Source: Variovorax flavidus
Lineage (GTDB): Bacteria > Pseudomonadota > Gammaproteobacteria > Burkholderiales > Burkholderiaceae_C
Assembly (NCBI RefSeq): GCF_030317145.1
Contig: NZ_JASZYE010000003.1
Location: 806,001 to 870,000, forward strand
Reading direction: 5' to 3'
Length of the DNA: 64,000 nucleotides
Shown: one piece after another, positions 1 to 64,000 of the stretch
Layout: each line of letters opens with the position of its first letter
How positions within the stretch are numbered: position 1 is the first letter of the stretch
Notes under the pieces: model-generated
The model's input: the letters and a program-made list of their open reading frames with translations, nothing else
Database searches by the model: none
Told to the model about the DNA's origin: nothing
Translations under genes and position numbers: made by a program

Positions 1-1
1 C

Positions 2-1474
2 ATCGGCAGCGTTGAAAACGGCTACGGCGACACCATCCTCTCGCGCGACACCGCCAAGCGTCTGGCTTCGTGGCTCGCACTGGAGAAGGCCCTCGAATCC
101 GGCGACTTCGTCACCGGCACGACGAGCGGCAAGGTCAAGGGCGGTCTCACCGTCCTGGTCAACGGCATCCGCGCATTCCTGCCGGGTTCGCTGATCGACA
201 CGCGTCCTATCAAGGACCTGACCCCCTACGAGAACAAGACCCTCGAATTCAAGGTCATCAAGCTCGACCGCAAGCGCAACAACGTGGTGCTGTCGCGCCG
301 CGCCGTGGTCGAAGCCAGCATGGGCGAAGAACGCGCCAAGCTGATGGAAACCCTGAAGGAAGGCGCAGTCGTGCGCGGTGTCGTCAAGAACATCACCGAA
401 TACGGTGCGTTTGTCGACCTCGGCGGCATCGACGGTCTGCTGCACATCACCGACATGGCATGGCGTCGTGTTCGCCACCCGAGCGAAGTGGTGCAAGCCG
501 GCCAGGAAATCACCGCCAAGATCCTCAAGTTCGACACCGAGAAGAACCGTGTCTCGCTGGGTCTCAAGCAAATGGGCGACGACCCGTGGATGGGCGTTTC
601 GCGCCGCTACCCGCAATCGACCCGCCTGTTCGGCAAGGTCACGAACATTGCCGACTACGGCGCGTTCGTCGAACTCGAACCTGGCATCGAAGGCCTGGTG
701 CACGTCTCCGAAATGGACTGGACCAACAAGAACATCGCTCCGAACAAGATCGTCTCGCTGGGCGATGAAGTCGAAGTCATGGTCCTCGAAATCGACGAAG
801 ACAAGCGCCGCATCAGCCTGGGCATGAAGCAGTGCAAGGCCAACCCGTGGCAAGAGTTCGCGCAGAACACCAAGCGCGGCGACCGCGTCAAGGGCCCGAT
901 CAAGTCGATCACCGACTTCGGCGTGTTCGTGGGTCTGGCTGCCGGCATCGACGGCCTGGTTCACCTGTCCGACCTCTCGTGGAACGAAGCCGGCGAAACC
1001 GCCGTTCGCAACTACAAGAAGGGCCAGGAAGTCGAAGCGATCGTGCTGGCTGTCGACGTCGACCGCGAGCGCATCAGCCTTGGCATCAAGCAACTCGACA
1101 GCGATCCGTTCACGACGTTCACCACCGTGAACGACAAGGGCCAGATCGTCACCGGCAAGGTCAAGACCGTGGACGCCCGCGGCGCTGAAATCGACCTCGG
1201 CGAAGACATCATCGGCTACCTGCGCGCCAGCGAAATCTCCCGCGACCGCGTGGAAGATGCACGCAACGTGCTCAAGGAAGGCGACGAAGTCACGGCCGTG
1301 GTGGTGAATGTGGATCGCAAGACCCGCAACATCCAACTGTCGATCAAGCAGAAGGACATGGTCGACCAGCAGGAAGCCATGCAGAGCCTGAGCCAGCAGT
1401 CGGCACGCGAGAACGCGGGCACGACCAGCCTCGGCGCCCTGCTGCGCGCCAAGCTGGACAACAGCGACAAGTAA
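2..1474 (+). CDS. rpsA: 30S ribosomal protein S1, 3' part
   Basis: This is the C-terminal 490 residues of ribosomal protein S1, which binds mRNA on the 30S subunit and helps start translation. The reading frame is open from base 2, and the true start lies before the window; about 70 N-terminal residues are missing compared with the usual length of roughly 557. Repeated S1/OB-fold units are visible, each with a GAFVDL- or GVFVGL-like strand followed by GLVH or GLLHI and ending in a RISLG/VSLG segment. About five such units remain. It is followed by a strong intrinsic terminator and then ihfB, the usual neighbour in proteobacteria. Identification is very secure. Confidence 0.98.
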
Positions 1475-1486
1475 GCTGTGACCGGG

Positions 1487-1524
1487 GACAGAGTGGGCCT
1501 ACGCGCCCGCTCTGTCTTTTTTTT
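1487..1524 (+). terminator. Intrinsic terminator after rpsA
   Basis: A 12-bp stem (GACAGAGTGGGC with GCCCGCTCTGTC, one G-U pair) closes a 6-base loop and is followed by eight T residues. It sits 13 bases after the rpsA stop and 20 bases before ihfB. It probably ends most rpsA transcripts and lets ihfB be partly uncoupled from them. Confidence 0.9.
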
Positions 1525-1544
1525 CGTCTCCGTTTTTTCTTGCC

Positions 1545-1862
1545 ATGACCCGCTCCGACCTTGTCGAAGAACTCGCAGCGCGCTTTGCGCAGTTGACGCA
1601 CCGCGATGCCGAATACGCCGTCAAGACCATTCTTGACGCGATGAGCGACGCGCTGGTGCGCGGGCATCGGATCGAGATTCGCGGATTCGGAAGCTTCACG
1701 GTGAACCGGCGCCCTCCGCGCATCGGGCGCAATCCGCGCTCGGGCGAGAGCGTGCAGATTCCCGAGAAGCGCGTGCCGCATTTCAAGCCGGGCAAGGCCC
1801 TGCGCGAAGCGGTCGATGCACGAACCGTCGAACTCGACGCCGCGAAACAGAAACGCGGCTGA
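1545..1862 (+). CDS. ihfB: Integration host factor subunit beta
   Basis: The 105-residue product is the beta subunit of IHF, the sequence-specific DNA-bending heterodimer used in transcription, recombination and replication. The start [11 protein letters not shown] and the HU/IHF signature region [15 protein letters not shown] (about residues 43-57) are clear, followed by the DNA-contacting arm [10 protein letters not shown] with the intercalating proline. Length matches the family, with a short C-terminal extension past the helix (AAKQKRG). It follows rpsA as in most gamma- and betaproteobacteria, separated from it by a terminator. Confidence is high. Confidence 0.97.
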
Positions 1863-1918
1863 GGCGATTGGGGTCCGCGACAGGCGGGCATAGAATTCCC
1901 CCGCCAACGGGGACGCGC

Positions 1919-2236
1919 ATGAAATACCTCCTGTGGCTGCTCAAGGCAGCCATTTTTTTTACCCTCTTCGCCTTCGCGCTGAACAACCAGCACGACGCCA
2001 CCGTCTACTTCTTCTTCGGCACGTCCTGGCGCGCCCCGCTCGTGCTCGTCGTGCTCGCCGCCTTTGCGGGCGGACTCGTGGTCGGCGCGCTCGGCATGCT
2101 GCCGGGCTGGTGGAAGCATCGCAGTGCGGCAGCCCAGTTGCCCGTGACCCCGGTGCCGACCGGAACAACCACCACGACGCCCGCCCCGCCGGTCGTCACC
2201 ACCGACCTACCCGCCGTACGCCAACATGGACTTTGA
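1919..2236 (+). CDS. lapA: LapA (DUF1049) inner-membrane protein
   Basis: The 105-residue protein has two hydrophobic helices (about residues 3-20 and 38-60) separated by a short loop with NNQHDATVYFFFG, the usual LapA/DUF1049 arrangement. It ends in a Thr/Pro-rich tail (TGTTTTTPAPP) instead of a long coiled coil. LapA and LapB control lipopolysaccharide synthesis at the inner membrane by tuning LpxC turnover in enterobacteria; the same role here is inferred from homology and gene order. The chosen ATG at 1919 starts exactly at the first membrane helix. The gene overlaps lapB by 11 bases, so the two are probably translated together. Confidence 0.85.
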   Translation: MKYLLWLLKAAIFFTLFAFALNNQHDATVYFFFGTSWRAPLVLVVLAAFAGGLVVGALGMLPGWWKHRSAAAQLPVTPVPTGTTTTTPAPPVVTTDLPAVRQHGL

Positions 2237-3410
2237 TCTCAGCTGGTTGCTGCTCGGCCTTCCCATCGCCTTCGTCCTCGGCTGGCTTGCGTCCCGCTTC
2301 GACCTCCGGCAACTGAAGATCGAGAACCGCCAGGCCCCCAAGGCCTACTTTCGCGGCCTCAACTTCCTGCTGAACGAGCAGCAGGATCAGGCCATCGACG
2401 CGTTCATCGAAGCGGTCCAGAACGACCCAGACACCCAGGAACTGCACTTCGCACTCGGCAACCTCTTCCGCCGCCGCGGCGAATACCAACGTGCCGTGCG
2501 CGTGCACGAACACCTGCTGGGACGCGGCGACCTGAGCCGAGCCGATCGCGACCGCGCGCAGCACGCACTCGCACAGGACTTCCTGCGTGCCGGATTGCTC
2601 GATCGCGCGGAAGCCGCGCTGCAGAAGCTCGAAGGCACGCGCTACGAGAACGAGGCCAGGCTGTCGCTGCTCGCCATCTACGAACGTTCGCGTGAATGGG
2701 CGCAGGCCGCGGCGGTGGCGCAGAAGCTCGACGAATCCGAACAGGCCAGCTACAGCACGCGCCGGGCCCACCATCTTTGCGAGCAGGCGACCGAACGCGT
2801 GGCAGCGGGCGATCTCGATGCAGCGGCGGTATTGCTTCAAGAAGCTGTCGCACTGGCGCCGCAAGCGCCGCGGCCCGCCATTGAGACCGCCTCCCTGCAA
2901 TTGCGCAACGGCGATTCCGCCGCCGCCTTCGACACGCTCGAAGCGCTCAGCGAGAACGCACCGCTGGCGTTGCCTTTGTACGCCGCCATGCTGCAGCAGG
3001 CCGCTGTCGCCTCGCAGCGTTCCGGTGAAGCGTTGGCGCTGCTTCAACGCCGGTACGTCGCATCGCCATCGATCGACGTGCTCGAAGCCATCATTGCATT
3101 GGGTGGCACGCCGGCCTTGCCCGACGATGCGCAATCCACGGCAGACGCGGTGCCCGAACCGCGCGACGGCTATATCGCCCATCTCGCGCATCACCCCTCG
3201 CTGGTGGCTGCATCGCGGTGGCTCAGCGGCGAGCGCTTTGAGCACGAGCAGTTCCATCCGCAGGTGCAACGCTCCCTCGACCAGGCCACGCGACCGCTCA
3301 TGCGCTATCGCTGCGCAGCATGCGGCTTCGAGGCTCACCAGTACTTCTGGCATTGCCCGGGCTGCCAGGCCTGGGACAGCTATCCGCCACGACGAGTCGA
3401 AGAACTCTGA
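2226..3410 (+). CDS. lapB: LapB, TPR assembly protein of LPS regulation
   Basis: The 394-residue protein has an N-terminal membrane anchor (WLLLGLPIAFVLGWLASRF, residues 5-23), a run of TPR-type helices from about 35 to 350, and a C-terminal rubredoxin-like zinc knuckle (CAACGFEAHQYFWHCPGC, about 361-378). This architecture is diagnostic of LapB/YciM. In E. coli LapB recruits FtsH to degrade LpxC and so limits LPS synthesis. Length and the position of the metal site match the family. It overlaps lapA by 11 bases and lies downstream of rpsA-ihfB, the typical betaproteobacterial order. Confidence 0.95.
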   Translation: MDFDLSWLLLGLPIAFVLGWLASRFDLRQLKIENRQAPKAYFRGLNFLLNEQQDQAIDAFIEAVQNDPDTQELHFALGNLFRRRGEYQRAVRVHEHLLGRGDLSRADRDRAQHALAQDFLRAGLLDRAEAALQKLEGTRYENEARLSLLAIYERSREWAQAAAVAQKLDESEQASYSTRRAHHLCEQATERVAAGDLDAAAVLLQEAVALAPQAPRPAIETASLQLRNGDSAAAFDTLEALSENAPLALPLYAAMLQQAAVASQRSGEALALLQRRYVASPSIDVLEAIIALGGTPALPDDAQSTADAVPEPRDGYIAHLAHHPSLVAASRWLSGERFEHEQFHPQVQRSLDQATRPLMRYRCAACGFEAHQYFWHCPGCQAWDSYPPRRVEEL

Positions 3411-3543
3411 CCGCGTGCGGCAAGTTGGCCGGCTTGTGCTCGACGCGCGTGTCGCTCTATGATTTTGGCGCTGTCGCGCACCGGGCGCCCAGCGGAACGC
3501 TTCGGCGTTCCTTGCATTTGCATAACAATGTCAGGGAGTTTGA

Positions 3544-3840
3544 ATGTTTAAGAAGATCCTGGCCGTTTCGGCCATGCTGTTTGCTGCTGCCTCCTGGGCG
3601 GCTGTCGATGCCAACAGGGCGTCGGATGCTGAACTCGATTCGATCAAGGGCATCGGGCCCGCGCTCTCCAAGCGCATCATCGAGGAGCGCAAGCAAGGCG
3701 AGTTCAAGGATTGGCCCGACTTCATGAGTCGCGTCAAGGGTGTGAAGGAAAAGGCAGCGAGCAGGCTGTCGGGCGAGGGCCTCACGGTCAACGGCCAGAC
3801 CTTCGGCAATGCCCCGGCAAAGGCCAGCGCCAAGCCCTGA
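3544..3840 (+). CDS. Secreted ComEA-like helix-hairpin-helix protein
   Basis: The 98-residue protein has a signal peptide (MFKKILAVSAMLFAAASWAA, cleaved near 20) followed by VDANRASDAELDSIKGIGPA and a helix-hairpin-helix pair with GIGP around residue 38 and a second hairpin near VKGVKEKAA. This is the small single-domain form of ComEA, a periplasmic DNA-binding protein. In naturally competent bacteria ComEA pulls incoming DNA into the periplasm; many betaproteobacteria carry such short paralogues with no tested function. The gene stands alone between lapB and the TRAP transporter and is followed by a clear terminator. Confidence 0.85.
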   Translation: MFKKILAVSAMLFAAASWAAVDANRASDAELDSIKGIGPALSKRIIEERKQGEFKDWPDFMSRVKGVKEKAASRLSGEGLTVNGQTFGNAPAKASAKP

Positions 3841-3874
3841 GTTCGTCCACCGCGCGGAAGCACCGCGCTGATTG

Positions 3875-3900
3875 AAGGCCGCCCCACGGGCGGCCTTTTT
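3875..3900 (+). terminator. Intrinsic terminator after the ComEA-like gene
   Basis: AAGGCCGCCC and GGGCGGCCTT form a 10-bp GC-rich stem around a 3-base loop, followed by more T residues. It lies 35 bases after the stop of the helix-hairpin-helix gene and well before the TRAP operon, so it separates the two transcription units. Confidence 0.88.
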
Positions 3901-4017
3901 CATTTCCTTGGCGTGCGGTTCAAGCCGAGCCATGGCAGGGAAATGCCCGAGCGATGGCCCGATATTTGCACGTATGCTCCCCGTCGCCTTTTTACTTTCG
4001 CACGTTCTGGAGAGCCC

Positions 4018-4986
4018 ATGAATCACAAGTTCGGCATTGCACTCGCTGGCCTCACCCTCGGCGCAGCAGCCTTCGCGCAAACCAAGTGGGACCTGCCCAC
4101 CGCCTACCCCGCCACCAACTACCACACCGAGAACATCGCGCAGTTCGCGAAGGATGTCGATGCGGCGACGGCAGGCAAGCTGAAGGTCACGGTGCATGCC
4201 AACGCCTCGCTCTTCAAGGCGCCTGAAATCAAGCGTGCCGTCCAGAGCGGACAGGCCCAGGCCGGCGAGATCCTGCTGGCCAATTTCGCCAACGAGAATC
4301 CGATCTACGCGCTCGACGGCGTGCCTTTCCTCGCCACCACCTACCCTGAGGCCAAGAAGCTCTACGACGCGTCCAAGCCGGCGATGGAGAAGCTGCTCGC
4401 CGCGCAGGGCATCAAGGTGCTGTTCATGGTGCCGTGGGCGCCGCAAGGCATCTATTCGAAGAAGGAGATCGGCTCGGTGGCCGACCTGCGCGGCATCAAG
4501 TGGCGCGCCTACAGCCCGGCCACGGCCAAGATCGCGGAGCTGATCGGCGCACAGCCAGTGCAGATCCAGCAGGCCGAACTCAGCGCCGCAATGGCGACGG
4601 GCGTGATCGAGAGCTACATGAGCTCCGGCTCGACCGGCTACGACACCAAGACCTACGAGAGCATCAAGAACTTCTACGACACCCAGGCGTGGATCCCGAA
4701 GAACGCGGTGCTGGTGAACCTCAAGGCTTTCGAAGCGCTCGACCCCGCGACGAAGGCTGCCGTCACCAAGGCCGCCGCCGATGCAGAAGCACGGGGCTGG
4801 AAAGTCGCGCAAGAGAAGAACGACGAGTACAAGCGGCTGCTCGCCGAGCGCGGCATGAAGATCCACAAGCCTTCGCCCAAGCTCGACGCCGACATGCGCC
4901 AGGTCGGCGGCATCATGCAGGCCGACTGGCTGAAGGCTGCCGGCGCGGATGGCGCTGCCATCGTCGACACCTACAAGAAGAAGTAG
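4018..4986 (+). CDS. TRAP transporter substrate-binding protein, DctP family
   Basis: The 322-residue protein is a periplasmic solute receptor for a TRAP transporter. It has a Sec signal peptide (MNHKFGIALAGLTLGAAAFA, cleavage near AFA-QT), then a DctP fold with the family hallmark arginine region (LRGIKWRAYSPA, about 158-169) that normally contacts the carboxylate of the ligand. The ATG at 4018 is preceded by GGAGAG and starts exactly at the signal peptide, so the longer in-frame extension is not used. DctQ and DctM genes follow within a few bases. The ligand is probably an organic acid but cannot be read from the sequence. Confidence 0.93.
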   Translation: MNHKFGIALAGLTLGAAAFAQTKWDLPTAYPATNYHTENIAQFAKDVDAATAGKLKVTVHANASLFKAPEIKRAVQSGQAQAGEILLANFANENPIYALDGVPFLATTYPEAKKLYDASKPAMEKLLAAQGIKVLFMVPWAPQGIYSKKEIGSVADLRGIKWRAYSPATAKIAELIGAQPVQIQQAELSAAMATGVIESYMSSGSTGYDTKTYESIKNFYDTQAWIPKNAVLVNLKAFEALDPATKAAVTKAAADAEARGWKVAQEKNDEYKRLLAERGMKIHKPSPKLDADMRQVGGIMQADWLKAAGADGAAIVDTYKKK

Positions 4987-4989
4987 CCG

Positions 4990-5523
4990 ATGCGCCGCTT
5001 CCTCGACCGTCTCTACGACGGGGCGGGTGCGCTCGCTGCGTTCTGCGTGTTCCTGATCTTCGTGCTCATGATCGTCGCGGGCGTCGGCCGGCAGGTGAAC
5101 TGGCACGTGAGCGGGCTCAACGACGTGGTGGCATGGCTCTGCGCCGCGGCCGCGTTCTTCGCGATGGCCCACGCCTTCCGGCACGGCGACTTCGTCCGCG
5201 TGACGCTGCTTCTGGACGTCGTGTCGCCAAAGCTTCGACGCGCGCTCGACGTCACCTGCCTGCTGATCGCCGCGGTCGCCGTGACCTACCTCGCCTACTC
5301 GGCCACCAGCTTCACCTGGGAAAGCTACGAGTTCGCGGAGATGGCGACCGGCCTCGTCGTCATTCCGATCTGGATTCCGCAATCGACCTTCGTGATCGGC
5401 TGCTGGCTGCTGCTGATCGCGATGATCGACGAACTCGTCGGTGTCGTGCGCGGCGAGAAGCCGAGCTACCAGCGCGCAGTCGAGGAACGGCACGCCGCAG
5501 GCGATTTTTCCTCCGACGTCTAG
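4990..5523 (+). CDS. TRAP transporter small permease, DctQ family
   Basis: The 177-residue protein has four predicted membrane helices (about residues 13-34, 45-62, 88-110 and 130-150), as expected for DctQ, the small membrane subunit that pairs with DctM. It starts 3 bases after the DctP stop, so the three genes form one operon. The C-terminal tail is charged and cytoplasmic. Function as a subunit of a sodium-driven solute importer follows from family and context. Confidence 0.92.
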   Translation: MRRFLDRLYDGAGALAAFCVFLIFVLMIVAGVGRQVNWHVSGLNDVVAWLCAAAAFFAMAHAFRHGDFVRVTLLLDVVSPKLRRALDVTCLLIAAVAVTYLAYSATSFTWESYEFAEMATGLVVIPIWIPQSTFVIGCWLLLIAMIDELVGVVRGEKPSYQRAVEERHAAGDFSSDV

Positions 5524-5533
5524 AAGGCAATCA

Positions 5534-6847
5534 ATGCTCGAAACCCTTCTGATGGGCGCGCTGCTGCTCGCCATCATGCTGGTGCTGCTGGCCGGCGGTG
5601 TCTGGATCGCGATGACGCTGGCCATCGTCGGCTGGGTCGGCCAGGCCTTCTTCACCAACACGCTGCCCGCCAAGAACCTCTTTTCGTCCTTCTGGGAATC
5701 CAACGCGTCCTGGGAGCTGGCGGCGCTGCCGCTCTTCATATGGATGGGCGAGATCCTGTTTCGCACCAAGCTGAGCGAAGAGATGTTCGAGGGCCTGCGC
5801 CCCTGGCTCAACCGCGTGCCCGGACGCCTGATGCACACCACGATCCTCGGCTGCGGCGTGTTCGGCTCGGTGTCCGGATCGTCCGCCGCGACCTGCGCCA
5901 CCATCGCCAAGGTCGCGCTGCCCGAACTCGTGCGCCGCGGCTACAACGAGAAGCTGGCCATCGGCTCACTCGCAACTGCGGGCACCCTGGGCATCCTGAT
6001 CCCGCCATCGATCACGATGGTGGTCTATGCGGTGGCAGCCGATGCGTCGATCATCCGCATCTTCCTGGCCGGCTTCCTTCCGGGGCTGTTGCTGATGGTG
6101 CTGTTTTCGGGCTACATCGGGTGGTGGAGCCTGCGCCATCCAGATCAGGTGCCGCCAGCCGATCCGCCGACCAGTTTCATGGAGAAGATCCGCCTGTCGG
6201 GGAACCTGATTCCCTGCGCGCTGCTGATCATCTTCATTGTCTGGGTGCTGGTCGCAGGCTGGGCGACAGCCACGGAATGCGCGGCCTTCGGGGTGCTGGG
6301 TTCCCTGGCCATCGCGGCCTGGGGCAAGAGCCTCACGTGGCAGAACTTCAAGGACGGGATCATGGGCGCCACGCGCACCAGCTGCATGATCATGTTCATC
6401 CTTGCCGGCGCAGCCTTTCTGACCAAGACCATGGCCTTCACCGGCATCCCGCGCGAACTGGCCGAGTGGGTCGACAGCATGCACCTGTCGCCCTACGCGC
6501 TGATCGGCGCACTGGTCCTGGTGTATCTCGTGCTCGGCACAGCGCTCGACGGCATCTCGATGATCGTGCTGACGAGCGCAGTGGTGCTGCCGATGATCCA
6601 GAAGGCCGGCTTCGATCTGGTGTGGTTCGGTATCTTCATCGTGCTGCTGGTCGAGATCGCCGAAGTCACGCCACCGGTCGGCTTCAACCTGTTCGTGCTG
6701 CAGAACATGACAGGCAAGGACAGCAATGTGATCGCCAAGGCGGCCATTCCCTTCTTCTTCTGCCTGGTGCTGTGCATCGTCTGCATCACGGTGTTCCCGA
6801 GCATCGTGACGATCCTGCCCGACGTCGTGATGGGCGCCGAGAAATAG
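5534..6847 (+). CDS. TRAP transporter large permease, DctM family
   Basis: The 437-residue, highly hydrophobic protein has about 12 membrane segments and the conserved DctM motifs FGSVSGSSAATCATIAKV (around 115-132) and GTLGILIPPSITMVVYA (around 156-172), which line the transport path in the ion transporter superfamily. The ATG at 5534 lies 10 bases after the DctQ stop and begins at the first helix; a longer in-frame extension overlaps DctQ and is unlikely. Together with the two upstream genes it forms a complete TRAP system. Confidence 0.95.
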   Translation: MLETLLMGALLLAIMLVLLAGGVWIAMTLAIVGWVGQAFFTNTLPAKNLFSSFWESNASWELAALPLFIWMGEILFRTKLSEEMFEGLRPWLNRVPGRLMHTTILGCGVFGSVSGSSAATCATIAKVALPELVRRGYNEKLAIGSLATAGTLGILIPPSITMVVYAVAADASIIRIFLAGFLPGLLLMVLFSGYIGWWSLRHPDQVPPADPPTSFMEKIRLSGNLIPCALLIIFIVWVLVAGWATATECAAFGVLGSLAIAAWGKSLTWQNFKDGIMGATRTSCMIMFILAGAAFLTKTMAFTGIPRELAEWVDSMHLSPYALIGALVLVYLVLGTALDGISMIVLTSAVVLPMIQKAGFDLVWFGIFIVLLVEIAEVTPPVGFNLFVLQNMTGKDSNVIAKAAIPFFFCLVLCIVCITVFPSIVTILPDVVMGAEK

Positions 6848-6874
6848 CCGGGTCCTTGCAAAGATAATCGCCCG

Positions 6875-7252
6875 ATGCTGCTCAATGTCATCGTCATCTG
6901 CGTTTCTGCCTGCATCGGTGCGCTGCTGCGCTGGGGGTTCGCGATGTGGCTCAATCCGGGCGGATTGCTCCCTTGGGGCACGCTCGCGGTGAACCTCATC
7001 GGCGGCTACCTCGTCGGCCTGGCAATCGCGGGGTTCACCGCGATGCCCGATATCGATCCCGCGTGGCGTCTCATCGTGGTCACGGGCTTCCTGGGCTCGC
7101 TGACCACCTTTTCCAGCTTCTCGGCGGAGGTCGTCGGCATGATCGTCGGCGGACGTCCCGGCCTTGCGCTAGGCACCGTCGCGTTGCATCTCGGCGGCTC
7201 GCTGCTGCTGACGTGGCTGGGCTTCCGTACGGTGCAGCACTTCATCTCCTGA
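6875..7252 (+). CDS. crcB: Fluoride channel CrcB/Fluc
   Basis: The 125-residue protein has four membrane helices and the Fluc signatures GALLRWG (residues 11-17), NLIGGYLVG (about 40-48) and TGFLGSLTTFSSFS (about 70-83), where the phenylalanines line the fluoride pore. Fluc channels work as antiparallel dimers and let fluoride leave the cell. It lies between the TRAP operon and the Mrp antiporter operon, in the same direction as both. I see no fluoride riboswitch in the 27 bases before it. Confidence 0.95.
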   Translation: MLLNVIVICVSACIGALLRWGFAMWLNPGGLLPWGTLAVNLIGGYLVGLAIAGFTAMPDIDPAWRLIVVTGFLGSLTTFSSFSAEVVGMIVGGRPGLALGTVALHLGGSLLLTWLGFRTVQHFIS

Positions 7253-7292
7253 ACGAGCTCGGTGCAAAGGTCGATCGATAGAATCGATCGCA

Positions 7293-10235
7293 ATGCCCCT
7301 CGTATTTCTCGTCGCTCTTCCCTTCATCGCCAGCGTGCTCGCGGCACTGCTGCCGTCGAATGCGCGCAACCGGGAATCGACGCTGGCGGGATTGGTCGCG
7401 CTGGGCTGCGCGATCCAGGCCGCATGGTTCTTTCCGCACCTCGCCAATGGGAACGTGATCCGGCAGGAGATCGAGTGGCTGCCCGCCCTCGGCCTCGATC
7501 TCTCCTTCCGCATGGACGGCTTCGCATGGCTGTTCTGCATGCTGGTACTGGGCATCGGCGCGCTGGTGGTGCTCTATGCGCGCTACTACATGTCGGCGTC
7601 GGATCCGGTGCCGCGCTTCTTCTCGTTCCTTCTCGCGTTCATGGGCGCGATGATGGGCGTGGCGCTCTCGGGCAACCTGGTGCAGATGGTGTTGTTTTGG
7701 GAGCTCACCAGCCTGTTCTCCTTTCTGCTCATCGGCTACTGGCACCACCGGCGCGATGCGCGGCGGGGCGCCAGCATGGCGCTTGCGGTCACCGGCGCAG
7801 GTGGCCTCTGCCTGCTGGCGGGCGTGCTGGTGCTGGGCCGCATCGTCGGCAGCTATGAGCTCGACATCGTGCTGGCCTCGGGCGACCTGATCCGCGCACA
7901 TCGCCTCTACCCTGTCGTGCTGGTGCTGGTGCTGCTCGGCGCCTTTACCAAGAGCGCACAGTTCCCCTTCCATTTCTGGCTCCCACGCGCCATGGCAGCG
8001 CCCACACCGGTGTCGGCCTACCTGCATTCGGCCACGATGGTGAAGCTCGGCGTATTCCTGATGGCGCGCCTGTGGCCCGCGCTCTCCGGCACCGAGCAGT
8101 GGTTCTGGATGGTGGGCGGCGCCGGCGCCATCACCCTGCTGCTCGGGGGCTACGTGGCGATGTTCCAGCGCGACCTCAAGGCGCTGCTCGCCTACTCGAC
8201 CATCTCGCATCTCGGGCTCATCACCTTGCTGCTGGGCCTCAACAGTCCGCTGGCAGCCGTCGCTGCGGTCTTCCACATCATGAACCACGCGACCTTCAAG
8301 GCATCGCTCTTCATGGCGGCGGGCATCATCGACCATGAAAGCGGCACGCGCGACATCCGCAAGCTCAGCGGGCTGCTCAAGCTGATGCCGATCACCGGCA
8401 CGCTGGCCATCATCGCAAGCGCGTCGATGGCGGGCGTGCCACTGCTCAACGGCTTCCTGTCCAAGGAGATGTTCTTCGCGGAGACCGTCTTCATCCAGTC
8501 GACGCCCTGGGTCAACTGGAGCTTGCCGGTCATCGCGACCATTGCGGGGATCTTCAGCGTCGCCTACTCGGCGCGCTTCGTGTTCGACGTGTTCTACGGA
8601 CCGCCCTGCGCCCCCCCTGACGTGCCGAAGCAGCCGCACGAGCCACCGCACTGGATGCGCGTGCCGGTGGAGCTGCTGGTGCTGATCTGCCTGGTGGTCG
8701 GCGTGGCGCCGGCCTGGTCGGTGGGCGCCTTCCTCGCCACGGCAGCGATGCCAGTGGTCGGAGGCAACCTGCCGGCGTACAGCCTGGCGCTGTGGCACGG
8801 CTTCAACCTGCCGCTGCTGATGAGCTTCGTTGCGCTGGCCGGCGGCGCGGTGCTCTATGTGCTCCAGCGTCGCCGCCGCGCACGCGGCGCGCTCGAGTTC
8901 ACGCCGCTCATGCATGGTCTCGATGGCCAACGCGTGTTCGAGAACGTCCTCGCACGACTCAGCGAAACCGGTCGCCGCAGCCGGCGCCTTCTGGGCACGC
9001 GTCGCCTTCAGACGCAACTGCTGCTGCTTGTCGCGGTGGCACTGGCGGGCGCGGGCGCATCGCTCTGGTTCACGCCAGCCGCTCGCGGTTCGCGCGAGTT
9101 GCTCCCCTTCTCGCCGATGTTCGCGATGACCTGGCTCATCGGCTGCGTCTGCGCGGTCAGCGCAGCATGGCAGGCGAAGTTCCACCGCCTCGCTTCGCTG
9201 ATGCTGGCGTCCGCTGCCGGGCTCGTGTGCTGCATCACCTACATCTGGTTCTCGGCGCCCGACCTCGCGCTCACGCAGTTGGTGGTGGAGGCGGTGACCA
9301 CGGTGCTGATCCTGCTCGGACTTCGATGGCTCCCGATGCGTACCGCCAAGCCGGAACCCATCCGTTCGATGCTGCGGCCCTGGGGGCGGCGCGGGCGTGA
9401 CCTGATCGTCGCCATCGCGGCCGGCGCCGGCATGGCCGCGATCGCATGGACGGTGATGACGCGGCCCTTCCCGCAGAGCATCTCGCCTTTCTTCCTGGAA
9501 AACGCCCTGGCCCTGGGCGGCGGGACGAACGTGGTCAACGTGATGCTGGTCGACTTCCGCGGCTTCGACACCTTCGGCGAGATCACCGTGCTCGGTGTCG
9601 TCGCACTCACCGTGTATGCGCTGCTGCGGCGCTTCCGCCCCGCGCCCGAATCGATGGCCCTGCCGCCGCAGCAACGCGTGCAGCCCGACGACGGCAGCAG
9701 CGACCTGCTCAATCCGCGCCGCGCCAAGGACACTGCGGTGGGATACCTCATGGTGCCTGCCGTGCTGGTCCGGCTGCTGCTGCCGCTGTCGGTGCTGGTG
9801 TCGGTCTATTTCTTCATGCGCGGCCACAACCAGCCGGGGGGCGGCTTCGTCGCCGGGCTCGTGATGTCGGTCGCGCTGGTGCTCCAGTTCATCGTCTCGG
9901 GCACCGAGTGGGTCGAGGAACACCTGCGCATCTATCCGCGACGCTGGATCGCGGTCGGGCTGATGCTCGCGCTGGCCACGGGCGGTGGCGCGGTGGTGCT
10001 CGGCTATCCCTTCTTGACGACGCACACGGCGCACCTGCATCTGCCGCGGCTCGGCGAGATCCATGTGCCCAGCGCGCTGTTCTTCGACATGGGTGTGTTC
10101 GCGCTGGTCCTCGGCGCGACCATGCTGATCCTCACGTCGCTGGCCCACCAGTCGATCCGCAGCCATCGCTGGGTCGACGAGCAGGCCGAAAAAGAAGCCG
10201 CGCGTGTCGCAGCCGAAGCGGAGGGCGCGGCCTGA
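7293..10235 (+). CDS. mnhA: Mrp-type Na+/H+ antiporter, fused subunits A and B
   Basis: The 980-residue membrane protein combines MrpA (residues about 1-780, related to NuoL of complex I) and MrpB (about 800-980) in one chain, as in the PhaAB form of group 2 Mrp operons. Key antiporter motifs are visible: SAQFPFHFWLPRAMAAPTPVSAYLHSA split over about 225-252 (conserved charged and lysine positions) and LLAYSTISHLGLI near 300. The MrpB part contains GHNQPGGGFVAGLV near 847-860. The six-gene operon that follows completes a sodium or potassium/proton antiporter used for pH and salt homeostasis. The stop overlaps the next start (TGATG). Confidence 0.94.
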   Translation: MPLVFLVALPFIASVLAALLPSNARNRESTLAGLVALGCAIQAAWFFPHLANGNVIRQEIEWLPALGLDLSFRMDGFAWLFCMLVLGIGALVVLYARYYMSASDPVPRFFSFLLAFMGAMMGVALSGNLVQMVLFWELTSLFSFLLIGYWHHRRDARRGASMALAVTGAGGLCLLAGVLVLGRIVGSYELDIVLASGDLIRAHRLYPVVLVLVLLGAFTKSAQFPFHFWLPRAMAAPTPVSAYLHSATMVKLGVFLMARLWPALSGTEQWFWMVGGAGAITLLLGGYVAMFQRDLKALLAYSTISHLGLITLLLGLNSPLAAVAAVFHIMNHATFKASLFMAAGIIDHESGTRDIRKLSGLLKLMPITGTLAIIASASMAGVPLLNGFLSKEMFFAETVFIQSTPWVNWSLPVIATIAGIFSVAYSARFVFDVFYGPPCAPPDVPKQPHEPPHWMRVPVELLVLICLVVGVAPAWSVGAFLATAAMPVVGGNLPAYSLALWHGFNLPLLMSFVALAGGAVLYVLQRRRRARGALEFTPLMHGLDGQRVFENVLARLSETGRRSRRLLGTRRLQTQLLLLVAVALAGAGASLWFTPAARGSRELLPFSPMFAMTWLIGCVCAVSAAWQAKFHRLASLMLASAAGLVCCITYIWFSAPDLALTQLVVEAVTTVLILLGLRWLPMRTAKPEPIRSMLRPWGRRGRDLIVAIAAGAGMAAIAWTVMTRPFPQSISPFFLENALALGGGTNVVNVMLVDFRGFDTFGEITVLGVVALTVYALLRRFRPAPESMALPPQQRVQPDDGSSDLLNPRRAKDTAVGYLMVPAVLVRLLLPLSVLVSVYFFMRGHNQPGGGFVAGLVMSVALVLQFIVSGTEWVEEHLRIYPRRWIAVGLMLALATGGGAVVLGYPFLTTHTAHLHLPRLGEIHVPSALFFDMGVFALVLGATMLILTSLAHQSIRSHRWVDEQAEKEAARVAAEAEGAA

Positions 10236-10588
10236 TGGAAATCGTCCTCGCCATTTCTATCGGCGTGCTCACCGGCTCGGGCGTGTTCCTGCTGCTGCGT
10301 CCGCGCACGTTCCAGGTGATCATGGGTCTCACGCTGATCTCCTATGCGGTCAATCTCTTCATCTTCAGCATGGGCCGCCTCAAGATCGACAGCGAGCCAG
10401 TGCTGATTCCCGGCTTCACGGCCACGCTGGCCAACACGGCGGACCCGATGCCCCAGGCGCTGGTGCTCACCGCCATCGTGATCGGCTTCGCGATGACGGC
10501 CCTGTTCCTGGTTGTTCTGCTGGCCTCGCGCGGGCTCACCGGCACCGACCATGTGGACGGCGAGGAACGGCGGGAGCAGCAGGAATGA
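10235..10588 (+). CDS. mnhC: Mrp antiporter subunit C
   Basis: The 117-residue protein is the NuoK-like subunit of the Mrp complex with three membrane helices. The motif DPMPQALVLTAIVIGFA (about 70-86), which matches the conserved PQALVLTAIVI segment of NuoK/MrpC, is clear. Its ATG shares a base with the mnhAB stop, and its own stop overlaps the mnhD start, so it is translated as part of the operon. Length fits the family. Confidence 0.94.
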   Translation: MEIVLAISIGVLTGSGVFLLLRPRTFQVIMGLTLISYAVNLFIFSMGRLKIDSEPVLIPGFTATLANTADPMPQALVLTAIVIGFAMTALFLVVLLASRGLTGTDHVDGEERREQQE

Positions 10589-12288
10589 TGACCTCGCTCT
10601 TCCGCCTGCTGGACCGGCTGCTCGACTTCAGCATGCCGCACCTGATCGCCGTGCCGATCCTGGTGCCGATGCTGACGGCCGCGCTGATGCTGCTTCTCGG
10701 TGAGCAACGCCGCCGCACGAAGTCCGCCCTGAGCGTGGTGTCGGGCCTCATCGGCCTCCTCGCCGCGCTCGCGTTGCTGCGCTGGGTCAATGCCGCGGAC
10801 ACCGGCGGCGGGCCCGGCTCGATCGGGGTCTACCTGCCCGGCAACTGGCGCGCGCCCTTCGGCATCGTGCTGGTGGCCGACCGGCTGTCGACGATGATGG
10901 TGGCGCTCACCGGCGTGGTGGCCTTTGCGGCATCCATCTATTCGACTTCGCGCTGGGATCGGGCGGGCGTGCATTTCCACCCTCTGCTGCAGCTCCAGCT
11001 CATGGGACTCAATGGCGCCTTCCTGACGGGCGACCTGTTCAACCTCTTCGTCTTCTTTGAGGTGATGCTGGCCGCGTCCTACGGACTGCTGCTGCACGGC
11101 TCCGGGCGACTGCGCGTGCAGGCCGGCCTGCACTACCTGGCGATCAACCTGGCCGCGTCGTCGCTGTTCCTGGTCGGTGCCGCGCTGCTCTACGGCGTGA
11201 CCGGCACGCTCAACATGGCCGACCTCGGCGTGCGCATCGCGCAACTCGCGCCGGCTGACCGCGGACTGGTCCATGCCGCAGCCGCCATCCTCGCAACGGC
11301 GTTCTTCGCCAAGGCCGGCGCGTGGCCGCTGAACTTCTGGCTGGTGCCGGCCTACAGCGCAGCCGTCTCTCCGGTGGGCGCAGTGTTCGCGCTGCTGACC
11401 AAGCTCGGCATCTACACCGTTCTGCGTCTGTGGACCCTGCTCTTCGCACCCGACACGGGCGCTTCCGCGCAGTTCGGCCAGGGCGTACTGGTCACGATCG
11501 GGCTGTCCACGTTGTTTGTCGGCGCGCTCGGCATCCTCGGCACCCAGCGGCTCTCGAACCTCGCCGGTTTCAGCGTGCTCGTGTCGGCCGGCACCCTGCT
11601 GGCTGCCATCGGGTTCGGCCAGCCGGCCATGTGGGCCGGCGCGCTCTACTACCTGCTGAGTTCGACGCTGGCGGCGAGTGCCTTCTTCCTGCTGATCGAC
11701 ATGATCGAGCGCTGGCGCAATGCCGGCATGAGCATCGCCCCGCACGAGGCGGCCGGCGGTGCGCCCTTCCTCTCGGAAGACCTCAGCCGGCTCGACGACG
11801 TGAACCTCGACGACGAGGCGCAAGCCCTCTATGGGCGCGCTATTCCGGCCGGCGTGGCCTTCCTCGGCCTCAGCTTCGTCGGGTGCACGCTGCTGCTCAC
11901 TGGCCTGCCGCCGCTGTCCGGGTTCGTGGGCAAGTTCGCCATGTTGTCGGGCCTGTTCGGCGCCGAGCACATCACCCCGGCTGCCTGGACCTTCATGACG
12001 CTGCTGCTCGTCTCGGGATTCTTCACGCTGCTCGCCCTGGCACGCACAGGCATCCGTCATTTCTGGACGCAGGTGCACGCCACCATGCCCGCGCTGCCCG
12101 CGCTCGAAGTGCTCCCGGTCGCCGCGCTGCTGGCCGCCTGCTTCGCGCTGACATGGGAAGCCGGGCCCGTGATGCAGCATGCCGCCGCCACCGCGGAGGG
12201 CCTGCGCTCGCCGACCGCCTACCGCAACGCCGTGCTCGGCGCGCAGCAGGTGCCCAGCCCCGCCGCCAAACCGGAAGCCGCGAAATGA
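10585..12288 (+). CDS. mnhD: Mrp antiporter subunit D
   Basis: The 567-residue NuoN/NuoM-like protein has about 14 membrane helices and the proton-path motifs FAKAGAWPLNFWLVPAYS (about 240-257) and FFEVMLAASYGLLLHG (about 158-173, with the conserved glutamate). It works with MrpA in cation/proton exchange. Two adjacent ATG codons (10585 and 10588) could serve as start; the first overlaps the mnhC stop (ATGA). The loop near 385-412 is long and acidic (LSEDLSRLDDVNLDDEA), somewhat unusual but in frame with conserved helices on both sides. Confidence 0.94.
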   Translation: MMTSLFRLLDRLLDFSMPHLIAVPILVPMLTAALMLLLGEQRRRTKSALSVVSGLIGLLAALALLRWVNAADTGGGPGSIGVYLPGNWRAPFGIVLVADRLSTMMVALTGVVAFAASIYSTSRWDRAGVHFHPLLQLQLMGLNGAFLTGDLFNLFVFFEVMLAASYGLLLHGSGRLRVQAGLHYLAINLAASSLFLVGAALLYGVTGTLNMADLGVRIAQLAPADRGLVHAAAAILATAFFAKAGAWPLNFWLVPAYSAAVSPVGAVFALLTKLGIYTVLRLWTLLFAPDTGASAQFGQGVLVTIGLSTLFVGALGILGTQRLSNLAGFSVLVSAGTLLAAIGFGQPAMWAGALYYLLSSTLAASAFFLLIDMIERWRNAGMSIAPHEAAGGAPFLSEDLSRLDDVNLDDEAQALYGRAIPAGVAFLGLSFVGCTLLLTGLPPLSGFVGKFAMLSGLFGAEHITPAAWTFMTLLLVSGFFTLLALARTGIRHFWTQVHATMPALPALEVLPVAALLAACFALTWEAGPVMQHAAATAEGLRSPTAYRNAVLGAQQVPSPAAKPEAAK

Positions 12289-12776
12289 AGCGCTGGATCC
12301 CTTCGCCGCCGTTGTCGCTGGGCCTCTTCGTGGTCTGGCTGCTGCTGAACCAGTCGATGGATGCTGCGACGCTCCTGCTCGCAGCCATCCTCGCCCTCGT
12401 GGTGCCGCTGCTGACCCAGTCGCTGCGACCCGCCACGGCGAAGATGCGCCGGCCGGGCCTCGCGCTGCGGCTTTGCGGCGTCATCGCCTTCGACCTCGTG
12501 CATTCGGCGCTCACGGTGGGGCGCCTGCTGCTCACCCGCCGCAGCGCCGACATGAAGCCGCGCTTCGTGCACGTGCCGCTCGAGATGCGCGACCCCAACG
12601 CGCTGGCGGTGCTCGCGATGATTCTTTGCCTCACGCCCGGTACCGCCTGGGGCGAGATCTCGTTCGACCGTTCGAGCCTGCTGATCCACGTATTCGACGA
12701 GGCTGACGAGCAGGCCTTCATCGCCATGGTCAAGTCGCGCTACGAGCGCCCGCTGATGGAGATCTTCGAATCATGA
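12285..12776 (+). CDS. mnhE: Mrp antiporter subunit E
   Basis: The 163-residue protein has two or three N-terminal membrane helices and the MrpE signature LCLTPGTAWGEIS (about 112-124), followed by a soluble alpha/beta tail ending ERPLMEIFES. MrpE has no complex I counterpart and is needed for assembly of the antiporter. It overlaps mnhD by four bases (ATGA) and mnhF by four bases. Confidence 0.93.
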   Translation: MKRWIPSPPLSLGLFVVWLLLNQSMDAATLLLAAILALVVPLLTQSLRPATAKMRRPGLALRLCGVIAFDLVHSALTVGRLLLTRRSADMKPRFVHVPLEMRDPNALAVLAMILCLTPGTAWGEISFDRSSLLIHVFDEADEQAFIAMVKSRYERPLMEIFES

Positions 12777-13051
12777 CGCCAGTTCTCTTCTGGGCGCTCA
12801 AGCTCGCGCTGCTGCTGCTCGCGGTGGCCATGCTGTGCGCCGTCGCACGACTGCTCATCGGCCCCACCGCGCAGGACCGCGTGATGGCGCTCGACTGCCT
12901 CTACATCAACGGCATGCTGATGATGCTGGTCCTCGGCATCGTGTACGCGAGCAACGTGTACTTCGAGGCCGCGATGCTGATCGCGCTCTTCGGCTTCGTC
13001 GGCTCGACCGCACTCGCGAAATTCCTGCTGCGAGGCGAGGTGATCGAATGA
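12773..13051 (+). CDS. mnhF: Mrp antiporter subunit F
   Basis: The 92-residue protein has three membrane helices and the conserved GPTAQDRVMALDCL segment (about 30-43) of MrpF. Its start overlaps the mnhE stop (ATGA), and it is followed by mnhG after 16 bases. Length and motif leave little doubt. Confidence 0.93.
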   Translation: MTPVLFWALKLALLLLAVAMLCAVARLLIGPTAQDRVMALDCLYINGMLMMLVLGIVYASNVYFEAAMLIALFGFVGSTALAKFLLRGEVIE

Positions 13052-13067
13052 ACAAGGAAGCGACGTC

Positions 13068-13442
13068 ATGACGGATTTCATCATGGGCCCGCTGCCGCTC
13101 TGGGCGGAGCTTCTGACGGCGGTGTTCGCCGTGCTGGGCGCCGCGTTCGCCGCCGTCGGCTCGTTCGGACTGGTGCGCCTCCCCAATTTCTTCCGGCGCA
13201 TCCATGCGCCCACGCTCGGTGCAACGGTTGGCGTGTGGTGCATCACGCTCGCGACCATCATCTACTTCTCGGTGCAGGGCGGAAACCTGTTCCTGCACGC
13301 CACACTCATCGCCCTCTTCGTCGCGCTCACTGCGCCGGTCACCACGATCTTCCTGATGCGCGCGGCCCTGTTCCGGGAACGGCAGAAAGGCGGCAACGTT
13401 CCCTCCCCCGAGCCGGCATCGCCGGCCGGTCGCGCGCCGTAG
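13068..13442 (+). CDS. mnhG: Mrp antiporter subunit G
   Basis: The 124-residue protein has three membrane helices and the MrpG signature GSFGLVRLPNFFRRIHAPT (about 32-50). It is the last gene of the six-gene operon. The C-terminal 25 residues are charged and Pro-rich and probably cytoplasmic. A weak GCCTC/GAGGC hairpin follows at 13453-13468 but has no T run, so I do not call it a terminator. Confidence 0.93.
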   Translation: MTDFIMGPLPLWAELLTAVFAVLGAAFAAVGSFGLVRLPNFFRRIHAPTLGATVGVWCITLATIIYFSVQGGNLFLHATLIALFVALTAPVTTIFLMRAALFRERQKGGNVPSPEPASPAGRAP

Positions 13443-13576
13443 GATCCGGCCAGCCTCTCATTGGAGGCCTTGTTCCTCATCCATCGGTATAGGTTTGGGC
13501 GGTCCCAATGGGCCTACCCCTCCCGACGTGCCAGGGAGAGCATTCGATCGGCAGAAGCCGCTGATCGGAACACCCC

Positions 13577-14407
13577 ATGGCAGGCATCCTCGTCGGACGC
13601 GAAAACTCCAGGCCCATCGAGCTTCACTACGAGGACCACGGCGCCGGGCCGCCCGTCGTGCTCATCCACGGCTGGCCGCTCGGCAGCGATTGCTGGGAGA
13701 AACAGATCCTCGCATTGCTCGACGCCGGCCACCGCGTCGTCGCCTACGACCGGCGCGGCTTCGGGCAATCGAGCCGTGCCATCAGCGGATACGACTACGA
13801 CACCCTCGCCGAAGACCTTGACCAGCTGCTCAAGGTGCTCGACCTGCGCAATGCCGCACTCATCGGCTACGGCATGGGCGCCGGCGAGGTCATGCGCTAT
13901 CTCGGCACGTTCGGATCGGATCGCGTGAGCCGGGCCGTGCTGGTCGCCGCGCTGCCGCCCCTGCCTTCCAGGTCCGACAGGAATCCCGATAGGCTGGACC
14001 GAAGCACCTTCGATGACATGCGTACCGCGCTCGAGAAGGATCGCCCCGCCTTTCTCAGGCACTTCCTGGAACAGGCCTGCAACTTCGACGAACTCGGCGG
14101 AACCCTGGTGAGTGAAGAGAGCATTCGCGCGAGCTGGACCCAGGCGATCCAAACCTCCGCCATCGGAACATTCGAAGGGCTCGCCGCATGGCTCACCGAC
14201 TTTCGCGACGACCTCAGGCGCATCGACGTTCCCGTGCTCGTCATCCACGGCGACGCCGACCGCGTGTACCCCATCGACCTCTCCGGCCCGCCGCTGTCAC
14301 ATGGCATCGAAGGCGCTCGACTGGTCGTCCTGCGCGGCGCACCGCACGGCCTGCTCTGGACGCACGCGCCGCAAGTCAACGCCGAGCTGATCCGCTTTCT
14401 TGCCTGA
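13577..14407 (+). CDS. Alpha/beta hydrolase, chloroperoxidase-like, without nucleophile serine
   Basis: The 276-residue protein aligns well with the non-heme chloroperoxidase/esterase branch of the alpha/beta hydrolase fold: oxyanion segment HGWPLGSDCW (31-40), YDRRGFGQSS (58-67), acid residue in HGDADRVYPID and histidine in GAPHGLLWTH. The nucleophile elbow, normally GFSMG, reads GYGMG at residues 97-101, so the catalytic serine is glycine (codon GGC at 13871-13873). Asp and His are kept. The protein may have lost hydrolase activity, bind a ligand, or use another residue. It is a single gene between the Mrp operon and a small secreted protein gene. Confidence 0.85.
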   Translation: MAGILVGRENSRPIELHYEDHGAGPPVVLIHGWPLGSDCWEKQILALLDAGHRVVAYDRRGFGQSSRAISGYDYDTLAEDLDQLLKVLDLRNAALIGYGMGAGEVMRYLGTFGSDRVSRAVLVAALPPLPSRSDRNPDRLDRSTFDDMRTALEKDRPAFLRHFLEQACNFDELGGTLVSEESIRASWTQAIQTSAIGTFEGLAAWLTDFRDDLRRIDVPVLVIHGDADRVYPIDLSGPPLSHGIEGARLVVLRGAPHGLLWTHAPQVNAELIRFLA

Positions 14408-14463
14408 GCCATCGGCAGGACCAGCCGTCAGGGATAGCCGCTACTGCCCCTAAGGGCAATTGG

Positions 14464-14480
14464 CCTTCGTCGCACGAAGG
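14464..14480 (+). promoter_or_regulatory. Hairpin covering a Shine-Dalgarno sequence
   Basis: CCTTCGT and ACGAAGG form a perfect 7-bp stem with a CGC loop. The right arm contains the first bases of the purine-rich AAGGAGG at 14477-14483, which lies before a short leader ORF. Folding would hide part of this ribosome-binding site, so the hairpin could tune translation. Its role is inferred only from position. Confidence 0.4.
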
Positions 14481-14486
14481 AGGATC

Positions 14487-14528
14487 ATGGCGCGTCCCTT
14501 CGATGATGTTTCCTGGAGTTTGATATGA
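14487..14528 (+). CDS. Possible 13-codon leader peptide
   Basis: An ATG at 14487 opens a 13-codon frame (MARPFDDVSWSLI) that ends in a TGA overlapping the ATG of the next gene (ATGA at 14525-14528). It is preceded by AAGGAGG with a short 3-base spacing. The arrangement looks like translational coupling of a leader peptide to the secreted repeat protein, but the main gene also has its own GGAG 8 bases before its start. Whether it is translated is unknown. Confidence 0.35.
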   Translation: MARPFDDVSWSLI

Positions 14529-14932
14529 AGAAGATTCTTGCTTTGACAGTCGCAATGGCCATCGGCCAGATGGTCGCCCTGAGCGCGCACGCACAAGCCA
14601 TCGGTGTCGACGACAAGGCCGCCGCCCGCGCCGAGCGCAAGAAGGAAGGTTCCGAAGCCGCACGAGGACCGCAGATCGGCGAAGGCCAGCCGATTCCCGA
14701 CGCCAGGCCCAAGACTACGCCGCAGGAACGTTCCGCTGCACGCAGCTCTCGCAAGGCCGTCGGCGCCGAAGCAGCCAAGGGGCCGCAACTGGGTGAAGGC
14801 GATCCCATACCCCACGCCGAACCGAAGGTGTCGGGCGCGGACCGCTCGACGGCCCGCAAGGCACGCAGGACCGCAGCGGCACAAGCCAACAAGTCCGGCC
14901 AGATCAAGTCCAAGGGCGAGACGAGCTACTGA
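14525..14932 (+). CDS. Small secreted protein with 38-residue repeats
   Basis: The 135-residue product starts with a Sec signal peptide (MKKILALTVAMAIGQMVALS, cleavage near AHA-QA). The rest is low in hydrophobics and rich in Ala, Lys, Arg and Gly. Residues 35-72 and 73-110 are two copies of a 38-residue unit, with EAARGPQIGEGQPIP in the first matching EAAKGPQLGEGDPIP in the second; residues 111-135 begin a third, shortened copy. I do not recognise the family, and it looks like an intrinsically disordered periplasmic protein. Its stop overlaps the end of the convergent regulator gene by 7 bases. Confidence 0.75.
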   Translation: MKKILALTVAMAIGQMVALSAHAQAIGVDDKAAARAERKKEGSEAARGPQIGEGQPIPDARPKTTPQERSAARSSRKAVGAEAAKGPQLGEGDPIPHAEPKVSGADRSTARKARRTAAAQANKSGQIKSKGETSY

Positions 14933-17733
14933 GTCCAGCCGGGAGGCGCCCATTGCGCCAGCAAGGCATCGGCGGCCCGCAGGTCCGCCGTGGCGAAGCC
15001 CTCGGTGAAGCGCCCTCTCACCCCTCCCAGCAACTCGTGCGCCGGGGCGACACGCCCCTGCTCCTGCCACAGACGGCCCAGGCTGGTCGCCGTGCGCAGC
15101 TCCCACGACAAGGCGCCCTGGCGCCGCGCCAGTTCCATCGACCTGAGAAAGAGCGACTCCACGTCGCTCGCGTCGGCGCCGCGCGCCTTCAGGTTTTCAC
15201 CGTGTGCCCGAAGGATCTCCGGCGCACACCAGCCAACCTTGCCGCACTCGACGCGCTCGATGCCCGTCGCACCGACCTGAGCCGCCACGAGCGTGCCGAA
15301 CATGTCCATCTGCTTGGGATCTGACGGCGACACGAGCGGCACTTGTTGCGACAGCACGCGCTCGTAGTTGCGTGCCCATGATTGCCAGTACTCGAGCGCG
15401 TACTTGGCAGATTGCTCGCGCAAGGTCTGCGCCAGGCTTCGGGCCGCGACGATGTCTCCCGACCACAAAGCCACCGGGCACGCCGCCCAGGCCAGCGCAT
15501 GGCAGACGCCAAAGGCCACGTCGGACAGCGCGAATTCGAAGGCCTCGGAAGCCGTGCCGGCCGCCTGCTCCGGATAGCCCTCGATCCACTGGATACGCGC
15601 CAGGATGATGCGCATCGACACGCGGCGATCGACCGACGGCAGCTTGCTCTTGACGAACTGAAGCTGCTCCAGGGGACGGTCCAGCACGCGCCCCGCGAAA
15701 TGGCGCGCCGCTGCGTGATGGCCCAGGCAGTGTTGCGACTGCGCCATCATCCGGTCGCTGACCAGCATGGCCACTGCATCGGCGTCTGCCTTGGCCGCGG
15801 CCGCCATCGTGTCGGCGAGGCGGAGGGACTCCACATACTCCGCGGACGTGAAAGCGCCGACCCACAGGCCGAAGAGCGATTCGATCCTGTGTTGGGTCTG
15901 GCCGGTCTGCTCCGCCAGTTCGAAAGCGCGCCCGAAGGCACGCCTCGCCACGTCATGCGCACCGCGCGTCTGTCCCGCGAACGCGCCGAGCGCGACATGG
16001 AGGCGGAGCTCCACCAGCGGTTGCGGCGTTTCGAGAGACGCAATATCGCCAAGAGCCCGCTCGACGCGAACGCGGTACTCGTCGAGCAGCGACAGTTGAT
16101 GTGCCAACGATGTCGACGCTTCCGTCAATCGCACGCCGAGCGCGGCGTCGCCGGCGAGCGAAAACGCCCAGTCCAGGGCGGCACGCACCTCGTCGATCAA
16201 GCGGCCATAGGTCGCGAGCCATTGCGATCGCACCGTCGCCGGTGCATCGACGTCAGTGGCGCTCAGCAATTCGCACAGGTGCTCGGCATGCCTGCGGAAG
16301 ATCTTCGGACCCTCGTCGCTGCGGACCAGCTTTTCCAGGGCGTAGGTCCGCGTGGTGTCGAGCAGCCGATAGCGCGTGACCTCGTCGTTCACGTCGACCG
16401 TCACGAGCGATTTGGCGGCCAGCGTGGTGAGATCGCCCAGCACGTCGACTGCACCGAAGGCACTGTCGACCACCGCGACCGCCCCAGCCGATTCGAGCGT
16501 GAAGCTGCCCTTGAACACGGCGAGTCGCCGCAGGGTGACGCGCTCACTGTCGGACAGCAGTTCGTAGCTCCAGTCGAGCAATGCACGCAGGGTCTGGTGG
16601 CGCGCGAGCACGGTGCGGCGTCCGCTGGTCAGCAGACGGAAGCGGTCGTCCAGCCGGGCGACCAGTTCCCGGATGCCGAAGAACCCCACGCGTGCCGCAG
16701 CAAGTTCGATCGCCAGCGGCAGGCCGTCGAGCCGGCGGCACAGTTCGCCGGCCAGCGGCGCATCGGCATCGGTGAGTTCGAAGCTGTCCAGCGTGGCCAC
16801 CGCGCGCTCGACGAAGAGCTGGACGGCCGGGTAGCCCAGTGCCGCGGCGGCGGTCGGATGGGTCGATTCCGGCGGCGCTGCCAGGGACGCGAGACGGACC
16901 ACCCGTTCGCCCTCGGCACGCAACGGCTCGCGGCTGGTCGCCAGCAGGTGGATGCCGGGCGCCGCCTTGAGCACGCGTACCGCGAGTTCGGCGGCGGCCT
17001 CGATCACATGCTCGCAGTTGTCGAGCACGATCAGCAGGCGCTTGTCCTGCAGATGCGTGACGAGGCCGGACACCGGATCGTCGATGGCGACCGAGACATC
17101 AAGCGCCGCAGCCAGCGCACTCGGCACAAGCTGTGGATCGGCGAGCAGTGCAAGATCGACGAAGCGCGCGCCGTCCGGGTAGCTCGCCAGCGTGTCCTCA
17201 GCCACCGCGAGCGCGAGCGTGGTCTTGCCCATGCCCCCCGGCCCCACGACGCTGACGAAGCGGTGACGGGGCAACGCGGCCGCCAGCGATTCGACGAACT
17301 GCGAGCGCCCGATCATCCGGGTGAGGCGCACGGGCAGGTTGTGAATCGGCCGGTCGGCCGCAGCCGGGGATTCGCTCGCGATGACCCGTTCCAGGGGCCG
17401 GAAGACCGGTGCGACGAAACAGTAGCCCCGCCCCGGCACATTGGCGATGTAGCGCAGGCCTTCCTGGCCATCGCCGAGCGCCCGCCGCAGCGCGGCGATG
17501 TGCACGCGCAGGCTGTTTTCTTCCACGACCGTATCCGGCCACGCATGGGCGATCAGCTCATCCTTGCTCACGACGTCGCCGGCCCGTTGGGCCAGGAGCG
17601 TGAGGATGTCGAAGGCCCGGCTACCCAGGCGCAGCGGCTTCTCCCCTTCGAGCAGCAGTTTCTGCGAACGCAGCAGCCGGAAAGGTCCGAAATGCAGGGC
17701 GCCTTCGATAGCTGGCATGAGTGCTTGAGACAT
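14926..17733 (-). CDS. Winged-helix regulator with NB-ARC ATPase and TPR-like repeats
   Basis: The product of about 935 residues has an OmpR/ToxR-type winged-helix DNA-binding domain first (LRLGSRAFDILTLLAQRAG through LRYIANVPGRGYCFV). A STAND/NB-ARC ATPase domain follows with Walker A GPGGMGKTTLA and Walker B LLIVLDNCEH, then the TSREPL motif. The C-terminal half is helical, of the TPR or tetratricopeptide-like kind. This matches AfsR/SARP-like regulators common in Burkholderiales whose signals are unknown. The ATG at 17733 is chosen because upstream residues look unstructured; 17718 is another option. It diverges from the DedA gene and converges on the repeat protein gene. Confidence 0.85.
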   Translation of the reverse strand: MSQALMPAIEGALHFGPFRLLRSQKLLLEGEKPLRLGSRAFDILTLLAQRAGDVVSKDELIAHAWPDTVVEENSLRVHIAALRRALGDGQEGLRYIANVPGRGYCFVAPVFRPLERVIASESPAAADRPIHNLPVRLTRMIGRSQFVESLAAALPRHRFVSVVGPGGMGKTTLALAVAEDTLASYPDGARFVDLALLADPQLVPSALAAALDVSVAIDDPVSGLVTHLQDKRLLIVLDNCEHVIEAAAELAVRVLKAAPGIHLLATSREPLRAEGERVVRLASLAAPPESTHPTAAAALGYPAVQLFVERAVATLDSFELTDADAPLAGELCRRLDGLPLAIELAAARVGFFGIRELVARLDDRFRLLTSGRRTVLARHQTLRALLDWSYELLSDSERVTLRRLAVFKGSFTLESAGAVAVVDSAFGAVDVLGDLTTLAAKSLVTVDVNDEVTRYRLLDTTRTYALEKLVRSDEGPKIFRRHAEHLCELLSATDVDAPATVRSQWLATYGRLIDEVRAALDWAFSLAGDAALGVRLTEASTSLAHQLSLLDEYRVRVERALGDIASLETPQPLVELRLHVALGAFAGQTRGAHDVARRAFGRAFELAEQTGQTQHRIESLFGLWVGAFTSAEYVESLRLADTMAAAAKADADAVAMLVSDRMMAQSQHCLGHHAAARHFAGRVLDRPLEQLQFVKSKLPSVDRRVSMRIILARIQWIEGYPEQAAGTASEAFEFALSDVAFGVCHALAWAACPVALWSGDIVAARSLAQTLREQSAKYALEYWQSWARNYERVLSQQVPLVSPSDPKQMDMFGTLVAAQVGATGIERVECGKVGWCAPEILRAHGENLKARGADASDVESLFLRSMELARRQGALSWELRTATSLGRLWQEQGRVAPAHELLGGVRGRFTEGFATADLRAADALLAQWAPPGWTQ

Positions 17734-17848
17734 GGAGTGTGTGCGCCAGGATGCGGCCGCGGAAGGACCCGCGGCGCGCGGGGCCTCGCAGCCTACATCC
17801 GTCCAGGCTTCGCTTTCCTTACGCGTGCCTGGCTGCATGATGGCGCCC

Positions 17849-18403
17849 ATGCATCTCTCCGAACTGCTCCAGCAATATGGCTATGTCGCAGTCTTCATCG
17901 CGGGCCTCTTCGAGGGCGAGACCATCCTCATGCTCGGCGCCTTCGCCGTGCATCAGGGGTATCTCTCGCTGGTGCCGCTGATCGCCTGCGGAGCGGCGGC
18001 GGCATTCATCACCGACCAGTTCTACTTCCACCTCGGGCGCCGCAAGGGTGCCGCCTTGCTGGCGAGTCGGCCGAAGCTACGGGCCCACATCGAGCGCGTC
18101 GACGGGTTCGTGTCGCGCCATCCGGTGGCGACGATCTTCCTCATGCGATTTGCGTGGGGATTGCGCATCGCGCTGCCGGCGACGCTGGGCATGGGCCGGA
18201 TGTCAGCGGCGCTCTATGCGGCGCTCAGCGCGATGGCAGCGGTCGTCTGGGCGACGACGGTGAGCCTCTTCGGCGTGAAGCTCACGGGCTGGATTCATGC
18301 CTCCGTCGGCCACCTGCGTCCGTACGAGCATGATCTGATTGCTGCCGCGCTGGTCATCACGCTGGCGGTCGCGCTGCTCAGGCAGTGGCGGTCCAGGCGC
18401 TGA
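17849..18403 (+). CDS. DedA family membrane protein
   Basis: The 184-residue protein has the DedA/SNARE-associated (VTT) domain: FEGETILMLGAFAVHQGYLS near 22-41, GAAAAFITDQFYFHLGRRKG near 48-67, and RFAWGLRIALPATLGMGRM near 105-123 with the conserved glycines. DedA proteins are inner-membrane transporters or scramblases for lipid carriers such as undecaprenyl phosphate, needed for envelope integrity; the exact substrate here is unknown. Three in-frame ATGs (17837, 17840, 17849) are close together and none has a clear ribosome-binding site; 17849 fits best with the family N-terminus. Confidence 0.9.
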   Translation: MHLSELLQQYGYVAVFIAGLFEGETILMLGAFAVHQGYLSLVPLIACGAAAAFITDQFYFHLGRRKGAALLASRPKLRAHIERVDGFVSRHPVATIFLMRFAWGLRIALPATLGMGRMSAALYAALSAMAAVVWATTVSLFGVKLTGWIHASVGHLRPYEHDLIAAALVITLAVALLRQWRSRR

Positions 18404-18421
18404 ACCCGCCACCGCATCGGT

Positions 18422-19765
18422 TCAATCGCGGATTTCGAGTGCGCGATTGACCCTGAGGGCAACGAGCGTGCAGACCGCGCCCGAAAGCAGGTAGACGCTC
18501 ACATAGCCCAGTCCGAAGTTGGCGGACAGGCCCAGCGCCACCAGCGGCGCGAAGGCCGCGCCGAACAGCCAGGCCAGATCGGAGGTCAACGCGGCGCCGG
18601 TGTAGCGGTACTTCGACTCGAAGTTGGCGGTCACGGCACCCGCCGCCTGGCCGTAGGACAGCCCCAGCAGCACGAAGCCCAGCAGGATGAAGACGTCCTG
18701 TCCAAGACGACCGCCATCGAGCAGCGTCGGAGCGAATCCACTGAACACGGCAATGAGCGCGGCGAGGCTGCCCAGCGTCTGGCGGCGGCCGACGCGGTCG
18801 GCGATCACGCCGGAGGCGACGATGCCGATGGCGCCGAGCACGGCACCGATCATCTGGATCACCAGGAACTCGGTGACGGACTGGTTGGAGTACAGCGTGA
18901 TCCACGACAGAGGGAACACGGTGATCAGGTGGAACAGCGCATAGCTCGCCAGGGCTGCAAAGGCGCCGATGACGATGTTGTAACCCTGCGAACGCGTCAG
19001 CTCGACCACGTCGGTGGGCTGGAGTTCGCGCGCTTCGAGCAGGCGGTCGTACTCGTTGGTGGACACCAGGCGCAGCCGGGCGAACAACGCGACCACATTG
19101 ATGGCAAATGCGACGTAAAAGGTGTAACGCCATCCCCAATCCAGGAAATCCTCGGTCGTCAGGCTGGAATAGAGAAACGCGAACAGCGCACTGGCCAGGA
19201 AGAAGCCGACCGGCGCACCCAGTTGTCCCAGCATCGCGTACCAGCCGCGGCGGTTGGCCGGGGCATTGAGCGCGAGCAGCGAAGGCAAGCCATCCCACGA
19301 GCCGCCGAGCGCCAGACCCTGGCCCACGCGCAGGATCGACAGGAGCACGATCGAGGCGAAACCCATGCTGGCATAGCCGGGCAGGAAGGCGATGCCGGCC
19401 GTGGAAACGCCCAGCAGGAACAGCGCGATCGTCAGCTTGGCCTCCCGCCCGAACCGTCGCTGGACGGCCATGGAGATCACCGTGCCGAAGGGCCGTGCGA
19501 TGAAGGCGAAGGAGAAGATCGTGAAAGCGAAGAGCGTGCCTTCGAGGCGGTTCTCGAAGGGGAAGAACACCGCCGGAAAGACCAGGACCGACGCTATCCC
19601 GTAGACGAAGAAGTCGAAGTATTCGGACGCACGGCCGATGACCACGCCGACGGCGATCTCCGACGGGGTGACGTGCGCATGATCCGCGTCGCCTTCGGGG
19701 CCTTCGTGGAGGGTTTCGTGCAGCGGGGATTCGGTGCTGGAGGGACTGATGCCGGACATCATCAT
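18422..19765 (-). CDS. MFS transporter, metabolite:H+ symporter (MHS) family
   Basis: The protein of about 447 residues has 12 membrane helices and MHS-type motifs: GRASEYFDFFVYGIASVLVFPAVFF in two halves near 40-64, GRxxGKPxxR-like ARPFGTVISM near 85-94, and RVGQGLALGGSWDG near 143-156. This subfamily includes ProP, ShiA and KgtP and imports organic acids or osmolytes with protons. Three tandem ATG codons (19765, 19762, 19759) give an uncertain exact start. The N-terminus has a soluble acidic stretch rich in His and Glu. It lies back to back with cyoA across about 145 bases. Confidence 0.9.
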   Translation of the reverse strand: MMMSGISPSSTESPLHETLHEGPEGDADHAHVTPSEIAVGVVIGRASEYFDFFVYGIASVLVFPAVFFPFENRLEGTLFAFTIFSFAFIARPFGTVISMAVQRRFGREAKLTIALFLLGVSTAGIAFLPGYASMGFASIVLLSILRVGQGLALGGSWDGLPSLLALNAPANRRGWYAMLGQLGAPVGFFLASALFAFLYSSLTTEDFLDWGWRYTFYVAFAINVVALFARLRLVSTNEYDRLLEARELQPTDVVELTRSQGYNIVIGAFAALASYALFHLITVFPLSWITLYSNQSVTEFLVIQMIGAVLGAIGIVASGVIADRVGRRQTLGSLAALIAVFSGFAPTLLDGGRLGQDVFILLGFVLLGLSYGQAAGAVTANFESKYRYTGAALTSDLAWLFGAAFAPLVALGLSANFGLGYVSVYLLSGAVCTLVALRVNRALEIRD

Positions 19766-19911
19766 TTCTACTGTGCTTCGTGTGTCATCTGTAAATGACG
19801 AGCGTCTCACTGAATGAAGATTGCCGCCATAGGACAAAACGTCCAATATCCGGCACGGGCCAAAACAAGTAGATTGTGGTCCCTTTGCGCTCCATACGCT
19901 CATCCTTCGGC

Positions 19912-20973
19912 ATGCCTCCCCTCAAGAACCTTCGCGGACTGCTCCTGCTCCCGCTCGCCCTGTTGGCGGGCTGCAACACGGTGGTGCTGAACGCGTCCGG
20001 CGACGTCGCCCGCCAGCAGGGCAACCTGATCGTCGTCTCCACCGTGCTGATGCTGCTGATCATCGTGCCAGTCATTGCACTGATCGTCTTCTTTTCATGG
20101 AAGTACCGGCAGTCCAACAAGCAGGCCAACTATTCACCGGACTGGGACCACTCCACCGAGCTTGAACTGGCCATCTGGGCGGCGCCGCTGCTCATCATCA
20201 TCGCCCTCGGCGCGATCACGTGGATCAGCACGCACACGCTCGACCCCTACCGGCCGTTGCGCCGCATCGACGTCCAGCGCCCCGTGCCGGAAGGAACCAA
20301 GCCCCTGACCGTCGAAGTGGTCGCCCTCGACTGGAAGTGGCTGTTCATCTACCCCGAGCAAGGCATCGCCACCGTCAACGAACTGGCCGCGCCGGTGGAC
20401 CGGCCGATCGTCTTCAAGATCACCGCTTCGTCGGTCATGAATTCCTTCTTCATTCCGGCGCTGGCAGGGCAGATCTACGCCATGCCAGCCATGGAAACCA
20501 AGCTCAACGCCGTCATCAACGAGCCGGGCGAGTTCGAGGGCTTTTCCGCCAACTACAGCGGCGCGGGCTTCTCCGGAATGCGCTTCAAGTTCCACGGCTT
20601 GAAGGACACCGACTTCGACCAATGGGTGCAAAAAGCCAAGGCGGGCGGTGGCGAACTGACCCGCGAGCGCTACCTGGAACTCGAACGCCCCAGCGAACGC
20701 GAGCCGGTGCGCCGCTTCGCCGCCGTTGCGCCGGACCTGTACGACGCGATCCTCAACCGCTGCGTCGACCGCAACAAGATGTGCATGAAGCAGATGATGG
20801 CCATCGACGCGAGCGGCGGCCTGAGCGGCCCGGTGGGTGCGTACAACATCACCACCAAGCCCTTGCAGCCTGACCAGAATTCCCCGATCCGAACCTATGT
20901 CACGGCGATGTGCACCGTCGACGATCCCGCCGGCATGTCCATTCCGCGTTCCAACCTTCGCATCGAGAACTAA
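19912..20973 (+). CDS. cyoA: Cytochrome bo quinol oxidase subunit II
   Basis: The 353-residue protein is subunit II of the bo-type ubiquinol oxidase. A lipoprotein signal ends in LLAGC (lipid-modified Cys near residue 21), then two membrane helices and a periplasmic cupredoxin domain. CuA ligands are absent (the segment reads FSANYSGAGFSGMRFKFHG), which marks a quinol, not cytochrome c, oxidase. The start at 19912 puts the signal peptide at the N-terminus; an upstream in-frame ATG at 19876 would add 12 charged residues. It heads cyoABCD-SURF1-regBA. Confidence 0.96.
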   Translation: MPPLKNLRGLLLLPLALLAGCNTVVLNASGDVARQQGNLIVVSTVLMLLIIVPVIALIVFFSWKYRQSNKQANYSPDWDHSTELELAIWAAPLLIIIALGAITWISTHTLDPYRPLRRIDVQRPVPEGTKPLTVEVVALDWKWLFIYPEQGIATVNELAAPVDRPIVFKITASSVMNSFFIPALAGQIYAMPAMETKLNAVINEPGEFEGFSANYSGAGFSGMRFKFHGLKDTDFDQWVQKAKAGGGELTRERYLELERPSEREPVRRFAAVAPDLYDAILNRCVDRNKMCMKQMMAIDASGGLSGPVGAYNITTKPLQPDQNSPIRTYVTAMCTVDDPAGMSIPRSNLRIEN

Positions 20974-20976
20974 GAG

Positions 20977-22980
20977 ATGCTTGACCATCCTGACCTGACG
21001 AGGCTGATTTTCGGCCGCCTTTCCTGGGACGCGATCCCGTTCCACGAGCCAATCCTTCTCGCGACCTTCATCGCCGTTGTCCTTGGTGGTGTGGCGCTCC
21101 TCGGTGCGATCACCTATTTCCGGGTGTGGGGCACCCTGTGGCGCGACTGGATCACCAGCATCGACCACAAGAAGATCGGCATCATGTACATCATCCTCGG
21201 GCTGGTGATGCTGCTGCGTGGCTTTGCCGACGCGATCATGATGCGCGCCCAGCAGGCCGTCGCCTTCGGCGGCGAAGCGGGCTTCCTGCCGCCGCACCAC
21301 TACGACCAGATCTTCACCGCGCACGGCGTGATCATGATCTTCTTCGTGGCGATGCCGCTGGTCACGGGCCTGATGAACTACGTCGTGCCGCTGCAGATCG
21401 GCGCTCGCGACGTGGCCTTCCCCTTCCTGAACAACTTCAGCTTCTGGATGACCACCTTCGGCGCCGGCCTCGTGATGGCGTCGCTGTTCGTCGGTGAGTT
21501 CGCCCGCACCGGATGGCTCGCCTATCCGCCGCTGTCCGGCATCCAGTTCAGTCCGGACGTGGGGGTCGACTACTACATCTGGTCCCTGCAGATTGCGGGG
21601 GTGGGTACGCTGCTCTCCGGTGTCAACCTGATCGCGACCATCGTGAAGATGCGCGCGCCCGGCATGACGCTGATGAAGATGCCGGTGTTCACCTGGACCG
21701 CGCTGGCCACCAACATCCTGATCGTCGCCGCCTTCCCGGTGCTGACGGCTGTGCTCGCGCTGCTGTCGCTGGATCGCTACGTCGGCACGAACTTCTTCAC
21801 CAACGACCTTGGCGGCAACGCCATGATGTACGTCAACCTGATCTGGATCTGGGGCCACCCGGAGGTGTACATCCTGATCCTGCCGGCCTTCGGCATCTTC
21901 TCCGAAGTGGTGGCGACCTTCTGCGGCAAGCGGCTCTTCGGCTACGCGTCGATGGTCTACGCCACGCTGGTGATCACGATCCTTTCGTACCTCGTCTGGC
22001 TGCACCACTTCTTCACGATGGGCTCCGGTGCCAGCGTGAACTCGTTCTTCGGCATCACGACGATGATCATCTCGATCCCGACGGGCGCGAAGATCTTCAA
22101 CTGGCTGTTCACCATGTACAAGGGCCGCATCCGCTTCGAGCTGCCCATGATGTGGACCATCGCCTTCATGATCACCTTCGTGATCGGTGGCATGACCGGC
22201 GTGCTGCTGGCGGTGCCGCCGGCCGACTTCGTGCTCCACAACAGCCTGTTCCTGATCGCTCACTTCCACAACGTGATCATCGGCGGCGTGCTGTTCGGCA
22301 TGCTGGCCGGCATCACCTACTGGTTCCCGAAGGCATTCGGCTACAAGCTCGATCCGTTCTGGGGCAAGTGCTCGTTCTGGTTCTGGGTGATCGGCTTCTA
22401 CTTCGCGTTCATGCCGCTGTACGTGCTGGGCCTGATGGGCGTCACGCGCCGCGTGAGCCACTTCGAAGACCCCTCCCTGCAGATCTGGTTCCAGATTGCC
22501 GCCTTCGGCGCGGTGCTGATCGCGCTGGGCATCGCTTCGCTCATCATCCAGTTCGTCGTGAGCTACATCCGCCGCGACCAGTTGCGCGACAACACGGGCG
22601 ACCCGTGGGACGGCCGCACGCTCGAGTGGTCGACCTCCTCGCCACCGCCCGCGTACAACTTCGCCTTCACGCCGCGGGTGCACGACAACGACGCCTGGGC
22701 CGACATGAAGAAGCACCACTACCAGCGTCCTGAAGAGGGCTTCATCCCGATTCACATGCCGAAGAACACCGGCGCGGGCTTCATCATTGCCGCCCTGGCC
22801 GCAGTCTGCGGCTTCGCACTGATCTGGCAGATGTGGCTGGTTGCCGGCGTCGGTTTCTTCGCCATGCTGGCCGCCATCATCATCCATACCTTCAACTACA
22901 AGCGCGACTATCACGTCCCGGCGGACGAGGTCGTCCGCACCGAAGGCGCTCGCACTCGCCTTTTGGCTGCCCATGTCTGA
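20977..22980 (+). CDS. cyoB: Cytochrome bo quinol oxidase subunit I
   Basis: The 667-residue subunit I carries heme b, heme o and CuB. Typical segments are [16 protein letters not shown] near 50-65, the CuB/proton-channel helix [19 protein letters not shown] near 290-308, [18 protein letters not shown] near 342-359, and the heme-ligand region [17 protein letters not shown] near 421-437. The length matches E. coli CyoB (663). It begins 3 bases after cyoA and overlaps cyoC by 8 bases. Confidence 0.97.
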
Positions 22981-23614
22981 CGTCACCGTACTTTCCACGC
23001 CCGGCGCAATCAGCGCCAATCCCAGCGCCCGCTTCTACGTGAGCGGCGAGCATCACCCCGAGAACGGCACGATGCTCGGGTTCTGGCTCTACCTGATGAG
23101 CGACTGCCTGGTCTTCGCCTGCCTGTTCGCCGTCTATGGCGTGCTGGGGCGCAACTTTGCGGCAGGACCTTCGGGCGCCGACCTGTTCGACCTGCGGCTG
23201 ATCGCGCTCAACACCTCCCTGCTGCTGCTGTCGTCGATCACCTACGGCTTTGCGATGCTGGAGATGCAGCGCAGCAAGGTGCGCGCCACACTGATCTGGC
23301 TGGTCGTGACCGGCTTGCTGGGCGCCGGCTTCATCGGCATCGAGCTCTACGAGTTCACACACCTGATCCGTGAAGGCGCCGGACCGCAACGCAGCGCGTT
23401 CCTGTCCTCCTTCTTCGCACTGGTGGCCACGCACGGCCTGCACGTGACCTTCGGCATCATCTGGCTCATCGTGCTGATGGCCCAGGTGACCAAGCACGGC
23501 TTCATCGCAGCGAACCGCCGGCGCCTGATGTGCCTCTCGATGTTCTGGCACTTTCTGGACGTCGTCTGGATCGGCGTCTTCACCTTCGTCTACCTGATGG
23601 GAGTGCTGCCATGA
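22973..23614 (+). CDS. cyoC: Cytochrome bo quinol oxidase subunit III
   Basis: The 213-residue protein is the heme-copper oxidase subunit III homologue with five membrane helices. It has the CyoC motifs [18 protein letters not shown] near 37-54 and [19 protein letters not shown] near 190-208. The ATG at 22973 overlaps the end of cyoB by 8 bases. It assembles with subunits I, II and IV in the inner membrane. Confidence 0.96.
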
Positions 23615-24021
23615 GCGCGCATACCGACACCTCCGCTCACGGCGCCGATCATGGTGCGCACGACGACCACCACGGCCACGACGACGGCGCCCCCCACGCC
23701 ACCTTCAAGGGCTACATGACGGGCTTCGTGCTGTCGGTGATCCTGACGGCCATTCCGTTCTGGCTGGTGATGGGCAATGTGTTCGACAAATCGAGCACCA
23801 CGGCCATGGTGATCCTTGGCTTCGCTGTCGTGCAGATCCTCGTGCACATGGTCTATTTCCTGCACATGAACGCCAAGTCCGAGCACGGCTGGACCATGCT
23901 GGCACTGATCTTCACGATCGTGGTGGTGGTCATCACGCTGAGCGGCTCGTTGTGGGTGATGTATCACATGAACCACAACATGATGCCGGGCCTGATGCAC
24001 GACATGCACAAGGCGCCTTGA
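23611..24021 (+). CDS. cyoD: Cytochrome bo quinol oxidase subunit IV, His-rich N-terminus
   Basis: The 136-residue CyoD has three membrane helices (about 35-57, 65-85 and 97-118) and the family motif VVQILVHMVYFLHMN near 73-87. It is longer than E. coli CyoD (109). The extra N-terminal part has eight histidines and several aspartates in about 26 residues (AHDDHHGHDDGAPH), which could bind metal ions. A Met/His-rich tail (MNHNMMPGLMHDMH) also stands out. The start overlaps the cyoC stop (ATGA), and the stop overlaps the SURF1 start. Confidence 0.94.
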   Translation: MSAHTDTSAHGADHGAHDDHHGHDDGAPHATFKGYMTGFVLSVILTAIPFWLVMGNVFDKSSTTAMVILGFAVVQILVHMVYFLHMNAKSEHGWTMLALIFTIVVVVITLSGSLWVMYHMNHNMMPGLMHDMHKAP

Positions 24022-24806
24022 CCCAGCCCCGCTCCAGCGCCGTCCTCTCCGCGCTGGCGCTCTGCGCCCTCCTCGCCTTCGCGGGATTCGTCGCGCTCGG
24101 CATCTGGCAGGTGGAGCGTCGGGCCTGGAAGCTCGACCTCATCGCCCGGATCGACCAGCGTGTCCACGCACCGGCCGTCGCGCCGCCCGCGGCCGATCAG
24201 TGGCCGAAGGTGAATGCGGCCGATGACGCGTACCGGCGCGTGCGCGCCACCGGCACCTTTCTCCACGACCGCGAAACGCTCGTCCAGGCCACGACCGAAC
24301 TCGGCGGCGGCTACTGGGTGCTGACACCGCTGCGAATCGCCGACGGCAGCATCCTGCTCGTCAACCGCGGCTTCGTGCCGCCCGAGGCGCGGGATCGCTC
24401 AACGCGCGGTGCGGCCGATGGCGAAGACGAGTCCACCGTCACCGGTCTGCTGCGGATGACCGAACCCGGCGGCAGCTTCCTGCGTCACAACGACCCGGCC
24501 GCCGATCGCTGGTATTCGCGCGACGTCCAGGCGATTGCAGCGGCTCGCGGACTGCGCGGCGTCGCGCCCTACTTCGTGGATGCCGAAGCAGCCGCGCCGG
24601 TACGTTCCAGCGCAGGCGCGGCGAACGCCCCACGCACGTGGCCGGTCGGCGGCCTGACGGTCATCAGCTTTCCCAACAACCATCTGGTCTACGCATTCAC
24701 CTGGTTTGCGCTGGCCTTGATGGTGGCCGCGGCCGCCTGGTACGTGGGACGCGACGAGCGACGCGTACGGGGTGCGCGCATCGGCGAAGATGCCGGGCAT
24801 GACTGA
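24018..24806 (+). CDS. SURF1 family oxidase assembly protein
   Basis: The 262-residue protein has the SURF1 layout: one N-terminal membrane helix (about 10-30, with FVALGIWQVERRAWK), a soluble periplasmic domain with VNRGFVPPEARDR, and a second helix near the C-terminus (HLVYAFTWFALALMV). SURF1 helps insert heme and assemble heme-copper oxidases. No ATG suits; a TTG at 24018 overlaps the cyoD stop (TTGA) and gives the expected N-terminus, so I take it as the start. Linkage to a bo oxidase suggests a role in that enzyme's assembly. Confidence 0.85.
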   Translation: MTQPRSSAVLSALALCALLAFAGFVALGIWQVERRAWKLDLIARIDQRVHAPAVAPPAADQWPKVNAADDAYRRVRATGTFLHDRETLVQATTELGGGYWVLTPLRIADGSILLVNRGFVPPEARDRSTRGAADGEDESTVTGLLRMTEPGGSFLRHNDPAADRWYSRDVQAIAAARGLRGVAPYFVDAEAAAPVRSSAGAANAPRTWPVGGLTVISFPNNHLVYAFTWFALALMVAAAAWYVGRDERRVRGARIGEDAGHD

Positions 24807-26160
24807 AGTCACTGCGATCGCTCCCGGTACGCCCTCCGACCGGACCGAAGCCGTGAGCCACGGCGACGCGACCGGCCTCAAGAACATGCAGCAGCTGATC
24901 CAGCTGCGATGGATTGCGGTGGTCGGCCAGATTGCCACCATCCTCGTCGTTCATTTCGGCTTCGGCATCCGGCTGCCGCTCGACCAGATGCTGGCCGTGC
25001 TGGCATGCCTCGCCGCTTTCAACGCGGCGAGCCAGTTTCGCTGGCGGATCCACCGCGATGTGTCCAATGCCGAGTTGTTCGTCGCGCTGCTGGTCGACGT
25101 GGCCATGCTCACCGCACAGCTCTACCTCAGCGGCGGCGCAGCAAATCCCTTCGTGTTTCTCTACCTGCTGCAGGTCATTCTGGCCGCGGTGCTGCTGGAG
25201 GCCTGGTCGACGTGGACGATGGTGGGCGTCACCACCGCCTGCTTCGCGAGCCTGGCCCTGTTTTCGGGACCGCTCGCGATCCCGCTCAACCACGATCGCG
25301 GCCTGCTCAGCCCCTACATCCTGGGCGTCCTGGTCTGCTTTGCGCTCATCGCTGCGCTGCTGGTCGTCTTCATCACCCGGATCACCCGCAACCTGCGCGG
25401 CCGCGATGCGCGTCTGGCGGCGCTGCGGCAGCGCGCCGCCGAGGAGGAACACATCGTGCGCATGGGCCTGCTGGCCTCGGGTGCCGCGCACGAACTCGGC
25501 ACGCCGCTCGCCACGCTGGCGGTGATCCTCGGCGACTGGCGGCGGCTGCCCCACTTCACCTCCGACCCCGAGCTGCTGGACGAGGTGAGCGAGATGCAGG
25601 CCCAGGTGCAGCGCTGCAAGAGCATCCTGAGCGGGATCCTGCTGTCGGCCGGTGAAGCGCGTGGCGAGAACTCGGTGGAAACGACCGTCAGCACCTTCCT
25701 CGACGACCTGGTCGAAGAGTGGCGCGACACGCGCCCTGCGACTTCCTTCACCTACGAGAACCGGTTCGGCCACGACCTGCCCATGGTTTCCGATTCGGCG
25801 CTGAAGCAGATGATTTGCAACCTGCTCGACAATGCCCTGGAAGCCTCGCCGCGCTGGGTGGCCCTCGAAGCGGCGCACGACGGCGACGATCTGACGCTCA
25901 CGGTCAGCGATCGCGGACCGGGATTCGCGCCCGGAATGCTCGCGCAGTTCGGCAAGCCCTACCAGTCGACCAAAGGCCGGCCCGGCGCCGGGCTGGGATT
26001 GTTCCTCGTCGTCAACGTGGCGCGCACGCTGGGCGGCAGGGTCGAGGCGCGCAACCGGCCGGAAGGCGGTGCGGTCGTGACGCTCACGCTGCCGCTGGCT
26101 GCCATCACCCTCGAAGAGGACGAGGACGACGAATTGGAAGACGAAGGACATGGAAGCTGA
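24799..26160 (+). CDS. regB: Redox sensor histidine kinase RegB/PrrB
   Basis: The 453-residue protein has six membrane helices in residues 35-195, then an H-box and a HATPase domain. The quinone-sensing motif GGAANPF sits at 112-118. The phospho-accepting His is in GAAHELGTPLATL (His231). A cysteine in QVQRCKSIL (Cys273), 42 residues after it, matches the position of the redox-active Cys in RegB. N, G1 and G2 boxes (NLLDNALEASPRW, SDRGPGFAPGM, GAGLGLFLVVN) are intact. The start at 24799 overlaps the SURF1 gene. With RegA it likely controls respiratory genes including the upstream oxidase. Confidence 0.93.
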   Translation: MTEVTAIAPGTPSDRTEAVSHGDATGLKNMQQLIQLRWIAVVGQIATILVVHFGFGIRLPLDQMLAVLACLAAFNAASQFRWRIHRDVSNAELFVALLVDVAMLTAQLYLSGGAANPFVFLYLLQVILAAVLLEAWSTWTMVGVTTACFASLALFSGPLAIPLNHDRGLLSPYILGVLVCFALIAALLVVFITRITRNLRGRDARLAALRQRAAEEEHIVRMGLLASGAAHELGTPLATLAVILGDWRRLPHFTSDPELLDEVSEMQAQVQRCKSILSGILLSAGEARGENSVETTVSTFLDDLVEEWRDTRPATSFTYENRFGHDLPMVSDSALKQMICNLLDNALEASPRWVALEAAHDGDDLTLTVSDRGPGFAPGMLAQFGKPYQSTKGRPGAGLGLFLVVNVARTLGGRVEARNRPEGGAVVTLTLPLAAITLEEDEDDELEDEGHGS

Positions 26161-26686
26161 ACGCCTGCTGCTGATCGTCGAGGACGACGCAGCTTTTGCG
26201 CGGACGCTCGGCCGCTCGTTCGAGCGGCGCGGCTACGCCGTGATGCTCGCTGCGAACCTGGACGAAGTGTCGGCACTCCTGAAGGAGCATTCGCCGGGAT
26301 ACGCGGTGGTCGACCTCAAGCTCAATGGCGACGCATCGGGGCTGGCCTGCGTCCAGACCCTCAACCAGCATGACCCGGCGATGCTCATCGTGGTGCTGAC
26401 CGGCTTCGCCAGCATCGCCACCGCGGTCGAGGCCATCAAGCTCGGCGCCTGCCACTACCTCGCCAAGCCGTCGAACACCGACGACATCGAGGCGGCTTTC
26501 GGCCGCGCCGAGGGCAGTACGGAAGTGGAGCTGACGAACCGTTCCACGTCGATCAAGACGCTCGAATGGGAGCGCATCCACGAAACACTCGCGGAAACCG
26601 GCTTCAATATTTCGGAGACGGCGAGGCGGCTAGGGATGCACCGCCGCACGCTGGCGCGCAAACTGGTCAAGCAGCGCGTCAAGTAG
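26150..26686 (+). CDS. regA: Response regulator RegA/PrrA with Fis-type HTH
   Basis: The 178-residue regulator has an N-terminal receiver domain with acidic pair EDD (11-13), phospho-acceptor Asp55 in VVDLKLNG, Thr in VLTGFAS and Lys in LAKPS. A short linker leads to a Fis-family helix-turn-helix (ISETARRLGMHRRTLARKL, about 155-173). This is the compact RegA/ActR/PrrA type. It overlaps regB by 11 bases. It is the partner of RegB in oxygen or redox-dependent gene control. Confidence 0.94.
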   Translation: MEAERLLLIVEDDAAFARTLGRSFERRGYAVMLAANLDEVSALLKEHSPGYAVVDLKLNGDASGLACVQTLNQHDPAMLIVVLTGFASIATAVEAIKLGACHYLAKPSNTDDIEAAFGRAEGSTEVELTNRSTSIKTLEWERIHETLAETGFNISETARRLGMHRRTLARKLVKQRVK

Positions 26687-26700
26687 GCGCCAAGGCAGCG

Positions 26701-27282
26701 TCAGGACGGCCGCGTGACATCGCGTCCGTCGGCCTGCGCCAGCAACCGGGCCGTGGCCAGCGCGGCCATCTCCAGTCTCTTCACGTCGCGTTCGTCGAGG
26801 TCGGCGCGCGGCTCGAAGCTGAATCCGCACAGCACACCGTACAGGCTGCCGTCCGAAAACCTCACCGGCACGCCAATGTGGGCGCCCAGCGCCTCGTAGT
26901 AGTCGGGAAGGCCATTCGCGACCCGCACGCGCTTGACGTCGGGCACCAGGCAGGGCATTCGCCCGTCGACGATCCGCTGGCAGATGGTTTCAGCGAGCGG
27001 ATGGAAATCCCCGGGCCGGATGATGGCCTCCAGGGCCTTCGCGGAGATCTGCCGGAACACGCGGTTCTGGTCCACGAACTCGCCCACGAAAACCACCTCG
27101 AGATTGAGCTGCTCGCGCACGACGCGCAGAAGGCTGCCGATGCAGCGCTCGGTGAAGCTGCCGTCCGTGCCGATGCCGGTCTCCGCCGTGATCGTGGCGA
27201 TACGGGATGCCCAATCATCCAAGTCGTGCGGCTCGGCCTGGGTTAATTTGCTCGTCAAACTGTTTGTCCTTCCGGGAGCCAT
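26701..27282 (-). CDS. Stand-alone GAF domain protein
   Basis: The protein of about 193 residues is a single GAF domain: FVGEFVDQNRVFRQISA, then FHPLAETICQRIVDGRMP and PDVKRVRVANGLPDYYEALG, which match the GAF found before EAL or GGDEF domains in Burkholderiales. No output domain follows, so it may bind a small ligand or act with a partner protein. The ATG at 27282 is my choice; 27306 is also possible. It converges on regA with 14 bases between stops and diverges from the next secreted protein gene. Confidence 0.7.
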   Translation of the reverse strand: MAPGRTNSLTSKLTQAEPHDLDDWASRIATITAETGIGTDGSFTERCIGSLLRVVREQLNLEVVFVGEFVDQNRVFRQISAKALEAIIRPGDFHPLAETICQRIVDGRMPCLVPDVKRVRVANGLPDYYEALGAHIGVPVRFSDGSLYGVLCGFSFEPRADLDERDVKRLEMAALATARLLAQADGRDVTRPS

Positions 27283-27388
27283 CGTACGACAGAGTGTTTG
27301 CGCCATTGCGAGCCCTGCATGGCCGCCCCACAATTTCCGGGCACCACCCTGGCAAGCCCGCCGGGGCGGGCACTCACCGGACGCGGCC

Positions 27389-28009
27389 ATGCACCATTCA
27401 TTCGGTGGACTCACCGGCCTCCGGGCATCCGGTGCCCTGTGCAGCGCGTTGATCGGGGCCGGCATCGCGGCAGACACCTTCGCGGAGACGCCGCCAGCGC
27501 GCTTTGCCAGCGTCGCGATCGTCGGTACCTATCGCGCAGCGGGGCCGGCGAAGAACCAGTACACACTGCTGTCGATATTCCGCCAGGAATCGGCCGAAGG
27601 CCAGCCGGCCGGCATCGCCACCTTCGGCTGGCTGGACACCGGCGAGGTCCTGCTCGTCCAGTACACGGGGTACGTGCCCTCGATCAAGCAGGCGATGTCG
27701 CGCCGCAGCGTGATGACGCCCAGGCCCCAACCGCTGGACATCCAGGCCGCGCCGCGCTACGTGATGGTCTGCGCGTGGCCGCTGGATGCAAAGAAGGCAC
27801 CCGGCAAGCCGATCGCCGTCTACGGTGAGCGGGACGACGCCAATGCCCAGATCGATTCCTCGGCGAATTCCACCCTCACGACCGTGACGTGGGTCCCGGT
27901 CCCGGCCGCGCGTGCGGCCAGGAACTTTGCCGCCAAGGACTATTGCGGCGAGATCGCGCGCACAAGGAAATCTTCGGCACCCACGTGGCTGATCGACGCC
28001 AGCGAATAG
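27389..28009 (+). CDS. Secreted protein of unknown function
   Basis: The 206-residue product begins with a likely signal peptide (SGALCSALIGAGIAADTFAE, residues 14-33) and continues as a beta-rich soluble domain of unknown family with VGTYRAAGPAKNQYTLLSI and PRYVMVCAWPLDAKKAPGK. Two cysteines (CAWP and YCGE) may form a disulfide. I do not recognise it. Its start is the ATG that places the signal sequence at the N-terminus. It is a single gene. Confidence 0.65.
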   Translation: MHHSFGGLTGLRASGALCSALIGAGIAADTFAETPPARFASVAIVGTYRAAGPAKNQYTLLSIFRQESAEGQPAGIATFGWLDTGEVLLVQYTGYVPSIKQAMSRRSVMTPRPQPLDIQAAPRYVMVCAWPLDAKKAPGKPIAVYGERDDANAQIDSSANSTLTTVTWVPVPAARAARNFAAKDYCGEIARTRKSSAPTWLIDASE

Positions 28010-28188
28010 CCCATCCGACCCTGCGGCCCGCCGACTTGTGCCGTCCTTCTGTGGATAACGTTGTGTGTAGCGCGTGGAGGCGCATGCGCAAGGGCTGACG
28101 CCATGCGGGTTTCCGCTGCATTGCCTGCGAAACGGGCACACGGCGGATACTGGCCTGCTACGCTGGATCGACCACCCGGAGGAACACC

Positions 28189-28590
28189 ATGGCCGAGCTT
28201 CCCACACCCCCGCGACGCCGCATCGCGCTCATCGCCCACGACGGCAAGAAAACCGCCATGCTGGCGCTGGCGCGCGAATTCGAGCCCCTCCTGCGCCAAT
28301 GCGAACTCTGCGCCACGGGGACCACGGGCGCGCGGCTGGCTTCCGAGGTCGGCCTCACGGTCGAGCGCCTGTTGAGCGGACCGCAAGGCGGCGACCTGCA
28401 GATCGGCGCGCGGCTCGCCACTGGCGGCGTCGACGTCGTCATCTTCCTGCGCGACCCGATGACGGCGCAGCCGCACGAGCCCGACATCAATGCCCTGGTG
28501 CGGGCATGCGACGTCCACGACGTTCCCTGTGCGACGAACGTGGCGAGCGCGAGACTGGTGCTGCGGCAGTTCGAGTCCGAGAAGCCTTGA
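28189..28590 (+). CDS. mgsA: Methylglyoxal synthase
   Basis: The 133-residue protein converts dihydroxyacetone phosphate to methylglyoxal and phosphate. Family motifs are present: [14 protein letters not shown] near 12-25, phosphate-binding ATGTTGARL near 42-50, [17 protein letters not shown] near 63-79, and [20 protein letters not shown] with catalytic Asp and His. Length fits (E. coli 152). GAGGAACACC precedes the ATG. It lies tail to tail with the NarL-type regulator gene. Confidence 0.95.
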
Positions 28591-28597
28591 CCCGCCG

Positions 28598-29311
28598 CTA
28601 GGCGTAGCGTGCCTGGCCTTGTTCCTGGAACAGCGGCGTGACCGTCGCGCGGCTTGCCCGCGCACGAACCGCCACCACCCCTTCGCACGGCCCCTGGCTC
28701 ACCAGCCCGCGCTGCGCCGCCACGATGACGGCATGCGTGCGCGTCGTCGCATCGAGCTTTTCGAGGATGCCCTTGACGTGCACCTTGACGGTGCCGACGG
28801 CAATGCCGAGCTCCTTGGCGATCGCCTTGTTGCACGAGCCTGTCGTCAGCAGCTTCAGCACCTCTGTTTCCCGCGTGGTGAGCCGCTCGCGGGTGAGGCT
28901 GTCCGCGATGCGCCGCGAGACCGAATGGGCCAGGTAGCGCTGCCCCTGGCTCAGGGCGGTCACCCCGTCGATGAGTTCGTCGACCTGGCAACCTTGCAGG
29001 AGGTAGCCGTGGATGCCGGCATTGATGGCCGAGCGGATTTCCCACTCGCGATCGATCGGCGTGACGACCATGACCTTGGGGCCGCGATGGCGCCGGGCGC
29101 CCTTGGCGGCCTTCGCATCGGCCAGGAATTCAAGGCCGCTGCGATAGTCCGCGACGACCACGTCGGGCGTGTCCGCCCCTTCGGCCGGCTGCACTGCGCT
29201 TCTGACAGTCACGGCCAGTCCGGGCCGACTGCCAAGGATCGCGGCCAGGCCGGCGGACATGACGGGATCCTCATGAATCACGGAAACCTGGATGGGTTCG
29301 ATCGTCGGCAT
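28598..29311 (-). CDS. NarL/LuxR-type response regulator, atypical receiver
   Basis: The 237-residue protein has an N-terminal receiver domain (acidic pair in HEDPVM, Asp55 in VVADYRSG, Thr84 in VVTPID) and a LuxR helix-turn-helix (LTTRETEVLKLLTTGSCNKA through GTVKVHVKGILEKL). The conserved receiver lysine is Gln106 (GYLLQGC instead of GYLLKD), which often weakens phosphorylation-driven switching. No kinase gene is adjacent, so it is an orphan regulator. The start at 29311 begins the receiver fold; an upstream in-frame ATG at 29326 adds five residues. It diverges from the membrane protein at 29577. Confidence 0.88.
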   Translation of the reverse strand: MPTIEPIQVSVIHEDPVMSAGLAAILGSRPGLAVTVRSAVQPAEGADTPDVVVADYRSGLEFLADAKAAKGARRHRGPKVMVVTPIDREWEIRSAINAGIHGYLLQGCQVDELIDGVTALSQGQRYLAHSVSRRIADSLTRERLTTRETEVLKLLTTGSCNKAIAKELGIAVGTVKVHVKGILEKLDATTRTHAVIVAAQRGLVSQGPCEGVVAVRARASRATVTPLFQEQGQARYA

Positions 29312-29576
29312 GCTGTGTCCTCTCATCGGGTTGCGGCGGGGTGGGAATGATCAGCGCGCGCGCATCGCGGGACAAATTAAGCGATGTGAATCCTTGTGAT
29401 TCGAAGCCCACCCTTTGGAGGTAGGCGGCGGGGGCCCTTCAGTCAGAGTCGAAAGCACTGCCGCCCTTGAACACTCTGGGCACCCGCGCAATGATCCGCG
29501 CGGGCGACCCGGGCCCCGCCTGCCGCTGGCCTTCAAATTGCTTTCCCGCCCAGCCTTTCATCCAAGGAGCTGACCC
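29312..29576. other. 265-base divergent intergenic region
   Basis: This gap separates the NarL-type regulator gene from the membrane protein gene at 29577. It contains CCCGCGC (29483-29489) and GCGCGGG (29498-29504), which pair with an 8-base loop; there is no T run after it. AAGGAG stands before the ATG at 29577. I see no other clear gene or operator here. Confidence 0.5.
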
Positions 29577-30101
29577 ATGTTCTACGGCTTAACCCCTCTT
29601 GGCATCGTCCACACCGTCATCAGCCTCGTGGCGGTGGCGGCCGGCCTCGTCGCGCTGGTGCGCTACAAGGAAATTGCGCTCGCCACGCGCGCGGGGCGAA
29701 TCTATGTGGTTGCCACCGCGCTCACATGCCTCACGGGTTTCGGCATCTTCCAGCACGGAGGCTTCGGCCCGCCGCACGTGCTGGGCATCGTGACGCTCGT
29801 GGTGCTCGCAACGGCGATGGCTGCGGAGCGAGGGAAGGTGTTCGGCAAGCTGTCGGCCTATGTGGCGGTGGTCTGCTATTCGCTGACGTTCTTCTTCCAC
29901 ATGATTCCCGGCGTGACCGAGACGGCGACCCGGCTCCCGCTGGGCGCCCCCCTGGTGGCGGACCGTGATGCGTCACCGGGATTGCGAGGAACGATCGGCG
30001 CCCTGTTCATCGTGTTCCTGATCGGCGCAACCGTGCAGGTGCTGCGGTTGCGCGCCACGCGCCAGCGCGACGCACTGGACGGTCTGCGCATGCAGGGCTG
30101 A
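29577..30101 (+). CDS. Four-helix membrane protein of unknown function
   Basis: The 174-residue protein has four to five predicted membrane helices (about 8-27, 43-60, 67-84, 92-112 and 138-160). A conserved-looking segment reads FGIFQHGGFGPPHVLGI. I do not recognise the family with certainty; it resembles small integral membrane proteins of the DUF2306 type in layout only. A good ribosome-binding site (AAGGAG) precedes the ATG. It is divergently oriented from the regulator at 28598, which might control it. Confidence 0.65.
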   Translation: MFYGLTPLGIVHTVISLVAVAAGLVALVRYKEIALATRAGRIYVVATALTCLTGFGIFQHGGFGPPHVLGIVTLVVLATAMAAERGKVFGKLSAYVAVVCYSLTFFFHMIPGVTETATRLPLGAPLVADRDASPGLRGTIGALFIVFLIGATVQVLRLRATRQRDALDGLRMQG

Positions 30102-30109
30102 CGGCCGTT

Positions 30110-30298
30110 TCAGAGCTTGATGACGTACTTGAAGACGACGACCAGCGCGACACCCAACACGGCAATGAACACCAACCGACCCCAGCGCACCCCAGGCTGG
30201 CCAAGATCGGCAAGCTCCGTCCGGTGCAGGCCCGAAAACGAGGTCGAATCCGGCTTGTCTCGCGCCCAATCGTGAAAGTTATCTCTGTCGGTGTTCAT
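30110..30298 (-). CDS. Small single-span membrane protein
   Basis: The 62-residue protein is soluble and charged for its first 40 residues (MNTDRDNFHDWARDKPDS) and ends in one membrane helix (RLVFIAVLGVALVVVFKYV, about 43-60), so it may be a tail-anchored protein. I do not recognise it. The start codon lies inside an ATGTA-A-TACAT palindrome. A divergent gene begins about 160 bases away across a palindrome-bearing region. Confidence 0.55.
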   Translation of the reverse strand: MNTDRDNFHDWARDKPDSTSFSGLHRTELADLGQPGVRWGRLVFIAVLGVALVVVFKYVIKL

Positions 30299-30338
30299 GT
30301 AATACATTCTAACTACAGTTACACCGGGTTTAACACCG

Positions 30339-30354
30339 TGTCGTCGCGACGACA
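30339..30354. promoter_or_regulatory. Perfect 16-bp palindrome in divergent intergenic region
   Basis: TGTCGTCGCGACGACA is a perfect inverted repeat with no spacer. It lies between the start of the small membrane protein gene (30298, minus strand) and the secreted Asp-rich protein gene (30458, plus strand). Position and symmetry fit an operator for a dimeric regulator, but no matching regulator gene is next to it. The identification as an operator is inference. Confidence 0.45.
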
Positions 30355-30457
30355 GCCACACAAGCGACGCAACACTACACAAGATTTCGTCGGCGCATTA
30401 CCTCCGGTTCACATGGCGCAAGCAGCATGGAGGCTCCTCACAGACAGGAGCCCCACC

Positions 30458-30802
30458 ATGAAAAAGATTGCTTTTGCCCTCGGCACCGTCGCACTGCTTT
30501 CGCTGGCAACGCTTAGCGTGCCAGCGCTGGCGCAGCCCTACTCGAACCGGGTGATCGTCGTCCCGGCCCCGCCTCCGCCGCCGGCGCGCGGCTACGTCGT
30601 GACCCCTGGCTATGGCTACGTGCAGCCGGGCTATGTGCATCGCGGGCCGGGCTACTACCAGGGCCGCGACGGGCGATGGGACCGCCGCGGTTACGGCGAC
30701 CGCGACCATGACGGCGTCCCCAATCGCTACGACCGTGACCGCGACGGCGATGGCGTTCCCAACCGCTACGACTACCGTCCGGACAACCCCTACCGCTATT
30801 GA
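30458..30802 (+). CDS. Secreted protein with Asp-rich calcium-binding-like repeats
   Basis: The 114-residue protein has a Sec signal peptide (MKKIAFALGTVALLSLATLS, cleavage ALA-QP near 26). After it come a Pro stretch and Gly/Tyr-rich segments (GYVVTPGYGYVQPGYV) and then two copies of an Asp-rich unit (DRDHDGVPNRYD and DRDGDGVPNRYD). The DxDxDGVPN spacing is like the thrombospondin type 3 calcium-binding repeat seen in some outer-membrane proteins. Function is unknown. GGAG precedes the ATG. Small proteins of this style are often exported in Burkholderiales. Confidence 0.75.
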   Translation: MKKIAFALGTVALLSLATLSVPALAQPYSNRVIVVPAPPPPPARGYVVTPGYGYVQPGYVHRGPGYYQGRDGRWDRRGYGDRDHDGVPNRYDRDRDGDGVPNRYDYRPDNPYRY

Positions 30803-30899
30803 ATTCCGGCGCCGGGCGTGACGGCGTTCCAGGGGATGTGGACGCCGTCCAGTATCTCTGCTAAGGTTTGTGGATGCTGTACACAAGCCGGAGAGATCG

Positions 30900-31700
30900 A
30901 TGCTGCTGTTCGACGACAAGTGCGCCGTGATCTACGGCGCCGGCGGTGCCATCGGCGGTGCGGTAGCCCGAGCCTTCGCGCGTGAAGGCGCAAAGCTCTT
31001 TCTCGCCGGCCGCACGCAATCCAGGCTGGACACAGTCGCCGCCGACATCGCCGCCGCCGGAGGGCTGGCCGAAGCCACGGCGCTCGACGCTCTCGACGCC
31101 TCCGCGGTCGAACGCCACGCCGATGACGTGGCACGCAAGGCCGGCGGCATCGACATCGCCCTGAACGCCATCGGCGTCGCCCACGTCCAGGGCACGCCCT
31201 TCGCGGACCTCTCCCTGGAAGATTACGAATTTCCGATCACGACCTACACGCGCACCAATTTCATTACGGCCAAGGCCGTTGCGCGACACATGGCGGCGCA
31301 GGGCTCCGGCGTGATCCTCACCCTTTCGACCCCCGGGGCGCGGCTTCCTGGGCCCGGGTACATGGGCAATTGCGTCGCCAGCGCAGCCGTCGAAGCCATG
31401 TCGCGCCACCTGGCCGGTGAACTCGGCGCACAAGGCATCCGCGTCATCTGCATCCGGCCGCACGCCATTCCTGAAGCCGCGGCAGCGGGTTCGCACACGC
31501 AAGCGGTCTTCAAGCCCATGGCGGACCGCGCCGGCGTGACTGTCGAACAGATGCTGGCGGGCGCAGCCGGCGGCACACTGCTGAAGCGGCTGCCCACGCT
31601 GGACGAAGTCGCGAACACGGCCGTCTTCCTGGCCTCCGGCTACGCGGGTGCCATGACAGGCACGGTCGCCAACCTGAGCTGCGGCTTTCTGGTGGATTGA
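30900..31700 (+). CDS. SDR family protein lacking the catalytic Tyr/Lys
   Basis: The 266-residue protein is a classical-length short-chain dehydrogenase/reductase with a cofactor-binding motif GAGGAIGG (13-20), NAIGVAH-like segment near 89 and a C-terminal GTVANLSCGF. The active-site YxxxK is not present: by alignment to the following helix (SAAVEAMSRHLAGEL) the Tyr and Lys positions are Asn157 and Ser161 (GNCVAS). So it may be inactive as an oxidoreductase or act in a different way. GGAGAG precedes the ATG. It is followed directly by an MFS pump gene, with overlap if that uses its TTG. Confidence 0.82.
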   Translation: MLLFDDKCAVIYGAGGAIGGAVARAFAREGAKLFLAGRTQSRLDTVAADIAAAGGLAEATALDALDASAVERHADDVARKAGGIDIALNAIGVAHVQGTPFADLSLEDYEFPITTYTRTNFITAKAVARHMAAQGSGVILTLSTPGARLPGPGYMGNCVASAAVEAMSRHLAGELGAQGIRVICIRPHAIPEAAAAGSHTQAVFKPMADRAGVTVEQMLAGAAGGTLLKRLPTLDEVANTAVFLASGYAGAMTGTVANLSCGFLVD

Positions 31701-31702
31701 GG

Positions 31703-33142
31703 ATGACGCATCGCTGGGCCGCCCTCATGGTCCTGTGCCTTGGCGTGTTGATGATCGTGCTCGACACCACGATCGTGAACGTCGCCCTGCCCTCGATCCG
31801 CCAGGACCTCGGCTTCTCGGAAACCTCGCTGGTCTGGGTCGTCAACGCATACATGCTGACCTTCGGCGGCTTCCTGCTGCTGGGCGGGCGGCTGGGAGAC
31901 CTGTTCGGCCACCGGCGCCTGTTCCTGCTCGGCATCACGCTCTTCACGGTGGCCTCGCTGGGCTGTGGCCTGTCAACCTCGCAAGCCCTGCTGATCACGG
32001 CGCGCGCCGTGCAGGGCTTGGGCGGCGCGGTGGTTTCGGCGGTCTCGCTGTCGCTGATCATGAATCTCTTCACCGAACCGGCCGAGCGCGCGAAGGCGAT
32101 GGGCATCTACGGCTTCGTGTGCGCCGGCGGCGGCAGCATCGGCGTGCTGCTGGGCGGCCTGCTCACCGATGCGTTGAGCTGGCACTGGATCTTTCTGGTC
32201 AACCTGCCGATCGGCGTGGCCGTCTACGCGCTGTGCCTTGCGCTGCTGCCCAAGGTCGACGGACATGCCGCCGGCGAACGCCTGGACATCGGCGGAGCGG
32301 TGACCGTGACAACTGCGCTGATGCTGGCTGTCTACGCGATCGTCAACGGCAACGACGCCGGCTGGACCTCCCGGCAGACGATCCTGCTGCTTGGTACTTC
32401 GGTGGGGCTGTTGGTCGCGTTCCTGGCGATCGAGGCGAGAGTGAAGCATCCGCTGATGCCGCTGCGCCTCTTCAGGCTGCGCAACGTCGCGACGGCGAAC
32501 ATCATCGGCGTGCTGTGGGCCGCGGCGATGTTCGCCTGGTTCTTCATCTCCGCCCTGTATCTGCAACTCGTGCTGGGCCGCAGCCCGATGCAAGTGGGGC
32601 TGGCGTTCCTGCCGGCCAACCTCATCATGGCGGCCTTTTCGCTCGGCCTCTCCGCAAAGCTGGTGATGCGCTTCGGCAACCGGGCACCGCTCTCCGTCGG
32701 GCTGCTGCTCGCGGCAGCCGGGCTGGCCTTGTTCGTCCGGGCACCGGTGGATGGCAGTTTCCTGGCCGATGTCCTGCCTGGCATGACCTTGCTCGGCATC
32801 GGCGCAGGCATGGCGCTCAATCCCCTGTTGCTCGTGGCGATGAGCGACGTCGCGCCGAGCGAGTCCGGCCTGGCGTCGGGCGTGCTGAACACTGCCTTCA
32901 TGATGGGCGGCGCGCTTGGCCTCGCGGTGCTCGCGAGTCTGGCCGCGGCACGCACCGGCCACCTGCTCGCGACGGGCGCGAACCCGCTGGTCGCGCTCAA
33001 TGGCGGCTACCACCTCGCCTTTCTCGTGGGCGCGGTTTTTGCGGCCGCGGCGGCCCTCCTCGCATCCGTGTTTCTCCGTGCGAATGTCCGGACTTCGGCA
33101 CCTCGGGACGATGACGCGATGGGTGCCGCACGTAGCAGCTGA
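31703..33142 (+). CDS. MFS drug/metabolite efflux pump, DHA2 (EmrB/QacA) type
   Basis: The 479-residue protein has about 14 membrane helices, typical of DHA2. Motif D1 is seen in LDTTIVNVALPSIRQDLG (about 17-34), motif A in GGRLGDLFGHRRLFLLG (about 58-74), and motif C-like sequence GGGSIGVLLGGLLTD near 143-157. Such pumps export drugs or small metabolites using protons. A TTG at 31697 overlapping the SDR stop could also be used as start. Together with the SDR gene it appears to be a two-gene operon. The substrate is unknown. Confidence 0.9.
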   Translation: MTHRWAALMVLCLGVLMIVLDTTIVNVALPSIRQDLGFSETSLVWVVNAYMLTFGGFLLLGGRLGDLFGHRRLFLLGITLFTVASLGCGLSTSQALLITARAVQGLGGAVVSAVSLSLIMNLFTEPAERAKAMGIYGFVCAGGGSIGVLLGGLLTDALSWHWIFLVNLPIGVAVYALCLALLPKVDGHAAGERLDIGGAVTVTTALMLAVYAIVNGNDAGWTSRQTILLLGTSVGLLVAFLAIEARVKHPLMPLRLFRLRNVATANIIGVLWAAAMFAWFFISALYLQLVLGRSPMQVGLAFLPANLIMAAFSLGLSAKLVMRFGNRAPLSVGLLLAAAGLALFVRAPVDGSFLADVLPGMTLLGIGAGMALNPLLLVAMSDVAPSESGLASGVLNTAFMMGGALGLAVLASLAAARTGHLLATGANPLVALNGGYHLAFLVGAVFAAAAALLASVFLRANVRTSAPRDDDAMGAARSS

Positions 33143-33205
33143 ATCCGGCCGAAACGTAGGCGTTGGCCTACAGAAATTCCGCCCGCGCGCGCCCACCATC
33201 AAGGC

Positions 33206-33430
33206 ATGAAAAATCCGATCAAACTCGTCATCGACGAGCCGGCGCCGGGGTCTTTTCTCTGGACGCTGCTCGAAACCGACGCCGGCGGTGTGCCTCGGAA
33301 GGTCGTGAGAGCGGCCGAGTACGGGGCAGACACCTACGAGGCCGCACTGGCGGCCGGCACCCGGATGATGGACGCCGAAATCCGCAAGAACCTCAGCGCC
33401 CCGCCGGAGCGGGACAGCGTCTCGAGCTAG
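33206..33430 (+). CDS. Small conserved-looking hypothetical protein
   Basis: The 74-residue soluble protein has an alternating beta strand start (KLVIDEPAPGSFLWTLLETD) and a helical end (DTYEAALAAGTRMMDAEIRK). I do not recognise its family. It follows the MFS pump by 63 bases, and its stop overlaps by four bases the stop of the convergent flavoprotein gene. Codon use is like that of neighbouring genes, which supports it being real. Confidence 0.55.
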   Translation: MKNPIKLVIDEPAPGSFLWTLLETDAGGVPRKVVRAAEYGADTYEAALAAGTRMMDAEIRKNLSAPPERDSVSS

Positions 33431-34650
33431 GCGAGGTGCGTCTTCAGCGGCACGGCCGGATCGGCCGCGACCGCGGGGTCCGGGCTGCGACCTGCTTCCA
33501 GCAACTTGCGGCTCATCATGTGGTCGACCGGCGCATTCACGGACTCGACACAGCGAAGCTGTCCGTCGACGTAGTGCAACAGGGAGAACGATGCGGCATT
33601 GGCGCCGGGGCGCCGGACAGTGACTGCACCAACCGTGCCTTCGGCCGGAACCAATCCGGCCATCTGGAGCCGAAGCCCGCCCTGATCGGACCAGAACCAC
33701 GGCACCGCGTCATGCGGCCGCGGCGCACCTGTGAGCGTCGCCACCGCCGTGCGCGCCTGGTCATTCGCGTTCTGTACGGATTCGAGCCTTAGCGGCTGGC
33801 CCGCGCGCCGGTCGGGAAAGCGCGTGCAGTCGCCGACGGCCAGCACGGCCTCGTCGCTGGTCTGCATGTAGGCGTCGACCACGATGCCGTCCACGCACTC
33901 GAGCCCGGCGGCCTGTGCCAGCGCGGTTTCGGGCACCGCCCCGATGCCCAGCAGCAGCAGGTCGATCGGCTGCGGCTGGCCGTCCAACTCGATCGCCGCG
34001 AGCCGCGTGCCATCGATCTGCATGACCCCGCACTGCACGCCGACGCGCACATCCATTCCGGCGGCGCGATGGGTTGCCAGCACATGCGCGGACAGTTCCG
34101 GCGACACCGCGCGGCTCAGCAGGCGCGGCGCGCTTTCCAGCACCAGGACCTTCTTGCCGAGCGCCAGCGCCGTGGCCGCCACTTCCAGTCCGATGAAGCC
34201 TCCGCCCAGCACCGTGACATGCTGCGCCGCCAGCAGCTGTGCACGCAGCCGTGTCGCTTCGTCGACGGCGCGAACCAGGGCCACGTTCTCCAGCCCCGCC
34301 AGCGCGGCCAGCCGACGCGCCCGTGTGCCGGTCGCGAGCACCAGCCGCTCCCAGCCGAGCACCTTGCCCGAGCGCAGCGTGACGGTGCGCGCCGCCCGGT
34401 CGATGGACACCGCCGGATCGCCCATATGCATGGTGATGCCCGATTCGCCGTACCACGTCTCGGCCTTGTGAGACTGCGGTGCCTCGTCCGGGCTCTTCAG
34501 GAAGGCCTTGGACAGCGGCGGCCGGTGATAGGGAATGGCGGTCTCTTCGCAGACCAGGTGCACGCGCGCGCCCTGCCCCGCTTCCACGAGGCCTGCGCAC
34601 AGTTGCGCGGCCGCATGGCCGCCGCCGATGATGACGATGTTCGAATTCAT
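33427..34650 (-). CDS. FAD-dependent ferredoxin reductase-like oxidoreductase
   Basis: The 407-residue flavoprotein resembles NADH:ferredoxin/rubredoxin reductases that feed oxygenases. It has an FAD motif GGGHAAAQLCAG (8-19), YHRPPLSKAFLK (41-52), ATGTRARRL (about 106), an NAD motif LGGGFIGLEVAATA (about 148-161) and a late FAD motif LAVGDCTRFP, plus a C-terminal reductase domain with WFWSDQGGLRLQMAGL. The ATG at 34650 starts at the first strand. It diverges from the aromatic monooxygenase gene with 112 bases between, so it may serve a redox partner in aromatic catabolism; no ferredoxin gene is in view. Confidence 0.88.
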   Translation of the reverse strand: MNSNIVIIGGGHAAAQLCAGLVEAGQGARVHLVCEETAIPYHRPPLSKAFLKSPDEAPQSHKAETWYGESGITMHMGDPAVSIDRAARTVTLRSGKVLGWERLVLATGTRARRLAALAGLENVALVRAVDEATRLRAQLLAAQHVTVLGGGFIGLEVAATALALGKKVLVLESAPRLLSRAVSPELSAHVLATHRAAGMDVRVGVQCGVMQIDGTRLAAIELDGQPQPIDLLLLGIGAVPETALAQAAGLECVDGIVVDAYMQTSDEAVLAVGDCTRFPDRRAGQPLRLESVQNANDQARTAVATLTGAPRPHDAVPWFWSDQGGLRLQMAGLVPAEGTVGAVTVRRPGANAASFSLLHYVDGQLRCVESVNAPVDHMMSRKLLEAGRSPDPAVAADPAVPLKTHLA

Positions 34651-34762
34651 GAAAGTAGTCCGTGGCTGTCGGTGATCCCCACAATGTCGGGATCGAGCCC
34701 GCCACTGTAGCCTCAGGGACCACGGCGACGGCGCCCAAGGACAAAACCACAGAGACAAGCAG

Positions 34763-35902
34763 ATGAAGATTCGCATCATTGGCGGCGGCCCCGCCGGCCT
34801 TTTCTACGCCTACCTGATGAAGCGCGACGACCCGTCGCACGACATCCGCGTCTACGAACGAGACCCGGAAAGCGCGACCTACGGCTGGGGCGTGGTCTTT
34901 TCCGACGTGGCGCTCGCCTTCGTGCGCGACCTGGCGCCGGAGCTGTACGAATCGATGACGCACAACCAGGAGGTGTTCGACGAGATGGCCGTGGTGCACC
35001 AGGGCGTGCACGTCACGCTGGCACACAATACCTTCCATCGCATGGCGCGCATCGACCTGCTGAAGGCGCTGCACGCGCATTGCCGCAAGGCGGGCGTAGT
35101 CATCGAGTTCGAGCAGCGATTCGACGACGTCACGGCCTTTGCCGATGCGGACCTGATCGTCGCCGCCGACGGTGCCAACAGCGCGATCCGCACGCGCTAC
35201 AAGGAGCACTTCGGGCCGACGCTCGACGAGCGTCCGAACCTGCTGGCCTGGTACGGCACCACGCAGCTCTTCAACCCGCTCTCGCTCATCTTCCGCCAGA
35301 ACCCCGATGGGCTGGCGATTGCTCACACCTACCGCTACAGCCGCACGCATAGCACCTTCCTGGTCGAGGTCGATCCGGCAACCTTCCGCCAATCGGGCCT
35401 GGACCGCATGAGCGAATCGCAGAGCCTCGCGTGGTGCGAGAAGGTGTTTGCCGATGACCTGCAAGGCCACCCGCTGCTGTCCAACAAGTCGAGCTGGTTC
35501 CGCTACACCGTCGTGAAGAACCGCAACTGGCACCACGGGAACATCGTGCTGATTGGCGACGCGCTACGCACCGGCCACCCGTCTGTCGGATCGGGCACGC
35601 GGCTCGCCATGCAGGACTCGATCGCGCTCTTCGATGCCTGGAAGGCCTGCGGCCCCGACGTGCCGAAGATGCTCGAGGAATTCGTGCGCATCCGCCAGCC
35701 CGGTTCCGACTCGCTGCAGAAGGCCGCGATCAGGAGCACCGAGTGGTACGAGAACCTCGGGCCCAAGCTGCCGCTCGATCCGATCTCCTTCGCCTACGAC
35801 TACGTCACGCGCAGCGGTCGCGTGGACCATGCGGACGTGCGCAAGCGCGATCCGGAACTCGCAGCCGCCTACGAGAAGCTCCATCCCGAACTCGCGTTCT
35901 GA
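34763..35902 (+). CDS. FAD monooxygenase, salicylyl-CoA 5-hydroxylase-like
   Basis: The 379-residue group A flavoprotein monooxygenase has an N-terminal FAD motif GGGPAGLFYAYLMK (7-20), a DG motif in VAADGANSAIRTRY (about 133-146) and the GD motif GDALRTGHPSVGSGTRLAMQ (about 262-281). The SVGSGTRLA variant is characteristic of enzymes acting on aryl-CoA thioesters such as salicylyl-CoA or anthraniloyl-CoA. The next gene encodes an aryl acid AMP ligase, which supports a CoA-dependent route in which an aromatic acid is first activated and then hydroxylated. The exact substrate is inferred. Confidence 0.82.
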   Translation: MKIRIIGGGPAGLFYAYLMKRDDPSHDIRVYERDPESATYGWGVVFSDVALAFVRDLAPELYESMTHNQEVFDEMAVVHQGVHVTLAHNTFHRMARIDLLKALHAHCRKAGVVIEFEQRFDDVTAFADADLIVAADGANSAIRTRYKEHFGPTLDERPNLLAWYGTTQLFNPLSLIFRQNPDGLAIAHTYRYSRTHSTFLVEVDPATFRQSGLDRMSESQSLAWCEKVFADDLQGHPLLSNKSSWFRYTVVKNRNWHHGNIVLIGDALRTGHPSVGSGTRLAMQDSIALFDAWKACGPDVPKMLEEFVRIRQPGSDSLQKAAIRSTEWYENLGPKLPLDPISFAYDYVTRSGRVDHADVRKRDPELAAAYEKLHPELAF

Positions 35903-35918
35903 CCTGAAGGAATCCACC

Positions 35919-37547
35919 ATGCTCGAAGGCTGCATTCCCTGGCCCGCAGAAGCCGCTGAAAGGTACCGCCAGCTCGGTCTGTGGGAAGACCTCACGGTGG
36001 GCGAGATGGTCGAGCGCACGATGCGCGCGGCGCCGGGCAAGACCGCCCTGGTCTTCAACGACCGGCGCATCAGCTATGAAGAACTGGTGCGCAGTTCCAG
36101 GCGGCTGGCACTCGCACTGCTCGACCTGGGGTTGAAGCCGCGCGACCGCGTGGTGGTGCAGTTGCCGAACGTCCCGGAGTTCGTCATGGCGTACCTCGCG
36201 CTCAACTGGATGGGAGCCATCCCCGTGATGGCGCTGCGCGCCCACCGGCATGCCGAGGTGCGCCATTTCATCCGCGCTTCGGGCGCGACCGCCTACCTGG
36301 TGCCCGATGTCGTCGGCAACTTCGACTACCGGCCGATGGCGGCCGAAATGGCCGCGGAGTTTCCGTTCCTGCGCCACGTGATCGTTGCGGGCGAGCCGGC
36401 GCCGGGCCAGCGCGCACTGGATCCGTTGATCGACGGCGGCCCGGCCGAGGACGACAAGTCCACGCAACGACTGCTCGCCGCGCGCCCGTCGCCCGACGAA
36501 GTCTCGACCATGCTGCTCTCCGGCGGCACGACCTCGGTGTCGAAACTGATCCCCCGCACGCACAACGACTATGTGCTCAACGCCCGCCTCTGCGCGCAGG
36601 CCGCGGGCTTCGACCGCAACACGGTCTTCATGGCGATCCTGCCGCTGGGCCACAACTACAACCTTGCGTCGCCGGGCCTGCTCGGCACCTTCTACGCGGG
36701 CGGCACGGTGGTGATCGCGGCGGGCACCGACATCGAGGCCACCTTCGCATCCGTCGAGCGCGAACGCGTCTCGGCCATCGCGAGCGTGGTCCCGCTCATT
36801 TCCAACTGGCTCAACAGCGACGTGCCGGCGCGCTTCGATCTCTCGTCGCTCAAGGTCGTGCAGAACGGCGGCGCCCGGCTCGCGCCCGAGCTGCGCACGC
36901 GCTTGCGCGAACAGCTCGGCTGCACGCCGCAGGAAATCTACGGCACGGCCGAAGGCCTGATCAACATGACGCGGCTCGACGACGCGGACGGACTGCTGCT
37001 CGAAAGCTCCGGCGCACCCGTGAGCGAGTTCGACGAAATCAAGGTGCTGGACGACGACGACCGCGAAGTGCCCGACGGCGAACCCGGCGAACTGGTGACA
37101 CGCGGCCCGTACACCATCCGCGGCTACTACAAGGCGCCAGAGAAGAACGCCGAGGCCTTCACGGCCGATGGCTTCTACCGCATGGGCGACATCGTGCGCA
37201 AACGCGGACGCTACGTGTTCACCGAAGGCCGCCGCAAGGACCTGATCAATCGCGGTGGCGAGAAGATCAGCTGCGACGAGATCGAGAACCTCATCTTCGG
37301 ATTGCCGCAGGTGAAGGTGGTCGCGCTGGTCGGGCTGCCCGATCCGGTCTTCGGCGAGAAGGCCTGCGCCTGCGTGATCCTGCAGCCGGGCACGACGCTC
37401 GGCTTCGATGAACTGATCGCCTACCTGCGCCAGCAGAAGATCGCGTCCTTCAAGCTGCCCGAGCGGCTGGAGATCATGCAGGAGTTTCCGGTGAGCCCCG
37501 TCGGCAAGATCCTCAAGCGCGAGCTTCGCGACCGGTTGACCGCGTAG
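35919..37547 (+). CDS. Aryl acid-AMP ligase, EntE/DhbE-like
   Basis: The 542-residue adenylate-forming enzyme resembles 2,3-dihydroxybenzoate/salicylate-AMP ligases. The N-terminus MLEGCIPWPAEAAERYRQLG is the usual start of this group. The P-loop motif SGGTTSVSKLIPRTH is at 201-215, the aryl-binding HNY motif follows in LPLGHNYNLASPG, and the C-terminal lysine is in SPVGKILKRELR. Such enzymes make acyl-AMP; a separate CoA transferase step (as by SdgB in salicylate degradation) would be needed, but no such gene is next to it. It starts 16 bases after the monooxygenase gene. Confidence 0.85.
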   Translation: MLEGCIPWPAEAAERYRQLGLWEDLTVGEMVERTMRAAPGKTALVFNDRRISYEELVRSSRRLALALLDLGLKPRDRVVVQLPNVPEFVMAYLALNWMGAIPVMALRAHRHAEVRHFIRASGATAYLVPDVVGNFDYRPMAAEMAAEFPFLRHVIVAGEPAPGQRALDPLIDGGPAEDDKSTQRLLAARPSPDEVSTMLLSGGTTSVSKLIPRTHNDYVLNARLCAQAAGFDRNTVFMAILPLGHNYNLASPGLLGTFYAGGTVVIAAGTDIEATFASVERERVSAIASVVPLISNWLNSDVPARFDLSSLKVVQNGGARLAPELRTRLREQLGCTPQEIYGTAEGLINMTRLDDADGLLLESSGAPVSEFDEIKVLDDDDREVPDGEPGELVTRGPYTIRGYYKAPEKNAEAFTADGFYRMGDIVRKRGRYVFTEGRRKDLINRGGEKISCDEIENLIFGLPQVKVVALVGLPDPVFGEKACACVILQPGTTLGFDELIAYLRQQKIASFKLPERLEIMQEFPVSPVGKILKRELRDRLTA

Positions 37548-37556
37548 AGTGCGCGA

Positions 37557-38249
37557 ATGATCGTCCTCTACCACTGCGTGAGCGCCCGCTCCTTTCGTCC
37601 GTTGTGGACGCTCGAAGAACTGGGCGCAACGTACGAGCTGCGCATGCTGCCCTTTCCGCCGCGCGCGCTGCAGCGCTCGTACCTCGACATCAACCCGCTG
37701 GGGACCGTGCCCTATCTGATCGACGGCGACACCCGCATGTCGGAGTCTGCCGCGACGTGCCAGTACCTGGCGCAACGCTGCGATCCGGCCAACACGCGAG
37801 GGCTCGCAGTTCGCGCAGACGAACCCGGCTTCGGCGCCTGGCTGAACTGGCTGCACCACGGCGAGGCCACGCTGACCTTTCCGCAGACCATCGTGCTGCG
37901 CTACGGCCGCTTCGAGCCGGACGAGCGCAAGCTGCCGCAAGCCGCCGACGACTACGCCAGGTGGTTCATTGCGCGCCTGCGCGGCATCGATGCCGTGCTG
38001 GCGAAGCACGAATTCCTCTGCGCCGACCGCTTCACGGCCGCGGACATCTCGGTCGGCTACGCGCTGATGCTGGCCGAAGAAACCGGCCTCCTCCCGCGCG
38101 TTCCTCCCGCGGTTTCGGCCTATTGGGAGCGCCTGAAGCTGCGCGATGGCTACCAGCGCGCGCTGGCCGCGCAGCACGAAGCGGCACTGGCGCAGGGTGT
38201 GTCGCCCTCGTCTTCGCCGGGTCCCTGGCCTTCCGCGCCAAGCGCTTGA
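37557..38249 (+). CDS. Glutathione S-transferase family protein
   Basis: The 230-residue protein has a GST N-terminal thioredoxin fold (CVSARSFRPLWTLEELGATY, 6-25; glutathione-contact motif NPLGTVPYLIDGD near 46-58; ESAATCQYL near 64) and an all-helical C-terminal domain. It starts 9 bases after the AMP ligase gene and ends in a Ser/Pro-rich tail. In gentisate pathways a GST acts as maleylpyruvate isomerase; the motif around the active serine does not match that enzyme closely, so a general GST assignment is safer. Confidence 0.85.
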   Translation: MIVLYHCVSARSFRPLWTLEELGATYELRMLPFPPRALQRSYLDINPLGTVPYLIDGDTRMSESAATCQYLAQRCDPANTRGLAVRADEPGFGAWLNWLHHGEATLTFPQTIVLRYGRFEPDERKLPQAADDYARWFIARLRGIDAVLAKHEFLCADRFTAADISVGYALMLAEETGLLPRVPPAVSAYWERLKLRDGYQRALAAQHEAALAQGVSPSSSPGPWPSAPSA

Positions 38250-38301
38250 CGCGAGGCGCCGCCATTGACTGAACCGCCCTCGCGCCTGCATAACCGCGGG
38301 A

Positions 38302-39177
38302 ATGGATTTCCACCACCCGCTCTTCCGGAGCCTTGCGCTGCCGCTGGTACTTGCGTTCGCGGCAGCCGGCCTGCTGCGGGGTGGACTGGGGCCGGTCCAC
38401 GGCCGGCGCTGGGCCTCGGCCGGCACAGGCATCGCGATCGTCGTGGCATCCGTGTGGTTGCTGGGCTGGGACCTGTGGCCCCGCACCCTGACGGAGGAGC
38501 TGCCCTGGATCTACATGGCCGCCGCCTTGCTGGGCCTCGGCCTGGAAGCCATGCGGGCCGCCACGCGAACCACCTGGCTCGCCACCTGCGTCCTCTGGAC
38601 GCTTGTGCTCGCAGGGTTGAGCGACCAGCCGCTCGCCGTGCAGGCCGCGACCTGGCTGGTCGGCATTGCGGTGATTGCGGCAGTGCTCGGCCAACCCCCG
38701 GAGAGCGCCCATGCATCGGCAAGCCTCGTCATCGCCGGCCTCGGACTGGCCGTGGTCGCCTTTGTCAGCGGCTCGGCGCTCCTGTTCGAACTGAGCCTGT
38801 CGATCGCCGCCGCAGTCGCGGGCTGTGCGCTGTGGCTCTGGCCCGTGGCGCGCATCGCCTTCGGCGCTTGCGGGGCGGTGGTCTCGGTGATCGCCTGGCT
38901 GGCCGTGGCGGAAGGCGTTGCGTTGCTGTCGCCCGTGCGGCCCCTGGTGCTCTTGCTGCTGGCGTGCGCCTTCCTGTCCGGGCCGATCGTGCAATGGGCG
39001 GGTCGATGGCTTCGGCAGGCGCCGCCCGGTGTCTCGAGACGCAAGGGGCTCGCTGCACTGATCGTGGCCGTGCTGGCCGCAATCTGGGTGACAGGCGCGG
39101 TGGCGCTGGCTTGGCACGACGATGCGAAGGCACCGGCCAGCGGCCTGGACGACCCCTACTACACGCCTCGATGGTAG
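38302..39177 (+). CDS. Polytopic membrane protein of unknown function
   Basis: The 291-residue protein has about eight to ten predicted membrane helices spread over its length (starting at LALPLVLAFAAAGLL and ending LAALIVAVLAAIWVTGAVAL) and a short polar C-terminus (LDDPYYTPRW). I see no recognisable transporter motif. It lies between the GST gene and the RibD-like gene, in the same direction. It could belong to either set. Confidence that it is a real gene is good; function unknown. Confidence 0.65.
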   Translation: MDFHHPLFRSLALPLVLAFAAAGLLRGGLGPVHGRRWASAGTGIAIVVASVWLLGWDLWPRTLTEELPWIYMAAALLGLGLEAMRAATRTTWLATCVLWTLVLAGLSDQPLAVQAATWLVGIAVIAAVLGQPPESAHASASLVIAGLGLAVVAFVSGSALLFELSLSIAAAVAGCALWLWPVARIAFGACGAVVSVIAWLAVAEGVALLSPVRPLVLLLLACAFLSGPIVQWAGRWLRQAPPGVSRRKGLAALIVAVLAAIWVTGAVALAWHDDAKAPASGLDDPYYTPRW

Positions 39178-39205
39178 AAGTGGCAAAGGACACGGATCGA
39201 CGCCG

Positions 39206-40102
39206 ATGATGCCCACCCAATCCTCCATTCCGGGCGTCGACGCCCTGTGGCCCCTGTGCCTTGACATCGTGGCTCAGCGCCGGGCGCGCGCTGCACCGCA
39301 GCAATGGGACGCGGGTTCGCCCCTCGCCTGGGACGCATCGCAGGGCTTTGCCCTGCGCGGCGTCTGGGACGCCGACGCGGTCGAGTTGTTCGACCTGCTC
39401 AAACCCCTGCTGGACCGCCCGCGCGAAGGCAGGCCCTGGCTGATCGGCCAACTCGGCCAGAGTCTCGACGGATGCGTGGCAACGCACGGGGGCGACTCCA
39501 ACTACGTGAATGGCCGCGAGGTGCTGGTGCACCTGCATCGACTGCGCGCGTTGAGCGACGCGGTCATCGTGGGCGCCGGCACGGCCGCCATCGACAACCC
39601 GCAACTCACGACGCGTCATGTGGCGGGCGCCCATCCGGTGCGGGTGCTGCTTGATCCGGAACTCAGCCTTTCACCGACCTTGCGTGCTTTCTCGGACAGC
39701 GAGGCCGCCACCTTGCTCGTGTGCGATGCGGCCCGTGCGGTCGAAGCGGCAGAACGGGTCGGCGCCCATCAGGTCCTCGGCGTGCGCGGTCTGACGGGAG
39801 CCGACGGTTCGTTGAACCTCCACGCGCTGACGGCCGCACTGGAAGCGCGCGGCCTTCGGGTGCTGTTTGTCGAAGGCGGTGGCGTCACGGTCTCACGCTT
39901 CATCGCGCAGGGGTGCCTGGATCGGCTGCACCTGAGCATCGCACCGGTGATCATCGGCGCCGGTCGACCCGGGCTGCAGTTGCCGAGGAGCGCCGCGATG
40001 CGGGATTGCATGCGGCCCTCGGGGCGCATCTTTCACATGGGGGCCGACGTGCTGTGGGATCTCGACCTGCGCGCGGCCCAACCCGCAGCGCCGCGCAGCT
40101 AG
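39206..40102 (+). CDS. RibD C-terminal (pyrimidine reductase)-like protein
   Basis: The 298-residue protein contains a RibD_C/dihydrofolate-reductase-fold domain from about residue 75: GQLGQSLDGCVATHGGDSNY, LHRLRALSDAVIVGAGTAAI, and near the end FVEGGGVTVSRFIAQGCLDR. RibD_C enzymes use NADPH to reduce a ribosyl-aminopyrimidine in riboflavin synthesis, but relatives reduce other pterins or pyrimidines. The deaminase domain of RibD is absent, and a poorly conserved 75-residue N-terminal part replaces it. It overlaps the convergent methyltransferase gene by four bases. Its place beside a pterin-synthase-like gene suggests a dedicated biosynthetic role. Confidence 0.85.
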   Translation: MMPTQSSIPGVDALWPLCLDIVAQRRARAAPQQWDAGSPLAWDASQGFALRGVWDADAVELFDLLKPLLDRPREGRPWLIGQLGQSLDGCVATHGGDSNYVNGREVLVHLHRLRALSDAVIVGAGTAAIDNPQLTTRHVAGAHPVRVLLDPELSLSPTLRAFSDSEAATLLVCDAARAVEAAERVGAHQVLGVRGLTGADGSLNLHALTAALEARGLRVLFVEGGGVTVSRFIAQGCLDRLHLSIAPVIIGAGRPGLQLPRSAAMRDCMRPSGRIFHMGADVLWDLDLRAAQPAAPRS

Positions 40103-40980
40103 GTCGCGAGAATTTCCTGGTGCCCGATGCACAGGGAGGTGTGATCGAGGACGTCGATCCGTCTCTGCATCCACTCGCTCACCGAGGCTCTTGCCGTCGG
40201 GTCCTGTTCGATCGCCGCGGCGCCCATGCCTTCCACCATGGCGGTCAGCATCGCCGTGCCGCTTGCGTTTTCGCCGGCATCGATGCGCCAGTCACTGGCG
40301 GCTTGAGCTACCTCATATTTCAACGCGCGGAGACGACTGACGGCAAAGCTCACCGCTGTGCCACCAAGCGCGGGTCCGAATCCCTTGTCTCGGCGCTGAT
40401 GCGAAGCGAAGAGCCGATCGACCTCCGCGTCACCCGCAACCGGCGGATTCCAAGCGATCCGGCCGTCGACATTCAGGGCGAACAGCATGGCCGCGCCCGC
40501 CATTCGAGCATGAGCGAACAGCGCGTCGAGCCAGGATGCGGACACGAGGTCCAGCAGCGCAGATGCGGTGACGAGCCTCGTTCCCGCAAAGGGAACAGCG
40601 CCGAGTTCAAGCGCAAGGTCGATGCACACGGGCCGCACCTCTGCGTTCCAGCCCGGACCTTCGATGTGCATGCGCGTTGCGCCAGCCTCCAGGACGAAGC
40701 CGTTCGCCTGCGTCCATGCGGCGAGCACGCCGGGCAATGCGCCCAGCAGCGCCGGGTCGTGATCAACCAGAGTCCAGCATTGCGAACCGCCCAGACGCGG
40801 AGCGAGCTCGCGCAGATTGGCGCCCGTTCCGCAGGCCAGGTCGAGCACTGCGAGCGTCGGATCTCCACCGCGCAGGCGGGTGGCGAGTGCGTTTCGTGCC
40901 AGCGAGTGTGCCGCGCTGGCGCGTGCCTCGCGGTCAAAGGGTTCGCGCAGCGCGAGCCAGTCGGCGCTGAAGCCGGTCAT
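40099..40980 (-). CDS. Class I SAM-dependent methyltransferase
   Basis: The 293-residue protein has the SAM-binding motif I LDLACGTGANLRELAP (about 46-61), an acidic loop after strand 2 (LVDHDPALL) and the Rossmann-type continuation. The target is unknown. It is the last gene of a minus-strand operon (dehydrogenase, pterin-synthase-like, glycosyltransferase, methyltransferase) and overlaps the glycosyltransferase by four bases. It might methylate a sugar or pterin-derived product. Confidence 0.82.
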   Translation of the reverse strand: MTGFSADWLALREPFDREARASAAHSLARNALATRLRGGDPTLAVLDLACGTGANLRELAPRLGGSQCWTLVDHDPALLGALPGVLAAWTQANGFVLEAGATRMHIEGPGWNAEVRPVCIDLALELGAVPFAGTRLVTASALLDLVSASWLDALFAHARMAGAAMLFALNVDGRIAWNPPVAGDAEVDRLFASHQRRDKGFGPALGGTAVSFAVSRLRALKYEVAQAASDWRIDAGENASGTAMLTAMVEGMGAAAIEQDPTARASVSEWMQRRIDVLDHTSLCIGHQEILAT

Positions 40981-42041
40981 GTGCGAGGCGCGCCCTGAAA
41001 CATGCCAAGTGCCGTCGCGAAACGCCCGGCGCTTTCCGCCCAGCTCGGCAACCGTTGCCGCGCCGCGCGAGCGCCCTCCGACAGCTGCGCGCGCCAGTCG
41101 GCGTCGTCCATCACCCGCTGCAAGGCCGCCCGCAAGGCCAGGCCGTCACCGGGCGGAACCAGCACGCCCGCTTTGGCGGGCACGGTGTCCGGGATGGCGC
41201 CGGCGTTCGTGCTGATCACTGGCAAACCATGCGCCAGGGCCTCGGCCAGCGCCATGCCGTAGCCTTCGTGGAAGGACGGCAGCACGAACGCGTCGGCGTT
41301 TCCATAGAGCGCCCTCAAGCCGGCCTCGTCCTGCTCGCCGTGCAGCACGACTCTGTCGGCCATGCCATGGCGTTCGATGGCTTCGATCAAGGCAGCGGCG
41401 CATGCGGGGTCCATCGTGAGGCTGCCGGCGCAATGCAGCGTCCAGCGTCGGTCGCGCAATCCGGCAAGCGCTTCGATCAGCAGGGCGTGGCCCTTGCGCG
41501 GCGTCACGGTCGCCACGCAAAGCAGCGACAAGCCGGCAGCGTTGGACCCGATCGCGAGCGGTGCCGGCTCGGTCCCGGGCTCGACCACGGCGATGCGGGA
41601 CGCGGGCACGTCGAACGCCGCGAGTGCGCGTGCGGTGGAGGGGCTGGTCACGATCACGCCGCAGGCGGTCGCGAGCGCACGTCGCTCGCTCTCGAACAGT
41701 GCGCGCTGCACGGCAGGGGCGAGACCGGTTTCGAGCGACAGCGGGTGGTGAACCAGCGCGACCCATCGGAGGCGTTGTGCGTGGGCTTCAGCCAGTGCAG
41801 GCATCGCTCCGAATGCAAGGGCATCGACCACCGCAAGTTCGCCATCGGGAATGGCCTCCACGATGCGATGCGCCAGCCCCTGCGACGATGCGTCCGGCAT
41901 GGGCCAGCCCTCACCGAGCGAACGGACATCGACCTGCCACTGGCGCGCGCACAGCCCGTCGATGATGTGGCGGTCGTAGGTATAGCCACCGGTCCGGGTG
42001 TTCAGGTCACCCGGCACGAGGAAGCTGCAGCGACCGTTCAA
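40977..42041 (-). CDS. Family 4 glycosyltransferase
   Basis: The 354-residue GT-B fold enzyme begins with [20 protein letters not shown] (residues 6-25), the loop that in GT4 enzymes contacts the acceptor and phosphates. The C-terminal half has the donor-binding core: [19 protein letters not shown] near 172-190 and [20 protein letters not shown] near 254-273 with the E-x7-E motif. It is a retaining enzyme using a nucleotide sugar. The start overlaps the pterin-synthase-like stop, and the stop overlaps the methyltransferase start, four bases each. Confidence 0.9.
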
Positions 42042-42451
42042 CCCGCACGCGCCGGCAAGGCGCCCTCGTAGGCCGCCCAGGCCACGTGCGATTCGTTGAG
42101 TCGCACGCGCATTGCCGAAAGACCGTTCGCATGGGGGCCCAGTTCGCCCTTGGCGATGCTGTCGGCGATGCGATCGAAGATCACGCGCGCCATGAACTCG
42201 GTGGTCGTGTTCTTTCCCTTGAACGCCGGATCGTCGTCGAGATTGCGCAGGTTGAGTTCACCCAGCACGCTGCGCAGCACCTCGGTCGCGAGCGCGATGT
42301 CGACCACCACGCCATCGGCGTCCAGCTCGGCGCGGCGAAGTTCGAGATCGACCACGTAGGTCGCGCCATGCAGGCGCTGCGCGGGGCCGAACGCCTCGCC
42401 GCGAAAGCTGTGGGCGATCATGAAGTGGTCGCGGACGTTGACGCTGTACAT
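42038..42451 (-). CDS. 6-pyruvoyl-tetrahydropterin synthase-like protein, degenerate site
   Basis: The 137-residue protein has the PTPS/QueD fold: FMIAHSFRG (10-18, first His at 14), a LHG motif (27-29), GVVVDI (47-52), [20 protein letters not shown] (66-85) and NESHVAW (119-125). True PTPS/QueD enzymes have zinc ligands H...HGH and a catalytic Cys before HGH. Here the third histidine is Ala30 (LHGATY), and there is no Cys before it (GPAQRLHG). So zinc binding and the known chemistry may differ. It is translationally coupled to the glycosyltransferase (4-base overlap) and follows the dehydrogenase gene. Confidence 0.85.
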
Positions 42452-42477
42452 GGGGGCCTTTCGGGTTGCGATGGGGT

Positions 42478-43476
42478 TCAGGGGTAGTCGATACGCTGGC
42501 ACAGGGTGTCGGGTGCACCTGCGGCAAGGCGCGCGAGCACATCCGGCAGCTCGTCGAATGGGGCGCTGTCGGTGATGAGCACGTCGAGCACCGGATCGCG
42601 CAGCAGCGACAAGGCCAGCGCGAGCCTGCGGTGATGGTTCCAGCGCGCGCGCTGGGCACCGGCCACATGGCCCACTTGTGAACTCTTCAGCGTGAGGCGC
42701 CGCGCGTGGAAGGCTTCTCCCAACGGAAGCGCGACTTCGCGACTGCCGTACCAGCTCATCTCGATCACGGTGGCCTCGAACGCCGCCAGATGCAATGCGG
42801 TGACAAGCCCTTGCGCACTGCCGCTCGCATGCACGACGAGGTCGGCTTCCGGCTTCGCATCCTGCGGGCTCGCAAATGCCAGGCCCAGTGCTTCCGCCAC
42901 CCCGCGACGCGAGGGGTTCAAGTCGATCAACTCGACCGCGCAACCCGGCAACCGCGCAGCCAGCCACGCCACGAGAAGCCCCACCACGCCCCCGCCCACC
43001 ACGGCGATGCGATCGCCGATGCGGGGCGTCGCATCCCACAGGGCATTGACGGCCGTTTCCATGTTGGCGGCCAGCACGGCACGCGCGGCAGGCACGCCTT
43101 CGGGAACCAGGTGCAGGGCATTGGCCGGCACGACGTAGCGGGTCTGGTGCGGATAAAGGCAGAAGATGGTACGGCCCAGGAGCGCGTCCGCCCCCTGCTC
43201 CACCACTCCCACACTGGCATAGCCATACTTCACCGGCGCCGGGAAGTCGCCCTCCTGAAACGGCGCCCGCATCCGGTCGAACTCGGTGGCCGGCACCTCG
43301 CCGCCATAGACGAGCATCTCCGTCCCGCGGCTGATGCCGCTGTGCAGCGCCCGCACCAGCACGTCACCGGCGGCGGGTGCATGGACTTCGGCACTGCGGA
43401 TCGCCGCCCGGCCGGGCGCCTCGATCCAGCAAGCCCTTGACTCACCTGAAAACACGTGGGACGGATATGCTGGCAT
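42478..43476 (-). CDS. Medium-chain (zinc-type) alcohol dehydrogenase family protein
   Basis: The 332-residue MDR protein has the GroES-like N-terminal domain ([17 protein letters not shown] near 46-62, [15 protein letters not shown] near 77-91) and a Rossmann domain with the NAD(P) motif [13 protein letters not shown] (about 158-170). The catalytic-zinc Cys of typical alcohol dehydrogenases is replaced by Ser/Arg in ISRGTEM, as in the BchC-like branch acting on larger cyclic substrates. It is the first gene of the minus-strand arm and diverges from the phosphatidyltransferase gene. The substrate is unknown. Confidence 0.85.
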
Positions 43477-43487
43477 GCTGCTTTTGG

Positions 43488-43506
43488 CGCTCGCTGGCCG
43501 CGAGCG
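43488..43506. repeat. Short hairpin in the divergent cluster promoter region
   Basis: CGCTCGC and GCGAGCG pair around a 5-base loop between the two arms of the 39-47 kb cluster (dehydrogenase start 43476, phosphatidyltransferase start 43544). It may be an operator or a leader structure. If the plus-strand gene uses an upstream ATG at 43475, the site would be coding, so this is uncertain. Confidence 0.3.
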
Positions 43507-43543
43507 ATCCCTGTTCAAGCCGATGGAAGGCGATCTTAAGACG

Positions 43544-44326
43544 ATGACTTCGCAGTCCTCCAACGACCGTCGCGTATTCCCGTCGAGCCCCGCGGCAGCA
43601 CTGCGGCATGACGCCTGGCGCGAGGCCCTGGCCTGCCTCGTGCTGCTGACGCTGCTCGCCGGCGGCGCCGGGCTGCTGGCTGGACTGGGTCCGTGGTTTC
43701 ACGTCAAGGCTGTGGGGCTGTTCATCGCGGCCTTCGCCATCGTCCAGCGCGGTCTTCTGGAGCATTCGCCCAATCTGCGCTTCGGCCCCGCCAACCGGGT
43801 GACGCTGGTGCGCCTGGCGCTCGTGGCACTGCTCGCAGCCGGCGTCGGCGAACCGTCTGCCGACGCCGCTGCAATCGCCTGGGCGACCATCGTCATCGCC
43901 ACGACCGCCGCGCTGCTCGATGCACTGGACGGACCGCTGGCACGGGCGCGCGGATTCGCCAGCGAATTCGGCGCGCGCTTCGACATGGAGACGGATGCGC
44001 TGATGGTGCTCGTCCTGTGTCTGCTGGTGCTTCATTTCGACAAGGCCGGCATGTGGATCATGGCGGCCGGTCTCATGCGCTACGTGTTCGTGCTGGCCGC
44101 CGCGGCCTGGCCCTGGCTGGCCCGACCGTTGCCGGCGAGCCAGCGGCGCAAGGCCGTGTGCGTGGCGCAGATCACCAGCCTGATCGTGTGTCTCGGCCCC
44201 ATCGTCCCGGTCGCCTGGAGCCAGGTCATTGCCGCCGCCAGCCTGGCCGCCCTGAGCGCGTCCTTCGGAATGGACATCGTCTGGCTGGCCCGTCGTCGCC
44301 ATTCCCCCCTGGAGGCTGCACCATGA
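43544..44326 (+). CDS. CDP-alcohol phosphatidyltransferase
   Basis: The 260-residue membrane protein has six or more helices and the full active-site signature of the CDP-alcohol phosphotransferase family at residues 126-151: D-x2-DG-x2-AR-x8-G-x3-D-x3-D ([12 protein letters not shown] then GARFDMETD). These enzymes move a phosphatidyl or other phospho-alcohol group from a CDP donor to an alcohol. The acceptor is unknown. In-frame ATGs at 43523 and 43475 could also be starts; 43544 leaves an upstream GGAAGG. Its stop overlaps the YceI start (ATGA). Confidence 0.88.
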
Positions 44327-44916
44327 ATGCTTCGCCCATGCGGCTGCTGTGCCTTGCCCTGCTCCCGCTGATGGTGCTGGCCTCGCGGGCGCGGGCCGAA
44401 CCGGCGCGCTACGAGCTCGACCCGAATCACATCACCGTCGCCTTCATGGTCGACCATCTCGGCTACGCCAAGGTGCTCGGGATGTTTCGCGCGGCGCGCG
44501 GCAGCTACAGCTTCGACGAAAGCACCGGCACGCTCGGCAACGTGCGCATCGAGGTCGACACGCAGAGCGTGTTCAGCAACTACGCCAGGCGTGACCAACA
44601 TCTGAAAAGCGCGGATTTCCTCAACGCCAGCGAGTTCCCGCGCATGGTGTTCACGGCGGCCACCGCCCGGCGGACCGGCGACCGCAGCTTCGAGATCCCC
44701 GGCCAGCTCGAACTGCTGGGCCGGCCGCAGCCGCTGACGCTCACCGCGACCTGGAACAAGAGCGGCCCCTCGCCGATCGACAAGGTCTACACGATGGGCG
44801 TGTCGGCGCGCGGCAGTTTCAAGCGCAGCAGCTTCGGCATGAACTACGGCGTGAGCAACGAGTGGGTTGGCGACGAGGTGCCGCTCATCATCGAATTCGA
44901 GGCCCAGCGCAAGTGA
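44323..44916 (+). CDS. YceI family periplasmic lipocalin-like protein
   Basis: The 197-residue protein has a signal peptide (MRLLCLALLPLMVLASRARA, residues 6-25) and a YceI beta-barrel domain: ELDPNHITVAFMVDHLGYAK, then HLKSADFLNASEFPRMVFTA near 93-112 and LTATWNKSG, with the C-terminal DEVPLIIEFEA. YceI proteins bind long isoprenoid or amphiphilic ligands. Four-base overlaps with both neighbours (ATGA before, GTGA after) couple it to the phosphatidyltransferase and to the membrane phosphatase-like enzyme, suggesting a shared lipid-type substrate. Confidence 0.92.
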   Translation: MNASPMRLLCLALLPLMVLASRARAEPARYELDPNHITVAFMVDHLGYAKVLGMFRAARGSYSFDESTGTLGNVRIEVDTQSVFSNYARRDQHLKSADFLNASEFPRMVFTAATARRTGDRSFEIPGQLELLGRPQPLTLTATWNKSGPSPIDKVYTMGVSARGSFKRSSFGMNYGVSNEWVGDEVPLIIEFEAQRK

Positions 44917-46583
44917 CTGCCGGCGGCCGGCATCCCCCGCCGCCTGGCGCCGTGCCCTGGCCCGGATGGGCGCGATGGCTCCTGCGCTTTGGCCTGCCCT
45001 TCGTGGTGCTTGATGCGATGTTCACGCTCGAGAACATCTGGCCGACGTTGTGGGCGCGACCGGGCCTGCGCCTGTCCTTCGAGTTGTGCATGGCGGCGCT
45101 CGCGCTCACGGCATGGCTGGCCGCGCGCGGCACCGCAAGCGCGCGGATGTTGCGCGCGCTGGCGCTCCTCACCACCTTCTGGGTCGTCACGCGCTATGTG
45201 GAGGTCACTGCATCGGCGGTCTTCGGCCGGCAGATCAACCTGTATTGGGACGGCCGTCATCTGTTCGACGTGCTTCGCATGGGCAACGTCGCGGGATGGC
45301 AGATCGCGCTGGGTGCGGCCGTTGCGGTGGCGGTGGTGTGGCTCGTGTACCGGATCGCTCACCGGTGCTGGGCGGCCATCGCGCGCGAACTCGCGTGGCG
45401 CCGGCCGCGTCCGGCGATCGGCGTCGTCGGCGTCCTTCTGCTGGCGACTTTCACGGCGCACGGCATGGGAGGACGCGACACACGCTGGTTCTTCTCGATG
45501 CCGGTGACGCCCATCATTGCCAGACAGGCCGGATTGCTTGCAGCCCAACTGTGGCCCGACGGCGGCTCGACGCGGCTCTCGCCCAGCCCGACCTTCGACA
45601 CGCATCTGGGCGCACTCGGCGGCGCCGACGTTCTGCTGATCTTCGCGGAGTCCTACGGCGTCACGACACTCGACGACCCCGCCCAGGCTGCCGCGCTCGC
45701 ACCGCACCGTGCGCGGCTCGCCGAAGCCCTGCGGGCAGGCGGACGACAGGTGGTGTCGGCGCGGGTGCGTTCACCCACCTACGGTGGCGCTTCATGGCTC
45801 GCCCACGCCGAACTCCTGAGCGGTGTCGACATGCAGAAGCCTGGGGACTACGAACTGCTGCTCGCTACGCAACGACCCACCCTCGTGCGGCACTTCAAGG
45901 CCCATGGCTACCGCACCGTGAGCTGGATGCCGGGACTGCAACGGCCCTGGCCCGAAGGCAGCTTCTATGCCTTCGACCGCTACGTCGATGCGAACAACAT
46001 GGGCTACGGCGGCCCGGGTTTCGGCCACTGGCGCATTCCGGACCAGGCGTCGGTCGCGTTGATGCAGTCACAGGAGCTGGCCATCACACCCGCCCCGCGC
46101 GCACCGCGCCTGATTGTCTTCCCGACATTGGCCAGCCACGCGCCGTTTCGCCCCCTGGCGCCCTACGTGCCCGACTGGGACCGGCTGCTTGGCGCCGATG
46201 CCTTCACACCGGACCAGGTGGCGCGGGCCGTCGCCGAGCCGCTGTCATGGCTGGAGCCGGTCCGCGCCTATCTCGATTCGCTGGCCTACACCTTCGAGTG
46301 GCTCGGCGACTACCTGTCAGGCCGCGCCCCACCGAACATGCTGACGATCGTGATCGGCGACCACCAGCCGATGGCGAGCGTGAGCGGCCGCGGCGCATCA
46401 TGGGATGTGCCCGTTCACATCATCAGCGACGACCCGCAGCTCCTGAAGCGATTCGAAGCTGCCGGCTTCACACGAGGCCTCCTGCCAATGCAGGCTTCCA
46501 CCATGTCGATGCATGGCCTCACGTCCGTGCTGCTCCACGCATTCGACGACTCGGCGCGCCATCCTGCGGGCGCCGCCGAATAA
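44913..46583 (+). CDS. Membrane-bound alkaline phosphatase superfamily (sulfatase-like) enzyme
   Basis: The 556-residue protein has five or so N-terminal membrane helices (about 15-170) and a periplasmic alkaline-phosphatase-fold domain like that of LTA synthases, phosphoethanolamine transferases and sulfatases. Visible are the metal and nucleophile region ADVLLIFAESYGVTTL, SPTYGGASWLAHAELLSG, and the metal-binding TIVIGDHQPM near 480. The GTG at 44913 overlaps the YceI stop (GTGA) and is the likely start. Likely role: transfer or removal of a phospho-alcohol group on an envelope lipid or glycan; inferred. Confidence 0.85.
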   Translation: MTAGGRHPPPPGAVPWPGWARWLLRFGLPFVVLDAMFTLENIWPTLWARPGLRLSFELCMAALALTAWLAARGTASARMLRALALLTTFWVVTRYVEVTASAVFGRQINLYWDGRHLFDVLRMGNVAGWQIALGAAVAVAVVWLVYRIAHRCWAAIARELAWRRPRPAIGVVGVLLLATFTAHGMGGRDTRWFFSMPVTPIIARQAGLLAAQLWPDGGSTRLSPSPTFDTHLGALGGADVLLIFAESYGVTTLDDPAQAAALAPHRARLAEALRAGGRQVVSARVRSPTYGGASWLAHAELLSGVDMQKPGDYELLLATQRPTLVRHFKAHGYRTVSWMPGLQRPWPEGSFYAFDRYVDANNMGYGGPGFGHWRIPDQASVALMQSQELAITPAPRAPRLIVFPTLASHAPFRPLAPYVPDWDRLLGADAFTPDQVARAVAEPLSWLEPVRAYLDSLAYTFEWLGDYLSGRAPPNMLTIVIGDHQPMASVSGRGASWDVPVHIISDDPQLLKRFEAAGFTRGLLPMQASTMSMHGLTSVLLHAFDDSARHPAGAAE

Positions 46584-46654
46584 CCCGGAGGGCCTGCCGT
46601 TTTGTGCACTATTTCACGCGGTCTGCCGGGGCTTCTCTGATAGCCTGCTCCGCC

Positions 46655-46882
46655 ATGCGCGCCATCATCCTGCTTGCCAATCTCGGCGTCCTTGCCCTGG
46701 CCTACTACCTGGGATCGTGGATGGGCCTGTTGATCGCGGCCGGCGTCTGCGTCGTGCTCGTCGCAGCCTTCTTCGTCTTCTCGATGGCCAGGCTCGAAGC
46801 GCGCGAATCCAAGGACACGCAAAGGGCCATGGGGCGGAGCAGCACCTTCCTCGGCGGGCTCTTCCACCCCAGCAAGCACTGA
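46655..46882 (+). CDS. Small membrane protein
   Basis: The 75-residue protein has two adjacent membrane helices (about 2-20 and 24-44) and a basic soluble tail (ARLEARESKDTQRAMGRSS). I do not recognise the family. It follows the sulfatase-like gene by about 70 bases in the same direction and converges on the XdhC gene with about 10 bases between stops. Confidence 0.6.
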   Translation: MRAIILLANLGVLALAYYLGSWMGLLIAAGVCVVLVAAFFVFSMARLEARESKDTQRAMGRSSTFLGGLFHPSKH

Positions 46883-46892
46883 TTCCCCGCGG

Positions 46893-47900
46893 TTATTCGA
46901 CGGCCGCCTTGGCCACGGCAACGGCCGCCTCGCGCGGCAGCGCGACCGCATTCTTCACAGCCAGGATCTCCGCCATCACGCTCACCGCGATCTCGGGCGG
47001 CGTCTTGCTGCCGATGTAGATGCCGATCGGCCCGCGCAGGCGCGCGAGCGATGCCTCGGTCTGGTCGAAGTGATCGATCATGCGTTCGCGCCGCGCCTCG
47101 GCATTCCGGCGGGAGCCTATGGCGCCGACGTAGAAGGCCTCGCTGTTCAAGGCTTCGAGCAATGCGAGATCGTCGAGCTTGGGGTCGTGCGTGAGTGCGA
47201 CCACGCAGGTCCGGCGATCGGGCTTGAAAGCCGTCACGGCGTCGTCGGGCATCTCGGTGGTGATCGCCACGCCCGGCAGGGACCAGGCGGTGTGGTACTC
47301 GGTGCGCGGGTCGCACAAGGTCACCGCGAAGCCGCTGAACTTCGCCATCGTCGCGAGGTATTCGGCCAGTTGGCCGGCGCCGATCAGGAGCATGCGGTAC
47401 TCGGGGCCGAAGGTGTTGACCAGCTCGGTGTCGTTGACCGACAGCTCGGCAGGCGATGCTGCCTCGGCGAGCGTGACGGCGCCGTCGGCAAGCGCCACCG
47501 TGCGCTGCATGAGCAGGCCCTGCTCGAGCGCCGCGACCAGCTTCTCCAGCGAGGCGGGATCGGGGTCGTACTCGAGCAGCAGTTCCAGCGTGCCGCCGCA
47601 GGGCAGCCCGAAACGATGCGCCTCGTCGGCGGTGATGCCGTACTTGACGAGCGCCGGTGCACCGGACGGCATCGCGCCATCGCCACCGTGCGCACGGCTG
47701 TAGCGCGCGATCAGGTCGTCTTCGATGCAGCCGCCCGAGACCGATCCGACGACCGCGCCGTCCTCGGCCAGCGCCATGATCGAGCCAATGGGACGGGGCG
47801 ACGATCCCCAGGTGCGAACCACGGTGGAGAGCAGCGCGCGACGACCGGCCAGACGCCAGTCGCGCAGGGTGCGAAGCACCATGACGTCGAGGTTTTCCAT
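46893..47900 (-). CDS. XdhC/CoxI family molybdenum cofactor insertion protein
   Basis: The 335-residue protein has the XdhC N-terminal domain (TVVRTWGSSPRPIGSIMALA near 26-45, GSVSGGCIEDDLI near 51-63) and the XdhC Rossmann C-terminal domain (MLLIGAGQLAEYLATMAKFS near 168-187, AIGSRRNAEARRERM). XdhC binds molybdenum cofactor, helps add its sulfur ligand and inserts it into xanthine dehydrogenase family enzymes. It is the last gene of the cox-like operon. Confidence 0.93.
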   Translation of the reverse strand: MENLDVMVLRTLRDWRLAGRRALLSTVVRTWGSSPRPIGSIMALAEDGAVVGSVSGGCIEDDLIARYSRAHGGDGAMPSGAPALVKYGITADEAHRFGLPCGGTLELLLEYDPDPASLEKLVAALEQGLLMQRTVALADGAVTLAEAASPAELSVNDTELVNTFGPEYRMLLIGAGQLAEYLATMAKFSGFAVTLCDPRTEYHTAWSLPGVAITTEMPDDAVTAFKPDRRTCVVALTHDPKLDDLALLEALNSEAFYVGAIGSRRNAEARRERMIDHFDQTEASLARLRGPIGIYIGSKTPPEIAVSVMAEILAVKNAVALPREAAVAVAKAAVE

Positions 47901-47926
47901 ATCTGTATCCCGCTTTCCGAGGCGCC

Positions 47927-48523
47927 TTATTCGCCTGGCTTCTCGTCTGTCTTTTCGTCGGCAGCCTTGTCGGACTTCCTGCCGATGCCGAGCTTCTGCA
48001 TGAAGCCGGCCACGGCGCCCGTCTTTTCCGCCGGCGCTTCCTCCGCGGGCGCTTCAGCGGGCGGCGGGCCGTAGCGGCTTTGCATCTCGGCTTCGAAGCG
48101 CTTGAAGAAATCGTCGGCGGTCGACTTGGCCGCGCCGTCGATCAGGCGCTGGCCGAGCTGGGCGATCTTGCCGCCGACCTGGGCCTGCACCGTGTAGTCG
48201 AGTTCGCAGCCTTCGCCGCCATCCGCGACCGGCTTGAGCGACACGCTCGACGCGCCCTTGGCGAAACCCGCGACGCCGCCCTGCCCTTCGAAGGACAGCT
48301 TGTAGCTGTCGGGCGGTGCGATGTCCGCCAGGCTGACCTTGCCGTTGAACTTGGCCGACACGGGGCCGATCTTGACGGCGAGCGCGACGGTGTACTGGTT
48401 CTCGCCGGTCAGCTCGAACTTGTCGCAGCCGGGGATGCATTTCTTCAGCGTTTCAGGATCGTTCAGTGCTTCCCACGCCTGCTGCTGCGTGACGCCAAGC
48501 CTGCGATTGCCGAGCATTTCCAT
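47927..48523 (-). CDS. coxG: CoxG-type SRPBCC protein
   Basis: The 198-residue protein has a START/SRPBCC fold like the carbon monoxide dehydrogenase G family: NRRLGVTQQQAWEALNDPET at the start and IPGCDKFELTGENQY after it. The C-terminal 50 residues form a low-complexity Ala/Glu/Lys-rich tail that may serve as a membrane anchor or flexible linker. In Oligotropha CoxG helps to bind the enzyme to the membrane. It lies between the XdhC and CoxE genes in the operon. Confidence 0.9.
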   Translation of the reverse strand: MEMLGNRRLGVTQQQAWEALNDPETLKKCIPGCDKFELTGENQYTVALAVKIGPVSAKFNGKVSLADIAPPDSYKLSFEGQGGVAGFAKGASSVSLKPVADGGEGCELDYTVQAQVGGKIAQLGQRLIDGAAKSTADDFFKRFEAEMQSRYGPPPAEAPAEEAPAEKTGAVAGFMQKLGIGRKSDKAADEKTDEKPGE

Positions 48524-48565
48524 GGTGGATTCCTTTTTTTGGTGGTGTGTTGCGCGGCGCCGCCG

Positions 48566-49771
48566 CTATCGGCCGGACCGCATCAACCTGGCCAGGCTCG
48601 TGGCCAGTTCTTCCAGAGCACTGAGATTGTGGACTGCGAGCATCGCGTCTGCATGGCGGTGCAACATGGCCGCGCCGCGCGCCAGCGGCGCGTAGCCCTC
48701 GTAACGCAGCAGCGGGTTGAGCCACAGCACGCGTCGCGAATGGCGCTTGAGCCAGAGCAACTCGTTCTCCAGCGTTTCGGGCTCGCCGGTGTCCAGGCCG
48801 TCGCTGATCACCAGCACGAGCGTGCGACGGCCGGTGAGGCGGCGCGCATGACGCCGGCGCAGCTCGCCGAGCGATGCCCCCAGGCGCGTGCCGCCCGCAA
48901 AGTCGTCGATGGCTTCGCTGGCCGCGGCCAGCATCGCATCGGTGTCGGCAATGCGGAAGGCCGGGGTCAGGTCGGTCAGGTGCGTGCCGAATGCGAAGAC
49001 GTCGCGCCGACCGGAGCGCCGCGTCGAAGCGTGGAGAAAGGCGAGCAGCAAGCGCGCATAGCGCTCCATCGAGCCGGACACGTCGACCAGCACCAGCAGC
49101 GGCAGGGGTTGCTTGCGGCGCGACCACCGCGGCAGCCGCATGATCTCGCCGCCAGTGCGAGCCGCCTCGTGCAGCACGCCGGGCCAGTGCATGCGCGAAT
49201 GGGCGCCGGCGTCACCGATCAGACGCAGGCGGCGCGCGGGCAGCGTCGGGATCGGCAGCGCGATGTCGCGGGCCAGACGCTCCACCAATCGGTACTCCGC
49301 AGCGCCGAGCGCGTTGAAGTCGGCGTGGTGCACCCGCAGCCGGTCGCTCGCCGTCATGGCGGCATCGAAGTCGACCTCGCGATCGGTCTGTGCGGGCTTG
49401 ACGGTATCGCGCGGCGCAGCGAGCGCCTCGCGAACGCGTGGCCGGCGCTTCGACGGCTCGGCCTTGCCTTCGGCGCTCGGCAGCATCTGGGCCAGCAGCT
49501 TGTTGGCAAGCTCCGGGTCGCGAAACCAGGCATCGAAGAGTTCGCGGAACACCAGCCGGTCCTCCTCGCGGCTGATCATCACGGCCTCCATCGCGGCCGC
49601 GAGGTCGAGACGGTTCTCGACGCCGACCAGCGTGGCCGCCTCGGCGGCGAGCGCGATGCGCATGGAATCGGTGCGCACGCCGGCACGCCGCAGCGCGCGG
49701 CCGAAGCCCAGCAGGTTGCTCGCGAGCTTGCCTCGCCGCGCATCACCCAGCTGCTGGACGCGGGTGCTCAA
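48566..49771 (-). CDS. coxE: CoxE-type VWA domain protein
   Basis: The 401-residue protein contains a von Willebrand A domain in its C-terminal half with an intact MIDAS (DVSGS at 230-234, conserved Thr in GGTRLG and Asp in ISDGLDTG). CoxE works with the MoxR-type ATPase CoxD to mature the active site of molybdenum hydroxylases. No ATG lies at the expected place; a TTG overlapping the coxD stop (TTGA) gives the full N-terminus and is chosen as start. A downstream ATG would remove about 36 residues. Confidence 0.88.
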   Translation of the reverse strand: MSTRVQQLGDARRGKLASNLLGFGRALRRAGVRTDSMRIALAAEAATLVGVENRLDLAAAMEAVMISREEDRLVFRELFDAWFRDPELANKLLAQMLPSAEGKAEPSKRRPRVREALAAPRDTVKPAQTDREVDFDAAMTASDRLRVHHADFNALGAAEYRLVERLARDIALPIPTLPARRLRLIGDAGAHSRMHWPGVLHEAARTGGEIMRLPRWSRRKQPLPLLVLVDVSGSMERYARLLLAFLHASTRRSGRRDVFAFGTHLTDLTPAFRIADTDAMLAAASEAIDDFAGGTRLGASLGELRRRHARRLTGRRTLVLVISDGLDTGEPETLENELLWLKRHSRRVLWLNPLLRYEGYAPLARGAAMLHRHADAMLAVHNLSALEELATSLARLMRSGR

Positions 49772-50697
49772 GGGGCGGCCTCCTCCTCGGGCTTGAGGAG
49801 ATCCGACGCAAGCTCGTGCGTCAGCGCGGCGACGTCGTCGCGCTGCTTGAAAAGGATGCCGGCGGTGTCGACCACGATCTCGGGATCGAGCTCGATGGTG
49901 TCGAGCGCGACCAGCGCCTTGGCCCATTCGACGCTCTCCGCGATGCCCGGTCCGCGCTGGAATGCGCTCGCGAAGGGGGCGCTGCGCAGCCGTCCGACGA
50001 AGGCCGCGACCTGCCCGGAAAGCACTTCCCCCGCCTGCGGCACCTGCGCCCGCACGATCGCCAGCTCGCGCTCGCGCTCGGGGTAGTCGAGCCAGTGGTA
50101 GAGGCAGCGCCGCTTGACGGCATCGTTGAGTTCGCGCGTGCGGTTGCTGGTCAGCAGCGTGACCGGCGGCACCAGCGCGCGCACCGTCCCCAGTTCGGGA
50201 ATGCTGACCTGGTACTCGCCCAGGTATTCGAGCAGGAAGGCCTCGAAAGGCTCGTCGGCACGATCGACCTCGTCGATCAGGAGCACAGCGCCGGGTGCCG
50301 GCGCCTGCAACGCCTCCAGCAGCGGCCTGCGGATCAGGTAGCGCGGCTGATAGACCTCGGATTCGATGTCGCTCGAAGCACCGTGGGCCTCGGCCGCGCG
50401 CATGTGCAGGAGCTGCGCCGCGTAGTTCCATTCATAGAGTGCCTCGCGCTGCTCGAGCCCGTCATAGCACTGCAGGCGCAACAGCTCCCGCTGGAGCGCA
50501 GTCGACAGCGCCTTGGCGAGTTCGGTCTTGCCGACACCGGGCTCGCCTTCCAGCAGCAAGGGACGCTGGAGCTTGAGCGCGAGATACACCGCCGTCGCAA
50601 GCCGCCGATCAGCGTAATAGCCGGCGCCTTGCAGCGCCTGCACAACCGCGTCGATGGTGGGGAACGGTGCGGTCGTGGCAGGCGTGGTCTCGGTCAT
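49768..50697 (-). CDS. coxD: MoxR-type AAA+ ATPase, CoxD-like
   Basis: The 309-residue ATPase has Walker A GEPGVGKTEL (51-60), Walker B VLLIDEVDR, and sensor/Arg finger segments (LTSNRTREL) of the MoxR family. In form I CO dehydrogenase operons CoxD unfolds or remodels the apoenzyme to allow copper-sulfur maturation. Here it sits with a form II-type large subunit. It starts 9 bases after coxM and overlaps coxE by four bases. Confidence 0.92.
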   Translation of the reverse strand: MTETTPATTAPFPTIDAVVQALQGAGYYADRRLATAVYLALKLQRPLLLEGEPGVGKTELAKALSTALQRELLRLQCYDGLEQREALYEWNYAAQLLHMRAAEAHGASSDIESEVYQPRYLIRRPLLEALQAPAPGAVLLIDEVDRADEPFEAFLLEYLGEYQVSIPELGTVRALVPPVTLLTSNRTRELNDAVKRRCLYHWLDYPERERELAIVRAQVPQAGEVLSGQVAAFVGRLRSAPFASAFQRGPGIAESVEWAKALVALDTIELDPEIVVDTAGILFKQRDDVAALTHELASDLLKPEEEAAP

Positions 50698-50706
50698 TTC
50701 TACAGC

Positions 50707-51498
50707 TTAGCCGAGCGCCTTGGCGACCGCTCGCTGCGTCAGCACGCTGATCAGGTTGCCACGGTAGGCGGCCGAGGCGTGCAGGTCGCTGTTGAGATCG
50801 CTCGAATCGATCTTCACGGCGGCCGCCGATTCGGACGTGAAGCTCCTTGCCAGCGCGTCTTCCAGACCCTTGTGCCGGAACACGCCGTTGCCCGCACCCG
50901 TGACCGCGACGCGCACTCCGCCGTCGTACTGTGCGACGAAGACGCCGACCAGCGGGAAGTTCGAGGCCTTCTGGCGCAGTTTTTCATACGCGGCGCGCTT
51001 CGGGATCGGAAAGCGGATGGCCTTGATCAGCTCGCCATCCGTCAGGGCGGTGGTGAAGAGGCCCAGGAAGAAATCGTCCGCAGCGATTTCCCGCTGCGTG
51101 GTGACGATGGTCGCTCCCGAGCCGAGCACCGCGCTGGGATAGCAGGCGGCCGGATCGTTGTTGGCAACGGAACCGCCCAGGGTGCCCATGGCGCGTACCT
51201 GCCGGTCGCCGATGCGCGAAGCGAGATCGGCCAGCGCCGGGTAAGCGGCCTTGATCTCGGCGTTGTTCGCGACATCGAGATGCCGCGACATCGCGCCAAT
51301 CAAGAAGGCGTTGCCCTCCTTGGTGATGCCGGTGAGCTCCTTGACGCCGCTCAGGTCGGCGAGTTGCTCGGGCGCAGACAGGCGCAGCTTCATCGAGGCC
51401 AGAAGGGTCTGGCCGCCGGCCAGCGGCTTGGCACCCGCAGCGGCGAGCTTGACGGCGTCCGCCAGGGTGGTGGGGCGTTCGAGGGTGAAGGCGTACAT
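50707..51498 (-). CDS. coxM: CO dehydrogenase-like medium (FAD) subunit
   Basis: The 263-residue protein is the FAD-binding subunit of a three-part molybdenum hydroxylase. Flavin motifs AGGQTLLASMK (about 27-37) and TLGGSVANNDPAACYPSAVL (about 106-125) are clear. It transfers electrons from the iron-sulfur clusters to an acceptor. It lies between coxL and coxD on the minus strand with short gaps. Confidence 0.94.
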   Translation of the reverse strand: MYAFTLERPTTLADAVKLAAAGAKPLAGGQTLLASMKLRLSAPEQLADLSGVKELTGITKEGNAFLIGAMSRHLDVANNAEIKAAYPALADLASRIGDRQVRAMGTLGGSVANNDPAACYPSAVLGSGATIVTTQREIAADDFFLGLFTTALTDGELIKAIRFPIPKRAAYEKLRQKASNFPLVGVFVAQYDGGVRVAVTGAGNGVFRHKGLEDALARSFTSESAAAVKIDSSDLNSDLHASAAYRGNLISVLTQRAVAKALG

Positions 51499-51519
51499 GG
51501 TGTTTTTTCCTTCTGGTGT

Positions 51520-53964
51520 TCAGGGCGCGGGACGGCCTTGGGTGCTGGCGGCCAGCGACGGCTGCTGCGGCTGCTGCGTGGCGCTCACGCTGCCCTTCTG
51601 CATCGCCTCCCAGACGCGATGCGGCGACGCCGGCATGTCGAAGTCCTTGACGCCGAGCGGCGCCAGCGCGTCGAGCACGGCATTGATCACCGCCGGCGGC
51701 GAGCCGATGGCGCCGGCTTCACCGCAGCCCTTGGTTCCGAGCGGGTTGTGGGTACAGGGCGTGCACACCGTGTCCAGCTTGAACATGGGGAAGTCGTCGG
51801 CACGCGGCATGGCGTAGTCCATGAAGCTGCCGGTGAGCAGCTGGCCGGTCTCGTTGTCGTAGACGCAGTTCTCCATCAGCGCCTGGCCGATGCCTTGCAC
51901 CAGCCCACCGAGAACCTGCCCTTCCACGATCATCGGATTGATGATGGTGCCGAAGTCGTCGACCGCGGAAAAGCGGTCGATCTTGACTTCGCCCGTCTGC
52001 TTGTCGATCTCAACTTCACAGATATAGGTGCCGCCCGGGAAGGTGAAGTTGGTCGGGTCGTAGAAGGCGGTTTCGTTCAGGCCCGGTTCCAGCTTGTCGA
52101 GCGGATAGTTGTGCGGCACGTAGGCTGTCAGCGCAACCTGGCCGAAGGGGATCTTTTTGTCGGTGCCCTTCACCGTGAACTCGCCATTGGCGAACTCGAT
52201 GTCGGCATCGCTCGCCTCCATCAGGTGCGCCGCGATCTTCTTGGCCTTGGCTTCGATCTTGTCGAGCGCCTTCATGATCGCCGCACCGCCGACCGAGATC
52301 GACCGCGAACCGTAGGTGCCCATGCCGAAGGGCACGCGGCCGGTGTCGCCGTGCACCACGTCCACCGCCTCGACGGCGATGCCGAGCCGCGCTGCGACGA
52401 CCTGCGCGAAGGTGGTTTCGTGGCCCTGGCCATGGCTGTGCGAGCCCGTGAACACCGTGACGCTGCCCGTCGGATGCACGCGGATCTCGCCGCACTCGAA
52501 CAGGCCGGCGCGCGCACCGAGCGCGCCCGCGATGTTCGACGGGGCGATGCCGCAAGCCTCGATGTAGCTGGAGTAGCCGATGCCCCTGAGCCGCCCCCTG
52601 GCCTCGCTCGCGGATTTGCGTTGCGCAAACCCCGCCACGTCGGCCAGCGCCTTGGCCTTGTCCATGCAGGCATGGAAGTCGCCCGTGTCGTACTGCAGCG
52701 CCACCGGCGTCTGGTAGGGGAAGCTGCTGATGAAGTTGCGCTTGCGGATCTCGTCCTGGCCCTGGTTCATTTCCCAGGCGCAGCGCGACACCAGCCGTTC
52801 GAGCAGATAGGTGGCTTCAGGCCGGCCCGCGCCGCGGTAGGCATCGACCGGCGCGGTGTTGGTGAACCACGCATCGACCTCCACGTAGATCTGCGGCGTG
52901 GCGTACTGCCCCGCGAGCAAGGTCGCGTAGAGGATGGTCGGCACCGCCGTCGCGAAGGTCGACAGGTACGCGCCGAGATTGGCGTCGGTGTGCACGCGCA
53001 GCGCGAGGAACTTGCCTTGCGCATCCATCGCCATCTCGGCATGGCTCACATGGTCGCGGCCATGCGCGTCGGAGAGGAAGCACTCGGAGCGCTCGGCTGT
53101 CCACTTGATGCTGCGGTTGAGCTGCTTCGCGGCCCAGGTCAGGCACACGTCTTCCGCGTAGAGGAAGATCTTGGAACCGAAGCCGCCGCCCACGTCGGGA
53201 GCGATCACCCTCACCTTGTGCTCGGGCAGGCCGAGCACGAAAGCCGTCATCAGGAGCCGCTCGACGTGCGGGTTCTGGTTGGCAACGTAGAGCGTGTACT
53301 CGTCGTTTCCGCGGCTGTAGTTGCCGATGGCGACGCGCGGCTCGATCGGGTTGGGGATCAGGCGGTTGTTGACCAGGTCGAGCTTGGTGACGTGCGCCGC
53401 GGTGGCGAATGCGGCATCGACAGCCGCCTTGTCGCCGATTGCCCACTTGTAGCACTGGTTGTCGGGCGACTCGTCGTGGATGGTGACGCCGCTCTGCTTC
53501 TTCGCGGCATCGGCCACGCTGACCAGCGGGGTCAGCACTTCATAGTCGACGACCACGGCTTCGGCGGCGTTCTTCGCCTGCTCCACGGTCTCGGCCACCA
53601 CCATCGCGACGTGGTCGCCCACGTAGCGCACCTTGTTGATCGCGAGGATCGGGTGCGGCGGTTCCTTCATCGGCGTGCCGTCAGGATTGTTGATGAGCCA
53701 GCCGCAAGGCAGGCCACCCATCTTGCCCTCGATGTCCTTGCCGCTGAAGATGCCGACCACGCCCGGCATCTTCGCGGCTTCGGCGATGTCGACGGACTTG
53801 ATCTTCGCGTGCGCATGCGGCGAGCGCACGAACACGGCGTGGCTCTGGTTGCCCATCGTCACGTCGTCGGTGTACTGGCCTGCGCCAGTCAGGAAGCGAT
53901 AGTCTTCCTTGCGCCGGAGGGCCTCGCCGATGTGCGGGAGGCCTGCGAAATCGGATGCACCCAT
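51520..53964 (-). CDS. coxL: Form II CO dehydrogenase-like large (Mo) subunit
   Basis: The 814-residue protein binds the molybdopterin cytosine dinucleotide cofactor. It has the family segments GVVGIFSGKDI near 68, VIAPDVGGGFGSKIFLYAED near 253, and the C-terminal catalytic Glu in GCGEAGAIGSPP. The active-site loop is AYRGAGR (375-381; bases 52822-52842), which marks form II enzymes; true form I CO dehydrogenase has AYRCSFR. So CO is unlikely as main substrate, and the natural substrate is unknown. The last 25 residues are Gln/Pro/Ala-rich and probably disordered. Confidence 0.95.
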   Translation of the reverse strand: MGASDFAGLPHIGEALRRKEDYRFLTGAGQYTDDVTMGNQSHAVFVRSPHAHAKIKSVDIAEAAKMPGVVGIFSGKDIEGKMGGLPCGWLINNPDGTPMKEPPHPILAINKVRYVGDHVAMVVAETVEQAKNAAEAVVVDYEVLTPLVSVADAAKKQSGVTIHDESPDNQCYKWAIGDKAAVDAAFATAAHVTKLDLVNNRLIPNPIEPRVAIGNYSRGNDEYTLYVANQNPHVERLLMTAFVLGLPEHKVRVIAPDVGGGFGSKIFLYAEDVCLTWAAKQLNRSIKWTAERSECFLSDAHGRDHVSHAEMAMDAQGKFLALRVHTDANLGAYLSTFATAVPTILYATLLAGQYATPQIYVEVDAWFTNTAPVDAYRGAGRPEATYLLERLVSRCAWEMNQGQDEIRKRNFISSFPYQTPVALQYDTGDFHACMDKAKALADVAGFAQRKSASEARGRLRGIGYSSYIEACGIAPSNIAGALGARAGLFECGEIRVHPTGSVTVFTGSHSHGQGHETTFAQVVAARLGIAVEAVDVVHGDTGRVPFGMGTYGSRSISVGGAAIMKALDKIEAKAKKIAAHLMEASDADIEFANGEFTVKGTDKKIPFGQVALTAYVPHNYPLDKLEPGLNETAFYDPTNFTFPGGTYICEVEIDKQTGEVKIDRFSAVDDFGTIINPMIVEGQVLGGLVQGIGQALMENCVYDNETGQLLTGSFMDYAMPRADDFPMFKLDTVCTPCTHNPLGTKGCGEAGAIGSPPAVINAVLDALAPLGVKDFDMPASPHRVWEAMQKGSVSATQQPQQPSLAASTQGRPAP

Positions 53965-53974
53965 GTCGTGCTCC

Positions 53975-54469
53975 TCAGGCCGAAGCCGTTGCCTTGGCAG
54001 GGGCAGCGGCCATCGCTTCGCCGCCCATCTGCACGGCCTTCACGATGTTCTGGTAGCCGGTGCAGCGGCACAGGTTGCCGTCGAGCAACTCGCGGATTTC
54101 GGTTTCGCTCGACTTGGGATGGTGCGTGCAGAGGTCGATGGCACTCATCACCATGCCGGGCGTGCAGAAGCCGCATTGCAGGCCGTGGCACTCCTTGAAG
54201 GCGGCCTGCATGGGATGCATCGTGCCGTCGGGCTGGGCGATGCCTTCGATGGTGGTGATGTGAGCGCCAGCCACCTGCGCGACCAGCACGTTGCACGACT
54301 TGATCGCGCGTCCGTTGACGTGCACGGTGCAGGCGCCGCACTGCGCGGTGTCACAACCGACATGCGTGCCGGTGAGGTGCAGATGCTCGCGGATCGCGTG
54401 CACGAGAAAGGTGTTGGGGGGCGCGTCGACCGTGACCTCGCGGCCGTTGACCGTGAAAGGAACCTGCAT
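53975..54469 (-). CDS. coxS: CO dehydrogenase-like small [2Fe-2S] subunit
   Basis: The 164-residue protein carries two [2Fe-2S] clusters: plant-type [15 protein letters not shown] (about 39-53) and the four-helix type [16 protein letters not shown] followed by [12 protein letters not shown] (about 95-143). It is the first gene of the minus-strand operon coxS-L-M-D-E-G-xdhC. It lies 180 bases from the divergently transcribed GAF-Fis regulator. Confidence 0.95.
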
Positions 54470-54503
54470 GTGGCTGTCTCCGTTGTAGGTGATGGCTGAT
54501 TTC

Positions 54504-54522
54504 GGCCAATTGAATCTTGGCC
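54504..54522. promoter_or_regulatory. Inverted repeat between coxS and its divergent regulator
   Basis: GGCCAA and TTGGCC are separated by seven bases in the 180-base gap between coxS (start 54469, minus strand) and the GAF-Fis regulator gene (start 54650, plus strand). A second smaller repeat, CTAGG-N6-CCTAG, lies at 54542-54557. Either could be the binding site of the regulator; this is inferred from position and symmetry. Confidence 0.4.
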
Positions 54523-54649
54523 GTGCGACCTGACCATCATCCTAGGCAAAACCCTAGCCGCTTGCGCCTTGGTCCTTAAATTCTCAAAATGAAACAGCTC
54601 GCTCTTCGGCGAGCCCAGACACGGCGCCGCTTCAGGCCCGAACCACACG

Positions 54650-55786
54650 ATGACCGTTTCCTCCGCTTCGCCCCTGCCCGAGCGTTCTCTCTCCATCGCC
54701 CAGGCACGGCGCGAATGGATCGAAGGCGAACCCGCGTCCGGCATGCCGGTTGCACGGGTGGAGCCCTGGCTGGTGCGCTCGTGGCAGCGCTGCCTGGCGG
54801 TGGGCCACGACCCCCGGCAGCGCGTGAGCTTCGATCCGGTCTCGGCATCGTCAGCGCGGCATGTTGCCGAGCGCAACCGGGCGCTGGTCGCGGCCGCACG
54901 GCCGGTGCTCGACCGCTTGTCCCGCGCGATCGCCGACACGCGCTACTTCGCGATCCTGACCGACGCCGACGGCATCGTGGTCGACGTCGGCGCCCTGCCG
55001 GGCGGCAGCGACGCGGCGGCCCAACATGCGCGCGACATCGCGCGGATCGGGGTCGACCTGTCGGAGCGCGCGGTCGGCACCACGGCGATCGGTGCGGCAC
55101 TCGCCGAGCATGAGTCCGTATGGCTGCACCGCGGGGAACACTTCTTTCATGACACCAGCATCTACAGCTGCGCGGGCGCCCCCCTGTTCGGGCCGCAAGG
55201 CGAATGCATCGGCATGCTGGACCTGACCGGCGTGCAGGTGGTCGAACGGCCCGAGTTGCGACACCTGGCTGCGCTGTCGGCACGCAGCATCGAGAACACG
55301 CTCGTGCAGAGCCATTCATGCGACCTGCTGCTGCGCATCGGCTGGCCGGGCTGCGCGACCGGCGCGGACACCGAAGGGCTGCTCTGCATCGATGCAGACG
55401 GCAATGTGACGGGCGCCAACGCCGCGGCGCGCCACATGCTCCATCAGCCGCTGGGCGCTCGTCCTGCGCTGAACTGCAACGACCTCTTCGCACTGCCGCC
55501 GCAGATGCTGTTCGACGCAGCACGACGCGGCGACGCGGTGCTCGAAGTACCGCTCTGGTCGGGCCTGCGCGTCCAGGCCCGGCCACAACTCGGCAACCGG
55601 TCCTTGCCGGCGTCGGCTGCGGTTGCCGGAACGCCCCGGCCGCGCCTGCGCGACGTCGAAACCGAGCTGATCCGCAAGGCGGTGGACGACGCGCGCGGCA
55701 ATGTCGCGGAAGCGGCGCGCGCGCTGGGCATCAGCCGCGCGACCGTCTATCGCAGGCTGTCACCGAGCCGGCGCCCGGGTTCCTGA
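54650..55786 (+). CDS. GAF and Fis-HTH transcriptional regulator without AAA+ domain
   Basis: The 378-residue protein resembles AcoR-type regulators at both ends: an N-terminal region with VEPWLVRSWQRCLAVGHDP, a GAF domain (YFAILTDADGIVVDVG, VGTTAIGAALAEHESV, HDTSIYSCAGAPLFGP) and a C-terminal Fis-type helix-turn-helix (NVAEAARALGISRATVYRRL). The central sigma-54 AAA+ domain of AcoR is missing, so it cannot act as a classical sigma-54 activator. It diverges from coxS and probably controls the cox-like operon in answer to a small ligand. Confidence 0.88.
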   Translation: MTVSSASPLPERSLSIAQARREWIEGEPASGMPVARVEPWLVRSWQRCLAVGHDPRQRVSFDPVSASSARHVAERNRALVAAARPVLDRLSRAIADTRYFAILTDADGIVVDVGALPGGSDAAAQHARDIARIGVDLSERAVGTTAIGAALAEHESVWLHRGEHFFHDTSIYSCAGAPLFGPQGECIGMLDLTGVQVVERPELRHLAALSARSIENTLVQSHSCDLLLRIGWPGCATGADTEGLLCIDADGNVTGANAAARHMLHQPLGARPALNCNDLFALPPQMLFDAARRGDAVLEVPLWSGLRVQARPQLGNRSLPASAAVAGTPRPRLRDVETELIRKAVDDARGNVAEAARALGISRATVYRRLSPSRRPGS

Positions 55787-55952
55787 GCCTCACGGCCGCC
55801 GTCGCCGGCGGAAATCTCACACTTTGGTTCGTGCTCTTCGCCACACGGCACTTTCCTTCCGCGCTCGACTCATTTACATTTAGTTTCTATTGTTATCGTT
55901 TGTCTATAACTACCTGCGCGCCGGATCGGCGGCATGACTGGGACGTTTGACC

Positions 55953-57113
55953 ATGAGCGCATCCGAGGCCCGTACCTTTTCCTTGTCGCCCAAGCCGACG
56001 AGGCGCCAAGTCCTGACCCGGATGACCGGCGTCGCCGCGGCGGCCAGCATGGGACTGCCGGTGTTTGCGCAGGCCAAGTCCATCCGCATCGGCGCGACCT
56101 TCGACAACAGCAGCGTCGAGAAAGCCAACGGCACGGGACTGTTCCTCGGGTCGTCTGCATACTTCAATGCGCTCAATCGCGCAGGCGGGATCAACGGCAC
56201 CAAGGTCGAGCTCGTACTGGCCGACGACCAGTTCAAGCCCGACCTCGCCAAGTCCAACGCGCTGGCCTTCCACGCCGACAACTCGGTGCTCGCCATGATC
56301 CATCCGCTGGGCACGCGCCAGACGGCGGAGGTGAGCGATGCGGTTCCCGGCATGGCGGTGGTCGGCCCGAACACCGGAACGGTGTCGCTGCGCAAGAAGG
56401 CCGCGCCCAACACCTTCTGGGTGCGCGCCAATTACGACCAGGAAATCGACAAGCTCATCGCGACCGCAGCCGTGCTCGGCCAGTCGCGCATCGGCATCGT
56501 CTATTCGAACGATCCGCTGGGGCAGTCGCTGCTCGCCGGATTCAAGGCTTCGCTGGCCAAGGCCAAGCTCGAGCCGGCGGTGATCGCCAGCACGCCGAGC
56601 ACCACCAGCATGGAAGTCGAGGCCGCGGCGAAGCAGATCGCCGAGGCAAAGCCGCAGATCGTCATCATCGGCCTGGCCGGCACCGCGCCCGCCTTCGTGC
56701 GTGCATTCCGCGCCGCGGGCGGCAAGAGCAGCGCCTACGGCCTGTCGATCACGGCCGGCTCGCTGGGCGCGATGGGCGACCTCGCCCATGGGCTGGGCTT
56801 CGCAATCGTCGTGCCCTCGCCTTACGCGACCAAGTTCGAGCTCGTGCGTCGCTATCAGGCCGACATGCTGGCGAGCGGCGCCAAGGAGTTTTCGCTGCCG
56901 AGCCTGGAGGGCTACATGGACGCGTACGTGCTGGCCGAAGGCCTGCGCCGCGCGGGCCCGTCACCGACGCGCGCCGCCGTGCTGGCGGGTCTGGAACGCA
57001 TCGAGGGCTTCGACCTTGGCGGCGTCAAGATCAATTTCGGGCCCAGGAACCGCGAAGGCAACCAGTTCGTGGATGTGGCGGTCATCAGTGCCAATGGAAG
57101 ACTGATCAGTTAG
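55953..57113 (+). CDS. ABC transporter binding protein, branched-chain amino acid type
   Basis: The 386-residue protein belongs to the periplasmic leucine/isoleucine/valine binding family: IRIGATFDNSSVEKANGTGL after the signal, INGTKVELVLADDQFKPDLA near 75-94, and VIIGLAGTAPAFVRAFRAAG near 233. The signal peptide has a TRRQVLTRM start like a twin-arginine signal, with cleavage near VFAQA. There is no permease or ATPase gene beside it, so it is an orphan receptor. An in-frame TTG at 55947 could be an alternative start. The upstream gap is unusually AT-rich and probably holds its promoter. Confidence 0.88.
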   Translation: MSASEARTFSLSPKPTRRQVLTRMTGVAAAASMGLPVFAQAKSIRIGATFDNSSVEKANGTGLFLGSSAYFNALNRAGGINGTKVELVLADDQFKPDLAKSNALAFHADNSVLAMIHPLGTRQTAEVSDAVPGMAVVGPNTGTVSLRKKAAPNTFWVRANYDQEIDKLIATAAVLGQSRIGIVYSNDPLGQSLLAGFKASLAKAKLEPAVIASTPSTTSMEVEAAAKQIAEAKPQIVIIGLAGTAPAFVRAFRAAGGKSSAYGLSITAGSLGAMGDLAHGLGFAIVVPSPYATKFELVRRYQADMLASGAKEFSLPSLEGYMDAYVLAEGLRRAGPSPTRAAVLAGLERIEGFDLGGVKINFGPRNREGNQFVDVAVISANGRLIS

Positions 57114-57114
57114 G

Positions 57115-57240
57115 CTCGCCCCCAGGCTTGCCCACTTCGTGTGGCCGCCTACCCCCGACCGGGGGCAACGCCTGCGGACCGGCGGAGCCGGTTCCGCGGC
57201 GTTTCCTGATGGGGCCGGGCATTCGCCGGCCGGGCGAGCG
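57115..57240. repeat. Palindrome-rich intergenic repeat
   Basis: This segment carries GCTTGCCCACTTCGTGTGGC, then CCCCC-gacc-GGGGG (57152-57165), then the hairpin GCGGACCGGC-gga-GCCGGTTCCGC (57174-57197), and two copies of GCCGGGC. From memory it looks like a repeated intergenic element widespread in Variovorax and related Comamonadaceae. It lies directly after the binding protein stop and may act as its terminator. The repeat identity cannot be shown from this single copy. Confidence 0.5.
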
Positions 57241-57270
57241 GGGTTGCTGATGGTCGCGCAGAATCTTGCG

Positions 57271-57600
57271 ATGAATCAAAGCTACGCAAACGTTGAACCT
57301 TCGCGCGCCGAGGTCGACGCCCTTCCTGGTCTCACGTTGGTCGAATTTGGAACGCCGTGGTGCGGGTTCTGCAAGGCGGCGCAACCGCTGCTCGCCGATG
57401 GACTGGCCGACGCGCCAGGGCTGCGTCATCTCAAGATCGAGGATGGGAGCGGGCGGCCTCTGGGTCGGTCGTTCCGGGTCAAGTTGTGGCCCACGCTGAT
57501 CTTCATGCGGGATGGCAAGGAGGTCGGGCGCCTGGTGCGGCCGGAGAGCGCTTCGCTGATCCGGCGGGAACTCGAACAGGCGCAAGCCGTCGGGCTGTAG
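57271..57600 (+). CDS. Thioredoxin family protein
   Basis: The 109-residue protein has a thioredoxin fold with the active-site motif CGFC in VEFGTPWCGFCKAAQPLL and the cis-proline in KLWPTLIFMRDGKEVGRL. The CGFC dipeptide differs from the CGPC of canonical thioredoxin. No signal peptide is visible with the start at 57271, so it is probably cytoplasmic; an ATG at 57250 would add seven residues. It stands alone. Confidence 0.85.
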   Translation: MNQSYANVEPSRAEVDALPGLTLVEFGTPWCGFCKAAQPLLADGLADAPGLRHLKIEDGSGRPLGRSFRVKLWPTLIFMRDGKEVGRLVRPESASLIRRELEQAQAVGL

Positions 57601-57623
57601 ATCCGACCGCCTGCGCCCTTGCA

Positions 57624-58001
57624 TCAGGCTCCGGTCGGCACCTTGTCGAGGAAGCCCGTGACCGAGCGCAGCTTGCCGGCCTCGAGTTGCACGAAGTCGG
57701 TTCCCTCGATCAGATCTTCCGAGCCGCTCGGGCCGAGGGTCCACGAGAAGCGCAACTGGTCGCCATGGCCGTCGGGCTGGCCCTTGAGTGCAAAGCGGAA
57801 GCCCGGGTAGCGCTGGTGCACGCCGCCGACCAGCGCGCTGATCTGCGTGCGGCCGCTGCCCTGCATGATGGGATCGACGTACTGCGCATCGTCGGCCCAG
57901 TGGGTTTCGAGCAGCTTCAGCCGACGGGCTTCGTCGGTCTCGTTCCAGACGGCGATGTAGTGCTCGGCGACATGGCTGGCATCGGGAGTGGCGGTGTTCA
58001 T
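57624..58001 (-). CDS. NTF2/SnoaL-like fold protein
   Basis: The 125-residue protein has the cone-shaped NTF2/SnoaL fold pattern: VAEHYIAVWNETDEARRLKL, ADDAQYVDPIMQGSGRTQIS and GTDFVQLEAGKLRSVTGFLD. Such proteins may be isomerases, hydrolases or ligand binders; no specific activity can be read. It lies upstream of the phosphonate cluster, on the same strand, separated from the oxidoreductase gene by 109 bases. Confidence 0.78.
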   Translation of the reverse strand: MNTATPDASHVAEHYIAVWNETDEARRLKLLETHWADDAQYVDPIMQGSGRTQISALVGGVHQRYPGFRFALKGQPDGHGDQLRFSWTLGPSGSEDLIEGTDFVQLEAGKLRSVTGFLDKVPTGA

Positions 58002-58110
58002 GGCGATTCCTTTCGGTGTTCACGACCCGCAACGGCGCGGGGTGAATGAATGGTCGCAACGACAGCGCCGCGGGTCGATGACGTGGGAGGTCATGTCCCT
58101 CCCTCGAGGC

Positions 58111-59499
58111 TCAGGCCTTGTCGGACTTGCCCGCAGCGTTCGCGAACTTGCTGAGCATCCGGTCGACGAGCCACGGTTGGCGGTTTTCGTCTTCCGCCCG
58201 CTCCTTGCGGCGGATCGCGTTGCGAACCACGATCGATCCGACATAGCGGATCGGCTCCGGCGGAAAGTGCCCGAGCGGCCCCTTCGTCAGGGGGCTCCGG
58301 GTCCAGGCGTTGTCCTGGTCGAGCAGCATGGACGACAGGATCTGGCCGCCCATGTAACTCGGCCCGACGCCGTTGCCCGAATAGCCGAACCCGTAGAGGA
58401 TGTGCGGCGCGCCATCCAGCTTGCCGAAGAAGGGGAATCCCGTGACGGACCGGTCCGACGGACCGTTCCAACTGGCAGTGATGGGCGTGTCCCGCAAGGC
58501 CGGGAAGAACGAATGCAGCGCATCCGTCAGCTCCGCCTCGTAGGGCGACCGCTGGTCGAAGACCGGCGCGATGCGCCCGCCCCACGAGAAGGTGTTGCCG
58601 CCCTTGCCCAGCATGAGCCGCCCGTCGACCGTGCTGCGGTAGTAGTAGACAAAGGTGCGTGAATCAAGAACGGAGACACCGTCGACCAGACCGCTCTGCC
58701 GGAGCAGCTCCGGGCATCGTTCGGTGATCACCATGTCGCTCGACACAACTGCGATCGTGCGCTCGAACTGCGGGAAAGTGCTCGCCATCCAGGCGTTGAT
58801 CGCCAGGACCAGCTTCTTCGCCTCGATGCTGCCGCAGGGCGTTCGCACTGTGACGGGATGGCCGGTGCTGAAATCCAGCATCGGGCTGCGCTCGTAGATC
58901 CGGATGCCCATCGCCAGCGCGGCGCGACGCAGGCCGCGGACCAGCTTGCCGGGATGCACGGTCGCGGCGATTGGTGAATACACGCCCGCCAGGTTGCGCG
59001 CAGAGCCCGAGCGGCGCGCAACCTCTTCCGGCGGGAGCGCGTGGTAGGACTTGATGCCGCAACTCTCCAGCGCCTGCATCACAGGGTCGAGGGTGCCGAT
59101 CTGGGCCTGCGAGGTCGCGGTGTAGAGCGTGCCGTCCTGGCGCAATTCCGCATCGATGCCGTGCTCGCGGCAGAAGCGGGCGATGTGATCCACCACCGCC
59201 TCCGAGGCCTTCACCAGACGGATTGCCTCCGCTTCGCCGAAGAGCCGGCGCAGGGTGAAGAACTTCGCCGACCAAGTGAGGAGGCAGCCGCCGTTGCGCC
59301 CACTGGCGCCAGCGCCGCAGAGATCGCTCTCGACGATCGCGATATCCAGGGAAGGGTCCTGCTGCTTGGCCTGGATCGCCGTCCAGAGCCCGGTGAAGCC
59401 GCCTCCGACGATGCAGATGTCTGCACGCTGCGCGCCTTGCAAGGCCGGCGCCAGTTCGCCATCCTTGAAGAGCGCCTGCTCGATCCAGAAGGGACGCAT
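58111..59499 (-). CDS. Putative aminophosphonate FAD oxidoreductase
   Basis: The 462-residue DAO-family flavoprotein begins MRPFWIEQALFKDGELAPAL, has the FAD motif ICIVGGGFTGLWTAIQA (28-44), GAGASGRNGGCLLTWSAKFF (about 62-81) and a C-terminal GFGYSGNGVGPSYMGGQIL. It resembles the oxidoreductase group described as associated with phosphonate utilisation, some members of which act on N-methylated 2-aminoethylphosphonate. It is followed on the same strand by no other gene of the set, being the last gene of the operon after the HD protein. Substrate is inferred from context. Confidence 0.85.
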   Translation of the reverse strand: MRPFWIEQALFKDGELAPALQGAQRADICIVGGGFTGLWTAIQAKQQDPSLDIAIVESDLCGAGASGRNGGCLLTWSAKFFTLRRLFGEAEAIRLVKASEAVVDHIARFCREHGIDAELRQDGTLYTATSQAQIGTLDPVMQALESCGIKSYHALPPEEVARRSGSARNLAGVYSPIAATVHPGKLVRGLRRAALAMGIRIYERSPMLDFSTGHPVTVRTPCGSIEAKKLVLAINAWMASTFPQFERTIAVVSSDMVITERCPELLRQSGLVDGVSVLDSRTFVYYYRSTVDGRLMLGKGGNTFSWGGRIAPVFDQRSPYEAELTDALHSFFPALRDTPITASWNGPSDRSVTGFPFFGKLDGAPHILYGFGYSGNGVGPSYMGGQILSSMLLDQDNAWTRSPLTKGPLGHFPPEPIRYVGSIVVRNAIRRKERAEDENRQPWLVDRMLSKFANAAGKSDKA

Positions 59500-59505
59500 G
59501 CCGGA

Positions 59506-60075
59506 CTAGGCCGCTACGGCACGCCGATGATCGGCAGCGCAGGATTCCATGTGCCGGACGAAGTGCGCCAGGTCCGGCACCATGGCGTCGGCGGACTTGG
59601 CCGTGTCGTCCCAACGGCGCAGGCGCACCGCATCGCTGGCGAAGGGCTGAGCCTCGAAGGCCTTGGCCTGCGCGTCGTCGAACACGCCACCTTGCAGCGC
59701 CAGGCTGCGCTTCGAGTCCGGCGACAGCGATTCGAGATATCCGGCCACGCGGGCGCAGAGGAAGCGCTTCGCGTCCACGTGCATCCGGATCGGCTCCAGC
59801 GTTGCCGGACCGAACAGCGGACGGAGAAAAGGCAGGCAGCGGTACTGGTGCAGATCGTCCAGGCCCTGCTGCGTCGGCGTACCGCCGAAGTCATGCAGCA
59901 GATGGCCGAGGTCGTGCAGCAGCGAGGCCGTGATCAAGGCGCTGCCGGCGCCCTCCTGCTCGGCCAGATGGGCGGACTGCAGTGCATGCTCCAGTTGCGT
60001 CACGGGCTCGCCGTCGTACTGGGCGTGGCCTTTCGATTCGAACAGGCCGACGATGTCGGAAATGGTGAGGCTCAT
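59506..60075 (-). CDS. phnZ: PhnZ-like HD domain phosphonate oxygenase
   Basis: The 189-residue HD-domain protein matches the phosphonate-operon HD family. The metal ligand pattern of PhnZ-type mixed-valence diiron oxygenases is present: Tyr20 and Glu23 (YDGE), His30, His54-Asp55 and His58 in LLHDLGHLL, His76, His99 and Asp156/157 (RRWDD). PhnZ cleaves 2-amino-1-hydroxyethylphosphonate to glycine and phosphate using oxygen. The dioxygenase that makes this substrate is not in the visible window. It starts three bases before the end of the dehydrogenase operon neighbour. Confidence 0.87.
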   Translation of the reverse strand: MSLTISDIVGLFESKGHAQYDGEPVTQLEHALQSAHLAEQEGAGSALITASLLHDLGHLLHDFGGTPTQQGLDDLHQYRCLPFLRPLFGPATLEPIRMHVDAKRFLCARVAGYLESLSPDSKRSLALQGGVFDDAQAKAFEAQPFASDAVRLRRWDDTAKSADAMVPDLAHFVRHMESCAADHRRAVAA

Positions 60076-60077
60076 GG

Positions 60078-61526
60078 TTACCAGGGGAGCGAATAGGTCT
60101 TGCTGTTGGTGAAGCTCTTCATCGCCTCGAGCACACCTTCCTTGTAGCCCAGGCCCGAGTCCTTGATGCCGCCGAAGGGCGTGAGTTCCAGCCGGTAGCC
60201 CGGCACCTCGCGCACATTCACGCTGCCGACGTTGAGCTCGCGGATGAAGCGCGTGATGTAGTCGAGCCGGTTGGTGCACACCGACGACGACAGGCCGTAG
60301 GCCGTGCCGTTGGAAATGCGGATCGCCTCCTCGATGCTGCCGAAGCGGATGACGGGCGACACCGGGCCGAAGGTCTCGTGTTTGGCCACGGTCATTTCCG
60401 GATCAACGCGGTCGAGCACGGTCGGCGAATAGAGTGCGCCGCGGCGCACGTTGCCGCACAGCAGCTTGGCGCCCGCGGCGATGGCTTCGTTGACCACCGA
60501 TTCGAACTGGATCGCGGCGGCTTCGTCGATCACCGTGCCCATGTCCATGTTCGTATCCATGGGGTCGCCGTACTTGAGCGCCTTGGTCTTCTGCACCAGC
60601 AGTTCGACGAAGCGGTCCGCCACGGCCTCGTGCACGAGCATGCGCTTGATCGCCGTGCAGCGCTGGCCCGAGTTCTTGTAGGAGCCGCTGGCGGCGAGCG
60701 TCGCAGCCTCCTCGATGTCGGCGTCTTCCATGACGATGATGGGATCGTTGCCGCCGAGTTCGAGGATCTGGCGCTTGTACGTGGCCTTGCCCGCGATGTA
60801 CTTGCCGATCGCGACGCCGCCGGTGAAGGTCACGAGATCGACGTCGGGGTGGGTCAGCATCTCGTCGGCGATCTCGCGCGGGTCGCCTGTGATGACCGAG
60901 AGCATCTCCGGCGGCAGCCCCGCTTCGTACAGGATGTCGGCGAGGACGAAGGCCGTCAGCGGTGTCTTCTCGCTGGGCTTGAGCACGATGCGGTTGTTGG
61001 TCGCGATGGCCGGCGCCACCTTGTGGATCACCTGGTTCAACGGGTGGTTGAAAGGCGTGATGGCCGTGATGACACCCAGCAGCGGCTCGCGCAGCGTGTA
61101 GACCTTGCGGCTCTTGCCGTGGTGCGTGAGATCGCAGGAAAACACTTGCCCGTCGTCGACCAGCGCCTGGTTCGCGGCGAAGAGCAGCACATCGGAGGCG
61201 CGGCCGACCTCGTACAGCGAATCCTTGCGGCAGAGTCCCGATTCGAGGGTGATCGTGCGCGAGATCTCGTCGAGGCGCGAAGCGATGAGCTCGCCGGCGC
61301 GCATCAGGATCTTGTAGCGCTCGTAGCGCGTCAGCGTCGGCTTGTAGTCCCGCGCGATGCGGTAGGCGCGGCGCACATCTTCCAGCGTCGCCTTGGGCAC
61401 GGTGGCGACCACCTCGCCCGTGTACGGATAGGTGACCTCGATCACCTCGTCGCGATAGACGCGCTCGCCGGCAATGCGCAGTGCTTCGATGTGGATGTCG
61501 GCTGGCTTCGGCATGGGCTGGCTCAT
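60078..61526 (-). CDS. phnY: Phosphonoacetaldehyde dehydrogenase
   Basis: The 482-residue aldehyde dehydrogenase has catalytic Cys290 in SGQRCTAIKR, general base Glu256 in LELGGNDP, and cofactor motif FTGGVAIGKYIAG. Together with the next phosphonoacetate hydrolase gene this identifies it as phosphonoacetaldehyde dehydrogenase, which oxidises phosphonoacetaldehyde to phosphonoacetate. (The name phnY is also used for an unrelated dioxygenase.) The ATG at 61526 fits the family start; upstream in-frame sequence overlaps phnA and is not coding. It is 20 bases from the phnA stop. Confidence 0.92.
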   Translation of the reverse strand: MSQPMPKPADIHIEALRIAGERVYRDEVIEVTYPYTGEVVATVPKATLEDVRRAYRIARDYKPTLTRYERYKILMRAGELIASRLDEISRTITLESGLCRKDSLYEVGRASDVLLFAANQALVDDGQVFSCDLTHHGKSRKVYTLREPLLGVITAITPFNHPLNQVIHKVAPAIATNNRIVLKPSEKTPLTAFVLADILYEAGLPPEMLSVITGDPREIADEMLTHPDVDLVTFTGGVAIGKYIAGKATYKRQILELGGNDPIIVMEDADIEEAATLAASGSYKNSGQRCTAIKRMLVHEAVADRFVELLVQKTKALKYGDPMDTNMDMGTVIDEAAAIQFESVVNEAIAAGAKLLCGNVRRGALYSPTVLDRVDPEMTVAKHETFGPVSPVIRFGSIEEAIRISNGTAYGLSSSVCTNRLDYITRFIRELNVGSVNVREVPGYRLELTPFGGIKDSGLGYKEGVLEAMKSFTNSKTYSLPW

Positions 61527-61546
61527 CGTGATGCTTCCGTGCGACG

Positions 61547-63503
<1,957 letters not shown>

Positions 63504-63531
63504 GGAACGCATTTTTCGCCCCATATCGTCA

Positions 63532-63557
63532 ACTGTCAACAATTTTTTATTGACAGT
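63532..63557. promoter_or_regulatory. GntR-type operator overlapping divergent promoters
   Basis: ACTGTCAA (63532-63539) and TTGACAGT (63550-63557) form a perfect inverted repeat with a 10-base AT-rich spacer. The right arm contains TTGACA (63550-63555), the -35 box of a promoter pointing to the binding-protein gene. The left arm read on the other strand also gives TTGACA toward the GntR gene. A dimeric regulator bound here would block both directions. The palindrome is seen; the regulator match is inferred. Confidence 0.75.
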
Positions 63558-63578
63558 CTCCAATCGACAACCTACATT
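63550..63578 (+). promoter_or_regulatory. Strong sigma-70 promoter for the binding-protein gene
   Basis: TTGACA (63550-63555), a 17-base spacer and TACATT (63573-63578) match the consensus for a housekeeping sigma-70 promoter. It lies about 70 bases before the ATG at 63647 and overlaps the inverted repeat, so it is probably repressed when the GntR protein is bound. Confidence 0.75.
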
Positions 63579-63646
63579 GAACCCACCGAAGCCAGTCAAG
63601 AGCTTGGGCCGTGATCACTCCAACCCCCTCTCTACCGGAGAAAACG

Positions 63647-64000
63647 ATGAACACACGAAAGAGCGCGCGTCCTCTCGCGATCGCCCTGTGCGCCGCCATG
63701 CTTGCCTTTGCCACGGGTGCCGCGCTGGCCCAGCAACGGACGCCACTTCTCGTCTACACCGCCCTCGAAACCGATGCGATGAAGCTCTACAAGGACGGCT
63801 TTGAGAAGGCCAATCCCGACATCGAAGTGAAGTGGGTTCGCGACTCCACCGGCATCGTGACCGCCAAGCTGCTGGCCGAGAAGGCCAATCCCCAGGCCGA
63901 TGTGGTGGCCGGGGTCGCAGCCAGCAGCCTCGCCCTCCTTGACCAGGAAGGCATGCTCGCCGCGTATGAGCCGAAGGGCTTCAAGGCGCTGACGCCCGCC
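63647..64000 (+). CDS. Phosphonate-type ABC transporter binding protein, 5' part
   Basis: The first 118 residues are visible; the gene runs past the window. A Sec signal peptide (IALCAAMLAFATGAALAQ, 12-29) is followed by TPLLVYTALETDAMKLYKDG and NPDIEVKWVRDSTGIVTAKL, the beginning of a solute-binding protein of the iron/polyamine/2-aminoethylphosphonate class. Its position, divergent from the GntR gene and beside phosphonate catabolic genes, points to uptake of 2-aminoethylphosphonate or a similar compound. GGAG stands 8 bases before the ATG. Confidence 0.85.
   Translation, partial: MNTRKSARPLAIALCAAMLAFATGAALAQQRTPLLVYTALETDAMKLYKDGFEKANPDIEVKWVRDSTGIVTAKLLAEKANPQADVVAGVAASSLALLDQEGMLAAYEPKGFKALTPA

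Follow-up and report, generated by a model that had tools for sequence, protein, structure and literature searches.

Eight genes of Variovorax flavidus, lying in two tightly overlapping arms within a stretch of 64,000 nucleotides (hereafter the window), contain a core whose composition and order are conserved in other genomes; the PTPS-like and RibD_C proteins of this core form clades of their own, and the PTPS-like protein has lost the catalytic residues of its family. That the gene set constitutes one unit is well supported. In a reading to which we give slightly less than even confidence, the eight genes represent a variant of a cluster that is widespread and so far uncharacterized, and for its chemistry we infer that a GTP-derived diaminopyrimidine would be reduced, modified, methylated, usually glycosylated and sent to the cell envelope.

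Locus layout and conservation of the gene order

The preliminary description of this locus had listed eight genes with tight overlaps. From the coordinates and domain searches, every gene and all five 4-base overlaps were found again at 39206-46583. The features of the region are as follows:

38302..39177, plus strand: hydrophobic protein of 291 aa, separated by 28 bases from the downstream RibD gene
39206..40102, plus strand: stand-alone RibD_C protein (pyrimidine reductase-like), 298 aa, convergent with the minus arm
40099..40980, minus strand: SAM methyltransferase, 293 aa
40977..42041, minus strand: GT4 glycosyltransferase, 354 aa, with a TTG start inside the 4-base overlap
42038..42451, minus strand: PTPS-like T-fold protein, 137 aa
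42478..43476, minus strand: MDR oxidoreductase, BchC-like
43477..43543, no strand: divergent spacer, 67 bases, likely the promoter region of both arms
about 43544..44326, plus strand: CDP-alcohol phosphatidyltransferase (CDP-OH), alternative start at 43523 possible
44323..44916, plus strand: YceI-family protein; its N-terminus looks signal-like by eye
44913..46583, plus strand: alkaline phosphatase superfamily membrane enzyme (ALP), GTG start

The overlaps join PTPS to GT4, GT4 to the methyltransferase, the methyltransferase to RibD (stop to stop), CDP-OH to YceI and YceI to ALP. The 291-aa hydrophobic protein, possibly an operon partner of the RibD gene, matched no family in Pfam or NCBIfam; tblastn matches to it were obtained in 13 of 80 loci, all within L002-L026, and in 12 of these 13 it adjoins RibD. 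A tie to the neighbouring CO-dehydrogenase-like genes proved to be local only, as XdhC and CoxG occur in just 12 of 80 loci, all of them from Variovorax, Xenophilus or one unclassified Burkholderiales genome.

Gene-neighbourhood analysis of the PTPS-like protein revealed that the order MDR, PTPS-like, GT4, methyltransferase is kept in 70 of 80 contig loci (the best 80 of 508 confirmed matches, biased towards Burkholderiales) and in 7 of 8 plasmid loci, counts that are partly circular because the profiles were built on the 80 contig loci and a few plasmid members. It is also kept in 23 of 26 Pseudomonadota loci from an even draw (random-phylum), which come from 11 families only, stood outside profile building and share no near-identical stretch with the contig loci (best 75% over 1.2 kb). 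All score thresholds were self-chosen and set along with the counts. Among the control loci with ordinary QueD/PTPS genes, none of 20 (20 of the 30 canonical loci; the PTPS model reached at least 20 bits in 11 of them) carried any partner gene over threshold. Conservation of the order ranges from Variovorax over Gemmatimonadota and Acidobacteriota MAGs and Streptomyces to haloarchaea, which account for two of the order-keeping plasmid loci and possess a shorter form of four genes. Membership of Planctomycetota was not accepted, since it depends on a single MAG contig (L042) that has its other neighbours in common with L043 and L061 (Competibacter-type) and may be mis-binned.

The wide core is MDR-PTPS-(GT4)-(MT)-RibD, with CDP-OH being common. 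Glycosyl transfer and methylation as put forward earlier are supported, although L131 and L231 have no GT4, and L125 and L128 no methyltransferase (MT). These gaps count against our reading, as do the loci L042, L043, L052 and L061, where the MDR gene does not adjoin PTPS, and three Streptomyces plasmids on which the PTPS-like gene stands alone. For each of the 28 pairs of families the distance matrices correlated, with r of 0.61-0.88, values reached by 0 of 200 permutations, species kinship being uncorrected.

The PTPS-like protein and the RibD_C reductase

The PTPS-like protein contains a T-fold PTPS domain (Pfam PTPS, 3e-25), and its closest solved structure is 3d7j, the SCO6650 protein of Streptomyces coelicolor, a member of the same PTPS-like family (2.2e-49). 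SCO6650 reportedly binds no zinc and is without PTPS activity. In the Variovorax protein, the catalytic Cys is changed to Ala, HGH to HGA and LDH to LDD, and the Glu of the pterin site is kept. The Cys position is Ala in 30 of 30 aligned rows; of the motif LDH only LD is kept, the third position being D, E, Q, N or G, whereby the His of the triad is lost; and the zinc-ligand motif HGH reads HGA in 30 of 30 bacterial rows, so that one zinc ligand is missing, with two haloarchaeal relatives retaining HSH. E117, which by alignment we take to be the Glu that binds pterin, is invariant in 30 rows. Since residues needed for the PTPS/QueD reaction are lost, the protein is not a pterin synthase of known kind. 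In a tree of 29 hand-picked bacterial cluster rows and the 23 of 30 canonical loci that were matched by the profile, the cluster rows form one group with support of 100/97 apart from the canonical rows. This separate clade, the lost residues and an NCBIfam QueD score of 47.3 bits, below the cut-off of 89.25, led us to reject an ordinary queuosine paralogue.

For the RibD gene product, RibD_C (8.9e-35) was the sole Pfam family matched, and the closest solved chains are the riboflavin-pathway reductases 2azn (1.4e-20) and 6p8c (1.1e-19). In a tree without archaeal stand-alone reductases and with canonical rows below 75 bits (L141, L142, L205) omitted, 25 cluster rows, among them L200 and L203, whose labels had been set by score in advance, split from 26 canonical bacterial rows with support of 100/100, and an ordinary riboflavin paralogue was rejected on account of this clade of its own. 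Neither protein falls inside the ordinary queuosine or riboflavin clades, a placement that would have spoken against the preliminary description. A canonical RibD and a GTP cyclohydrolase II are encoded elsewhere in the genome, so the RibD of the cluster is an additional, dedicated copy, which would reduce the ribosyl side chain of a pyrimidine ribotide. No RibD over threshold was found in L082, L088 and L089, nor in 4 of the 26 even-draw loci.

Clusters of relatives carry a GTP cyclohydrolase II (14 of 80 contig, 11 of 26 even-draw and 2 of 8 plasmid loci) and a creatininase (17 of 80, 6 of 26 and 2 of 8, respectively), which favours a pyrimidine (riboflavin-type) entry. Genome-wide, two and four matches to these families were obtained, none of them on the contig of the cluster; that the Variovorax cluster has neither gene counts against our proposal. 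Of the GTP-derived chemistry suggested earlier, the pyrimidine entry is favoured by the relatives; the PTPS-like protein has lost residues of the PTPS/QueD reaction. The early riboflavin steps of archaea and fungi comprise GTP cyclohydrolase II or III, the formamide hydrolase ArfB or BrbF and a diaminopyrimidine ribotide reductase; the RibD_C reductase is shared with the cluster, and the cyclohydrolase and creatininase with its relatives. However, the cluster reductase belongs to a clade separate from bacterial RibD, no riboflavin-completing genes were recognised, and PTPS-like, MDR, GT4 and methyltransferase genes accompany it.

SCO6655, a Streptomyces GTP cyclohydrolase II, is said to yield a formylaminopyrimidine owing to a Met switch residue. 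Such a Met-type cyclohydrolase occurred in only 1 of 27 rows, and the Streptomyces cluster L082 has SCO6650-like and SCO6655-like genes, the latter with the Met. An obligatory deformylase function of the creatininase was not upheld, because Tyr-type cyclohydrolases are accompanied by creatininase too, which makes its role as deformylase unsure. L082 unites CDP-OH, MDR, PTPS-like, GT4, methyltransferase, flippase-like, creatininase and GTP cyclohydrolase II genes; the Variovorax version is without the last two and the flippase-like gene but has RibD, YceI and ALP. To our knowledge, the products of SCO6650 and SCO6655 have been studied singly, with no pathway or product known.

Further core enzymes and the envelope arm

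The MDR protein matched NCBIfam bchC (1.8e-15) with 56.9 bits, below the cut-off of 291.25; its ADH_zinc_N match, also below the curated Pfam cut-off, covers the Rossmann part. By eye, the protein seems to lack the positions at which zinc MDRs usually bind their metal. The glycosyltransferase belongs to Glyco_trans_1_4 (1.2e-28), with Tll1590, MshA and BshA as nearest solved proteins. The methyltransferase stays below the curated Pfam cut-off for Methyltransf_25 (8.9e-05); its AlphaFold model (pLDDT 95.2) gave 3mgg as best Foldseek match (6.8e-12), and G51, G53, D73 and D75 are invariant in 22 rows. Compared by sequence with solved structures, neither the methyltransferase nor ALP gave a match at the cut-offs used.

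In the plus arm, the phosphatidyltransferase (Pfam 1.5e-15) has an intact catalytic motif of the type DxxDGxxAR...GxxxDxxxD, with D127, D130, G131, A134, R135, G144, D148 and D152 invariant in 15 of 15 rows. It is followed by the YceI protein (Pfam YceI, 6.3e-35) and ALP (Pfam Sulfatase, 5.8e-06). The predicted ALP model (pLDDT 86.6) has long N-terminal helices, read from its secondary structure, and an ALP-type periplasmic domain; Foldseek matches were 3lxq, LtaP, MCR-1 and GacH, and comparison with LtaS gave a Z of 20.6. As modelled, ALP has an LtaS/GacH/EptA-like fold and shares with these phosphotransferases the long N-terminal helices and the metal-site motif. E246, S294, D483 and H484 are invariant in 23 rows and T289 nearly so; S294 may occupy the nucleophile position (assigned by eye), where LtaS has Thr.

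Both arms are conserved together, as the earlier reading had implied: MDR, PTPS and GT4 occur with CDP-OH in 43 of 58 contig and 11 of 24 even-draw loci with full flanks, and with CDP-OH or an MdoH-like gene in 45 of 58 and 19 of 24. CDP-OH over threshold was not found in 14 of the 26 even-draw loci. The trio of CDP-OH, YceI and ALP was present in 23 of 58 full-flank contig and 0 of 24 full-flank even-draw loci; YceI and ALP are accessory and lie outside the wide core. MdoG, MdoH or OpgC, genes for osmoregulated periplasmic glucans, occur within the fetched stretch in 14 of 26 even-draw loci (spanning 7 of the 11 families), 11 of 80 contig, 1 of 14 plasmid and 0 of 20 control loci. None was seen among the Pfam-scanned genes of the window, so that the glucan link exists through relatives only. 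When unassigned neighbours were clustered, the widest groups were ABC transporter ATPases (9 loci) and MdoG (7 loci); relatives also carry flippase-like and FkbM proteins. The modelled fold of ALP is that of headgroup phosphotransferases, of which OpgB is the one in the glucan system; we know of no counterpart of the cluster core enzymes in glucan synthesis. The glucan genes suggest a glycan as envelope partner besides, or in place of, a lipid. For the plus arm, the envelope role proposed earlier is supported by the recurrence of CDP-OH with the core, and its partner may be a lipid, a glycan or both.

Proposed pathway and alternatives

According to our proposal, GTP would be converted to a diaminopyrimidine ribotide by GTP cyclohydrolase II, which is cluster-borne in 11 of 26 even-draw relatives and would here be the housekeeping riboflavin enzyme, and the dedicated RibD_C reductase would produce the ribityl form. 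The retained Glu of the PTPS-like protein may hold the pyrimidine, or a pteridine derived from it, and the bound compound would be modified by this protein and the BchC-like MDR oxidoreductase through non-PTPS/QueD chemistry, methylated by the methyltransferase and usually supplied with a sugar by GT4. Versions with CDP-OH, such as the present one, would attach the product, or else its phosphorylated polyol, to a phospholipid headgroup. A flippase-like protein, encoded in relatives, would bring it across the membrane, and on the periplasmic side the LtaS/OpgB-like phosphotransferase would transfer it, perhaps to periplasmic glucans, while YceI would carry the lipid; in other versions an MdoH-like glucosyltransferase would replace CDP-OH. 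Of the joint function suggested in the preliminary description, one unit with GTP-type chemistry, glycosyl transfer, methylation and a recurring envelope arm is retained, with YceI and ALP reduced to accessories. It is conceivable, at roughly one-in-three confidence, that the cluster, common to several phyla and in shorter form to haloarchaea, makes a new class of envelope metabolite, a methylated, glycosylated GTP-derived pyrimidine or pteridine on a phospholipid headgroup that is passed to periplasmic glycans, with a new reaction of the T-fold enzyme at its centre.

A true pterin glycoside pathway is rather unlikely. Here dihydroneopterin triphosphate from GTP cyclohydrolase I would be modified by the PTPS-like and MDR proteins, a dihydropterin would be reduced by RibD_C with its DHFR-like fold, GT4 would add the sugar, and the envelope genes would be mere neighbours. 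The retained pterin-binding Glu in a PTPS fold and the 14 of 26 even-draw relatives without CDP-OH are in line with this, as is the glycosylated tetrahydrobiopterin of cyanobacteria, Chlorobium and Sulfolobus (PMC5683033). Pterin glycosides, made by pteridine glycosyltransferases, likewise involve a PTPS-family protein and a glycosyltransferase; compared with them, the cluster has the methyltransferase and the envelope arm in addition. However, the catalytic Cys and His are gone, pyrimidine reductases are the closest solved chains to the RibD_C protein, GTP cyclohydrolase II occurs in relatives, and GTP cyclohydrolase I is not annotated in the plasmid loci examined.

Somewhat less probable still is a cluster for tailoring periplasmic glucans or phospholipids, in which recruited RibD_C and PTPS-like folds would serve an unrelated sugar or polyol. 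The CDP-OH, LtaS-like, YceI and flippase-like neighbours argue for it, and the glucan genes, near 14 of 26 even-draw loci and absent from the controls, raised its weight at the expense of our proposal, the envelope-metabolite class and the pterin glycoside. Against it, GTP cyclohydrolase II repeatedly adjoins RibD_C, and MDR, PTPS and mostly RibD are constant while lipid and glucan genes vary.

A second route to riboflavin or a flavin analogue is very improbable: RibD_C and GTP cyclohydrolase II paralogues would fit, but RibB, RibH and RibE were not recognised among the recurring neighbours (by eye and a few Pfam scans), the genome has its housekeeping RibA and RibD elsewhere, and GT4 and the PTPS-like protein would be left unexplained. 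Queuosine or 7-deazaguanine synthesis with an ordinary QueD, although plasmid relatives bear the NCBI annotation 6-carboxytetrahydropterin synthase, has a negligible chance given the separate clade, the lost triad, the low QueD score and the lack of QueC, QueE and QueF among the Pfam-scanned genes of the window and in annotated plasmid loci.

Two further known systems resemble our proposal in part. The special pathway of toxoflavin-type clusters draws on paralogues of GTP cyclohydrolase II, of RibD and of a methyltransferase, but these clusters are not known to have GT4, the PTPS-like protein or a lipid arm; in the general survey of the cluster, no other Tox genes were recognised. Vicine and convicine are glucosides, and we know of no PTPS-like, MDR or lipid genes in their pathway. 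This plant pathway is similar to the cluster in that, according to PMC12202586, the GTP cyclohydrolase II product is diverted in faba bean to a special pyrimidine compound.

A literature search covering open-licence papers found no published pathway for this gene set. The cluster gives a home to two orphan pieces, a solved PTPS-like structure and a cyclohydrolase with an odd product, and the routine annotation as 6-carboxytetrahydropterin synthase is corrected for its PTPS-like proteins. Deletion and expression of so small a core set are practicable, which makes the question of the product directly testable. As its order has been kept from Variovorax to MAGs, Streptomyces and haloarchaea, the product must be useful; the cluster looks like a means by which members of several bacterial phyla convert GTP to a cell-envelope molecule that is methylated and in most cases carries a sugar.

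Gene layout and encoded proteins

Open reading frames, starts and stops were read directly, and the eight gene positions of the cluster at 39206-46583 agree with those in the preliminary description. Five overlaps of 4 bases each were confirmed.

Overlaps between genes in the cluster (window coordinates)
42038-42041, PTPS-like/GT4 glycosyltransferase, 4 bases
40977-40980, GT4/SAM methyltransferase (MT), 4 bases
40099-40102, MT/RibD_C reductase (RibD), stop to stop, 4 bases
44323-44326, CDP-alcohol phosphatidyltransferase (CDP-OH)/YceI, 4 bases
44913-44916, YceI/alkaline-phosphatase-superfamily membrane protein (ALP), 4 bases

A spacer of 67 bases separates the two divergent arms. RibD_C, GT4, PTPS, CDP-OH, YceI and ALP/sulfatase have Pfam support, while MDR and MT fall under its cut-offs. 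MDR is recognised by the NCBIfam model BchC (1.8e-15, under the cut-off of that model), and MT yields a confident structural model (pLDDT 95.2; best Foldseek match 6.8e-12). The family motif of CDP-OH is intact. The ALP model (pLDDT 86.6) matches LtaS best (Z 20.6, rmsd 3.3, 262 residues), with further matches to LtaP, GacH, BcsG and the EptC- and MCR-type headgroup transferases. As sulfatases follow at Z 17-18, assignment of the modelled ALP to the LtaS/headgroup-transferase subgroup is favoured rather than proven.

A hydrophobic protein without a match in Pfam or NCBIfam is encoded at 38302-39177, 28 bases upstream of RibD. It is present in 13 of the 80 contig loci described below, adjoining RibD in 12 of the 13; the carriers are Variovorax and a small number of other Burkholderiales. 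Immediately next to the cluster lie genes of the CO dehydrogenase-like molybdenum hydroxylase type, along with those for XdhC- and CoxG-like proteins (46893-54469); XdhC and CoxG accompany the cluster in 12/80 contig loci, close relatives throughout. Elsewhere in the window, a TRAP transporter (3913-6847) adjoins Mrp-type Na+/H+ antiporter genes (7293-12288), one fused subunit of which combines Proton_antipo_M, MbhD, MbhE and MnhB domains. An FAD oxidoreductase, an aldehyde dehydrogenase, a PhnA-like phosphodiesterase and a GntR/FCD regulator (58111-63599) are reminiscent of phosphonate breakdown.

Conservation and distribution of the cluster

Genome contigs were scanned with the PTPS-like protein, and the best 80 of 508 confirmed relatives were analysed as contig loci; Variovorax were the closest relatives found to the 6.6 Mb genome. 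Profiles for 14 families were then run against all loci. The order MDR > PTPS > GT4 > MT, on one strand and within 4.5 kb, was found in the window, in 70/80 contig loci, in 23/26 loci drawn evenly across Pseudomonadota genomes (random-phylum loci) and in 7/8 plasmid loci. RibD is present in 65, 22 and 4 loci of these three sets, respectively (convergent downstream in 64, 21 and 3), and CDP-OH in 53, 12 and 5 (divergent upstream in 50, 12 and 3). None of the partner families exceeded threshold in the control set, 20 of 30 canonical QueD/PTPS loci. The 26 random-phylum loci, which span 11 families, are the more independent set, because they were left out of profile training and have no near-identical stretch in common with the 80 contig loci.

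MDR, PTPS, GT4 and MT are likewise combined in MAGs assigned to Gemmatimonadota and Acidobacteriota (L063, L059), on Streptomyces and Microbacterium plasmids (L082, L087) and on two haloarchaeal plasmids, the latter with a PTPS identity of only about 30%. In a Polyangiaceae MAG (L050), MDR and PTPS are joined by CDP-OH, RibD and a GT4-like match. MDR is missing from L042, L043, L052, L061 and two cut contigs, MT from L050, L125, L128 and three cut contigs, and GT4 from L131 and one cut contig. RibD is missing from 14/80 contig, 4/26 random-phylum and 4/8 plasmid loci; in the genome of L114, which has none nearby, one of the cluster type (L203) is found at a distance of about 62 kb. L042, filed as a Phycisphaerales MAG, has several neighbour genes in common with the Competibacter-type contigs L043 and L061 and is probably mis-binned.

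The distance matrices of eight families correlate in all 28 pairs (r 0.61-0.88, n 26 to 105 loci, uncorrected for species kinship), and 0/200 permutations reach the observed correlation. This supports joint inheritance of the families but is not proof of it.

Cluster-type PTPS is a patchy accessory trait, present in 27/398 Pseudomonadota and 41/100 same-genus genomes (V. flavidus counted in both). It also occurs in 22 plasmid records, 14 of which were examined as loci. Agrobacterium and Rhizobium plasmids, one each, unite ALP, a flippase-like gene, CDP-OH, cyclohydrolase II, MDR, PTPS, GT4, MT, RibD and cytochrome b, and only MDR, PTPS and GT4 were seen in plasmid locus L228. In 3/14 plasmid loci, all Streptomyces (L083, L226, L227), the PTPS-like gene stands without the cluster, L083 being without MDR, GT4, MT and RibD. 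The lone gene lies at about 8000-10400; cupin and MBL-fold genes occur in the same stretches, and a MEKHLA-domain gene in two of them.

The PTPS-like and RibD-like proteins and a proposed pathway

Aligned with canonical members, the PTPS-like protein has Ala for the nucleophilic Cys and HGA for HGH, and most rows have D or E in place of the LDH His (after Asp); the C-terminal Glu is kept. VR.H, AHS, FG.AQ and HGAT are motifs peculiar to the family. The haloarchaeal relatives (L088:8992-9369, L089:8992-9369) retain HSH and not the Cys; with the HxH zinc pair kept and the Cys lost, they may represent a form intermediate between PTPS and the cluster protein of bacteria. Among solved structures, SCO6650 of S. 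coelicolor (3d7j, 2.2e-49) comes closest. It reportedly binds no zinc, lacks the triad, shows no PTPS activity and retains a pterin-like site. According to the preliminary description, placement of the PTPS-like and RibD-like genes inside ordinary queuosine or riboflavin clades would refute its reading of the cluster. In the trees, the 29 bacterial cluster rows for PTPS group together (100/97) and separately from 23 canonical rows, some long-branched; the 25 cluster rows for RibD likewise group together (100/100), with 26 canonical rows outside.

The closest solved kin of the RibD-like protein are riboflavin-pathway reductases. Among five RibD_C matches in the V. flavidus genome, canonical RibD ranks first, on contig 1 and 1.4 kb from GTP cyclohydrolase II, and the cluster gene second. 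Another GTP cyclohydrolase II-like gene of this genome, a divergent one (G000:C1:326353-326775), lies far from the cluster.

Because GTP cyclohydrolase II adjoins, in relatives, a reductase whose nearest kin are diaminopyrimidine ribotide reductases, we favour entry via a riboflavin-type pyrimidine, which the cyclohydrolase would form from GTP. Judging by family, fold and neighbours, the later steps would be the reaction of the PTPS-like protein and MDR, addition of methyl and sugar groups, coupling to a phospholipid, export and a transfer in the periplasm. The cyclohydrolase of Streptomyces locus L082 has Met where 25/27 rows have Tyr (the L075 row did not show the motif), and a creatininase gene adjoins it. 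Owing to this Met, SCO6655 reportedly stops at the formylaminopyrimidine. Such a formyl group is taken off by BrbF, a bacterial formamidase first annotated as a creatininase (PMC9478397). The pairing of a Met-type cyclohydrolase with a creatininase as putative deformylase agrees with this in Streptomyces; we do not claim this role generally, because creatininase also accompanies Tyr-type cyclohydrolases.

No publication on the gene set was found in open-licence full texts, where subscription papers are mostly missing; SCO6650 and SCO6655 have reportedly each been studied singly. In toxoflavin formation, the cyclohydrolase II product is diverted to a special metabolite. The same holds for vicine (PMC12202586), and pterin glycosides are known (PMC5683033). 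For these reasons we count the cluster as a variation on known pathways; there is a reasonable chance that its product belongs to an entirely new class.

Accessory genes and possible destination of the product

Accessory families by profile search (80 contig / 26 random-phylum / 8 plasmid loci)
GTP cyclohydrolase II, 14 / 11 / 2
Creatininase, 17 / 6 / 2
Flippase-like LPG_synthase_TM, 12 / 11 / 3
FkbM methyltransferase, 18 / 8 / 1
Cytochrome b561, 3 / 7 / 2
MdoH-like, 5 / 10 / 1
YceI, 30 / 4 / 0
ALP, 35 / 3 / 2

In 8/26 random-phylum loci (L120, L124, L126, L129, L132-L135), an MdoH-like glucosyltransferase gene diverges from MDR at the usual place of CDP-OH, and CDP-OH is found in none of these eight. 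Thus, as far as gene arrangement indicates, the two appear to be alternative membrane steps.

Recurring neighbour groups were identified as MdoG (Pfam, 4.3e-192), MdoH (NCBIfam) and OpgC (Pfam) and searched for by tblastn at 1e-10 within the fetched stretch round each locus. At least one of the three occurs in 14/26 random-phylum loci, 1.5-8.3 kb from PTPS and covering 7 of the 11 families of that set, in 11/80 contig loci and in 1/14 plasmid loci; the same search gave 0/20 in the control loci. The scanned genes of the window include no glucan genes. Together with the LtaS/OpgB-like ALP, the glucan genes near relatives point to the periplasm, and perhaps to the periplasmic glucans, as the destination of the cluster product.
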